Assembly (NCBI GenBank): GCA_021904315.1
Contig: CM038912.1
Coordinates: 16,269,061-16,333,060, forward strand
Direction of reading: 5' to 3'
DNA: 64,000 bases
From: Sphagnum magellanicum
Taxonomy: Eukaryota > Streptophyta > Sphagnopsida > Sphagnales > Sphagnaceae
The position numbers and the translations under genes are program-made. A model generated the notes under the pieces. It was given only the letters and a program-made list of their open reading frames with translations, made no database searches and was not told the origin of the DNA. The first letter of the stretch is position 1. Each line of letters begins with the position of its first letter. Below, piece by piece: positions 1 to 64,000 of the stretch.

Positions 1-1643
1 CATTACTGCTGTAATTTATCCCCTGCACCCCACAAACAGGGGCCTTACATGTGGAATATGCAATTCCCCCTCACTCAGGGCCCCAAACTGTGCAAAATTC
101 TGCCCGACAATTGCCCTCAAGAACAAAGGCAAAACACAAACAGGTATTTACAAAAGCTTGAATCGCTGCATAATATGTAAGCACAGTACTTTATGTCTCT
201 TGTGGATTTAAAAGGTTCTGTTATTACACATGTTTATATGCAAATTGAATGGCAAAGTAGGTTCTGTTCAACTGGTCGTTAGATAAGAGCAAAATTCCAA
301 TCCTCTTTAAGAGAATCTGAGTTTAGCTTTCATTCTTCAGAATGACAAAGATACTCACCATCTCAGAATCTAAGAACAAGTTACAACTACAAAGCCTTAA
401 GAACCTGTAGAACTGACTATTGATAATGCCCAACTTAGCAGTGATAGAAATATTGGAATGAATGTGAGGCATATGGATAGAGTCAATACCTAGAAATTGC
501 AGAGAAATCTCCACAACAACAATTTTCAAGGTAACATGACAATGTCCAATTGTAACTGCACATGAAGTGCCAATCACAATGTGTCAGACCATCATTACAT
601 TCACCACTAATCACAGTGACAAAATACCATGACTACCACCTGACTTCATCATCCCCCAACAACTGCAGAAACAAGTATTGTAATAATTGGTCACAAATTT
701 TCAGGCAAGGCATTATACAAAATCTGCATCCTGAGTTTCTATCACATTTCCACAAGCAATAATAAGACTCGGGTCATGATGCTCAAGAGACCACACATCA
801 TAATGTCAACACCTGCATACATACTCTGGTTGTGTATGTAGGTTTATCAAGATATTGCATGAAAGACCACTAGGACTTCACTTAATGGCTAATCTAAGAA
901 ATAGCAGGGGAAGTCAAGAAGGTGTAATAGAGCAGATTCATGAATACCTCATACATGAAGAGCTGATCCACACAGTAAAAATGTGTGGCTCTTAAGCTGA
1001 AAGGAATCCAGAATAAAGTTCCAACAATTGAGAAGAGTGCAGACAAGAAAAGTCAGAACCTAAAACTACATTGTCTTCTGTGGAGCTGACCAAGTCAAAA
1101 GAAAAAGGCATCAGTAACACCTAACATAGGCCTGTGTCCTGAACAGGACATGTTCAAAGGCCCATAGAAGTTTAATAGCTGTCAGGGGGCCGACAAGGAA
1201 ACAGCTCAACATCACCAGGAGTGCAACATCTCAGACACTCACATGGAAGATCCATGATTTTAGTTGCAAACATCAAGCACTTCCTTGAAGTAATCACAAC
1301 TGACCACAAGAACACAACATGATCACCCCACATTCCTGCCCATGAATTGCCTGCAAAGGCCAGTAGGGTCTGTCTAATAAACACATATCCTGGATAATTT
1401 AGGCCACCTGCCTTTCTTCCCATGTGGTGGGACCCCCAGGGCTGTTTCTCTCAGATAACCACAAGAAGGAATAATACTGGCCAAATCCTGCTAACCTCAT
1501 GTGCTGACAATGTCCTTAATACCCATCAAGCAGAAAGCCCAAAAAGTTGTTTGTCATGCAAATGGCCCCATTTGAGCCATATGAGATTTCACAATTACAG
1601 TCTGGCTGCAAGTCTTCAAATCTCCTCAGCTACAGAAGTGGTG
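1..1643. other. 3' flank of the kinase gene, no separate gene seen
   Basis: This stretch lies downstream of the kinase stop codon on the minus strand. It probably includes the kinase 3' UTR, but I see no clear poly(A) signal that fixes its end. No open frame here resembles a known protein, and the short frames lack any family motif. It contains one copy of a diverged roughly 290-bp repeat (493-782) whose partner sits in a kinase intron. Sequence before about position 480 is unassigned and could belong to another gene outside the window. Confidence 0.5.
493..782. repeat. Diverged direct repeat, copy A (kinase 3' flank)
   Basis: This segment aligns by eye over about 290 bp with 2934-3233. Shared blocks include GAAATTGCAGAGAA near the left end, GTGTCAGACCATC in the middle, and CAAAATCTGCA and GTCATGATG near the right end, in the same order and orientation. 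There are many substitutions and short indels, so the duplication is old. No terminal inverted repeats or target duplications were found. It may be a small transposable element or an old segmental duplication. Confidence 0.7.
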
Positions 1644-4600
1644 TCATGACACAGTCCGTCCATAGCTTACAGCTGCAATGTAAAGATTCTTTGACCACTT
1701 CTCCTGTACAACAGAAAAAACCCACCAGGATCATGTCTTACAATTATAAATGCACAGACTCTGAACTCAGACATACAAAAAGAGAGACCTGCACCAGTGG
1801 CTCTAACCTTCACATGTGTACTTGGAAAGGCAGATGTGCGCAAAGTTTCCTGAGTTTCATCAGCTGGTTTCCTGCGTGGTACACTCAAAACAAATGCACC
1901 CTGGTCCCACGTTGCAGCTGTAGAAGTGATGCGGTACCCACTATCCCACCGTCGGTGTATTCCTTCGCTGGGATACAAGAAGTCTAGCTCCACTACCTAC
2001 AGGTGAAACACCAACAATCGGCAATCAACCTTTGAAGAGTCAAAGACATCTTTGCAACCATAATCTTAGCCTAGTCTCAAACTGACCTGGTCTGAGAAGC
2101 CTGCATTGCGTGACATAACAACACCCCAACGGCTGCCAGCTGTAGCCATGGATGTAACATAGAATCCCTCCCTCCATTTCTTGTTGATCCACTTGAAAGG
2201 AAATGAGTCACTGACTTTATATGATTGTTGAGTATAAGATGTACCTGATAGACACACTCGCATGATCACACTTTCATTAGAGATTCACAAATTAATGACA
2301 TCCAAAACAAAATGTAGCCGAAACACTGCACAATCAACAAATAGAGCCTGTTCTGACCTTTTGACATTACAACAAGAGAGCTCCCATTGTTGGCACCAGC
2401 AATTGCACTGATGTAGTAGTTCTTCTCCCACTGCTCCATAATCCACTCCTGTGTACATAGAAAATCAATCAAATCAGTAAGCAATTCCCAAAGAAATCGC
2501 ATAACACTACATGAGTCATTGATATACCCAGTGACCCCAATGGTAAAACACCCTCACAAACCTTGTGGAGAAAGACATGGGAGAGCTCATAAACTTGTGC
2601 AGTGAACCCAGTTCCAGCATCCATGATCAGAGCCCACAGGTTTGTACAAGAAGCCACGCTGCTTATATACAAGCCATCTTCATTGCCCTTCTCCACATGC
2701 TGGGTCAACCGTGAATCAGCCACATTGTAGTGGTACCTGCACTTCCAAACCTAGTGTCAAGTCACTGAATCACCAACATTACAGGCCCCCAACAAATTGC
2801 ACATCGCAGTCTGATCAAGTATCTACATGATCCTTACATTAGCCTGTCACTAAACAAACTGATTCACTCAAAAGTGAACATAATGTGTCACCAAAAGGGA
2901 AGGACATCAAGTTATCTCCAATCATATATGTATGAAATTGCAGAGAACTCTCCACAACTAAGAATTTGATGATACTGTGACAATAGGTGCAGTCACAACC
3001 TTATGAGGGTCACTCACAAAATAGCACAAATAAAGTGTCAGACCATCCCCTTATCACAAATAGCAGTGACGAGCTGCCATGACTACCCACTGACTTTATC
3101 AGCTTCTGATGGTGGGCATAGACAAGTATAAAATAATCTGTCCAAAATTATTTGGGCAAACCATTCTACAAAATCTGCACCTTGAGTGTCTGTCGTGTTT
3201 CTGGGAGCAACAGGAGGACTCAAGTCATGATGTTGGCTGGCAATCAGTACATCTAGCTACACAAAAAAGTCAATAGTATCCTCATTCAAGCTGCAACAAG
3301 CTCGTGAGAGTAAGCATCAATTCATTTTAGCTTGTCCCTGTAAATGCAAGCATATAAACTGAAGGCATAGAGAGGCATAGAGAGGCCTACATAGAGGGTA
3401 TGTGGTTGGGCCCTTCTGCACACCAACCATATCCTCTACTTCCAATCATATTCAGAAGGCACCCATACCTTTGCTTCATTGGCCGACGTGCATTGTAGAC
3501 AGTTATCCATTGCGTTGCAGGCATTCCAAGTCGTATCTTCTTCTTTGGTTGATCATCCTCTTCCTCCTCAATACTCATCCTTCCCCTCTTTTGTCCAACC
3601 TATCATGGCAAGATTCATGAATTAAAAACTCATAGGCAGCTGCCTCCTTGTATATGACCTAGATAAGTCACTCTTGCATACTTGTCAGCAAAGCTGAAGA
3701 CATATTCCAACAAATCCCACCTTCTGTGCACCATCAGTGTTGATAGGCCTGACAGCTGGATTTGGGCCCAAAATTCCATCGAACAGTGATACAAGCTTGG
3801 CATAGTTGGGCTCCTCATCAAACTTCATGTTCACAACAATTTCAAGGAACTGCTTGAAAGGCATTGGGCAGAAACAGCACAACATCTCTGGTGATGTTGC
3901 CATTTTTTTTTTACATACTAGGAAACCCTTGTTGTCACCCTATACATCAGCACATCAAACTCCTATTAGAAGCCCGGTGATAGTCACCTTCAGCACCATA
4001 CCAACTGGGAGATGTACCAATCACAACCCTGTGAAAAGCTAAACCTGACATAGTGGCAATCCAATTCCTACCTGATAACCTTGCCAAGGCAGACGACCAC
4101 GAAGAAGAAACACCAAGGTATAGGCCAATGACTCCATATCATCCCTTCTACTGCCAGTACGACCCAAGTGTGCATGCACACTTGCATAACGAACTGTTCC
4201 ACTGCCACCATTGGAATGCACTGAGTTACAACATTCTTTTCTGCAAAACAGCCACAGCTCAATAATGTCTTGCTCACTAACTTAACAAGGATGAAAATGC
4301 TTACCGAAATACATCAGGCCTTTGGTCATAATCTACATGCTGGCCAGTAGTTCCATCCCTCCACCTTGTGGCTGCCATAACAACCCATGTACACAGCATC
4401 AGATTCCTTCTCAACACAGATGGATCTATTCCCCTTTCCCTCTAATGCTTCTGCAAACATGAGACCCTTCAAGACAACATTCAGCAACTGATGTTGCAGT
4501 CACAGTGGACATCATCATTTGCACTAGCAGGTATTCACCACTAGGTTGCCACAGTACAAGATGCACAACAACTGGCCTTTCACTCACCTAGGCCAAGATC

Positions 4601-6930
4601 AACAAGGAAGAGCTTCTTCTCATCAGCTGTTGCAGGTTGTCCCAGGAGGAAATTCTCTGGCTTCACATCTCCATGAACATACCTAAATTCAAGCCCCACT
4701 TTAAATACATGTCTAGACTCTAGACATATAGATGCAACACTGAGGAAATAACAGTCTCAAACCAGAAGATAAATCCATGACATACATCCAACACCTGCAT
4801 CAGCCCCAACATGCATGTTACCCCCCCAGGATATGGGAATGTACCCTCTAGAATGTAGTTTCTCAAGAATGGAAATTGCTTCCACTGCAATGCAAGCCAC
4901 CATTTCAGTAGACATCCTGCATGAGCCAACCAAAATCACCATAGTAAGATTTGAGATGCAAAATGTGTACAATCAAAACTGAGTCCCCCAATGGGTCTGC
5001 CTGTCTGCAAAAGAAGCACAACAGACATTCAGCAAGCTTGAGGAGCAACTTACGCCTGGCCTGATGAGTTCCAAACATCCCACAGACTCGGCCCAAGCAT
5101 GTCCATGACCTGCAAATAGCAAAGGTAATCCAGAAGCTGTTAGCACTCTGCATTGAATACAGCTCTACAAGCTAATGTGCCATAGAGAAAATGGGCAACT
5201 ACCAGATGATGGGCCTCAGGCCAAATTGGTACAAGCTTTACCATGACATAGTAGTCCCCTTGTCGGCCTTTGAAATGCGCACGGGGCACCCCATGACTGC
5301 CACCAAGTGTGCTGCAAAAGTAACAAGTGTTTGACTTACCGCACTTGATACAAGACAAAGACGGCAGGAAAACTCTAGGGGATAAAAGATGGAGCTACTG
5401 AGATGGAGAAGGCAAGTAAGAAAGCACATAACAATCCCAAATGCACAGGATAAGACCAAAAATGTTGCAACACACAACAACAGCTCTATGACTTGAAAGA
5501 ATCCATACTTATAAACCTGCCACTCATATGGGGGACCATAATTGCACCCCTTGCTGCTCCGGTGCTCAAACTTCAATGCAACCTGCCAACAAAATTTGCA
5601 TCCACAATGTTCAACTCATCACATTGAAACTCAATGCAGAAAATGATGTGAGTTGCCAAATGGGATCATCTTTGTAGGGACAGCAACTCAAAGACTCAGT
5701 CAGATCATACCCAACCACCACAGATACCCTTGCTATCAACTACTATTGAATGCCAATCCTATACTTTTTTTGTCATACACAATCAACATACTGACATAAG
5801 CTGCAGCACTGCATAAGGAGTGAGATTCACCTCTACAGCCTGTGGACCAGTCCGCTCAGTACCCCCACTCACACGTCGACCTACATATACTTGTCCAAAG
5901 CCACCCTTGCCCAGTTTCCTTTCAATCTTGTAAACTGGTGACCCACCAACTTGCACCTGCATGTCCTCTCAAATGTTGAAAGAAAGAAAGAGAACAACCC
6001 TTAAGAAAAATGTAACAGACAGCAACCACATATGCATGGACCAAGAAGAAACTTCAGATGCATACATCCATACACACCAATCAAAGACAAACATCTCGAC
6101 TTTGGTTCATCTGGAAACAAAACCAGGCCATAGTGATATGGCATGATTTTCCATGGCCACATCCCTCCAATGTCTGACATGCTATTATCACTTCTTCCTC
6201 AGGTTGGCAGTCCAAAAGCAATAGTACCTTGTCCATGGCGCGCGCACGTGCTAACTATAAGAGCGCAACATAAGCTACAATTGGAACAAATAAGATGTGC
6301 AAAACAAACAAGCAGACAAACAAGACAATTTACCCTCTCGGGAAGAGGTGCCGCGCTGCCATCATCTTCTGCGCCAGGTACCTTGTCTGCACTGCGGCCA
6401 GCGCTCTCTTCTTCCATCGCCCTGACTTCAGCCGCTTCTGCTTCTCTGAGGTTCTCTAGATCAATATCCTCTTGGACGTTTTCCTCTTCAAGAAGCGGAG
6501 ATGGATATTGAACCGGCTGAGGCAGAGGGGAACGGGACCTAGGAGACACTCCCTTTCCCCGTCCACTGCCTCTGTGCCCTGCACCAGCGGCAGCCCTGTG
6601 TTGAGGAGGAGAGTTTTTGTTGTTGCGGTTTTGCTTGATAGGCCGACTGCTCCCGGTTTCCTTCTTCGCCGGGTTCCCAACCCTAGTAACAACTGCTGCT
6701 TCTGCTGCTGCTTCTTCGTCGTCTTCTTCCTCTTCTTCTTCTTTAGCCACTGCAGCACGAGTCCTAACACGATTCCTCCGCAGACGAGCCTCCTCTACAA
6801 CAACACCAGCCGCACGTCTCCGGGGAGTCGTTCGTCTGGGCACAGTTTCAGGGCAGACAGCTCCTGCCGGGACTAGGGATGGAGGATGGGGAGGACGGGC
6901 CTGTCGCGCTCCACTACGCAACTCTGGCAT
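1644..6930 (-). CDS. MLK: MUT9-like protein kinase (MLK/PPK, casein kinase I-like)
   Basis: I assembled 16 coding exons, all with in-phase GT-AG junctions: 6930-6334, 5956-5831, 5582-5509, 5311-5242, 5109-5054, 4916-4845, 4682-4588, 4371-4305, 4201-4072, 3939-3721, 3599-3469, 2736-2562, 2448-2358, 2244-2087, 1996-1808, 1703-1644. The product is 769 aa, slightly longer than what I recall for Arabidopsis MLKs (about 700). The start MPELRSGAR is the family N-terminus. Residues 1-199 are basic and acidic low complexity. The kinase domain starts near 209: glycine loop GKGGFG (215-220), VALK lysine 245, catalytic HGDVKPEN with Asp337, and DLG at 360-362. The C-terminal MLK module follows, including [11 protein letters not shown] and the terminal YGRTVS. 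Known family role: nuclear Ser/Thr kinases that phosphorylate histone H3 Thr3 and photoreceptor or PIF proteins. All catalytic residues are intact. The intron at 2737-3468 is the longest and carries a repeat. Confidence 0.96.
2934..3233. repeat. Diverged direct repeat, copy B (kinase intron)
   Basis: This is the partner of 493-782. It lies inside the kinase intron at 2737-3468. That intron is 732 bp, while the other introns of the gene are mostly near 70-380 bp, so the repeat accounts for much of the excess. No protein motif is visible in it. Confidence 0.7.
6244..6251. promoter_or_regulatory. G-box palindrome in kinase intron 1
   Basis: GCACGTGC, a perfect G-box core (CACGTG), lies in the first intron of the kinase gene (5957-6333), inside a short GC-rich patch. 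G-boxes bind bHLH and bZIP factors, including PIFs. Function here is inference only, since a six-base core occurs often by chance. Confidence 0.25.
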
Positions 6931-6989
6931 CCTTCACCCATGCACACCTGCTGCAGCCGGCAATGTAATTTCTCTCGCTGCGCAATCAT
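6873..6989 (-). promoter_or_regulatory. Overlapping upstream ORF in the kinase leader (38 codons)
   Basis: On the minus strand an ATG at 6989-6987 opens a 38-codon frame. It contains a second in-frame ATG ten bases upstream of the kinase ATG, reads through the kinase start in another frame and ends at TAG (6875-6873). If the transcript begins upstream of 6989, ribosomes using this uORF would bypass the kinase start, a usual way of lowering translation. The kinase ATG has an A at -3; the nearest upstream ATG has T at -3 but G at +4. The transcription start is not known. Confidence 0.4.
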
Positions 6990-7018
6990 ATCTTGCCTAC
7001 TGCCTGGTTCGTTCTTCT

Positions 7019-7043
7019 CCTTCCTTCCTTCCTTCCTTCCTTC
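7019..7043. repeat. TTCC microsatellite upstream of the kinase
   Basis: About six copies of TTCC on the plus strand read as GGAA in the kinase sense. It lies about 90 bp upstream of the start codon and probably in the 5' leader. The purine-rich GGAA/GAGA character on the transcribed strand is common in plant leaders. Confidence 0.8.
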
Positions 7044-7330
7044 AGTCCCCCTCCTCCTTTCTCGCCGATGCCTCTCTCCCTAACGATCCTGAACAAATAG
7101 CAGCAAACAGACAACGCAGACTGCGTAATCTCTGCCAATGCAGGCAAGGGAGCAGCAAATTGTAGTCCGTCCAGGGATGAGGCCTATTCCGTCGAGGGAG
7201 ACTTTGTTCTCGTCTTCTTCTTTCGCTCCTCGTCTTCGTCTTCGTGCGAGTGATTTGTGTCCGGCAAAGACTGCCGCGCCGTGCCGTGCCTTCGGCTGCC
7301 GCTGCTAGTGCTTCCGGTTCTGGTTCGGAA

Positions 7331-7456
7331 CTGGTCCAGGTTCCTTAGGTCCGGAGCGGAACGGGTCCTTCGCTGGTCCAGGTTCCTTAGGTCCGGAGCG
7401 GAACGGGTCCTTCGCTGGTCCAGGTTCCTTAGGTCCGGAGGGGAACGGATCCTTCG
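7331..7456. repeat. Three tandem copies of a 42-bp unit
   Basis: The units are 7331-7372, 7373-7414 and 7415-7456. The first two are identical and the third differs at a few bases. The unit is GC-rich and its length is a multiple of three, so it keeps frames open on both strands (14-residue repeats). It sits about 400-530 bp upstream of the kinase ATG. I treat it as a non-coding tandem duplication. Confidence 0.9.
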
Positions 7457-7458
7457 CT

Positions 7459-7650
7459 AAGGGAACGTGTTCCACGAAGGAGTGAGTACAGGAGCACATG
7501 GACAAAACGCCATTTGAACTCTGAAAGGGATGGAATTTGGCTGGCCAGGCAGACGGACCGAACGCATGGGAACGTTCCGGTTCTGTAGTGGGTAAGGGAA
7601 CGGGTTCCACAAACCAGTGAGTAGGTACAGGAGCCAGCACATGGACAAAG
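7459..7650. repeat. Diverged duplicated block next to the 42-bp repeats
   Basis: Two diverged copies, 7459-7508 and 7593-7650, share AAGGGAACG, GTTCCAC, GAGTACAGGAGC-like and CACATGGACAAA blocks in the same order. Together with the adjacent 42-bp triplication this marks a locally duplicating GC-rich patch upstream of the kinase. Confidence 0.65.
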
Positions 7651-8036
7651 GCTGCGTTTGGAGTAGGGTAAGGCCCTACGTTGAGGGCATCACCAGAAGA
7701 AGGGTCCATACAAGGCAGAAGTAAGCGTGGGCCTGGTTTTGGTAATGCCCTTGACTGAGGCCTTTATCAAACGTAATGCACTTGTTGAAAATTAGGTTAT
7801 GCTCTTGAAGGGCCGCTCCCGTCCATTTCCATTTCAACATACCAGCCAGGTAGTTACTATATTAAAGGGTAAATTCAATTTGGACGTTGGGGGTATGAAC
7901 CAGTCAGTGTTGGGTGGTTCTCACTGGCCAAGTGACTCGGTTCTCATTGGGTGACCCGGTTCTCAGTTCGGTTTTCACATTGGAAACCAAACAACTATTC
8001 TCACTTTGGATGAAAATAGGGGCTGAAAACTGGTTA

Positions 8037-8225
8037 GGAGAACCATGTGAGAACTGACTTAGTAGGAGAACCAAAATTGGATTTTATTTTTATTTTTTTA
8101 AAAAGAATTGGATGGGTTTTCACATGAAAATTTGGAGAACCATGTGAGAGTTGACTAGGAAAACCAAAACTAGAAGGTTTTTTTAATTTAAAAACAATTA
8201 GATGGGTTTTCACATGAAAATCTGG
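8037..8225. repeat. Two tandem copies of a ~95-bp unit
   Basis: Copies start at 8037 and 8134. Each begins GGAGAACCATGTGAGA, continues through an AT-rich stretch and ends with GATGGGTTTTCACATGAAAA. Shorter GGTTCTCA fragments occur just before (7915-7970). No coding potential was seen. Confidence 0.75.
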
Positions 8226-8434
8226 ATTCAGTTCTCACGGTTCGGGAGGGAAAATGGGTAGGTTGGAATTAGGTTTAGGGTTAGAAGTTTTAGGGTTGAA
8301 GGTGGTGCCTCCACTTAGGGAGAACACGACATGAGAGGGATATAAAACTAAGAAGTTTTTTTGCCTTATTAAATTGTGTTTTTTTTGTTTTTTTACATTG
8401 TGTTTTTTTTTTTGTTTTTTTGTTTTGCATTTGT

Positions 8435-9050
8435 TCTTCACTTTGCCTTTGTTATTGTTGGTTCTTTGCGTTGCATTATTCTTCACCTTCCATTGATGCT
8501 ACTTATGGTGGTGCATGATTCTTCGTTTTACGTTGTTGCTTCTTGTTATGGTTCATTGCCTTGCACTGCTCCTACTCATTGTGGTCCATCACATTGTATT
8601 ACTCCTGCTCATTATGGTTCATCACCTTACATTGCTCCTACTTGCTATGGTCCATTTTTTTACGTTGTTCCTACTTGTTGTGATTTGTCCTCTTGTGTTG
8701 CTACTGTTCATTGTGGTCCATTGCCTTGCACTACTACTACTTGTTGTGGTCCATCGCCTTGCACTATTGTTGTTTGTTGTTGTTTGTCACCTTGCACTAT
8801 TGTTACTTGTTGTGATTCATCTCCCTCCCCTTGTGTTGCTATTGTTTGTTATAGTTCATTTCCCATGTTTTGCATTATTGTTGTTCGTTGTGGTGCATCA
8901 CCTTCATCTTGGATTGTTACTACTCGTTGTGATTTGTCATTCCTCACGTTACATTGTTGTTTCATCATTCCACATCGTTTCCAAGTACTCACCTCACCTT
9001 CCCTTGTGTTGTTATTGCTTGAGGTGGTTCGTTGTTTCTCTTTTTTCATT
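8435..9050 (+). repeat. Minisatellite with a 33-bp period and an accidental open frame
   Basis: Roughly 16-18 degenerate copies of a 33-bp unit are present, typified by a GTTCATTGCC start and a CTACTCATTGTG end. Because 33 is a multiple of three and the unit lacks stops, two plus frames stay open: one of 232 codons (8376-9074) rich in Cys, Pro, Ser and Thr with an 11-residue rhythm such as CCGPSPCTIV, and one of 184 codons rich in Leu, Val and His. No signal peptide, conserved domain, splice context or promoter argues for translation. I call it a non-coding minisatellite with moderate certainty. Confidence 0.8.
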
Positions 9051-9059
9051 GCTAATGTT

Positions 9060-11430
9060 TATTTGTTGAAGTGATGTACTTCCCCCTCCTACAATATACA
9101 AGTTCTAGAACTTGGAGTGTGAAATGTCACTTAGGAAATTAAGGTAGATTTTTTCATTCAAATTTTTTGTGGTTTTATTTTGTTTTTGCAAGTTTTTTTG
9201 TTGATGTTTTTTGTTTTGTTTTGTTTTGTTTATTTTATTTCAACTTTTGATTTTTTGTTTTTCATTTATTGGTGTAAAATTATTTTTTTCCTGATCTCAA
9301 CTTTGACATTCTAATTTGCATTCTAATCCTACATTGCACTTCATTTTTGTAAATGCCCTTTGTAAATGTAATTGTAAATTATAAATGCCTTTATAAGTGC
9401 TTTATGGTAGCCTATAAGTTTGCATATTATTATTTAGTTTTTTTTGCCACTTGTTTGGTATAATTTCATTTTGCAACTGATAATGGAATAATCATCCCGA
9501 AATGAAAACAAAATGAATAATAATGATGAAAAATATTTAAAATGTTGTAATGGAAAAAAAATTAAATTTCAACCAAGTCTACAAACAAAAAAAAAGTATT
9601 AATGTAGATAAAGGGGAATAAAGAATTAAGGAAAACTTGAAATTTTTGCATTTTCAAAGAAGAAAGTGGAGACATGACAATATAAATGCATTATGTTGAT
9701 CATTTTATTATGTAAATGACAACGAGATAATGGATGTTAAATGTTTTCAATTGATGAGATGTATTTTTTGTTTTGTGAGTCTAGTTTTAATATCAAATGT
9801 CAAAACACAAACAAGGAAAAGTTTGATATTGTATAACAATGCAAATCTTTTTCATCTTTTTTTACATGGGGTTAGTGAAAGGAGACAATCATCTTTGCTG
9901 TTTTTTTAATTCATTAATTTTGGGTTCTAGTTCAAATGGCAATCGTTTGTAAGATAGTTTAACCAAATTCTACAACAACCATGATGAATGAAATTAAACA
10001 AGTTTAAACATTTTTTCACATGTTGGGTTAGGTCAAGCTTTATGAAAAAATAGTCTTAAAATAAAAGGGCCGACACAAAGCCCTATGAAGATAACCCCTT
10101 CTTTTAAGGTTTCAAGCCCCAAAGGCCTTCCCATGCCTAAAACACATCTATTACACATTTTTAATTTGAAAAGTTTTTCGATAAATTAAGAAGGTGTAGG
10201 GTTAAGTGCACAATGTACGCAACCAACAATTTCAAAATTGAATTTTCAATTTATGTGATCCATGAAAATTGTTTTAGTTAATGTGTTGAACATGACATTA
10301 TAAATTATGGTTATTTTTCATTTTTCAATGATAGTTAAGGAAAACCTTATTTTTAAAAATGTTCCTTTTGGAAGTATATTCAAAGTATATTATTTTGTCA
10401 AAAAAATAATGTAAAAAAATAAAATTTCCCAAAAAAAAATTAAATTTTTTGAGATCCAGCTTGTGAGAACTAGCCAAGAAAATTGGTTGTGTACAAATTG
10501 TTGAAAACCACCAAGGTTGAAAACTAGAATTTTTTCCCTTCGAAAATTTTGATACTTAGGAAATTTCTCACAAACCCCCTATTTTAAAAAAAAGTAATAA
10601 CCGAGGCAATTGTTACACATGGCCTTAAAAAATTGAAACTAACAGTTCTTTAAATTAATGAAAATTGCCCAACACTAGTATCGACTAGTGTTGGCTAGTT
10701 CTTAATTTTTAAAAGAACCTATGGGTTTGGGTTTTTTTTTTTTTTTGGATGATGGAAGACCTTCCAATTTTGGGTTTATAAATTTTTTTCAAAATAAAAA
10801 AACTTGTCAATTCCAAGCCTAAGTCAAATTTCCTAAACTATCAATTATCATATCTAATGATTTTTATATGGCTAAAACATGTTGGTTCTAGGTCAAGGCC
10901 AATCATGGGTTTTACAAAAAAAAAATCATATATCAAATGTAAGGACAAATGAAAATCATATTTCTAAAATATTACTTTGTAAATATTTTCAATAGTTGAC
11001 TACTATAAACTTGATGCAACCACTGACAAAAATGAATTTATTGTCCGGCCTTGGAATTTTCATTCCTGAATAGTGTCACCATTGATATTAACATAGTTTA
11101 TTAACATAAATACCCACATGGATCTCTTTACTACACTTTTCCAAAAGAACCCTAAGTCAACAAAAATACAAACAAAAGCCTAAAATAAACAATGCACAAA
11201 AACTAAAAACATTCAAATTCTATTCAACACCAAATGTGGAAATTAAATACATCCAACATTAACATTCATGTTCAAAAGAAAACCCACAATAAAAATTCAA
11301 TTTTTCATTGTCTTCTATCAACACATTCTTTACATTAATGAACTTAGTGTAAGGAAAAATTCATGTTTCTTTCTTTTACAACCAACACAAACATCATTCA
11401 ATTAATTTTTTTAATCATCATCAATTGATT
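9060..11430. other. AT-rich intergenic DNA, no gene seen
   Basis: Poly-A/T tracts, a short TTTTG microsatellite near 9207-9230 and scattered T-rich simple sequence fill this stretch. No open frame with recognisable motifs occurs on either strand. One short perfect hairpin lies at 10671-10692. Confidence 0.7.
10671..10692. repeat. Perfect 9-bp inverted repeat (hairpin)
   Basis: AACACTAGT and ACTAGTGTT are perfect reverse complements separated by four bases (ATCG). It is not followed by a T-run and has no neighbouring gene, so a terminator role is not supported. It could be a relic of a transposon end. Confidence 0.6.
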
Positions 11431-11439
11431 TAGATTTTC

Positions 11440-12715
11440 AACCCTTAGCTTGGATTGCCATAGGTTAATGATCACCCCAACAATATTGAAATTTCTCTCT
11501 ATCTAAATATGAGACTCAACAATCTCGAGAATTTAATGGGTTAAATAAATAGTGTGACAAAATTGATTTTCATGTGTCATTTAAAGGATTTTCATAATCC
11601 TTAGGGTTTATTCACAAGCAACGAAATATATGCAATTCATTTTTCAATAATGAATGAAGGGCATCATCATTGGAAACAAATTGTCCAAAAATTAAATTTT
11701 CATCAGATAATGGACCAAGTTCCAAAGGAACTATAAGGTTCAACTTTTTATAAACGTGCAAGAACATTGGCATGATTAACTACCTTGATGAAATAATTAA
11801 AAATTCCCATGCACTTTTTAATCACTCTGAAACTTTTGTGTCATGGGTCAAGCATGATTGCCATCATGTTGTACCCCTTGATAGTTAAATATGTTTCTAC
11901 AAAAGCAAGAGAAGGTTTAGAATTTCAATCACCTAGCCCAGCATGCAATGTTTCATATCTTGAAACTCTAAATCAAAAAAATCTCCCCAAATTAGATGTT
12001 GATGAAAGGTCCCAATTTCAAAAACTTGTTTTTGCACACTTTATATCAAAGTGAATTCTACAACCAAAACATCAAATAACAACCCAAATCCATTGAACTA
12101 ATTCAATATGCATTAAATTACCACAAGTAACAACACATCAATCACATTCTTGCAATGGTTCAAGTTTGACCATTACGCATTCATGCTTACAAATGGGTTG
12201 TTTGTTGTCCATAACGAATGTTGATTGTTTTCATATATTCAAGAGTTTCTTGAAACAAAATCACACAATTGGCAAACTTAATTTTCACCATGGTCTTCAA
12301 TTTCTTTGATGGGAGTTGATAATTCAAACATGTTTCCTTCCATTCCCTGCAACTTTTCCCTAATTTTTTTGTCCAAGTAATTTTTGCTTGCAGCTTTGTT
12401 TAAGGATACTTCAAATTCACATCTTGCAATCTAGGGCAAAATTTATAATCATTTGTAACATATTTGATTGTTTTGAACACAACATGGCTCTAACATGTGC
12501 TAGAAAATGAAGCCAACAAATCTAAAAGGGCACAAGAAACAATTTGTTTTAGTGTTGCAATCATGGTTCCCATATTTGTTCCTTCGTTTGTGACAAATGC
12601 AATGATTTTATCAATCAACCCAAAAGAACATAACAAGTTTTTCATTTATTCAATAGTTACACTTATACTTTCAACTATGAACAACATTACCATGACATGA
12701 CATGGTTGCCAAGAG
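11440..12715 (-). pseudogene. Decayed hAT-superfamily transposase
   Basis: Read on the minus strand, broken frames give a hAT transposase in order. Near 12650-12550 is FGLIDKIIAFVTNEGTNMGT, the 'VTDEGSN' block. Near 12300 is KLKTMVKIKFANCVILFQET, matching the 'KTPVKTRFASK' block. Near 11870 is YNMMAIMLDP in another frame. Near 11530-11440 is ESHIxIERNFNIVG, the C-terminal hAT dimerisation motif usually reading SQIETERIFS. Frames are interrupted by many stops and shifts, so the copy cannot make a protein. Small plus-strand frames here are shadows. Terminal inverted repeats and the 8-bp target duplication were not located. Confidence 0.7.
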
Positions 12716-13094
12716 GAATTGATTGATGAAATCACCAAACCAAAGGCATCATTACCATTACGTGACATTCACAAGTGAAATGTTGTTGTGCAAATAATGC
12801 ATTGAATAAATGCAAGATGAGTAAGATATGGCATTATAAAATAATGGGTAATTTTTGGAAGAAACACATTATCTAATTTTGACCTATTTTATGCCTCTTT
12901 TGTGTTGATCCTTTGCTTTTGAAGTTTCAAAAGATAATGTAGAGCTTACCTTGACGTTTCCATAATTATTTACATCAGTCAAATCGGATAAAAAATGAAA
13001 GAGATCTATAAGTTTTTAGTTGTAGGCCTATGGGTGTTGATAGGCTTGTCTTCCCATGGTGGTAACTAAATTATTTGTCCCATATTGTTTGGCT

Positions 13095-13944
13095 TCCATT
13101 TTGATAATCCAAATAATATAAGCAAATGCACTAGGATGATGTAAAAGTAAAGTAAACATGAAAATGTAATAACCCTTTGGGATGAACACACCAAAAAGAC
13201 TTAACCTTAATGGCTAAGTTAAATGAAATAAGACTTTAATTATATCTCAGGTATAGGCCTAACCTAATGCCTATGTTTAGCTTTAGCTTAGGTGCTTAAG
13301 TAAACCTTTTAACCTAAGCCTTAACTAGGGGGCCTAGGTTTAGACCTAACCCATCCCTAGGTAATTAAGTGGTTGCCTATGATTAAGCACCACATACATC
13401 TATAGGCCTAGGTTATGCCAAGTGGCATTAAACTATTGGTCCACCCCAAACCTATTAAATTACAACACATGTCGTCCCACCATTGGCCAAATGCATTGAC
13501 CATTGTAGTTGCAACATAATTAACCTTTCGACTTAATCTCTATTATGACCAATCAATGGTGGAATGTTTTGGGTGTGCCACATGTCACCACATCATTGGT
13601 TAAATTGACATAGTTGAAATATGGTCAAAATTGCAACTAAATATTTTGTTGATGTCATACACAATCAATGAATGAAGTTCATCCACTAGTCGAGGAAAGT
13701 TGACAACATCTCACAACTAGGTTGGTAAGATAGTTTGCAACTAAAATGGTTAATGATGGTTATTAATGTGGTGTTGACATGTGGCAAACACTTTCAACTA
13801 GAATGTCATTATTGACTTGTATTTGTTAATTTTTTTGGTTTGTAGTTGAGAAAAACAAATTTCAATTGCAAAAAATACTTTGCAATTATTTTTGTCACTT
13901 TCAACTATGTTTTATAGTCAAAATGTAGTTGAAAACATAGTTGC

Positions 13945-13949
<5 letters not shown>
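13095..13949. repeat. Segment related to the interior of the CACTA element at 52.4-54.8 kb
   Basis: From about 13095 this DNA resembles 52990-54130 in the same orientation. Shared features include the GCACTAG..AAAAT-type block, CCCTTTGGGATGA versus CATTTGGGATGA, the following AAGACTTAACC versus AATAGGCTTGACC region, AGGCCTA-rich motifs, CACATGTC boxes and many TTGCAACTA-type motifs. It ends at a 36-G run followed by TTCTACTACTG, whose reverse complement, CAGTAGTAGAA, resembles a CACTA-type end. No 5' end was found, so I regard it as a diverged or truncated relative. Confidence 0.5.

Positions 13950-13985
<36 letters not shown>
13950..13985 (+). repeat. Run of 36 G
   Basis: An uninterrupted G tract lies in otherwise AT-rich DNA at the right edge of the CACTA-related segment. 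Such tracts can form G-quadruplexes and are error-prone in sequencing, so the exact length is uncertain. A second G-rich tract lies at 60204-60233. Confidence 0.95.
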
Positions 13986-13987
<2 letters not shown>

Positions 13988-16396
13988 CTACTACTGTAAA
14001 TTGAACCAACAACCACACCATACCATGAAGGATGTGCAAATAGGAAATATTTTTATATTGGATTTTGATATAGTTTAACATGGATTTGTTTAATTCATTT
14101 GATTTTATTACCTATTATTTGATAATTTAATAACCTTATATTGGATTAATTAACACCCCATGCCAATATTGGCTATTTTTTAAACAAGGTCTCTTAGTGG
14201 TCAAATTAAACCTGAAAAATGTTAGTTTTTGGATTCAAAAACCCTATTTAACCCAAGCATGGGATATCAATAATATTAATGTCTATTGTATAAATTACCT
14301 TATAACCATATTAACAAAAAAAAAATCAATAGGTAAATTGAACATATTAATCATAAAATATTTTTTGTGAACACATAAGGATAAACTTTAGGACCATTCA
14401 TTCTTTTTTTAATTTGGTGGTGCAAAATGAAAATCTTGGCAAATCTAAACTATTGAAAAGTGCATTTTTCATTTGATTCAAATTCATTTCTAATGAATTC
14501 CCAAAGACCCCGCCCCCCCTCTTATTTTATTCCTTTGTTTAAAATCCCCCACTAGTAGAGGATAAAGTCTTTATACAATAGAATTAAAACATTTCCACAT
14601 GAAGTCTATTGTCAATAATGATTTTGACTACAATTTGCATATTATATATATGTAGTTTTAAAACATTATAAATATCCCATGCTTATACTAAACAAAGTTT
14701 TTTTAATATCATTTATTTTTATTTAATTAATTTGGCCATTAAAAAGCCTCACTCAATAAGGTGTAAACACCAATGTGAGGCACTCAATAATGTCGACTAT
14801 TGGAAGTTTGAATCAATAATAGGGTTTTAATTTTTACCAAGTGATTTATTACACAAATTTTTATTCACCTTCCTCTTAAATCCATTACAATGATCAATCC
14901 ATCTCCACTTCCCATTTCAAAGTTTTAAAAGGTGTGTTCAACAAAAAAAATTCCTTTGTCACCTACTAAAATCTAAGACAAATTTGTGGCAATGTGTCAA
15001 TTATGACATGTGATCCAATATAAATGGAAGACTTGGAATTGGTTTTTTTTTCATTTTCAAAATAAATATTAATTTGTGTTCATTTGCCTATTTCAAATCA
15101 CATCAAAACTTGTTACCAAGTTTGGTTGTTGTCCAACAAGAAGTGGCTTGGGATGAACAATTTAAATCATTTTTGGACATTTTATTTTTTTTCCATCCAA
15201 CACAATTATTTCATGTGGTTACTTCAAAATGACTAAAAAGAGACTATAATTGGTTTACACATAGGCAACACTAACTTTGTGGAAATCTATTTATTTATAC
15301 CCCTTAAAGAGGACATCACATTTTATTGCATGGCAAAACCTAATCACACACAAGTGGCATAATACCTACCCAATATGAGAGGGATATTATCAACATATTG
15401 TCATATGAAAATATATTTGTAATTTTTTAAAACTATTGATTTGACAAATTAAGTCATGCGTTTGCAACATCTTTTTAAATGAGGGTTCTAATTCAAAAAT
15501 GATATCAAATGTGGTTACATTTGCATGATCTATAAAAATAAGAAAAAAATCATTATTTTGTCAAAACCTTGTGATTTATTACATCCCTATCCACTACACA
15601 ATTCCATTGACAATGAACATATCCTAACATTTTGACAAGGATAAACATTATAAATAATACAAACTCCAACATGGCTTAAGCAATTGATGTCCAATTATAA
15701 AATTCTAAGACCATGGTGGATATATATATATATATATATATAGGATTTGGTGATAACAACAAGAAGGTTTTTGTGTTTGGTTGCATTTAAAAATTAACCC
15801 CAACAAAACTACTAAGACAATTATAATTAATTTTAGATTTTTTCGAACAATTATACCATTTGGGGGTTTTTTTTTTAAAAATCCCCATTTTTTACATTCC
15901 CTTTTTTTTGACCCCAACCCCACCCAACACACCAAAAAAAAATGTTCATCGGTCCAACCCCACCCAACCAACATAGAAGAAAAATGTCCATTAGTCCAAA
16001 CCCATCTAACCAACATAAAAGAAAATTATGTCAATCTAATGTCCCCACCCAAATAAACACAAAAAATCAATTAATATAATGTACAAATTAATGTCTAATT
16101 ATTGATTTGCCCTCCTTGCAAGACCTTTCCCAATTATTGATTTTAGCAATTTCAAACTTCAAACCTAAAAACCTAAAATGATAACATTTTTTTCCTAGTT
16201 ATCTTGGTAATTAATTGAATATCTTGTAAGTTGAATATTTTTTATTGATCAAATTTCACACACAACAATGTATGAAACTATCACTTACATGTCACAAAGC
16301 CACATGTGCTTGAAATATTCCATATCTATGGACAACAATTAATGTTGTTGCTTGTTGTCATGTGCTTTAAGTTTTAATGACCTAATAATAATGTTG
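13986..16396. other. AT-rich intergenic DNA, no gene seen
   Basis: No recognisable coding sequence occurs on either strand. It includes a TA microsatellite (15721-15742) and a short degenerate tandem repeat of about 43 bp around 15905-16030 (TCCAACCCCACCCAACCAAC-like units). The 91-codon plus frame across that repeat is a by-product of the repeat. Confidence 0.65.
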
Positions 16397-16401
16397 ATCA
16401 A

Positions 16402-17348
16402 TGTCGCAACTCTAGCTTTGGGCTCGTGACCAAGGCAAAGGGGTTATAAGGTTGCAGGCCAAGAGGAAGCCCGGGAGTCAAAGCAAGAGGAAGCCTGAAA
16501 GTCAAGGCAAGAAGAAGCCCGAGAGTCACATCACATACTCCCGGGAGTGCAAAAAAGTGTGAGGGAGTATGAAGGAGTGAACCCTCACACTCCTAAAGCA
16601 ACTCCCACTTTGGGAGATGGAGTCCTGGTGGACTTCCAAAATTTCAGAAAGTAATTTCAGGGGTCAAAACTTAATGGCTTGTGGCGTTGTTTATATCATT
16701 GGAAAGCTCTTGGAACTTAGATGTCTAAAATGGGTTTGCATTGATCATTTGGACATCTAAAACACAAATTATGGCCAAAAGAAGGGCTGGGAGTCAAAAA
16801 GTCGGGAATCGACCTGATTTACTTGGATGCAGGGGGCGTGCAACATACCGTTAGAAAGCTCTCGACAACAGTTACAACTTTGCTTTAGATTGCATTGCGA
16901 TCCGAGGTCTGCTCGCAAAGTTATGGGGCTCCAAAGTCGCAAGAGTCCCATTTGGTGCGATTTTGGGACTCCCATTTGGGAGTCCCGGGAGAGAAAAGCC
17001 ATTTGGATGTAAGCTTCATGGCCAGCCACTGAGTATACTATAAGGGGGAAGGTGGTCGCTTCCCCCAAGTCCGGGCCGTGATGAGTCTAGTGTGTCCATG
17101 TTGCACGTGGCTCGTCCTAACATCAAAGGTGTTCCAACTATGCACTAACCACTTTTGTGTGGGTTGTGTGCACGCCCTTGTGAGTGAGCGAAGCTTGTCA
17201 ACTCTTCCTAGTCCCATCTCGGAGCTCCAACACACCCCTCTACCCCTCAAAGTGTTGTGAGTTAGGGAACGTGCCCCGACTTCTCCATCTTCCGTTGTTT
17301 TTTACTTAGACTCACATTTGAGTCCTTCAAAGAGTTGGGAGTGCGTCA
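16402..17348 (+). mobile_element. Solo LTR, copy 1 (947 bp) with 5-bp target-site duplication
   Basis: The element begins TGTCGCAACTC and ends GGGAGTGCGTCA, so it has the canonical TG...CA LTR ends. It is flanked by perfect ATCAA direct repeats at 16397-16401 and 17349-17353. It aligns along its length with the reverse complement of 27729-28537. Conserved blocks include GGAAAGCTCTTG, TTTGGACATCT, CAAAAGAAGGGC, a TATA-like ACTATAAGGGGGAAGG near 17036 and GTCCGGGCCGTG. The sequence is much more GC-rich than its surroundings. No primer-binding site, internal region or gag-pol lies beside it, so it is a solo LTR left by recombination. Confidence 0.88.
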
Positions 17349-17353
17349 ATCAA

Positions 17354-20300
17354 TGTGTAGACCTAAACTTATTGGTGAATTTTTATGCACAACTACCTTG
17401 TTGAAATGTGTATGTTTCAAGTAATAACATTGATCTTGGTGGAATAATACTTTTGAAAATTTGAACTAAGAAGGTATGTCCAAAATGTTTATAGGCATTA
17501 CAATTTTGTATGTCGTTACAACATCTATGGTGAAACATTTGAATGGTAAAATGGAATTGTCTTGGTTAATCCCCATTATCATGTTCAACAGTCACACATG
17601 TGGTTCTTTCACTATGTAATATGAGCAATGTTTTTACATCTTCAGTGTTTTTCAAAATCTTAAACAATGTTGGTATCTAGTATTGATGTAAATTGTTATA
17701 TCCCGATCTCATTACAACCTTAAAAAAATTTATTGTGCAAAAATTTTAAACGTTTTCTTGATAAAGTTTGCACATTATTTAGTTTGAGTTTAGAGGGGTG
17801 GGTGTGTGATGGGCCATTCAAAACAGACACAATAATCAAAGTTCAAGTCAATAAATAACCTCTAGTTAGTAGTGGTTGTAATGTGACCAACCAACCACTT
17901 CAAATAACCAAAAAAAAAATGCATGTTAACAAAGAATGACACATCATGTAATGTTATGTAGCAAGGGCCTTCCATAATGGCATTGTCATATTTTCTTTGG
18001 ACTGGCCCTTTACACAATGGGAATGATATTTAATAAATCATTATAATGGCCAATGGATGGAGTTGGATTGAAAATGGTATATATATTGGATAAATATTTA
18101 AAAACGAGGAGGAGATATCCGTTAATCAAAATTTAAAAAGACTATTTGACATCATGCTTGAAGAAAATGATCCAAATCACCAAGTTGTTATAATGAACTT
18201 GATGAAGTACTATAAAGTTCATGTTATTTCCAAGTTAATGTTCAAACATTTTATCTATTAATGAAAATTAACCTTCTTTTTTGGGAATACTATGAAACTT
18301 TTAATCTAGTAACTAAGTCATTAAGGCTTATGGGTGAAACCACACCACGGAGGTCACTTTGGGCACTTTCATGACATGTATGTAATGTATATTGTGTTAC
18401 ATTTAATTTTGGGTTTAATTTTTAATGTTTGGGTTTCATTTTTAATGTTTGGGTTTGATATTTTGATTTTTTCAAAGTTAATGATATATAATATTATTTG
18501 AAAAATAATTAAATATTAAATTCAAGGAATAATGGGTTTATTTATGGTATACGTAGTATAATATAACTTATTTTTATTTTTGGATTACATTAGGTTTGGG
18601 TTTATTTTTGGCCCCCATGTAATGTGCTTTCACCTTTATGGCCACTTTATAAGACCTCAACAGGTGTATGAGACAAGTTGCATGTATGATTGACTAACTT
18701 AGCTATAATGTCGGTCATTAGATCAACCGGTCATCTAAAGAGTGAGAGCTTAATTCTTTTGTGTTTTCAATGCAAACCTAGTAGCTAAATCATTATCATT
18801 AGATTTGTTAAATAATATCGACCTTGGAATTAAAATAATTTAATACTATTGATAGTGAAAACATCTTCACAAACATTTATTGGCAAATGTTAGTTCATTA
18901 TTCTACTTATTTGTGTGCTAGTAGGAATGAGGTATCTCACAATATGATGTTTATGCTTGATAGTGAACCTTGGGAAATTGTGTGATTACTGCAAATATCA
19001 AAGAGAAAAAAATTAGAAACACCTAAACAAGCATGTTTCATCATAACTTTGCAAGAGGTATTCAATAATTATTAAAATATTTTATTTAAACATCATTGGT
19101 GTATGTTCATATATGAATTTAATTTGGGTGCCATTTGGTTAAAGAAGATAAATTCTTTTGCAATAAAAGGTGAAGATTTGAGAAAAAATACTTCATTAAA
19201 TACATGAAAATTTTAATTGGTTAACAATTGGTTATTTTAAGGTGTCACTAGGAAGATGTCAATAAATTCAAGTTCAACCAATTCACCTTAAATTAATAAG
19301 CTACAAGCTTTGGATGATTTGTTGAATAATTGTAAGTTTGAGAATCTGAAAAGGAATTTGAAAGGCAATTAAAATACAATTATGGGCATATTTGAACAAC
19401 AATTAGGGGGCCAATTATATGTCAAAAATAATTATCTATGTTGAATGTTTCATAAGAGTGGGAATTTGGAAAGGCTTACAAAATTAGTGTGTTGGGCATA
19501 CAATACTTATTTAATTACTAAATGACCAATGTTAGTAGAATATGGAACATAATGTATGGCAAGCATTAATGGCTTGGGCATAATGTTCATGTGCATTAAC
19601 ATTATTGTAATCTAGCACCTACATCAACCAATGCCCCAAGAAAATCCTTACATGCAAGTGTTGAGATGTTTAAGGGTATGATTCAAACCAAAAGCTACAT
19701 GCACAAACAAGGGATAATAGCCAAAGGTTGTAACTCATTCATGGCATGTGCTTATGTGATAGAATTTGGATGTAAAAGATGCAAATAAATTGCAACTTAC
19801 TATTGTATCGAATAAATACATAAAGTTGGAAATAACATTGCCAACCTTTCATTGGGCAACATTAGATCTAAAGACCACAAAACTAGCTATAAGTAACTAG
19901 ACTATAGTTGTAAACCCAAATGCATCATTAGTTGGACCATAGTTATTGGTGCTTATGTGGCAAAATTTGGACGCAAAAGATGCAAATAATTTGTAATTTA
20001 TTATTGTATTAAGCCAATACATAAGGTTGGAAATAACATTGCCAACCTCTTACTAAGTGGCATTGAACTAGAACTAGGTTTAAAACAAAATTTACATAGA
20101 AACATGAAAATTTGACTTAAGACCACAAAACTACCTACAAGTGGCTGAATTGTAGTTGTAAACCCAAATGCATTGTTGGTTAGACCATAGTTATTAGAAT
20201 TTCAACATTTATCAAATAGTGATATGTTAGAATATGTTCATAGAAGGCCTCAACTAATCACTCTCAACTCAATCTAAATTAAGTAGTTTAACACATTAGT

Positions 20301-22840
20301 TTAAATAGGCCTCCACCATAGGGTACTTAACGCATAAACAATTCCAAATGGCCATGTGCCAACCTTTGAAAAAACACTTGCATTTCATCCACTTTTTCCA
20401 AATTGGAAAATCTAAACCTAATGTGCATCTCAAATCCAAATGACAATTGCATGTGAGAGATTGCACCCACCTCAATATACCACATGTTTCACATCAACAT
20501 TATTTTGTTATGCACAAATGTCCATGCTAGTTTAAATCTTCCAACACCTATTCAACATGGGGTAAAGCACACCGCAACCATGTTTCTCTTACTAAGTTGG
20601 AGCTTGTATTTATGCACAAGTAAAATGGGGCTACCAATAAGAACAAACATATTGCATAGGTTAAATGGGGCTGCCAATAGGAGCAAGAATGTTAAGGCCT
20701 CTATTGAATTTTGATGCACAAAATTGAATATTGTACAAAGACAATATAAAGTTTTGCAAGATATCGCATTTGGGTTTACCTCTAGACAACCTTACAATTG
20801 GGTGGGAAATTTCCCTTGTTGTATACAAATTGAACAACATAGTTAGGTCGTTCTTTATTGTGAGGTGAACACAAGAGTGGTACATTGAGTTACATTGAGA
20901 AGAAATAGCGGGACGACTTGTTGCATGATTGGTCTAACAATAGGGTTTTTGCAACTTGTGGCCAAAAACCATGGTGGGAATTAGAACAATGTGTCCATGG
21001 GCGTTGATAAATTTTGGACATTGTTTGAAGATGACCACCACCTACCATGGCCATCACCTAGATATATAGTTGCTAACACCTTATAACTTGGTTGCCAATG
21101 TTCCACATGACCACCAAATCACTACAAACAATAGGTTGAACACTTGAAATTTCAAGTAAGCTAATGGAATGTGGTTGTTGTTTTTAGTGCATAAAACCAA
21201 CTAACATTTTGTTCTTTGGTTGGACGTTCTATGTGGTGCAAGTTTAATATGTGGTTTAAAGCTAAGGTTTCCTTTGCTTGTGATAATATATGACAACATT
21301 TTTTAGCAATTTGTATAGATTTTTGGACAAATAAGATGAATTTATTGGTTTAACATATTTATAAATTTACAAAAACCACAAACCCCCACAATTTAAGGTT
21401 AAGTTCACTTGATGGATGGATGATTCAAGGATGCTAGGTTGTTTCACCATTTGTTTTAAAGCCCTCTTTAGACTTATCCCTTAAACATGTTCATGGATTG
21501 GATGGGTTTTATAGGCCGATGGTTAAATGTCAATGTCAACTCATTGATAGCTAGAGGTCACTATTTGTGTGTTGATGCAAAGAGTTTGAAATGATTCTCC
21601 AAGCAACATGCACGTATTCGATGGTGCTAAACAATGGTGTTGTGTACTAGTGTGAATATGACCTTGTTAAAGTTACTAACATTGCTAAAAACAATGTAAT
21701 CTTGAAATCCTTAAACTTTCCTATTGATCTCCCTTAGTAAGTTTCGAGCCATATAAACTTTTGTTTATTTGGTTTTCTTTTTGTTCTTACTTGATAAGAC
21801 TACAAGTTTTCATGTTTTCTTGTGTTCTTGAGTGTGCCAACTTGCTTAAAATGATTACATGCAAGGCCTTTATTCACCTAGTCTATTTGCACATATGGTT
21901 CATATATATATTCAAGTCATGTTATTTTTGTGCATTAAACTAGCTCTTTGAATATGTTATTATGTCTTTGTGAAGTTTTGTAATTTGCACGGTGCACAAA
22001 ATTTCAAAAATAAAATAAAATGATAACAAAGGAGATCTTGGGCACGAATGTCTATAGACAAAACCCACGTTGTAGTTTGCTATGCAACAAGCCATCACTT
22101 GAGTCCACCAAGGAGGTTTCATCATCTAAAATTGGTGAAATGCAATAAACTAGTTCAAGCTTAAAGTTTAACATAGGCAAAGAGCCACATTCATCAAAAT
22201 ACGAAGACATTAACGACTTTGAATAAAGTAAGAAACATCCATGACAAGGCCAAGTTGTGTGAAGAAAGAAAAAGGTACACCTTTGAATTTGATTTACCTT
22301 ATTTGGAATTAATCGATGTGCCTTGATCATGATATTGCACACTCGATATTTGGAATATTATTCATTCCATTATTCTATTGATGTGCAAGGTTGTGTCAAG
22401 GTAAGCACAATGTTGTAAGTTTTTGCACATATTTCCCATGTACAATTTATTCCCAATGCATCAATCCTTGGGTGATAGTCCTTTTTGTATTAATCTTGAT
22501 GCATCAATCCTTGGGTGATAGTCACTTTTGTATTAGACCCAATGTATTAGTCCCTTAGACAGAGCCCAATACATTTGGCTAATAGAATTATACATGAGTT
22601 GAAATGTTTAACTATGATCCATTGTTTTCATTGAAATCCACGTTTAGTTTGAGTTGTTGCACCCATCACAAGGGTTGAATTTTTGAACCAAAGATGATGT
22701 ATATATGGATTGGTTTTTTAATTCAAAGATTATAAGGCCACTAATGTATTTTTGTTTCAAATTTGTGCATTTGGGCATGTAATTAATGTAAATAATACAT
22801 ATCCTTGTAGAAATCTAGTGAACTTACCAAGCCTTGGAAT
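17354..22840. other. Intergenic DNA, no gene; two local duplications
   Basis: No open frame carries a recognised motif. A diverged tandem duplication of about 200-230 bp lies at 19747-20190: both halves contain GATGCAAATAA, GGAAATAACATTGCCAACC, AGACCACAAAACTA and TTGTAAACCCAAATGCAT. A shorter duplication at about 22455-22545 repeats GCATCAATCCTTGGGTGATA with a period near 53 bp. The rest is unassigned AT-rich sequence. Confidence 0.6.
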
Positions 22841-24062
22841 TTGAAAAAATTATCCTTGAAGAAAAACATGACAAAGGCAATTGGTAGCCACATTTCACAG
22901 TTAAATGATATTGATCACATGTGGAATGTCGCCTTGGATAATTATGAAGATGAAGGAAATGATGGACAAAAGTCCTTGGTTGGTGATGAAAGTGACCATA
23001 AGCGGTGGCTATTTCCATATACGCTTAAGAAATTAGGTGTTTCAAAACCCAATATAATCCTTACTTTTTTTTTCTGGAACAACTATAATGTTTCAAGGGC
23101 TATATTTGACTTGGGTGTTATGCTTGAATTTGTCACAAATGCTAGGATGCATGGTTAGATACCAATCAATTTAATAAAAAAAACATTGTTTAATAATTTG
23201 GGTGCCATGTGCAATAGAGTTCAAAGGGTTATAAATGGATCACCAAACTTCAACATGGGATAATGGAATGCAATGCAGTAGGTGCAAACTTTGAGTGCCT
23301 TGCAAACCCTTGGCTCATTAAAGGTTTACAACATGGGATAGCAAGGTTCCTTGCCAAATTCCATTGGTGTGAATATGGAGCAACATGGACAAGGGCACTA
23401 TGTTCTAATGTGTCCAAGTTAATGGGAGTTGTGGGCACACAAGCAACTGCCCAGCCACCAATGCACAATAGGTGGTAAGTTCCATTGCAACATTAATTGG
23501 GGAGGAAGTCATGATTATTGGTATGTCAAAGAAATATAATGTTAATATGCAATGCAAAGCATGAAAGGAAATAATAGCCAATACACACAAGCAAGTTATC
23601 ATGCGATTCAAGTTAATGGACAAAGCCATTTTTTGTGACTTGTGATTTGACTAGGAAACTTAAAACCCCTCGTTGGCTTATATGGGTGAATATGCTATGT
23701 GGTTATGATAGTTGTTTGGATCCAAGTGTAAACAACATCAATGCACAACCTCATGCATTGATGAATGAAGTGAAAACCATGTTTGAAAAAAATTGGGAGT
23801 ATCTTGGTTATGATTTATCCTACTAAAAGTTCAAAGCACAAGTGAACGTCTATTTGAAAATTAAATAGATGAAATGCACAAAAACTTTTCAATGATGAAG
23901 GTGAGCCAAGGCCTAATGACTATATAGAAAAGAATTGGGAAAACATGAAACACCTTATTACTTTTGAGTCAAAACAAGGTGAAGTAGTTATAGATCATGG
24001 AATGCAAACATTGGTCTCCACCCCAAGCCACTCTGGTTGTGGTAGAAATGTGGGAGGTAAAG
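22841..24062 (+). pseudogene. Probable decayed hAT-like transposase, second family
   Basis: Broken plus-strand frames give coding-like text. At 22841-23155 is a 105-codon open stretch including LPYTLKKLGVSKP-like sequence. Near 23635-23826 is HALMNEVKTMFEKNWEYLGY followed, after a stop, by FKAQVNVYLK. Near 24000-24060 is MQTLVSTPSHSGCGRNVGG, which resembles the hAT C-terminal signature 'LSQ..SSSGCERNWS'. The segment is interrupted by many stops and frameshifts. Only the last motif is family-specific, so the assignment is tentative. The signature differs from the relic at 11.4-12.7 kb, suggesting a separate hAT lineage. Confidence 0.42.
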
Positions 24063-27000
24063 GCATATTGGTAAGAAAATGGGTTCAATCGTGGATTGTT
24101 TTTGTTTTGTTATAACAAATGTTCATTGAAATGTACATGCATGTGTGGATCTATTGGTGGCATGTTATATGTAGGAAAATGAACTACTTGATAGCCCTTT
24201 GCATTAGCTGAGGTGAATCTTGAGTTGGCAAAAGAGAAAGGAACTTCAAGATTTAAGATATTGTCACATTAACAACATGTTAAATCACCTTCAATGAATA
24301 TGTCCTATCCTTCTCTAATTACAACTTTAGCACATTCATTTAACCATGGGCAATGGTGGTTCCAAAAACAACCGAACATGTAGGGTTTAATAAGTTGACA
24401 AGGGTTTGGTTTGGTACATGCCACAAATTTGTTGTACAATTTATGGATGAGTAATAATTTAATGTAAGTTTGCAAGGTACCATTAAGGTGATTATTGTGG
24501 GGTTCTGGAATGTCTGTAAAAGTGTCAATTGCAACATTTTGTTAAGTTTATTGTTCACTATCAAACATGTGAGGCTTAATATGTGTAGGTTGCCTCAATT
24601 AACAAGCCTCAACGAATGACACCATGCACACCTGGTATAAATGATGCCACAAATTGACATTCAAGGCTTAGTGCACTTGAAGGGTTAGTGGTTCAAGTTG
24701 TTACTATTGTGGCCAAAAACAATGCCCCCCAATTATAATTGGAGACGGTATGAATTAGTTGGAGGCTATATTTAAGGTGTCATCCATGGCAAATCAAACA
24801 CCTTGTGCCACTAGCACACTATAGAACGTATGGCACCTCCAAGAGTGAACTTGATAAAAACAAGGATTTCTCATGGGCGTTTGGTGTTTTTGACCTTAAT
24901 TTATATGGACATTTATAGTTGCCTATGTCCCATGTTCAATTGCCCATGTGCATTTGACTATGCTCTAAATCAAAAATAATAATTAACTTCATATAGCCTA
25001 AATTACGTAATTGATTCCTTTTCATTTGGGAAGGAATGTTTTAGTAATGTTCATTTACCATATGTTGCCACTTGGTATTGAGCGGTGAAATAACATGTAG
25101 AATATGTGATATGTGTAGGATGTGAAAAATGCCATAGGAGAATGCAACATGCAACACATCTTTTGAAGTTGCAAATGCCCATCCACAACCCTTGGATGAC
25201 AACAAGAAGTAGGCAAGTTAGCTCTTGGTTCATTTGAGTAAGATAGAATATGTTTGTCATGCTTAGTATTTATACCTATGCATGTTCCATATGAATTCAC
25301 ATGTGCATTAAAGTGCAATGCCCAAGTTCAACCAACTCTCATTAACACACATAAGGAGGCCATTACCACAATTGTTGGTAGCTTAGAAAACAATTCAGAT
25401 TTGATTAGGTTGCAAGAGGGTATAGTTCCCACAAAACAACAATGAAAGTGCAAGCTTTTGAATCCCAACAGGAAGGTAAATTAATGTTCATCAATGTGAT
25501 TCTTTATTAATTGGCATAAGTGAGGTTCCTATTCATGTCTACACATCATATGTGGGTTGATTTTCTTGGATTTTCCTTTTCTAGCGACATTGGTATATGT
25601 AATGACTCTACCATTTTGTAGTTGAATGGGACACAAGGTATAAACAAAAGCTTTGAAGGTGCCATCAATGTATCCCTCCCTTACAAGTTATGATCTTGAA
25701 AGACACATGTACTTTATATTTTAACTTGCAAGGTGCATATATATGTGGACATATGTTCTTGATGTGATATGATGTTATGTATGTAAAGTAAACTTTACTT
25801 TCAATTTAATATATTAGCTTGGAATTCCAGTGTTCTATGGTTTTTTAGTTTTCACACTTCAATAATGACATGTCTTTTGCAAGGTAACAAAAGTTCTGAC
25901 AACACATTTCATGTCCCCCCTAATCATAGGTTAAAATCTTCAAAACTATATGTAACTATTATTTCAACACCCTTCATGCTACAAGATAATAGTGCATTAG
26001 TAAGTATAATTACGTAATGATGGTAGTTGACAAGACTTTGACAAATCCTAATTAAATGTGGCATGGTTGTAGTCTTTAAAACCAAGGACAAAGGTTGAAT
26101 TTATTGATTAACTATTGGCAAATCTTGTGCCTTGGGAAAGATTTGTGGCATGTGTTAATGAGTAAAATTTTTAGACTAGTTAGTACCTTAGGCCTTTTAG
26201 TCACTAAAAGTTAAAAATGGTAAATTTACTGTCCTTTATCCAAGGGATGAAACTAGTGGGATTAAGTAGTTAATGTTAGTGAATGGTTAGGGGTAATCTA
26301 CCCAATCATTTAGGAGATTTTTAAGAAAGGATTAAAATAAGGGCCCTATTTTCTTGGGGTCAATGTGGGCCTTGTATGGTTTTGTGTAGGAATATTAAAA
26401 GAGGCGTTGGGGGATTTTTAAAGTATTTAATGCTTTTGTAGTTGGGGTTGGAATGAATGATTCTATTGGAAAAGTGTGTTGTACTATTAAGGAAGAAAAA
26501 GTAATGAGGAAATGTACTTGTATTTGTGTGTGATTTTAATGGAAAATAGTTGAGGAATTCGATGTGTTTTTGGTATGTATATATTCTATTAAGAGCTATA
26601 AAAGGTAGAGTAATTTGATAGTATACAAATTATGATGTTCCTTGACATGCTATTTTTGTAATTCTTTTAAAATAGAGAGTAAAGAGGCATACCACTTGGT
26701 AGCTTCTAGAGTAGTAAGTTACTAGCTACCAAAAGAAGGTAGCAGTTAATACTTGGTGGTAGTAAAAAAAAGGAGAATTTTGGCAAGTAGTCGCATGAAA
26801 ATTATAACGTATTGATGTATGCGATAGGCAATGGCTATGAGTGGATGCAATGTGCTACAGATGGTAAAGAATGGTGGGGAAACATTTAAAGTTGTTGTAG
26901 GCGGTAAGTAGCATTGCTAAAGGGATAACAAGCATGGTTGAGGTGGGACAATAGTTGTAAGAGGTTTACAAACCCCACTAAAGTAACAACCAAAGGCATT

Positions 27001-27723
27001 AAAGGTATTGCAAAACCTTGTAAAATAACTATTATCAAGTTATGGTCATTTCTCATGTTACCTTTTTCTAATTTATTCCCTTGCCCCCCTTGGATTACCT
27101 TATAGATAAAATGATAGGAATGTTCTAAGACATTTCAAACCCTACCTTCTTCCTTTGCTCTTTGTCTGATTTCTTATTTACTACTCAAATAGTTGTAGTA
27201 AAGTAAGTTAGTGAAGGTAATTTATTTCTATTGAATAATAAGGTGTTGACCTTGTTCCTTTAGTTTTACCTCCTAGAGGACGATAATGATCGAGGGCCAC
27301 AATTTCGCCCCTTAATAACACATGATTGGCATAATTTTTCAAAGGTTTTCAATTACAATTGGGCAATGCATAATGGTGGTGATAAATATTAACAAAGGGT
27401 CAATAAAACTACCATTTATAAATCAAATGGTTTAAAGGTTGAAATATATGGCAAATGGGGTTTTTTTTTTGGTGTGACATATATATATATATATATATAT
27501 AAATATATAATTGTATGTAATAGCGTGTGGTTTGATTAATAATTATTAGGTTTGCCAAATTGATGAAACTAGCAAATGCATGGAACATGGCAAAACTTTT
27601 GAAGGCATATTTTGAATACCATTACAATATTTTTGATGGTGTTGCGTGGCTTTAAGTTTGATTTTGTTCAATCTAATTATTTGGTTCATGTTAATTTTTT
27701 TTGTTCCATGTAAAAACTTGTTT
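24063..27723. other. Intergenic DNA, no gene seen
   Basis: No recognised coding sequence occurs on either strand. The longest frames, near 25055-25445, lack family motifs. An AT microsatellite lies at 27479-27500 after a T-run. The stretch ends at the target duplication of the second solo LTR. Confidence 0.6.
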
Positions 27724-27728
27724 GGTAT

Positions 27729-28537
27729 TGACACACTCCCAAGTCCCGGGTTGAACCCACTTGAGGGTCCAACTATGTTGAGTTGCGAAAAGTTGGGACT
27801 TGAGGGGTGTTCCCGACTTCCAGCACTAAAGAGGGGTAGAGGGGCGTGCTAGAAGTCTCGGGATTAGACTAGGAAGATGGACTAGAATATCAAGCTTGAA
27901 TCTGCATCCAAAACCAACCACAAGAGGGTTAGTTAGCATTCGGGAACACCCTTGGGTGTTGGGACAAGCCACGAGCAACTTGGATTACTTGACTCACCAC
28001 GGCCCGTACTTAGGGGAAGCCACCACCTTCCCCCATATAGTATATTCTGCAGCTCTCTGCCGAGGCTACATCCAAATGGCTCTTTTTCCCGGGACTCCGA
28101 AGTTGGAGTCCCGAAATTGTCCCGGGTTGGAGTCCCGGGACTTTGGACGGCCATAGCTCCTCGCCCCAAACTTGGATCGGGACAAGCTCTAAACCGAAGT
28201 TGTAACTCTCGTCCATAGCTTTCCAACGCCATGTCACACTCCTTCAGGCGACGTCGATTCCTGACTTTTAGTGGTCGGGAGTCAAACTGGCAGTTTGACT
28301 CCCGGCCCTTCTTTTGCCCATAACTTGGGCTGCAGATGTCCAAATGGGCAATGTGAGGCCATTTTGAACATCTACGTTTCAAGAGCTTTCCATTGATATA
28401 ATGAACGCATCAAGACAAGGAGATTTGACTCCTCAAATCGCCTTCTGAGTTTTTGGGAGTCCCAGAGGATTCCATTTTCCCACTTTTGGGAGTGTGAGTT
28501 GCATTCTCACACTTAGCCCCAAAGTGGGGTTGCGACA
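27729..28537 (-). mobile_element. Solo LTR, copy 2 (809 bp), inverted, with 5-bp target-site duplication
   Basis: Read on the minus strand the element starts TGTCGCAACCCC and ends GGGAGTGTGTCA, the same ends as the copy at 16402-17348. It is flanked by perfect GGTAT direct repeats at 27724-27728 and 28538-28542. It shares the GGAAAGCTCTTG, TTTGGACATCTG, GGCAAAAGAAGGGCCGG and TATA-like ACTATATGGGGGAAGG blocks. It is about 140 bp shorter than copy 1 and clearly diverged. Different target duplications show two separate insertions. The short minus-strand frames inside it are not genes. Confidence 0.88.
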
Positions 28538-28542
28538 GGTAT

Positions 28543-29270
28543 TTCCCCAATCCATTAATGGAATGCATTTACATTATAATCCATGGATGTTATACATATC
28601 CATGTCATAAGCACCATTATCAGTCAATAAAGCCACAATCTTTAAGTATAGTGGTGGTAGAGATGACTAGAAAAATATGTGAGAATTTATTTTAAGATTA
28701 ATTTACAAACATCGAACTATTCACATTAAAAATAGTTTAAATAGTTCCTCCAATATGTAACAAATGACCAAGATTAATCAATCTATCACAAGACAATAAT
28801 ACACGTCAAATAAACCATTATTTAATATTAGAATACCATAAATTGCCATAATTATAGGAGTGATAGGTGGCATGAATGAAGACACCAAATGATGACACAT
28901 GTTAGGAACTTGGAAAATGATGATGATGTCAAGTGACGCAACACATATTAATTAAATAACAACACATGGCATCACCATGGATCCAACAAATATGATTATA
29001 TGTGATGTTGTATAAACCAATTAAATTGCAACACATGGCAAACTATGGTTCACAATATTGACGTCATGTGCTAAACCCAACACCAATCATACCTAAACAT
29101 GTGGCATGTAATAAGATTTTATTCCCAATTAGATGATGGATGAAAGTGGTGACATGTGGATTTCCATTAACAATTGTGATGATGTTATGTGGTGTACATA
29201 TTAGAAATGTTACTATGACAAGTTAATACATAAGTAATAGGTTTAGGAAAAAAAACATTGGTCAAAATGA
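28543..29270. other. Intergenic DNA rich in ACACATGG/CCATGTGT motifs
   Basis: No gene was seen. Between 28890 and 29190 the words ACACATGGCA, ACATGTGGCA and ACATGTGG recur at least five times. Similar words recur in the CACTA-type element (53300-53540) and in 13440-13800, so this may be a scrap of the same repeat family. Confidence 0.45.
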
Positions 29271-30850
29271 CCATGTCGAAATTTCACTATGATATATTAA
29301 ATATATATACATTAATTTTTATATCATAATATGAGTTTGATTATATAATTGTAAAATACAAATAATTGAAAATATGAATATTAAAAAATGTGAATTTATT
29401 ATAAATTTAAAAAAACTTTTATATTATATTCATTTATTCAAAAATATTTGTATTACTATATTATATTAAAGCATTCTCATATATCATATAGGCGATTTTA
29501 TATGATAAACATATTAGATCAAAAAACATATATTTTCATAAATGAGTATTATGCTATCCATTTTTATCAAATGAAGCCCATAGCAAATTATTATTTAATG
29601 AAAAAAATTATATGTAATATGTACATAATTTTATTTGTTATATATTTTATATCTTATATACATATGATGTATTATGCACTATTTATTCTATATTTGTATG
29701 CTTGACAATATTGGATTTTGATTTTGTTGTAAACATCTTTAGCATTTTGTCAAATAAAGGAAAAAAAAATCTGACTTATTTTTCAGAATAAAAATATAAT
29801 TTTATTAAAATAATATATAATTCGGATTTTAAAATGATAATATTTAAACATAAAATAAAAATAAATTATATCATTAATTGATATATTAATTTTAAATATT
29901 AAAAAGGTAAATTACATTATTATAAATAGTATGTTAATTAATAATTAAAAATAGTATAATAGTATATTATTTATTATAATTATTTGTTTAATATATCAAA
30001 ATAAAATAAAATTCATTGCATAAATTTATTTTAAGTTTACACATATGTATATGGAATATGTAAATTTAATATTAATGAATTTTTATTATGAAATATATTT
30101 TATTTAATTTGAATAAAAAAGATCTTAAATGGTTTTTAGTATTTAAATAGTACTTAAATTATATAATTATAAACAACATGTTAGTTGATAGTTCAAAATA
30201 TTTCAAAAAATTATTACTAGTATTCCAATTAATTATTTAAAATTTTAAAAATAAAAGTATATATTTTTATTTATTTTGAATTTTATTGTACTTCATTTGG
30301 TTTCAAAATAATGAAATATGTTGATTAATTGTAAATTAATTTATATGATACAATATTCAAATAAATTATAAAATATTAATTATTTTAAGTTTTTAAAAAT
30401 ATTATATTACATTATGTTAGTGAAATGTATTTATATGTATAGTAATAAATGTATCCCGCCTCAAGAAGTATATATTTTTACATTATGTTGCAATATAATA
30501 TTTATATTTATTTTTTATTTTTTATATATTAACACATACGATTAAGATTGAATTTTCATCTTTTTATTTCTTAAATTTTTTTTACATGGTCATAAATGAA
30601 GGCCCAAAAAATATATGGAAATTAAATTCAAATTTGAAATAATTTACAAAATAAATTATAAGTTGGTTTAAATCACTGTTTAATATGTCATATTGTAACT
30701 AATTGATGTAATAAAAGGTTATGATAAATAATTTTATACATTATAAATTAATTATATTAAATAATCACTATTATTAAATTTTATATAACATTTAAATTAT
30801 CATATCAATAGTACCAAAAATAACTTTAATAAATTATTTTGATTACAGGT
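29271..30850. other. Extremely AT-rich island (~1.6 kb)
   Basis: This stretch is almost only A and T, visibly more so than the AT-rich DNA on both sides, and has almost no GC-containing words. The frame at 29448-29705 is rich in Ile, Tyr, Phe and Met, as expected from random AT-rich DNA. No organelle gene was recognised. It may be a matrix-attachment-like region or a decayed element. Confidence 0.7.
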
Positions 30851-32150
30851 GAAAATGTAGTTGAAGTTTCATTGAAAGTGAAATGAAATTAGGGCATAGT
30901 AAATTAAGTTAACTTTTACAACCTTGTAGTGATTTAGGTTAGTGGATTTGGACTCGTTGTATACTAATGCATAATGACATGTTTAGAAACCCATGTATCA
31001 TTAATGAAGTTGAAAACCGATGCAAATGTGCCCAAGTTAATGCAAAACATTCACAAATTAAATGTCACAAGTAGAAAGGGTAATCCATTTGGAAATATGT
31101 TCAAGGTCTTTTGCAACAATATGGTAGGAATGTGTTGTTTTGCCAGTTGGCTACCATTTGGAAACCTAACTTTGTCGTCTTTACATATAACAAGATGCTA
31201 CAACCATGGTGATTCAACAATAAAAAGGTCTTTATAACCTTTGGCAATGTAAATAAACATATTTATCTATGAAGCAAGGTAGTTTGTTTTGTTTTGTTTT
31301 GTTTTTCACGTCAAAATCTCCCAAACCATGATGTTTCATGCTGCATTCTTGGTATCTTTGAAAAGCTTTCAATGAATAGTGGTGCATTGATGTGGTTTAA
31401 TATTGTTTGGGATTATAATGTGGAATCTATTGATTATTGAACCATTTTTTCAATGAGAATTAAATAAAATCAAAACTAAAAACTATATTGGAATTTGGGG
31501 GCATTGTTGGTGTTCTTGGAAAACATTTGATGAGTTAGATTTAATATAGTTTATTTCATCATTTTTAAAACCAATATTTGATTTTTGAGTGGATTTTGTT
31601 GTTGGAAATTCAAACAAATTGCTAATATTTGGTTTGGAAGGAAAAATTAGTTGAGCCCTCAATGTGTTCACATTCCGGGCAACGGCACATGCTACATTAG
31701 TATTATTTGAATAAAAGTTGTGCATGGTCATCTTTTTGTGACCAACTCCCCTTTTAGAATATTATATTATTGTTCATGGTGCAATACCCTAATACATTTA
31801 TTACATTTTTATTGACCTTTTATGTCCCCATGTTCTTGATTAGCTTTTTGCACTCCTTATATTTTATAGAATAACTTCAATGTTCATATAAGATTATCTA
31901 TTTTTTGAGTTTGTTATACCATGAGAAGGATTGTAATTAAATAATTCCCTTCATGATTCATGTAGAATTGTATCAAAGTTTGTTGAAAATGCATCATCAA
32001 TGTTTGAATGTGGGTGGCAAATGATGCATGTCATCATCTATATTACAAAAAAAAAAGACTTTTATTTTTTCATGTAACATGAAAAAAAATTCATGAATCA
32101 TCAAGATTTGGAATGATATGAATATCAATTTAATGTCAACTAGTGTTCTT
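30851..32150. other. Intergenic DNA, no gene recognised
   Basis: Two short frames, 30974-31237 plus and 31731-31483 minus, are open for over 80 codons but show no family motif. A TTTTG microsatellite lies near 31279-31303. The region may hold more of the Harbinger-type element to its right, but I could not find its ends. Confidence 0.5.
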
Positions 32151-32189
32151 TTTCATCTTCCTTACTAAGAATTTACATGAATGTTTCAA

Positions 32190-33213
32190 ATTGAGAATCT
32201 ATTCAATTATGTAACAAGCAACAAGTAAAGATGTTAAAAGGAATATGACATATAATTCAAACTTCCCATTTGATTAACTCCCAAGAAAATGTTTTTCAAC
32301 ATACGAAATGTGTTTTTGAAATTAAACCTCCTACGATTATTTTTCATTGTATAACAACTCCAACATGATATGTTGCCCCTTTTCTTTATAAGATTTCACG
32401 ATCCAATATATCAAAGGGTAGCTTTTGTATCTAAATAGATATGGAGGAGTTGAAGTAGTACTTCTATTGTGATTAATAGATCATTGTATTGAACATATTT
32501 ACATAACATCGATTTCTTCAAATAGTTTAGAGTTATTGACCTTTTTGGAAGGTTAACAAACAAATGAATGAATTGTCTATTACAATCAACAATTACCACA
32601 ACATGGTTATTGTAGCCACTTGTCTAAAGTAATAATTGTAATATTTACACAACGGCCTTAAATATTTGACACTTAAACATGCATTCCATTAATGGCATAG
32701 GTTGTACAAAAGACATGTTTTGAATTCTACCATCACCACTGCATCTTGTTGGTTTTAGGCCAAGAAATTAGACCCTTGAACATTTTATTATTACATAAAC
32801 AATTTCATGAAGAATAAAAAAGATTTTTGATTTTCCTTAAACAAACAATTCAAAATACATAAGAAAAATGCATTCCCATTTCCAACTTGTAAATGATGCA
32901 CACAACTGAAATCTCCATAGGAATTGCTTTCCTTCTACATGGTATTTTTATTTGTTATAAAAGTTATCAATTGATGACCAATTTGAAAGAACTTCCCGTG
33001 GGTCATATTGAAGTTTTCAAAATGTTTGTCATCGTATTCAATCATAAAAAATCTCAAAAACCAAGTTGTGGATCTTAGTTTCACCCAATGCCTCAAGTTA
33101 ATAGACAAGTTGTTCAACATACTTGACAATTGACAATCATGGAGAGCTACAACAACCATAACACATGTATTAGTGATTTCTTTAGGAGCTTGTATGTTAA
33201 GGTTTACAATCAC
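32190..33213 (-). pseudogene. Decayed PIF/Harbinger transposase (HARBI1-like)
   Basis: The minus strand gives the family in order across broken frames. Near 33115-33060 is LRHWVKLRSTTWFLRFFMIEY, the N-terminal RXXHWV..RS..WF block. Near 32770 is LISWPKTNKM, the ISWP block. At 32700-32677 is YAINGMHV, in place of the catalytic AIDGTHI, so the first catalytic Asp is Asn. Near 32615-32480 is SGYNNHVVVIVDCNRQF followed by LFVNLPK and LKKSMLCKYVQ, matching GYxxxxxAVVDxxxxF, vGxPGsvNDsRVLRRSsLY and the second Asp. Near 32310 a YTMKNNRRRFNFKNTF-like stretch sits where the C-terminal ENAFGxLK block is expected. Stops and frameshifts make it inactive. Confidence 0.75.
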
Positions 33214-34640
33214 ATTGGTGGGTTTAGTATTTGTTAGCTCTTTTGAAGGAAGTTTTAGAAAAAAATAGATTGCTCATAATACAAAAGCCATTGTAAACAT
33301 GCAACTCATTCATTGTGAGAGCAAAATTGAAAGGATAAACAATGCAAATTCTACAAAACACAAACAAAAGGACATAAGAAGGTTGTTGAATTGGAAGATG
33401 AGGTTGTAAAATCAAGGTGTGAAATATAGCGTTGTAAGACATTGCAAAAAAAATGTGAAAAAGTTGTTTGCAAAAAAACTATGACATAGATGCAATGATT
33501 TGTTATGAAATAATAATAATTTTTCAATAATATTGAAGTTCAAATAATATAAATAATGAAGCTTCAACAAAAAGACAAACAAATGATAAAAGCATTGGGG
33601 ACACCAATCAAGTTATTGCAAACAACATAATGTGGACAAAAATGCATTTGAACTCTTTAGAAAAATGAGGATTAGCAAATTGCTATGGAAAAATAGAAAG
33701 TTGATGATGTGAAATTGTGTTGGAAAATGTTTGAAACAAATTACTTTCAATGCATAATGTGAATGTGTGATAGAATTAAAGTACGGGTTAGTTTCCACAT
33801 TGACAAGATGAATAATTGTTATTTTTCAAATTTTTTTTTTTAAAATTTAAAATTATAAATTTTTTCCACAATTCATTATGATAATGTCACATGAGTAGTG
33901 AAATTATTCAGAGTGTAGCCTATGATAATTATGATGATTTTCAACATGTCAATTTCATATTTTTGCAAATTTAATTTCACTATTTTGAGGATTATTTAAT
34001 AATGACATTTACCTTAGGGTAAGGTAATGACATTGTGTTTCCTACTTGTTATAAACTTATAATGTGTGAATTGAAAAACATGAAAGTTAACTACATACAT
34101 ATTTAGCTTAATGATTACTTGCCACTTTGCATAATTTCAATAGCTTTTTTTTTAATGGTATCGTCGTTTCAACACCTAATGTTAATTCTAGTTGTAATTA
34201 AAGCATTAATACCATCATACTTTGGGAACTTTGACACTAATTGTATTATTTGAAGAAATGATTTTCAAAAAACAAAAAATGTTGCAAAGGAAAAGAAAAT
34301 CTTTAAAAATATTCACTAGGAATATTCAAAATTTTCCAAGACACGAAATCTTCAAATTTTATTTATTTAATTATGTACTTTATTACAACACCCATTGTAC
34401 AATTACAATAAATACCTATAAATGTTGTTTTGTGAAATTTTTGTTTTGTAGCCAAAGTGGCTATCATCCATAAAAAAGGTGTAAAAAAATTGCAATAATC
34501 CCTAAAAGGATTTAGCCAAATAAACCAAATATGAAGCACTAATTGTTAATCATTCTTTTTATATTTTGGCTACACACAAAAAAAACCGAGGACGAAAATC
34601 CAGCAATTATTACTTGAATTCCTCACTTCCAACAATCGAA
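33214..34640. other. Intergenic DNA upstream of TAF1, no gene seen
   Basis: AT-rich sequence without recognisable coding content. The 72-codon minus frame at 33442-33224 may be further debris of the Harbinger relic but has no diagnostic motif. The TAF1 promoter is expected in the right-hand part; I could not assign a TATA box with confidence. Confidence 0.5.
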
Positions 34641-34690
34641 TGAATAATAGATGAATGAGAAAGAAAGAATTTGCTGTCCAAGCATTCGCG

Positions 34691-34806
34691 CCATCCATCC
34701 ATCCATCCATCCATCCATCCATTGTGGTCGGTCGGTCGGTCGGTCTGTGTTGTTGCACGCTCTCACCCTGGCCGACCTACCTACTTATTTACCTACCTAC
34801 CTACCT
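34691..34806 (+). repeat. Three tetranucleotide microsatellites in the TAF1 promoter/leader
   Basis: (CCAT) x8 at 34691-34722, (GGTC) x5 at 34726-34745 and imperfect CCTA repeats at about 34775-34806 follow one another within 116 bp. They lie about 300-400 bp upstream of the TAF1 start codon, probably in the 5' leader or core promoter. A GTC-rich stretch follows at about 34854-34867. Frames running through them on both strands are artefacts of the repeats. Confidence 0.92.
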
Positions 34807-35075
34807 GACGCAGATCGTCTGTGTCCGTCTGTGCGGGTAGGTGCACTCTTCTGTCGTCGTCGTCGTTCGTCGGTTTCACGAGGGGTTTGCTGCGAACCCC
34901 ATCGACTGCTCTCATGTCGCCTGTGGTGCTTGTGGCCTCTGTAATCACGATGTTCCATTCTGCTTCGTTGCCGAGGATGGTCTGAACCTCCTCCTGCTCC
35001 CGCGATCCTTTGTGCTGGGTGGTTTAATTTTTTATTTATTTTTTGTTCCCCTAAGGAATTCTTTCATTGTCGTCG

Positions 35076-35087
35076 GTTTAGGGTTTT
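35076..35087 (+). promoter_or_regulatory. Telo-box in the TAF1 leader
   Basis: GTTTAGGGTTTT lies 11 bp upstream of the TAF1 ATG. Telo-boxes of the AAACCCTA type are common in plant genes for translation and growth machinery and are bound by Myb-like telomere-repeat factors. The match is visible; its activity is inferred. Confidence 0.5.
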
Positions 35088-35097
35088 CGAAGCTTTT

Positions 35098-38000
35098 ATG
35101 GGTGATATGTTCACGGTGAGCAAGGAGAGAGGCGATGAGGAAGCGCAAGAAGAAGACGAAGAAGAAGAGGATGAGGAGGAGGAGGAGGAGGAGAGAGAAG
35201 AGGACGATGGGGGAGACGAGTACGGCGATGATGATGATGGAGAGCGGAGGCCGATGGGGGGGTTTATGTTCGGGAACGTGGATGATGCCGGAGACCTTGA
35301 CGAAGAATATTTTGATCAGGTGCACTTCCTGCTTCCCGGCGTGTAAATCTAGACACTGATGAATTACTACCCAGCAGACGAAGAGAATGTGGGATTCGTT
35401 AGAAGGGCAAATTGGATTTTGGGATTAGAAGATTGCCACACAATTAGTCACAGTCTGCAAATTTGAGCTTCCGTAGCAGCTCGAGCTTCCAATCCTCCTC
35501 CCCCCATATGCTTATTAGAGAATCAATTATACCCTTCCATTTGACACTGCCAGGGTTGCTGCTGCACATTCTCAGAAATATGTTACTGGCTGGCTGAAAC
35601 ATATGGCTATAATTCTTCTGAGTTTTAATGCTCCACTTACTGAAATTCTCTGGAATTCGAAGGTTCATTTGGACCTACCTAAACTGGTCAAGGTTTCAGA
35701 GTTGGATTTTCAGGAGAGCTTTCGTAACTTGAACGGACATTACTTGCTGCAATTGTGTGGGTTATGAACTTTTTTGAGGAAAAGGCCTGGTTGAGAAAGT
35801 AAAAGGTCCCTGATCACATTTACCCTACTTTTAGGGTTTTGGTAATGGGACTTGGCACTAATCTCTAGAACCATTCTTTAAGGTCCCTGATCACATTTAC
35901 CCTCCTTTTAGGGTTTTGGTCATGGGGCTTGGTATAAATCTCTAGAACCATTCTTTAAGATCCTGATCGCATTTGCCCTCCTTTTAGGGTTTTAGTAATG
36001 AGTCGTGGTAAGAATCTCATTGGAACCATTCCTTTTTAAGCTGCTATCCCACCAACCTTTTGGGTCGTGTGATGTTTGTGTGCAAGCAAATAATCTTCAA
36101 CATTGTCATTACCCTCATGGATTCATTCCTCCAGCTGTTGCCATTACATAAAGTGAATACTTGGAGACAAAGCCAAAAATCCCTGAGCAAGGGTGACGGC
36201 AATTTAGAGTTAGAATTTCGTAGAAGCAAGAGTATATCCCTAGGATTCTGATTTTTTGGTTCTTGGAAGGTGATGGTAATGCTGTTTGCAAGTTCAACTT
36301 TGGATCAGATTGGGTTGCTTAGCTTCCTCAATCAAGAGCAAAGAAATTTCATGGAAAACCAAGGGATTTTTTTGTTGGCTACTTATGGTCTTTGGTCTTG
36401 GGAAGGTGATGGTACATGGTTTCCAATGTCATTTTTGGGGCTTAGCTTCCTCACAGGTGGAATCCGTTGGGATTATTATCAGGATGCAAAGGAGCATTTG
36501 TCAGCTTTGGTGCACCAGTTGGGCCCATCTTTGGTGGATATCGAAGTCTGTAATTCTTTCTTTGCTTACTCAAAAATATTTACCCTGTTTGTGAATAGTT
36601 GTTTACACTAGTTGCATTTCATTGTTTTCTTCTCTTCAGCTTTAATGCGTGTTTCCTATTTTCTTCAGTTCACCACAGTTTTGATGACTAATTTCAACTG
36701 CAGAAACATTTGATTGTTATCTTCAGATCTTTGTGTGGAAGTGTCAGTGCTGTATTCATTTATGCATGGACTTGAAATCAGCATTGACATTGTTTTTATT
36801 AGTCCTGTATTTTTGTTTGCAGCTATCTGGGAAACAGAAGAGACAGGGCATTGGGGTGAGGTCAACTGAAGAACAGGAAGGTCAGGGATGCCACATTATC
36901 CTACGATTGAGTGGAGTTGCTTCTCTATACATTTTATGAAGCTTGGAACATGTGTTCAGCTTGTGTCATGATGGAATTTCATCTCCTTGTAGTTCCAGTG
37001 TTGCTTGATTCTGGTAGGGTTCAGTGTTTGATGTCAGAAGTTGCATATTGGCAGTAGTTTTGACATTGGAACATATTCAAACTTTTGTGGTGATGGGCAG
37101 GTTTTCTTATCGATTTATTTACAAGGATATGGCAGATTATAAGCAGAGGTGGTATCACAAGGGTTAGTTCAGCAGTGCTTTAGCTAGAAATCTCTAATGC
37201 TGAGTTGGACTTTTGGTCATAGATTATCGCAGGAAAGCAGAGAATGCAGTGGATTATGAGGACATACAAGAGCAATATGAGGGACCAGAGGTCCAACTTG
37301 GGCCTCAGGACATGCAGATCTATGCCCAGGCAGCCTTGGTGGGGCAACCTAAGCTGCCTGATGAAGATAATTATGATGATGATGATGATGATGAGTTTGA
37401 TTCAGCAGAGCAGCCTGCTGAAGCAGCCTCTTCTCTTGACACAGGTGATTGTGGGGCAAGAAACCCTGAAACAACTCAAATGCCCCGACTTTTGCCTCTG
37501 CATTTCTTGAGAAATTGGGTGCTGTGCAAGTTTTGAGTGCTGACTTTTTGCAATTCTGGAACTTCTTCAGTCAGACCTTAGATTCTTGTTACAGCAAAGT
37601 ATCCTGTTCTACCTGCCAGCTCAATTCTGCAACTCCTGAGTTGGGAGGTTATTGGTAAACCTTTATGTGTCTGATGCCAAGAACACTGTTGCCCTTAATC
37701 AGTCTCAAACAGAAGGCTGAAGTTGAGCCTTGATGGCCTGAAATCTAGGAACTGGGCTGCCTTCAGCTCTGGATCTTTTGCTTTAGATAAATAGCATTGC
37801 TGATTTTGTTTTGTTTTGGAAAATTGGCAGTGCAAGCTGCGTGTTTACACATGTCATTTTTGGGGATTGAAAGGGACCTCAACTATTTGAGTGGATGAAC
37901 TATGCAAGGTCTGTCTTCCACTCATGCTGTGTGGTTCCTGATTCACTAATATGTGTTGGAGTTCCCATTTTTCAGATGATTTGGGAGTGGCAGCTGTGGT

Positions 38001-41000
38001 AGTGGATGAAGGACATAGAGCTGGTCCTACAGCTTCTGATGAAGAGGTTGATGAGAAGGAGGACTTGGAGGAAGTTGAACTGTCAAAGGTGAGTTTTGTG
38101 TCTGCACATGGGAACAGATGTTGTGCCATGTTCCTCACAATATACTGCATTGTCCACTTTGATGAGATTTAGTTGTTCTTAGATGTGCTGGACTCTGATC
38201 TGTAGGAGGTGGTGCCATCGCCAAAAGTTTTGGAAAGTGAGGCAAGAATTGAGCTTCCTGTACTCTGTGAGGAAGATGGGAAGACTGTTCTCCGGTTTTC
38301 CGAGCTTTTTGGAGTGCAGGAGCCTTACTGGGTGGCAGGACATCGAAGGGGGCGCCAAAAACGAGAACCCATAAAAGGTCAGCTTTTTAATCTGGAAAGC
38401 TCGTATGGTTATCTGTATTTCAAACGTTGGGAGAAAACATTTGATTGTTCATGTATCAGGTCTCATCAAATACTGCCACAAGAAGTATATTACTTCAATC
38501 TTTTAGTGGTCCTTTTCAGCAGGTCCCAGTTCATGCTGAACTCTCATATTAAGCTTGAGGTATTAGATATGTAATAAGCACATAGGACCAGCTTTTTTGT
38601 TTCACCTCTGGAATTCCGGTTGTGGTTTGAAGAGTCTAGAAACTATGTCAGATAATGCCACTGGTCATTCTCTGTCTTGAAATAAACTCTCTCTAAATCA
38701 GGAAGGATACACATCTATATGTGAGTGCAAAAACTTAGAACTGCACTATGTTAGGGATCTGAGGTCCATGATTACAAACAATTTTACTGGCATAGTATGG
38801 AATAATATGGGAGTGCTTTTTGTGAATATGAATATGCTTGAATATTGGATAGACCACTGGATTAGAGTTACAGGAGTGAAATTGGGCAATAAGGGGGCTA
38901 GTACCCTGGTTATTCTTTCAAGTTACAGACAGGTTGAATTTGTCTTTGGTGAAGGATGGATGGGTACAAAAGCTGATCATGTTACTGTATTGAACAGAGA
39001 AACATGAGAGAGTTGAGGTTGACGAAGATGGTCTCGAAGAAGATGAAGAAACAGCTTTCAAAGTGGCCTCACAGCATGCTGGCGGAGTCTGGAATAATGT
39101 AAGATCAGAAACTGAAGAGATTGGAGGGGATATTATTGCAACTGAGCAAGATGCATGTGCACTTGAGGATGAGAGTGTTCCAAGGCCTCATGAGGACTGG
39201 TTGTCCAAGCACAAAAAGTCCCTTGTTCCTGCAGAACCCATGAAAAGGGAGATGGACTTGTGGGCAGCAGATATTGCTAACTGGAAGAGACAGTTTCCCT
39301 CCTCAAATTTTGACCACCTTCACCAACAAGAATGGGAGACGAATATACTGTGGGGTCCAGTTGATGTGACTGAAACTTGCAGAAAATTTAATGATGGACA
39401 ACACAAAAACAATTTGGCTCCACATAAGCAATTGGATTCTAAAAGTTCTAGCAAAAGTGTGCAAGAGAAAACCTCAGGCACCACTGGACTTGAAGTAATC
39501 AGCACAGCAGAAATGGATGTGAATATGCAGTTGGATTCTCATTGGCTTCGACCAGTTTCTGTTGAATGTATAGGCCAGCCCACTGTTAGTGGGGCAGAAC
39601 ATATTGAATTGCAAAGGAAATACCGGCACCCACAAATGCTTAGGCTAGAATCCCAGTGTTTTGCAAGTAATGAAGAATATCAGGAAGGTACTGACATTTT
39701 AAGTCAGATAGGCAGCCTGACACTTGAGGCAAAGGAAAAGAATGCTGAGCTGGCAGCAGGAGATTGGTTTGACCATGTATTGTGGGGCAATGGGAAATAC
39801 TATCCATCATCATCCCCATGGAGGCCAAAAGTGATTTTTGACTTAACAGACCGACAAATGGTGTTTGAGATTTCTGACACAAAGGAAGGGCATGCACTTC
39901 GATTGCATGCTGCTGCAGTTGTTCTTGCACCACCAGAGAAAGAGTCTTCTTTGGAAGGGGGTGATGTTTCAAATAATGCAACTGTGTCAAGCACACGCTT
40001 CAATATCTCCAATGATAAGTTCTACACAAACAAGAAAACACATCAACAACAAAAGTCAAATGCCAAAAAGCGGGCGGTGCATGGCGTCAAAGTTATGCAT
40101 TCACTACCTGCCATTAAACTACAAACCATGAAGCCCAAATTATCGAAGTAAGCTCTCCTCTTATGTTGTTCCTCTTATGTCCATGGCTCTTTTCTCATTA
40201 TATTTGTTTTTGTGCCTTTTTTCGTTTTCTTTGTAATCCTCCTGATGACTAGGGAATTTTTTCACATGAGATATTGATGTTGAATGTCACTCACTGAACA
40301 TGTGTGTGACTTTTTTGATTGATCAAACTGCTCCTCAGTGTGTCTCTTTTCTTTTTTGTGCAGTGATCTGTTGCCAGATCTCAAATCTCTATTTATTGGT
40401 CATCTTTAAACTCTATTCAAGGTGACTTCAATTATAAATATCAAGAAGTTTTTGAAGATACTAGATATTGATGTTTGAAGTTGATGTGCGTGCAGTAAGG
40501 ATTTAGCCAATTTCCATCGACCAAAGGCAATATGGTATCCACACCACAATGAGGTGGCAGCCAAGGAGCAAGGCAGGCTTGCTGCCAAGGGTCCCATGAA
40601 CATTATACTGAAGACCCTGGGAGGGAAGGGCAGCAAGCTTCATGTTGATGCTTCTGAAACCCTGCAGATCCTGAAGGTCAAGGTAGCGAAGAAGCTAGGA
40701 GGTAATCCCTGTTCGAAGGAAAATTGTGGAACTATTCATGTCCATACTGTACTACTTACTTTGCACACTGAGAGAGTGGTTGCTCAGTAATCCAGTATAT
40801 ATAACCCTGTGCTCTTCCTCCTCTTATCTGCTTTCCACAGATTTGAAAGCCTCGGAAAAGACAAAGGTTTTTTACTCAGGGAAGGAGTTGGTAGAAGGGC
40901 GCACATTTTCACAGCAGCAAGTGCCACCAAACTCAGTTCTGCATTTAGTACGCACAAAGGTGCATCCATGGCCCAAGGCCCAACGCTTACCAGGTGAACA

Positions 41001-44000
41001 TAAGCCCATCCGTCCCCCTGGGGCTTTCAAGAAGAAGTCAGAGCTGTCAGTGAAAGATGGCCATGTTGCTCTTATGGAGTACGCTCTCTCTGCACTGTCA
41101 CCTTTGTCATAATCTTGTAGTTGTCTAAATGATTTCATTATTATTGACTGGTTTCAAAGATTTTACCAGAGTCCCCAGGTCAGTTCCAGGTTTCCAAGCT
41201 GTTCAGAGTTTTTATATGTATTTGTAACATCTGCATAGTTTTTCTACACTGTGTGGTGCAGGTACTGTGAGGAGAGACCACTTTTACTGGGAAATGTAGG
41301 CATGGGTGCACGTCTGTCAACATATTATCGGAAGCTGTTGCCCACAGATGCAACAGCAGCTACGCTGCGCAATGAGAGGGGCTCATGGGTAGGTGTCCCG
41401 CTACCACTGGAACCAACAGAAGATTCCCCATTTCTCGGGGAAATTCGCCCGGGGGATACACAGTCAAGTTTAGAGACCAACATGTATCGAGCTCCTGTAT
41501 TTGCCCACAAAGTTGCAACCACTGATTTCCTTCTCGTCCGCTCTGCTAAGGGAAAGCTCACTTTGCGGCGAATTGATAGTATCCATGTTGTGGGCCAACA
41601 GGTCTCTACTTTTATCTCTATCACGCTGTTATACAATAACAATTATGATAGGATTGGCAGGCACCATTTAGTCAGTTTATCCAGTTCTCATAAACCCCTC
41701 ACTTGCTGTTTTTCACTTGTTCATACTGGAAGGATACAGTATCCCTAATGGATGCAAAGTTAGATAGGGGATGATGAGGTGACATGAATGTGTATTTAGA
41801 TGATACACAGGACATGTAGTATGAGCATCCATTGTCATGTAAGAAGGTGTACAATACTTGTTGACATCAACATGGTTATTTATTAGATCATCATTTCTTG
41901 CTTTGTGGAATTTGAGTTTGCTCTTTTCTTGGTTGCATCTTCACTTGCATGTCATCTGGACTTCACATTTGGTGCACAGAAGTGTTCTGCCAACTGATGT
42001 GTACAATTTTTTATTTTTTTTGGGATAAAAAAACAGGAGCCACACATGGAAGTTTTGACTCCAACGTCAAAGATGGTGCAGAATTATATTGGCAACAGAC
42101 TACTTACATACCTCTACCGGGAATTTCGTGTGAATGAGAAGCCTGGTTCATCTCCACCTCGCTTGCTTGCAGATGAGCTTTTGTCTCAGTTCCCATCACT
42201 GACAGAAGGCTTCATGCGCAAGCGCATTAAGCATTGTGCTGATCTTCAGGTCTGAAAGTCTCCCAGCCTATTGGAAAATCCATCTTTTTTTTTAAGTCTT
42301 CAAATGTCTGGGAGAAAATTTCAAAAATGGTGATTCTGCATCCAGTGGTGGGGTTTTTTTTTGGCAGTCTGGGTTACACTGTAGTTCGCATCACTGAGTA
42401 TGGAGATTTCTCAATTCTCATGAGAGTTCATTGTATCACTGAGAGTGTGATTTCATTTTGCTGCTAGAGGGTGAATGGGGAGATGTGTTGGGTGATGAGG
42501 CCCAATTTTCGGATTCCCTCTGAAGAAGAACTACGACGCATGGTCACACCTGAAAATGTGAGTTTCTCTTCTTCTCCATGTCTGCATCTTTCTATCTCTT
42601 CATCCCATAATTACTATCATCTGTTTTGCCATAATTACCAGCATAACAGCTACCACCCTGTTTCCCTTCATCTCATCCATCTTCATCATGTGTGCAGAGT
42701 CATGCATTCATGATGTTCATCTTCACTGCCACTTGTTCAGTTTCAGCCCCAATTGGTTCTGGGTGGAGGATCTTTTAGCACTAACTATCCTAGTTGAACT
42801 TGTAAAAATGTCCTCTGAGCATTGAAGAGCCATCTAGGGCACAATCTTTCTTCCCCAAGTTCACAATTTACAGAAAAAGGAATGGAACTGTAAGAGGTTA
42901 ATATGGGTGGTTGTCTGAGGGGCATTTCTGTCGCATGACTCTATTATATCATAGCTAAAGTTTTAACTTATCTTGAAATAGGGATTATTAGGGGGACAAG
43001 GACAGAATTTTCTCTGACTTTGTCTGTAACAATTGCAGGTGTGTACATATGAGAGCATGCAAGCAGGGCTGCATCATCTCAAACGCATGGGGGTCCAGAA
43101 GTTGACACAGCCAACAGGATTGAGTGCTGCCATGAACCAGCTTCCTGATGAAGCAATTGCATTGGCAGCTGCCTCACACATTGAACGTGAGCTTCAAATT
43201 ACTCCATGGAATTTGAGCTCCAACTTTGTCTCTGCTACCATGCAGGTCAGGGAACCTTGCTTTCACTTGAAACCGTTGTATTTTACTGATGCTTTTACCT
43301 CCTGGTAGAGGGACAAGTGTGATTTAGTTCTGTCTCCAAAATTCACAAAATGCTTTCTAGAGCAATAATGTCGAAGAGTAACTATCTGGACAATGACAAG
43401 TTGTGCAGCCAAATGAGTTCATATTTTCTATGGAAGCCATTTCATTTAAGTTGCTCCACCAAACCTATATTTGCAAAGGTGTACGTGACTGGTCCAGTGT
43501 GATCAGCAGACTGATTGAGATAACACTACTTTATTTCAGGGTAGAGGGAGTCTGGAGCGTCTAGAGATAGTGGGACCGGGTGACCCATCAGGCCGAGGTC
43601 TAGGCTTCAGCTATCTCCGTGTGGCTACAAGGCCAACAAATGCAGGGGCCTTAGTTGAGAAAAAAGCAGCAGCTGCTCGAGGTGGGGGAGCTGTCACAGG
43701 CACTGATGCCGATCTTCGCCGCCTCAGCATGGAGGCTGCACGAGAGGTGTGAATTGTTCTCCCTGAATGAAATGTCTAACAAAGTCTTTTCTTTTCTGGT
43801 GAATGGGTAAATGCTCAGATACTGTAAAACTTCAAACAATACATTCTGGCATTAATAAGATGATGAGCCTCTGCAGGTGCTTTTGAAGTTTAAAGTCTCA
43901 GAAGAAGAAATTGAGAAAATGACACGATGGCACCGAATTGCACTGGTGCGCAAACTGTCAAGTGAGCAAGCAGCATCTGGTGTTAGACTTGGAGCGGCAG

Positions 44001-47000
44001 CACTGAATAAGTTTGCTCGGGGACAACGAATGTCGTTTCTTCAGCTCCAGCAACAGACCCGTGAAAAGTGCCAGGACATTTGGGACAAGCAGGTCCAAAG
44101 CCTTTCACTGCCAGAGGGTGACAACACTGACAGTGATGGTGAGGCCAATGGAGACCTTGATTCTTTTGCTGGAGATTTGGAGAACCTTTTAGAGGCAGAG
44201 GAGGGTGATGAGGGTGGCGGCAAGAAGGGGAGGAGGGAAGGCATTCGTGGCCTTGGTGCCCGCCGCCGCCTTTTGCAAGCCCAACTAGAAGAGGACATTG
44301 AGGATGAGGAAGCAGAAGCTGCAGAGCTTCGTCGGATGCTCATGGAAGGTTAGTCGTGGGTTTATTGGCAAATGTTGAGTCTGTTGGACATAGCCTTCTC
44401 AAAATGTTCCAGGTGAAGACCAGTCACTTTTTGAGCTCAAGTTGGTCCAGTGCTCTCTTCATCTGCCTGCAATGTAGCCATAACTTCACAGCTATAGGGA
44501 TGTAGATTGAATTCAGAGCATTGTTGTGCACTTTGCAGATGATGAAGCAGAAGAGGAACAAAGGAACAAGATGGGTGGCACTTCTAGCAAAGGGAATGAA
44601 TCTCTCAGTAAAGATTTACCTGGGGATGAAGGTGAGGATGAACCTCTCTCTTTTTTCTTGCCCAACAGGGTTTCTACATATTGTACTTTGGCAGCCCCTT
44701 GCATTGGGTTAGCTTCAGGCAACAGAAGGGATTGGGAGCTTTTATATTTCAGTAGAGTTATGAAATGTTGAATCTAAATGTTGGTCAATCTATCCTTGTT
44801 TCTATTGTTGGATTTGTCAAGTTACATGCATTGAACACTGGACATACACAGTGGCTCTTAAGAATGTTTATAGTACTTTGCTAATCTCATACCAATAAAA
44901 ATGGGTCCTGGTTGTATAGCTGGACAACCCCTTGGAGGTAAAAAGAAACGACGAATATTGAAGCGCATCATACGCACACGCAAGCCAGATGGAACTTACA
45001 CTTCAAAGGAAATCATCATCACTGACCCAAAAGAGGCAAGGCTTCTTCTTAATTCCTCATGTAGTGTTTCCACTCCTTAGTGTTCTGTTTTGTTATTTGA
45101 ACTTCTGAAGAATAAAGGCCTACCCACCGTCCGAAGTTTCTCGTCAAGAGGAGCAGAGGGTTGGTGAATAAAGAGACAATTTCTGTTTGGAATTTCAGTG
45201 TTCTGAGTTCTCCGAATGATTTTTTCTATGGAGTCTTGGAAGTGAGTGGGGAAGCTTTTCAAGCTGACTTTTTGTCTTCAGCTGTCTTGTCCCATTTGTC
45301 TGCCATAAATCTGCTCTTTCTTCCATATGTGTCTTCCCTTTTGTTTTTTGTTGTTTCTCTCTGTGTTCACCTTCTGTGGTGTATGGTTCTAGCCAGTCTG
45401 ATGGCTGAGTCTTACCATTGCTTCAAGACTTGCAACAGAATCTTTTCTGGTAAATTCTGTCTTGAAGGTAACTAAGACTTGAAGCAGTCTCTGCTCTTTT
45501 CTTGCAAATTCTAACATGTTCTAACTCATGGTCTGTCGGTAGGTTGCTAGCTATCTGGCAAAGAAGAATGCAGCAAGGATGGCAGGTCAAAAGGGAGTGG
45601 ATAAGGAAGGGTCAGCCAAAAAGGGGAGCAGAAAGCCTTCCTTGAATGCTTCCAAGAAGGCTGAAAAGGGTGCACCCCTTAAAGACACCAAGTCTTCCAA
45701 GGTACAAATCCAGCTGTGACCTTGGTATATTACTGAGCTAATTTGTAGCTTTGTGGACAGTAATTTGGGTCACAATGTAGGTCATGCCCTGGCCCTCGAT
45801 TGTTGCTGTGCAATGAACCACATAATGTGTTTAAACTCAAATGAAAATTATATGGAGGTTTCAACATACAATACTGAACATGTCAAGGGGTTTAGCTCTG
45901 CGGAGGACTCATCTGGATTTTAAAAAATCTCTTTGAATAGTTATCAAGCTAACAGCACAAGGAGCTTTGGAATGAATCAAATGCTCAAAACTTCAGGTGG
46001 CATGAGTTCTCACATCTTGCTCTATGTACCCCATTGTTGCACCTCTCACATGAGCCCTGGCATGATTACCTGGTGGTTGAGCTCAAGTTCAATGACTGTA
46101 TTTGTATGTTCAGCTGACAGGCAAGGCGAAGGTGAATGGAAAGTTTGGCAGAGATGCATTGACTCTGGTGTGTGGGGCATGCGGTCAGGTAGCCATTATC
46201 TGAAGCATTTTGTTTCTTTCTGAGGTCCTGATCTCTGCATGCATTTTTTGTGGCTGCTGCTCAGACTAAGGGCACTGGCATACTAATGAGATAAGTTTTC
46301 AGATTCATGAATAGTTATGTCAGAAAGGCCTGCTACTACCTTCTGCAGTGGTGAGATCTGGGAGCACTCAAGACTGATACAGTGTCTTTTTCTCTGCAGC
46401 TGGGGCACATGCGGACAAATAAGAAGTGCCCATTATATATGGAGGAGGGTGAGCCTGTCGCTTGGCAAGACTCAGGTGCAGCAGCTGAAGGCTTGCTGGA
46501 AAGGCAGGGCACAAAAATTACAATCAGGAAAAACCGCAAACCCACCCAAAAGATGGATGAACAGCAGTCATTTGAAGATAAGGAATTTCTTCCCCCTACC
46601 AGTGTCACTGGTTCACGAAAGGAACAGAAGCTGAACCCACCACCGCCTGCAAAGCTTCCACCACCACCACCTGCAAAGCTCCCATCTTTGAAGATCAAAA
46701 TTGGTAATATCAACCAAACTGCAGAGGAGAACTCCAAGCCTCCTTTGAAGAAATCCATTGCCCCAAAGTCTGGAAACATCAATCTGCATGATGTTAATGG
46801 TGTAGGGGACAGCAGGGGAAGCAAAACGAAGCTTGGTCCACTTAAGCTCAAGGTATCTGGCAGGCACCAGAAAGATCTCCAGTTGACGTGGGGCAGAGGC
46901 AACATTGAGATGGAAGATGAGAAGAGGGTCAGAGAGCGACGTGAATATGAGCTTGCTTTGTTAGAGGAGCGAGAAAGAGAGGAGAAAGAGATGGAGAGGA

Positions 47001-48310
47001 AGGTGACCTTGTCTAATGCCAATGCAGTGGAAGGTACTGGTGTAAAGAAAATTAGAAAAGTGATGCTGAACATAGCCAAGAAGAATAAGAATCTGCATAT
47101 GGTCAAGGAAGGTGAAGAAATGAAGTGGAAGCAGGAGCAGGAGCCAAAGGAAAAGATAATGAAGCGGGAGAGAAAGAGGGAAACACATAGATCTTTGGAG
47201 GCATTGGAGGAGACACAACAGGAGGTGGAAGTAGAGATGAATCAGAGAACGACAGAGAGTGATTGCCGTGAAGCAGAGAGGCCCTACCCAAATGATATTA
47301 AAGTGAGACTAAAACCTGAAAGGATTCAGCACCGGAAGGAAGTGAAGCAGCAAAGAAGAGAGCGAGATATTGAAAGAGAGAGGGCGAGGGAAAGGGAAGA
47401 AGCAAAGGCCTTAGATATTGAAAGAGAGAAGGTGAGGGAAAGGGAGGAGCAAATGAAGGAGGAAGAGGAACAGCGAAGAGAAAATCTACACAGGAAACGG
47501 GGAAAACTGAAGCAACAGAAGCTCATTTCTGCCATTCCTGAGAAGGAGAAGGGGAAGGGAGTCAAGAGACATCCCAATACTGAAATCTCCAGAGGAATGT
47601 TGCATGCTCCTGAGCTTACTAACACTGCCAAGCGGCCACGCAAGCGTGGTGGGGAGGTAAGGATTACTACTTTTCCCTCCACTACCACACTCTTGGCTGA
47701 TGCTTGGCAGTGCCACTCATGGAGACAATAACAGCATGCAAATTGATCAATAGAGAAGGTTTGAAAGACACCCGCATGCTGATAACAGTAGCATTGCACT
47801 TCTGCTCAGGGCACTGTAGTCTCCTGCAGAATTCCATTACTGTTTGCCCTTGATTGTATTGAAGAAGGAAATTCTTGAACTTTTTTGCAGGTGGAATTGT
47901 CCAACATACTTGAGATAGTGGTGGAGATATTGAGAAATTCAGATGTGTCCTACTTGTTTCGGAAGCCAGTCCCAAAGAAGGATGCACCTGACTATCTCCA
48001 GTACGTGAAGAGGCCAATGGACCTGTCCACAATCCGTGAGAAGATCCGGAAGCTTCGGTACAAACACCGGGATGAGTTCAAAAGAGATGTCCAGCAAATC
48101 ACAGACAATGCACATATTTACAATGACTACCGAAACCCAGGGATTCCACCCCTGGCTGACAAATTGCTTGAGATTTGTGATGATGAGCTTAACTTGAGGG
48201 ATATTGAACTTGCAGAGGCTGAATCTGCAGTTGAGAGATTTGATGAGATAACATACTCATCAAGTAAAGGTGTATCTCCCCCTGTGAATCACTTGCGAAG
48301 ATCCCGTTGA
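35098..48310 (+). CDS. TAF1: Transcription initiation factor TFIID subunit 1 (TAF1)
   Basis: I assembled 21 coding exons: 35098-35319, 36483-36545, 36823-36880, 37223-37444, 37976-38088, 38206-38377, 38998-40147, 40496-40701, 40841-41078, 41262-41601, 42037-42249, 42468-42557, 43039-43245, 43540-43746, 43877-44348, 44539-44631, 44920-45035, 45543-45701, 46114-46188, 46400-47656, 47891-48310. All are in phase, giving 2030 aa (Arabidopsis about 1900). Order: acidic N-terminus; TBP-binding segment with GFMFGNVD (about 54-110); ubiquitin-like domain (701-777); large conserved TAF1 core (about 790-1290); zinc knuckle CX2CX4HX6C (1467-1482); a Glu/Lys/Arg-rich probable coiled coil (about 1600-1850); C-terminal bromodomain (1892-2000) with NAHIYND. 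It is the TFIID scaffold for RNA polymerase II promoters. Exons 3-4 are the least certain junction. Confidence 0.96.
35803..36038 (+). repeat. Triplicated 77-bp unit in TAF1 intron 1
   Basis: The units are 35803-35879, 35880-35956 and 35957 to about 36038 (more diverged). Each carries CTGATC..ATTT.CCCT, then CTTTTAGGGTTTT, then GGAACCATTC or AGAACCATTC. The AGGGTTTT core resembles the telo-box found in the leader. Intron 1 (35320-36482) is the longest intron of the gene at 1163 bp. A role as an intronic enhancer is possible but only inferred. Confidence 0.85.
45036..45542 (+). other. GC-AG intron of TAF1 (intron 17)
   Basis: The exon ends ...GACCCAAAAGAG and the intron begins GCAAGG rather than GT; it ends GGTAG. 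This choice keeps the frame (DPKE then VASYL). The only nearby downstream GT, at about 45059, would shift the frame into an immediate stop. GC donors are a known minor class with a strong AG|GCAAG context, as here. Confidence 0.75.
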
Positions 48311-50270
48311 AAATGAGTTATGTGCATTGGTTATTATTATTTTGATGCTGTTTGGGTTTAGGGTTTAGGTAGGGTAGAATAGATAATGTACAAAAACTTC
48401 ATAGGATCTTTCTATTCTTTCTGTTCATCTTGTCATATTATCTTTTTTTTCCAGCAATGGTCCTGCAAAGTAAGATCTCTTGTCTGGAGCTTCATGTTCT
48501 GACTTATTCTGTACTTTACAAAATGTGCTAGCTACACCTGTGATTCTACTCCTCAGGGTTTGAATACAGCCTTGCTTTCTTTTATTTTTGTTTCATTTAC
48601 ATATCCAGGGCCTGCCTGCCTGCCTGCCACTATTTCTTTCAGGCTTTTGTTCCTTGTAAAATATGTCTTTTTCAGGTTAGCCATGATGAGTGGATGCAGA
48701 CAGCTGGGATGAGTCTGTCCAGTTTTTCCTGTCCATGAGAAAAATGCTTAGTTAGCCTTTGAGGTTCCAATCTTGCCAAGCTTATCAAGATTTACAGAAT
48801 TAGGTTTTTGAGTGTTTGGCACATGTGGGCTCCTATTTCATACTCATTTTGAGAGGGATTGAGACCAATGTTGGCTGGTTCCAGGTTGTAGACCAGGAAC
48901 TTCTGGGTGACCAGACCTGGAGGATCAGTATATTGCTGAAACGGGGACAGCAAATTGGACACTGGTGGTATGAGGCTTTGAGGCTGATGCTAGTGCTGCA
49001 ACTGGAACTAAAGCTGGACCACACAGATGTCCACTGCTTGGACCAGAACCAGATTTTTCTTTACATAAGGTGGTTGAGTTCTCTACACACTCAATAAATA
49101 TATTTTTTGAAAATGTAGCAGCTAACTAAGATGTACCTTTTAGTCATGTGGCGACTTCTAGTTGATGGTGCAACAATAATAATATGACACAAATTGTGAT
49201 AGTGGGTTATGTGCAGAATATGTGGAAGCAGACTTCAGACCCAGTTCAAAACTGGATCAAGTGTTTTTCTGTGGGAAAAAGACTGGAATCAGAGGTTCAA
49301 TAACTTAAAAGAGAAATACTCCAAACCTGCACTAGAGGTTCTATCAAATAAAAACAATTAATTGCAAACACGACCAAAGGTTCCTTTCAAATTTTAAAAC
49401 TAGCAGGGACCCAGAAGTGAAGGTTACCTTTTGACAGCAAAGAAAGAGCTGGACAGTGGTTGAAATGTTTTGGAGGTTGCAAAAGAATTTTTTCTGATGT
49501 GAACCGCATGTGGTGTGATCCAGAGCCTGTTTTTTACATTGCAATATTGTCTTTTGGAGACGGGCTTCAGATGGTTGTCATGTTTGCACTTCTTAGTTTG
49601 TCACGTAAGTAACCTACCTTTGCTTTGATTGATCTGATAAGTTTAACTTTGGAAGTCTTGTAAGATATATTGGATACAGTTCTAATTTCATTTCTCCATT
49701 TGGAAGGTTGCATATTTGTTTATATAGTCTTATCAAACTTATCCTCAAAAGCTTGTTCCTCCTTTGTAAAAGGATACTATTGACCTTTTCTATTAGCTAT
49801 GTCTCTTCACTGGTAGCAACCACCACAACCGATTTTGCATGTTGCTTTCATGACTACTTAGGATGCATGGAGAAGGCAAAACCCTAAACCAACAATATCT
49901 ACTTCCACTATTATTTCTTCCATTTTTTTTTATTCTGGTCTTAAGGTTACTTGCAGCATTCCACCTTTCTAAACATTCTGTGGTTGAATAATATATCTAA
50001 TTTTCACGATCGCTAAATCTTTACCGTTGTTTTATGCTTTATCCCAATAACATGCCAAATCAACAAGGCATCCATTTCAATAAGAGTTTATCAATATTTA
50101 ACCCAAGAAGCCAATACCCATTTTGAGGAACATTAATGGTTTGATATAACGACCGACAATATTTATAAGCCCTAATAAACATTAATTTAGGCAAAAGAAT
50201 AATTGATAAAGATCTTCTATTAATTATTTAATTGATTCTTGAATGTCAATTGTTTATATTGCCTTCAAAT
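48311..50270. other. TAF1 3' UTR and flank, no further gene seen
   Basis: The first several hundred bases after the stop codon keep exon-like base composition and include a short TGCC tandem near 48612-48627. Composition turns AT-rich after about 49100. No recognised coding sequence occurs on either strand. Confidence 0.55.
49093..49098 (+). terminator. Candidate poly(A) signal of TAF1
   Basis: AATAAA lies 783 bp after the TAF1 stop codon, followed by a T-rich stretch. It would give a long 3' UTR. Plant poly(A) signals are degenerate, so earlier sites (for example TTGTAAAATATG near 48655) are also possible. Confidence 0.35.
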
Positions 50271-50279
50271 AATGTTCCA

Positions 50280-51430
50280 TATTTTGATTCCAACATGAAT
50301 TTGAACAATACTTAGTTCTTGCACAACTTCCGGTAATTCATGGAATCAATTCAAAGATCAATTCCATTTATTCCTTTTTTTTGGTTTATTCCTTGCAGTT
50401 TGTATGAAATTAGCATGTGCCCAACCATAGTGACAATTTTTGTCTCAATAATTCCTTGGCTTTTTTTCATAATCATCATAATCTCTTTTTAAATTCCTAT
50501 GTCTGGATTGTTTTTTTTAACATTTTGTCTACAAACTAGCCTTTTTTACATTCCTCGTATGTGAATAGATTTGCAAATGATAACAATCTATAGGGTCCTT
50601 GTATATTCAAGGATGTTATTGTTGGTTTGCCCATTTATGACTTGTAGGTTCCCATATAAAAACCTTTCTTCACAATTTTCTTTAATTGGGGTCCTATAAA
50701 TTAGTAAATTTTAACCAACAAAATCCTAAATCGTATTGATGTAATTCCATCCACCCTTGTCCAAAATTTGGACATATTGAAATTTTCATTTTCATTTTAA
50801 TGATGGCAAATGGCAAATCATCTTCAAAAAATCAATTTGTTGATATATTTCATTACCACAAGTGCAACCAAAAAAAAATCTCTTCGTTATAACTATTTTC
50901 TACTTAAAGAAGATCATGTGGCATCCATTTTTTAACAATTCAATTAATATTGGTTTTCTCACATTCACTCCGATCATTCATACAAATGAAATGATAACTT
51001 GTTAATATCTAATCAATTCTAGTGAAAGTTAGAAAGCACACAAAAATTGGAAATTATTTCTCAACGTTTGTTAATTGGGATACGTCAATGTTTAAAGTGT
51101 AGTCTTTTAGATTTCACACCATTGTATTACAATGAAAATTATTTAAACTAATCTCTTGGATGCTTAGTGGAATTGGTGAAGAAAACCAAAGCAATCATCA
51201 TGTTTAGGTTGATTTTTTGGTGTTAACAAAAACTCTTTAAATGTCCAACCATTTTTGCAATGTTTTTTTGAGTGGCATGTTAGCCTCTTCTAAAAGAATA
51301 GTTAATTGATTCCAAGAGGAAGCAGTGCATGTTCGTAGTAGCCGTTTAATCTTGGGATTTTGATTTCCCTTTGCCTAAACCATTTTGCAATAAATTGCTC
51401 CCAATGAGAAAACAATTGTTGGAAACAAAG
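50280..51430 (-). pseudogene. Decayed coding-like stretch, family not recognised
   Basis: On the minus strand successive frames give text with protein-like composition. Near 51400-51320 is HWEQFIAKWFRQREIKIPR followed by LNGYYEHALLPLGIN. Near 51250-51190 is TFKEFLLTPKNQPKHDD. Around 50780-50560 are PNFGQGWMELHQYDLG and DPIDCYHLQIYSHTRNVKKA. The frames are interrupted by stops, mostly where Gln, Glu or Trp codons would fit, and by shifts. I do not recognise the family. It could be a relic of a transposon ORF or of a host gene. Confidence 0.35.
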
Positions 51431-52453
51431 ATACAAGTTTTGCACCTATGTTTGTGAGAACTTTTATTATTTTTGTATTGTCTTTCTTGGTACAAATGTA
51501 TCATTTTGTTTTTTTTCCTATTTATTAAAAATAATTATATAACAAAAAATTATGATGACACATTCAACTCCACTTTTTCCATGAAGTTGGTTAAATGAAA
51601 GAATCAATTCTCCCAACATGGTCACCAAATGTTGATGATAATTTTTACCACATCTTTTAAGGAATTGTCATCATTGAATTCTTGCCCATCCCATTATCCC
51701 AAACACCATGTGTTGGGGTAACCAAAGGAACCTTCAATTTTGGAGATGATTATTATACCTTGGTATTGTACTACAACTACTCATATAAGCCATTCCACAC
51801 TCATTTTATTATATGGATTTACTTACTACTATATGATGTGACCTCCATTATCATGTTCCTTGAGTGTTTTTCACTATCATTCAATGAAATGGTTTCTATT
51901 GATCTATTGTTAGTAAACAAACATGTCAACCATATCCATTGCATACACATAGATGCACAGAAACACACATAAAGTGAGAGAGAAAGTTTTTCCACAATCA
52001 AAAGAATTGTGTATTTTCATGATATTTCCCCCAAGTTCATTACAACAATCTTTTACATATTCCTCACCTTCTAAGTGGTTACACTTAACAATTCATAATG
52101 TTTGGCAATATGTGTTTGACTTATATTAATTTGGTTAGCTACTTCTATCATGTTGATTAGACATATTCCAGTTAGTTTCCATATCGACTATTTCCCTTGT
52201 TCCATGGCTCCTTTCAACTATCCATTATTGACAACTATTTTATTAGGTACCATTTTATCAGTTAACCAAATTTTTTATATTGCCATCACCATTTCCTAAC
52301 AACAAGGAAGAATAAGGGTCCAACATATGGAGTCTTCTTTTTACTAAGTAAACCAAAATTTTAAAAGTTATCCCAAGTCTACATCAAACAATATAAAATT
52401 TACGATCTTTTTTGTTTGGGAATGCACTAACATCCATGCCAATTGCATGATAT

Positions 52454-54767
52454 CACTATGAGAAATCATGTATGTGGCAACTAGCAATAGAAAAAAAAAA
52501 AAGACAAAAATGCAACCCATATATTTGCAATTATATGCAACAATATGTTATTTACAACTAGTTTTGGTTGTTTGTGCAACTATTTACTATTTTTGGTCAT
52601 ACATGCAACTGCGTTGCAATTTTTATTTTTTTCATCCTTTTGTATGGACAACATCTAATAACATTTTCATCCAAGAATAACCATGTATGACCCATTAATT
52701 GTAATAGTGACCAAAATTAGTTGCACCATTGTGAGGTGGACCTAAACCCTTAAGGTATAAATTCTAAGGTGTAGTAGGATATATATATAATGCATAGGGG
52801 CATGTATATGGACGATTGTATTTAAGAAATAAATTAAGGATATTTTAATGTGTATAGTAAATATACGTACAAGGAGAAAAGTAGATTAAGATATTTAATT
52901 TTGCCTAACCTAGGTACCTAGCTAGTTAATTAATAGTTGTTAGTACATGCATCTAGGTTGCAATTAGGTTCCAACTAAATATTTATTTCGTATCTTTTAT
53001 CTTTGCTTTCAAGTTTATAAATTATATGAGCATATGCACTAGAACATTGAAAATACACAAAGAACATAAAAAATCAAGTGTCATTTGGGATGAGTTAATC
53101 AAATAGGCTTGACCTTTAAAGGCCAAACGTGAAATAAAATAAGATTTAAAAACCTAACCTACTTCTTAACCTAGGCCTACTTAACTACCTACTTAGCCTA
53201 GACATACCTACTTAGCATAGGTAGACCTAAGTAAATAGGCCAACCTATTAACCTACGTAGGTGGATTAAACCTATATAGGTACTTTAAGCCTCCTTAAAC
53301 CACCTATAAATTGTCACATGTCACCTTGTAATTTGATAAAAGATTAACCTACAAATTTTCGTGTCTTCTTGTAATGCAATAACATAATAATGTACAAATT
53401 GCCACATGTCACCTTGTAATTCAATCAAAAATTAGCATACAAATTGCCATGTGTCATCCTTTAATTTGTTAAAGATTACACCTCATTAGTTTAGGCTAGG
53501 CCTCCCTAGGTTAATAAACATCCCACATGTCATATTGAGATTTTTTGTTAATTGTACACATCCAACACAATGTAAGGTCTAACCAATTGAAGCACATGTT
53601 AGTTGCATGGCAATCACACAAACCATATGTTTCACATACAATTGAGAATCTATATGTTCACTTCATTCATCATTTGTAATTAAGGACACATGCAAATTGT
53701 CCAAAATGACTAAAGGATTTTTAGTTGCATATGATGCAAGCAATTAGAAAATAGTAACATAGGCTAGTCATAAAAATCCATTTTTCTTTTAATGTAGATT
53801 ATTTTACCACTAAAGTTCTAAAACAACCAATATACAATTATGCTACAATTGTGTAATGGAAATATGGGGAATTAAAAAATAAAATGCATATTCAAAAAAT
53901 CAAGGAGTTATAATATCATTTTAAGATAGATATCTATGCAATAGAATGTAAACATTGTAAATGTGGTTGTAATCAACCACGTTTGATTTTGTTGACAAGT
54001 TGCATTTTAGTAGCATGTGAGAATTACATCACAACTAAGGTAAAGGTAACTCCCAAGCAGTGATTTTTTTGCAACTAATGTGCAACCTTGACACATACGA
54101 TCATGTCATGTGTTGTCACGAACACCATTTTCACATGATGAATGGAGTTCATTCATATGGATGTTCATCCATGATTCATAGTTAATTCCTAGTCCATTTC
54201 TAATCATGAAAAATTAGGTTTATTGATCGATGAATAAAAATTCACACAAACATTATGTTCATCAATGGATGAACTTGCTTAATAGTTATTTCATAATAGT
54301 CACCTAATTGCCATTTGCAAATTGGATACATTGCAATTACACACAAGTACTACCATGTGCCAATGTGAGTTGTCACATAGTTGCCAATTAGTTATAGTCA
54401 TTAATGTGTTTCCATCGCACCCACAATCGCAAAGGAGTTGCAATGGAAATCAAAAGAATTCATCATTAATGGATGGATAAAGAACAACATTAGCATGATG
54501 TTACAATAATATTTATAAATTGGTTGCATTGGAATTGCACAATAATTGTTTTTGCATAGTTACAATTGAGTTGCACAAGTTGCATACATATATGGTTTCA
54601 CATATGATGAGTTGTGTCCATAGCAACTCGTGTAACTTGTCCGATATCACTGATGTTGTAAACATACATTGAATTGCAATGAAGTTACAAGTGGTCATTA
54701 CAATTCAAAAACCCAATTGCAAGGCTACTTGCAAGGCTCATTGTAAAACACTTTATTTCTCATAATG
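52454..54767. mobile_element. CACTA-type (EnSpm-like) non-autonomous DNA transposon
   Basis: The left end is CACTATGAGAAAT (52454-52466). The right end (54755-54767) is ATTTCTCATAATG, whose reverse complement CATTATGAGAAAT matches at 12 of 13 positions. The element is flanked by TAT at 52451-52453 and 54768-54770, the 3-bp target duplication typical of CACTA elements. Both ends are packed with TTGCAA, GCAACTA and TAGTTGCA words in both orientations, as expected for subterminal transposase-binding repeats. At 2314 bp with no transposase motifs it is non-autonomous. Its interior resembles 13095-13949. Confidence 0.75.
53305..53480. repeat. Imperfect tandem repeat inside the CACTA-type element
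   Basis: Three to four imperfect units of about 50-60 bp share ACAAATTGCCACATGTCACC and TTGTAATT. The CCACATGTCA word also recurs at 13440-13800 and 28890-29190, linking these regions. Confidence 0.6.
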
Positions 54768-54877
54768 TATATAATTAGGCCAAACCCACATTTGCAATGA
54801 TTCCAAGTTGAATTTGAATCCACGAATAGCTTTGATTTCACAACTCAATTTGCTATTTTTGTTGAACCTTTCATAGT

Positions 54878-55130
54878 GCTCCATCAAACATTGTCTTTGG
54901 GTTTCCTTCAACCATCTTCTTCACAAACTCCAAAGGTGTTACACATTGTTGAATAATTAATCTATGTTTTGCAAACCTTGCCATACCCATATTGGAAAAA
55001 TCAACATCAAAAGCACAACATTTGTCAAACTAGGCACCCAAAATGTTTTCTACCCTTTTTCCATGCATATAATGGCCTTGCTTTTGTTGTTTCCAAAATT
55101 TATTGTTAACATCTACCACCTTTTCACGTT
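54878..55130 (-). pseudogene. Decayed coding-like stretch, family not recognised
   Basis: On the minus strand a frame reads VVDVNNKFWKQQKQGHYMHG, KRVENILGA, a stop, and then about 50 open codons including FDKCCAFDVDFSNMGMARFA and TPLEFVKKMVEGNPKTMFDG. The amino-acid mix looks protein-derived rather than random AT-rich DNA. The last block faintly recalls FAR1/MULE-type sequence, but I do not regard that as identification. There is no usable start. Confidence 0.3.
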
Positions 55131-57640
55131 TTCACGAAGTTCAATAACATCAAAAGCATATGTGGAACCCTTCAAAATTGGATGCACAATGATAGCCCAC
55201 TATATGTCATGCTACATAAATAAAACCTTTCACATTCACATTCATCCAATTTAAGAATTAATGCACTAAATGGTTGGTGTCCAAAATGGCACAAGATAAC
55301 TTTTAAGAATATAGACTTCATCTTCTGAGCTTGTATTGTTCAATCTTAGTAGCTTGATGGCTTGTGTATGTGGAGTCCAAGAATGTTAATAGTGTCACTT
55401 CCAAAAATTTATTGCAGTTGCAACCTTCTTACACACCCTTCATTGGGTCAATTTTTTCTTTGCAACCAATCATTGTTCCTTATAAAAATTGACAAAAGAA
55501 GTGGATCCAAAAGCACAACCTTCTTTTAGAGGGTATTTGGACAATGTTGAACAAACATATTGGCCTAATATACATGTATATGAACTTTGCCTAGAAACCA
55601 AATATGGTTCCCGAGCAAAAAAATTGGGCAACAATTGCATAAACATGAAAAGTAAAAATATTATAGTAACCAAAATAATTCAAGTCAAACAAAGACATCC
55701 CCCTTAAATTTGAATCTTGGAACATCCCACAATTAATCCAAGGTTCCAAACATTGACTACATAAAACAACCAAAGTCTCCAAACTACATAAAAGGAACCA
55801 CATAAGAGGGAGTGAACTAAACAAAATGACATAAAGAAATGAGGGGAGGCCTTTATATAGTCTCCATGGACTTAGCAATGTGAACATAGTGGTTGCCTGG
55901 CAAAATGTGGTCCAAATAAAAAGGGCATGATTCTTTTATTGAACTTAGTTGCAACATTTGATGTGAAACCCTACACCCTAAACAAAGTTCATGATCAATT
56001 TGGTTGATTGAATGATCTACAACTGTGCTAATTGATTAAAAGCAAACCAAATTTTAAGTGCAAATTTATTTGCTACCAAAATTCAACAAAATTTCCATTG
56101 GAAAATTAAATTTGTGATCAAATCTTAAATCACAAGTCAACAAAATATCATTCAATTTAAAGAAGCTTTTGGTTGGAACCCATGGTGATCAAAATGCAAT
56201 TGTTAGTGTATTGCAATGGGATGGATTATAAATTTAATCACAAATTATTTCTAACCAAGCTTGGCAAAGTGGCCAAATATAAGCCATGGAAATTACAAAT
56301 ATTACTGAATAAGTGCAACCAAATTCAAGCACAAGTGATAAGTGACTAAAACAATTTCAAATAAAATACTTAATCATGACTCATGGCATCTAGCCATATG
56401 TGTTTTGGGACATGTTCAATTGTGATCATCGACAATTGCTTGGGATTAAAAAACATGGAATTTGCAACAAACTTTATAACCAATTCTTTGTTCATGCAAT
56501 TTTTGGTATTTCCCATGTCTTAGATTTAAATATATTATTTTGGATTGGCATATATAGTCCCATGGCAAGTTCGACATTGATTATATTCTTTTTAGAAATG
56601 TTGAATTTTTTCCCAAAACAATTGATTTTTCAAAGAACAAAATTTTGTAAAGGAAACTACATAATATTTTGAAATATTTTATTTTCAAAGTGGAATGTTA
56701 AAAAATAAAGTAATTATTTGACACTAAAATGTTGAACTTTCCATGGTCTTACAAGACATAAATGATGATGTTATTACCCAAAAATGAAATTTCCAAAAAA
56801 ATACTTTACAAAATTAGGGAATCCAAAATACATTCATGATGCTCATCAAAATTTCAGTTTTTCCAAATGAAAAAAAATTAAATGTAGAAATAAAAATATA
56901 CTAAACATGCAAATGAATATGAGCCATGAAACATGAAAAAAAAAAAACAAAATGCAACAAACGTATAAATGATAAAGCTTTTAAAATATTATTAAAAAAT
57001 GTGATATGAAAATAAACATGAATTGTGATAAATAAATAAAATAGAGTGACTATTGTTGTACAAGGTTAAAAGTGGGGTATAATGAATTGGTAGTTCATGT
57101 TAAAACACACATAGGTAGTTCTAAAAAATAATGTGATAAATTGATTAGTTGTTCACTCCTTTTTTCAATGGGCATGGTGCACAAAATTTATTTAAAAGAA
57201 CTAGTGACAATCCTTTAAAATGTTTTTGAGTATTTTATATGATATACGCATTATATTCATTTAAAACTTATCCATATGCTTTAATCATACTTTAGAAAAA
57301 TAATTATATGAATGGATTGGACATTTTAATCATTCAATGAGTTTATGATTAAGGACCTTATAAACAAATATCAAGTACAATTTTTATGGCGTGTCGTACC
57401 ATGAATGTACCCACAAATCAAAATCAAAAGTATCAAACATTTAAGGTTGCATTTTTTGCTTATTTATTTTTGGGTCAACAAGGATTTATGCCCGAAAAAT
57501 ATTTTTAATTAAAAAAATTTCAAGCAATAAATGATAATCTATTATTTAGATTTTTCTAGATTCTATAGTTTCAAGCAACCCACACACACACACACACATA
57601 TTTATGCATGTATTTGTCTATGTTTGCATGTAATTCAAAA
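55131..57640. other. AT-rich intergenic DNA, no gene seen
   Basis: No recognised motif occurs in any frame, including the overlapping frames near 55470-55890. A CA microsatellite lies at 57581-57598. Confidence 0.6.
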
Positions 57641-60203
57641 AAATAACATACGTCTTTTCATGTCCATGTAGATGGTGAGGGAAAAAGAATGATGTAGTTT
57701 TTAATTATGTTTCATTTAATCTTATGCAATTATTGTGATAGTTTCAAATATAAAAGTTTTGGGTAATTCAACAATAATTTAATAATTTGATGCATCATTG
57801 TAAATGAAATTTGGAGAGTAACATCAACCACTTACAATATTGAAATTGCAACTTGGGAAATGCATATAAGTTTTACTTTGTTCATATATTAAATTTGAAA
57901 TATATAAGATGCATGGACTTAATTGTTCACACAAGTCTTTCATTTCTTGAGGGTAAAAATGAACATAACATTTTGCTAAGACATTTGAAATGAATATTCA
58001 AGAAATAAAAATTAAATTAAAGTGAAGCAAATAAAAGTGCCGTAACATTGTAATTCAAATAATTATAAACCTCCATTTATCTTACCATTTTTTCTTGCCT
58101 CTTTTGCACAGTTTCAAAATGAAGCTTCAATTGAAATTTAAGGATTTATTTAAATATTAAGGTACATTATGTAAATCCAAATTTTTTTCCTTGGCCACAA
58201 GGTTATAATATAATAAGAATTTGTGTTCCACATCATTTCACATTACTAATGACAATTGGTTTTTTTTTCCTTTTCTTATGTTCCCATATGGTTTCCAATA
58301 CTTCATCATTATTTATGTCAATTTCAATTTCAATTTAATTTGAATTAATATAAATATCATGGACACATATTAATTTTCCTTTTCATATCCAGTTGGTGAG
58401 TGGGGAAAATAGTGATATAGTTATTAAAAAAGAGTGAGGTACCTATACAAAAAAATTTGGGAATTGTTTTTGGAATCTACATATGGACAACCATATGATA
58501 AATTCTAAAAAATTACCCAATTCCTCATGGCTCTTGTCATTGGAATATTGAAGTACGTCTATTTGTGCCATTCATACTTACCTTTTCCAAGCTTAACTAC
58601 CTCACTGCTTTCTCCTACCCACCTACATGGATATGAAAAGAAAAAATTACATGTGGCTTTTCATGTCCATGTATATTAAAATAATGCAAACAAGATGGAG
58701 AAATGAAGTTGCAAGATTCCAACTTCACAAGATTTTCTTTCAACCATTTGCAATTTCAAATAACACATGAACAAAACAATCCATGGAGAGACAAGCTACA
58801 AGATTTGAACTTTCACAAATGATGAGGATGGTTTCTTCTTCTTTTGCCTGCCATTTGTGACGCATTCAACATAATCACATGAAGAAAAAAATGGGATGGA
58901 AAAAGTTTACTCCAAGATTTCCAAACCTTCACCAAAAAAATTAATGATTTCAAGTTCAACACAAATGCACAAATTGAAGATCAAATGCATCCCAAATTTA
59001 TATTTCAAATGGCAACTTGCAATTGAATCAAATTTTCTCACATTAAAGTTTGCACATGAAAAAGGATTCAAATGCAAATTGAGCTAATAATCTCACATTT
59101 GACATTTCATGAGGGACATCTTCATATTATCATGTGAAATTTGAAGAAAACATGAGAGGAATTCTGAATTTGTGATTTTACGAAAATTTATGGAAACTAA
59201 CATCAAACTACTAAACGTGATTAACTTTAGCATTCTCACATTAGATTTTTCATGGGAGAAAGGGTGCAAATTGGGTTTAAAATCTCACATTTAGGTCAAA
59301 ACATGTAACAAGGAGCCAAACGGATTACTTTGGAAAAGGATTACAAGTTTTTTTCCCAAAAATAACTTTTACATGCAAATGAATTCTTAAATGAATTTTT
59401 TGGTAACTTGTTCTAAAAAATATTTAAATTTTCCCCAATGCATCAAATTTTTTTGGTTAGTCATTATTGAATAAATATGAATTTTTAAAAGTGTGTAGAT
59501 TTCTTACATATTTAATGTTTCATCTTGAAAAATGATCAAAATTTGAAGTCATCACCAAAAATAAAAATTTCACATAATTTAACTTGATTATACTCTAAGC
59601 TATAACTTTTCTTAATACATCATGTACATTATAACACATTTATATGTGGTAAAGGACTTTTGAAGTTCTGAAATTTTGAAGCAATTTTGAGATATTATTT
59701 GAATTTTTAAAGTTTTAGAATTTCACATTTTAAAAATTATGACTACTTTTTGAGTGTGGCTAATATGTTTTTACTATCTATATTTTGAATGAAAATATTT
59801 TATTTTATGACTCCTTTTAATAGTCCTTTGCAAAATTGACTCCTTTTGGTGCAATAGGTGTACATCTTCAAACATCCTAAATTAAAACCAAAACTTAATA
59901 TTGGATTAAATGAGTTTTTACTCTAAGTTCTTTCACATTTATATGAGTGAAAGAAGACTAACTTGCCACAATTACTATGGTTTCAACTAGTAATGAAAAA
60001 ATAAATGTTTGATTTTGACTAATTATGTCTAACATCTGACACCTTTTTTGGCTCCTTATTACACATTTTCAAAGTGTAATTTTAAAAAAAGAAAAGAAAA
60101 AAGACTCACATGATAAATAACTTGAAAAAATTTAATTATGTTGATAATCTACATGTTCTATGAAAATTTAACATCAAACTATTATATTATGTTTTTTTTA
60201 GTT

Positions 60204-60233
60204 GGGGGGGAGGAGGGGGGGGGGGGGGGAGGG
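60204..60233 (+). repeat. G-rich tract
   Basis: A G run broken by three A residues or so, in otherwise AT-rich DNA. It may form a G-quadruplex; its length is uncertain for sequencing reasons. Confidence 0.9.
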
Positions 60234-60394
60234 TATTGACATTAGTTATAGTTGACATTTGTCTTTATGGGATGGTACATTTATTATCTTTATAAGTTTG
60301 GAATCATTTTATTGCAACATTTTTTTGGTCCATGACTTTTGGATTTGGATTTCAGATAGGACATAATGTATTGGATTCTCATTGTTTTAAATAC

Positions 60395-60512
60395 GAGTGT
60401 AATGCCCTTACTGAAATGGCCAAGTTCCAAACTAAGTAGAATATACCCCCTTCCTTTCCCCCATCTCCCTTTTTTTTTTTTCCCCTTATCTTCCCATATG
60501 ATTCCCAATATC
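60395..60512 (-). repeat. Inverted partner of 63109-63215
   Basis: The reverse complement reads GGGAATCATATGGGAAGATA, a purine-rich run, TTTGGAACTTGGCC and AAGGGCATTACACTCGT. This matches 63109-63215 (GGGAACCTTATGAGGACATA, purine run, TTTGGAACCTTGCC, AAGGGCATTACACTTGT). A partial copy of the first block lies near 58275-58305. Confidence 0.65.
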
Positions 60513-61144
60513 ATAGTACCTTTACCATTCCAATAGTTATTAAATTTTTTTCAATAATTTTTTTTTCAAAATATATTTTTGCAATGCCAAAAGTTCTAAA
60601 TTTTTTTTTGACATTATTATTGATTACTTCCCCTAAAGATTGATGATACAGTGTGCCTAAGGAGTGCAAAATTATTTGGCATTTTTTCTTCCCACACCAA
60701 CTTTAATAATTTCAGAAATTTTTTATTTATATTGCTGAAGTGAAAAAATGAAAAGAAATTTTGTCAAGAAGATGTCAAAATGGTATAAAGTTATGATGGT
60801 AGTTCATCCTTATTTATGCCAAATCTCAAAATTGTGCCTTTTCATGTCCATGTAGATGTAGAAAGGGGTAGATAATATAGACATGAAAACACACATGTTA
60901 ATTTGTTTTTTCATATCCATGTAGGTGGGTAGGGGAAAGGAAAAACATAATTTGGAAGAGGTAGGTTTGGATGGCACGTAAGAACAAAATTCTTATATAC
61001 TAGACAAGTTGCATCTTGATTATAATGAAAGTAACAAATCACACTAAGTTTATTTATATACGTTTTTAAAAATAAAAAAAGCCCATAAGTTTCCATGATG
61101 CCATCATACAAGGAAAAATCCTAATCAACTTCTTAAATATCTAT

Positions 61145-61530
61145 TTGGGTTTTGTGCTATTGCACATTATTGATGACGATCAATTTATGAAAAAAATGAA
61201 TTGATTTTGTGAAAATAAAATTCCATTTGAATTTGACTTTTGAATGACATGGCACGTAACTGGAATTCAATCCAATTCCAATTGAACTAAATTCAATTCA
61301 ACAAGATTCAAATTCAATTGAAGAGAAATGGGATGCAAAATGGTGGAAAAGGTATTGAAAATTTACTTATGAATATGGTGTTGAAAAAAACACTTTACAA
61401 AGACAAATCCAAAAATACATAGTTCCATGCCTCTTTACTTGAAAATGGGCTAAACATATTTTGATTTGGAATTTCCCAAGTGTTGACTTCCTATTAATGA
61501 TTTATGGGACCTAAAGTTATCCTATACATG
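61145..61530 (+). repeat. ~390-bp dispersed direct repeat, copy 1
   Basis: This aligns by eye with 62585-62990 in the same orientation, from TTGGG..TGCTATTGCAC through TTGAATGACAT, the GGTATTGAAAATTT-like block and up to CCTAAAGTTATCCTA at the right end. It is diverged by many substitutions and indels. No coding content was seen. Confidence 0.7.
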
Positions 61531-61972
61531 TATATTAACTTTCAATCATCATCATCACCATCATTGGAATTATGGATTGATATTGAATTTCATCCATGAT
61601 GGGTGGACAAAGGATCATGATTGATGGATCTAATATCTAATATAGATGAAACATGAGCAAAAAGGATAAATTTTGTCAAATATAAATGAAAAACAATAAT
61701 GCACACACTTCATCTATCTATACAATTAATTGGAAATAATGGATGAATAATCTATTATGGATTAAATTTGAAATTTAATGAATGAATTGTTTCCATGGGT
61801 AATGCTTATACAATAGAATAAACCTATTTTTTGACTTTTCTTAGGTGATTAAAAGTGTTGTTTGTGATTATTTTGGAAACAAAAATAGTCACAAATGACA
61901 CTTTTAATTGCTTAAGACAAGTTGCAAAATAAGGTTTTGAAACTAATATTACTACATGAAATTTTTAATGAA

Positions 61973-61975
<3 letters not shown>

Positions 61976-62007
<32 letters not shown>
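61976..62007. repeat. TA microsatellite
   Basis: An uninterrupted TA dinucleotide repeat of about 16 units. Confidence 0.95.
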
Positions 62008-62010
<3 letters not shown>

Positions 62011-62584
62011 TTACAAATTTTTATGCAATTCCATTTGTGTCAATGGGTGTTATTTGCAATGTGAAGAGTCACATCCAAATATGATGGATGGAAATTGATG
62101 AAAATACTTTGTCATCCATGAGATGAATTCAAACTGTGAATTGAAGAAAAGTTCATACGAAAAGCTTTAGTTACATGTTTTTGTGCAAGCTTTGGGAACT
62201 TGTTAAACATGGTACCAATGATAACTCATTTGAATATGTTAAAAAAAATTCACTTAAACATGCTAGAGATGAAGAAAATAAATGAATGGGACAAGGAATG
62301 TATTTTGTGAAGGGACTTTTTTTTTATTAGAGGGAAGAACAAGCTTGAAAAAAAACTTGGCCACCTTATTGTCTATATCAATTACAATTTTATTTTAATA
62401 ATGTGAGCCAAAATGAAAAATAAACATTGAAAAAAAGAAGGATTCCAAACACAAAACAAAATGTGATTTAAGGTATATGTGATCAATTAATTTTTTTGAA
62501 AATGTCATGCCATTCAATTCCTCTTCCAAGCATAACTACATCATTCTTCTCCCCTATTGGTCTACATGGATATGAAAAAGGCAA

Positions 62585-62990
62585 ACTTGGGCTCCATGCT
62601 ATTATGCACTATATGTGACAATCAACTAACCAAAATTTTTTTTTAAAAAAAATTGTGGAAATTAACTTCCATTCAAATGTAAATATTGAATGACATTGCA
62701 TGCAACTTGAATTCAAATACATTGAAACTAAACTCAAATACATTAAATGGAATTCAAATTTGATTGCATTGAAATTTATTCGAAATAAAATTTGATTGAA
62801 CAAAAATTAGATGTAAATTGGTGAAAAAATATTGAAAATTTGCCCATGACAATGGTATTGGAATTATTTTTTTGAAAAGACACAACTTTGAAAATACACC
62901 TTTCCATTTCTTTTTATTGGTGAATTGACTAAACAAATTCTAGTTTGGATTTAGCCAAAGGACTTATGAAACCTAAAGTTATCCTACCTA
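62585..62990 (+). repeat. ~400-bp dispersed direct repeat, copy 2
   Basis: This is the partner of 61145-61530, about 1.05 kb away. It is bordered on the left by an inverted CATATCCATGTAG motif copy and followed by the 63109-63215 segment, so the repeats here seem to form a composite unit. Confidence 0.7.
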
Positions 62991-63108
62991 ACTTAGTTTT
63001 TGATGATAAATCATTGTTGCTAGAATTTACATGTGTGATTTTCATGTCCATGTTAACTAAATTCTACAAGGACATGAAAAGACACAATTTTATGATTAGC
63101 ATAAACTA

Positions 63109-63215
63109 TTGGGAACCTTATGAGGACATAAAAGAGGAAAAAAAAGAGGAAGGAGGGATTTTGCTCTATTTGGAACCTTGCCTAAAGGGCATTACACTTG
63201 TGATTAAAATGTTTT
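63109..63215 (+). repeat. Inverted partner of 60395-60512
   Basis: See 60395-60512. The two copies face each other and enclose the CATGTCCATGTAG copies and both roughly 400-bp repeats, a layout expected of a decayed element with long inverted ends or of two opposed insertions. Confidence 0.6.
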
Positions 63216-63235
63216 GTAAATTGAACTCAAATTGA

Positions 63236-64000
63236 TTACATTTAATTTTGCACCAACTTATGTTATGTATCTTGACAATATGATCACATAAAATTGATTT
63301 CACAACCAAAGTATCGTTCGATTGTACAAGTCATAATTGAATGTTAAATATGTATAATTCTAGTGTTGATCCAATTTCTGATCCCTGCATAAAATAATAT
63401 CATATGTGTTAATGCAATATACGACGCCTTTCCACCTTTACATTTAATTAAAAATAAATAGAATATTTGTGCTTGTGAATTATGTTAAACTTATAAGATT
63501 GGTTGAGGATTTGCAATTGCAAGTATGAAGTTTTTAGAAGGTTACATACATTAATTCTCTTTTTTTATCAAAATTTAATATTTGTCTTCTTTGAAAATCC
63601 TCGATTTATTTGTTTGTTATGAAAATCCTTGAATCGGCAAAAGTTAAGATTAAAATGTTGGGAACTATATGAATGATTTAGTTGGAAGAAGGTGAAATCA
63701 ACACGAGGGAGACTAAAACTTTACAAGGATTGTTACTCACCCAAATTTTCACATGTAATACTAAATTCATAAGGCTCATGGCTCCTACTAGTGATGACAA
63801 GAAAATTTGATGACCTACTAAGTTGGGCAATGAATATTGTCTAATATATATAATTTATAGCTTCAATTTGACCATTTCACACTCCAATGTTATAAATGGT
63901 AAAAAAAATTTAGATTTTAAAAGTTTGTTCTTCACAAAGGTCATCTCATGAAGTTATAAATGTACAAAATCATAGTTCGAAAAATGACCTTGACATTTAT
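63236..64000. other. AT-rich intergenic DNA to the window edge, no gene seen
   Basis: No recognised coding sequence or repeat was found here. Confidence 0.6.

Follow-up and report, generated by a model that had tools for sequence, protein, structure and literature searches.

The window analysed here, a stretch of 64,000 nucleotides from Sphagnum magellanicum (C6:16269061-16333060 in its own assembly), contains two lone long terminal repeats (LTRs) in opposite orientations. The first, LTR A (16402-17348, plus strand), is 947 bp long and reads TGTCGCAACTC...GGGAGTGCGTCA, with TG...CA ends. The second, LTR B (27729-28537, minus strand), is 809 bp long, and its minus strand reads TGTCGCAACCCC...GGGAGTGTGTCA, again with TG...CA ends. 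Each has its own exact 5-bp target duplication: ATCAA on the left (16397-16401) and right (17349-17353) of A on the plus strand, and GGTAT as read on the plus strand at 27724-27728 and 28538-28542 around B (ATACC in the orientation of the LTR, which is minus). The coordinates, termini and duplications that had been given in the initial annotation proved exact, and the sharp contrast in base composition that it described is also there, with a GC content of 0.486 in A and 0.507 in B as compared to 0.26-0.32 in the four flanks of about 1 kb. Perfect 5-bp direct repeats are found in the window at 145 of 63,043 places (0.23%) for the spacing of A and at 132 of 63,181 places (0.21%) for the spacing of B, and for both duplications to coincide by chance with the aligned ends the probability is about 5 in a million.

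A and B are 71% identical over 657 bp by BLAST, and 68.6% identical from end to end (778 sites; K2P 0.415). The similarity ends at TG and CA, and comparison of their 300-bp flanks on the same strand gave no homology at the boundaries, the best match (17 bp, E 0.021) lying elsewhere. Each LTR also carries a repeat that the other does not have: 2.9 copies of a 24-bp tandem unit in the upstream (U3-side) part of A (16460-16528, plus strand), and a 17-bp inverted repeat with a 1-nt spacer within B (28273-28307, minus strand). A six-frame Pfam scan of the spacer between A and B returned no match, and the notion that the two are ends of one inverted composite is therefore unsupported; the same method found gene domains elsewhere in the window and coding sequence in the element regions described below. 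When conserved patterns of the LTR were scanned for in IMG/VR by exact match, nothing was found.

The TATA-like box previously proposed to be common to both LTRs, TATACTATA, is present at 17034-17042 on the plus strand in A and at 28036-28044 on the minus strand in B, where it starts at 28044. It is followed directly by a hairpin with an 8-bp stem in A (17043-17067, plus strand) and by the counterpart of this hairpin in B (28011-28035, minus strand). When 70 LTRs were aligned, the 12 best-conserved 25-base segments started at A positions 634-646, where the TATA-like box and its adjoining hairpin lie; the segment of the hairpin itself ranks 21st of 922. All eight stem pairs form in 67-70 of the 70 copies, and changes on both sides of the stem (G-C to A-T) occur in one copy at one pair and in two copies at another. 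Judged from this conservation, the region is likely a putative transcription start, and R would begin with an RNA stem-loop.

Copies, junctions and complete elements

We searched the whole assembly of the window (438,994,042 bases in 31 contigs) with both LTRs. The search with A gave 6505 first-look candidates, 40 of which were scored (48 matches), and the search with B gave 5781, again with 40 scored (52 matches). Among these scored candidates, A has 40 other near-full places (at least 883 bits, 81-85% identical) and B has 39 (89-92% identical). A 14-base LTR end occurs at 1372 places genome-wide, against 2 for the reversed control, and such ends are found on every one of the contigs C1-C20.

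For closer examination we took the best 30 loci per LTR with 1.5-kb flanks, a set of 60 that includes A and B and was chosen for likeness. Most (52) are lone LTRs with both ends, 6 adjoin internal sequence and 2 have an incomplete end. With the ends fixed by alignment, the 5-bp duplication is exact at 39 of the 60 loci, has one mismatch at 10, becomes exact after an end shift of 1-2 bp at 1 and is absent at 6, and at 2 the full primer-site motif directly follows the LTR. Within the 52 lone LTRs (A and B included) the duplication is exact in 39, shifted by 1-2 bp in 1 and has one mismatch in 9, leaving three, L013, L026 and L053, with no duplication at all.

Homology past the TG and CA ends, which if extensive would by the initial annotation have spoken against its proposal, was found in 5 of the 60 copies and on one side only, with a sixth copy carrying a primer site there. 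In L023, L036 and L045 the LTR is followed by TGGTATCAGAG, and in L006, L015 and L034 it is preceded by CTAGTGGGGGARAG; a comparison of flanks against flanks independently picked out L036 and L045 on the downstream side, and L006, L015 and L034 on the upstream side. What lies beyond these ends is either a primer site or a polypurine tract, which is what would be predicted of LTRs.

The tRNA primer sites that the initial annotation had suggested looking for in full-length copies are indeed present: across the genome, NNTGGTATCAGAG comes after the LTR 3' end at 89 places, and the reversed pattern used as a control occurs at 0. This sequence pairs with the 3' end, CCA included, of six genes of the same genome, the complement of the primer site being GCTCTGATA plus CCA. 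These six 72-base genes we take to be initiator tRNA-Met genes, since they match the sequence pattern of that tRNA with this end. A polypurine tract adjoins the start of the LTR at 278 places (control, 0). Between C1 and C6:21.24 Mb, the stretch covered in full, 12 of 25 primer sites have a polypurine junction to pair with, and 11 of the 12 pairs are 5304-5339 bp apart. The implied ratio of solo to full elements runs from about 3:1 (if there are 278 elements) to about 13:1 (if there are 89), and is a range because the LTR-end, primer-site and polypurine patterns differ in length and decay.

Elements with paired LTRs, as predicted for full-length copies, do exist, and one has gag and pol domains between its LTRs. 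This element (L062 with L034, on C20) begins with the partner LTR of L034, has its primer site two bases on, and ends with a polypurine tract and then L034; in between, its internal region encodes, in order, gag, CCHC, a weak aspartic protease (matches below the Pfam curated cut-off), RT and a chromodomain (PF00385, E 1.5e-9). Its two LTRs have a K2P of 0.11 and there is no matching target duplication around it. The chromodomain was found in this one of the three internal regions scanned, with no match in L061 and L063, and none of the three gave a match to the integrase core domain. The region after L045 contains gag, RT and then RNase H. Four more LTRs of the family break it up, one of which is truncated where the stretch ends. 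The region before L015 matches the integrase SH3 domain near its 3' end and gave no chromodomain match. The LTR block recurs as a direct repeat at the two ends of the L062/L034 element, and likewise in six further pairs (21 sites tried). The domains of the three regions, combined, suggest the order of Ty3/Gypsy chromoviruses, and we take the A/B family to be one of these. Together with its complete copies it is a new family, or set of subfamilies, that is ordinary in kind.

Subfamilies and recent activity

The two LTRs had been assigned to one family, and the same ends do recur throughout the genome; A and B themselves, in correction of that view, belong to two well-separated subfamilies. Trees of 62 and of 70 LTRs place A-like and B-like copies in separate groups, and both subfamilies are old (K2P 0.415). 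The alignment of A with B that had been suggested as a measure of divergence therefore dates neither insertion, since the divergence reflects the subfamily split, and we rejected it for this use. The terminal branch of A is 0.073 (median 0.073 for 31 A-like copies) and that of B is 0.041 (median 0.048 for 30 B-like copies).

In a third subfamily the LTRs are 943 bp long and about 76-77% identical to A over A positions 107-947. Pairs of these LTRs on C2, C3 and C5 differ at 0, 0 and 1 of 943 sites, all with exact 5-bp duplications. Three pairs on C20 differ at 0/943, 0/906 and 3/943 sites, and one of the three has an exact duplication; the young pairs at C20:1637232 and C20:3779802 have none by exact match. 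These pairs come from 21 sites tried, of which 6 gave measurable pairs and 15 gave none, and at 13 of these 15 the polypurine tract was not found within the stretch at the expected spacing. Since LTR pairs of the third subfamily differ at only 0-3 sites, the family has probably moved recently, A and B being older. A pair can also look young when conversion has acted between its LTRs (PMC7251063). What began as a guess from bare termini is now confirmed as a family of chromoviruses, and one that shows signs of having been active recently.

Origin of the lone LTRs

We consider it about 95% probable that A and B are independent chromovirus insertions from two subfamilies, each cut down to one LTR by a crossover within the element. 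Two separate insertions in opposite orientation, one from each subfamily, would have been followed in each case by a homologous crossover in which the two LTRs of one element recombined with each other; this would have removed the internal region and left one LTR inside the original 5-bp duplication, at A as at B. A lone LTR within a matching duplication is the product expected of such a crossover, and from the matching duplications we infer both the former internal regions of A and B and the crossover itself. The recombinational loss of two full elements, as put forward in the initial annotation, is thereby well supported. For lone LTRs with duplications in general, crossover within the element is the route expected, and conversion-like routes may also be compatible.

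A very improbable alternative is that A and B arose by crossover between the LTRs of different elements, or are remnants of truncation. The three of 52 lone copies that have no duplication suggest that other routes may occur in the family; A and B, in contrast, are both complete from TG to CA, and a perfect duplication on both sides is not normal for crossover between elements.

Slightly less probable still is an insertion of A and B as single LTRs (from a one-LTR circle or defective cDNA) that never had an internal region. Lone copies of subfamily B do far outnumber complete ones, with 80 LTR starts preceded by base A or C (solo and 5' LTRs together) as compared to 6 preceded by a polypurine tract; crossover between LTRs, however, accounts for identical anatomy, and we know of no established pathway for single-LTR insertion at a high rate. 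The least probable reading of all, which we rejected, takes A and B for non-autonomous DNA transposons whose ends resemble those of LTRs, as do the TGTNR ends of Ginger: the two ends of A can be paired as inverted repeats, imperfectly and over about 10 bp, but such a match is not unusual (reached by 155 of 3000 random TG-anchored pairs for A and 269 of 3000 for B), the inverted repeats of Ginger1 (about 40-270 bp) and Ginger2 (50-180 bp), which mostly have 4-bp duplications (PMC2836005), have no counterpart of at least about 40 bp here, and in the relatives of A and B the LTR block stands at both element ends in direct orientation, with a tRNA primer site, flanking gag/pol domains.

Possible element retention on C20, and known systems

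C20 is small (4.72 Mb, 1.08% of the genome), as compared to 17-36 Mb for each of C1-C3, C5-C8, C10, C11, C13-C17 and C19; C21 has 0.23 Mb. Sphagnum is described as having 19 autosomes and a small chromosome 20, a putative U/V sex chromosome (PMC9946827). The same source gives 5.4 Mb for chromosome 20 of S. divinum, to which C20 is an imperfect fit, and reports for chromosome 20 a length of 2 cM in the S. angustifolium map (genome average 10-30 cM per Mb) and a Ty3 content of 16% versus 4%. C20 is probably the low-recombination sex chromosome of Sphagnum.

Primer-site junctions are in excess on C20, which holds 18 of 89 of them versus 9 of 128 LTR ends in a subsample (Fisher p = 0.006). This excess fits less formation of solo LTRs where recombination is suppressed. 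The polypurine-tract counts agree with it only in part: about 19-20 of 135 CCCC-type junctions would fall on C20 and small contigs, as extrapolated from the first 100, and no excess is suggested for the other types, with 55 of 143 in the first 165 Mb and an expected autosomal total of 144. For subfamily B, C20 holds 1 of 6 polypurine-preceded starts versus 3 of 80 A/C-preceded ones (p = 0.26), and internal flank was seen at 2 of 7 fetched loci on C20 versus 4 of 53 elsewhere (p = 0.14); neither difference is significant. A further control pattern, with 9 hits, proved too strict. Youth alone is not the cause of the excess, since one C20 element has a K2P of 0.11 between its LTRs, and for the 8 of 18 C20 5' LTRs that the tree could accommodate, terminal branches range over 0.051-0.099 (median of the 58-copy set, 0.053), lengthened in part by sparse sampling of some subfamilies; three other elements on C20 are young. 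We regard the excess as a lead rather than a result, with subfamily make-up, chromatin and selection uncontrolled.

It is possible, and we propose it tentatively as less likely than not, that meiotic recombination is the main route to solo LTRs and that the U/V chromosome keeps old full elements of a kind that autosomes have resolved. If true, solo-to-full ratios would read out recombination along moss chromosomes. The idea that LTR elements are removed by recombination is established, and solo ratios in Arachis lend it mixed support (PMC6189423). Very high autosomal recombination beside one low-recombination sex chromosome (PMC9946827; rates from S. angustifolium) offers a natural setting in which to ask if solo LTRs form mainly through meiotic recombination, and the marker set of LTR end, primer site and polypurine tract allows both solo and full elements to be counted.

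A search of an open-licence library for Sphagnum combined with solo LTRs yielded no paper. Chromoviruses have been described from mosses (PMC2864245), and RLG1 of Physcomitrium patens has an integrase with a chromodomain (PMC7466625). The A/B family resembles these moss Ty3/Gypsy chromoviruses (Tcn1-like, other clades and RLG1) in its TG...CA LTRs and 5-bp duplications, and in having gag, RT and a chromodomain towards the 3' end. It may differ from RLG1, whose copies are reported to concentrate in heterochromatic islands (PMC7466625), its own LTR ends occurring on all of C1-C20, and it differs from SM-Tcn1, for which the published description reports that no primer site was found (PMC2864245), in having an initiator-Met site. 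High ratios of solo to full-length elements are reported in P. patens, and such ratios vary between chromosomes of one species (PMC7251063). A and B are like the solo LTRs that unequal homologous recombination forms in plants, each a single LTR within one duplication, with no difference in kind.

Sequence features and arrangement of the LTR family

The two solo LTRs of the window, A (16402-17348, plus strand) and B (27729-28537, minus strand), each carry a hairpin adjoining the TATA-like box (17043-17067 in A and 28011-28035 in B), which falls within the stretch of the LTR that is most strongly conserved among 70 aligned family copies. Counted together with its complement, the motif GGGAGT is present 9 times in A, where 0.46 occurrences would be expected, and 5 times in B, where the expectation is 0.41; some of these sites lie inside CCCGGG palindromes.

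In the genome, members of the family were found nested in, or inverted beside, one another (loci L061, L023 and L030), with 7 kb of one element containing four additional family LTRs. Inverted copies stand side by side on two contigs of the assembly, C14 and C20. Junctions between an LTR 3' end and a tRNA primer-site motif are over-represented on C20, a small contig that is probably the sex chromosome, with the evidence for this enrichment being mixed.

Other repeats in the window

A little past B lies a very AT-rich stretch of 2 kb (29001-31000; GC 0.17-0.19). A 77-bp unit is repeated three times in tandem at 35803-36034, the two later copies being 92% and 65% like the first. An inverted repeat with arms of ~106 bp separated by 2.2 kb (58565-60977) and a near-palindrome of 118 bp (61820-61937) are possibly MITE-like elements.

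Protein-coding regions

A Pfam scan of the window retrieved above-cut-off DUF7477 matches at 1-9000 in all three minus-strand frames; this region is therefore probably a gene with introns, perhaps encoding a plant kinase-like protein. On the plus strand, a cysteine-rich open frame of 233 amino acids (8373-9074), which spans a 33-bp tandem repeat (8483-8820) and had no Pfam match, is probably a low-complexity repeat.

The plus-strand exons at 38994-48310 contain DUF3591 and bromodomain matches above cut-off, and ubiquitin and zinc-knuckle matches below it. From this domain set, we take the gene to encode a TAF1-like TFIID subunit.
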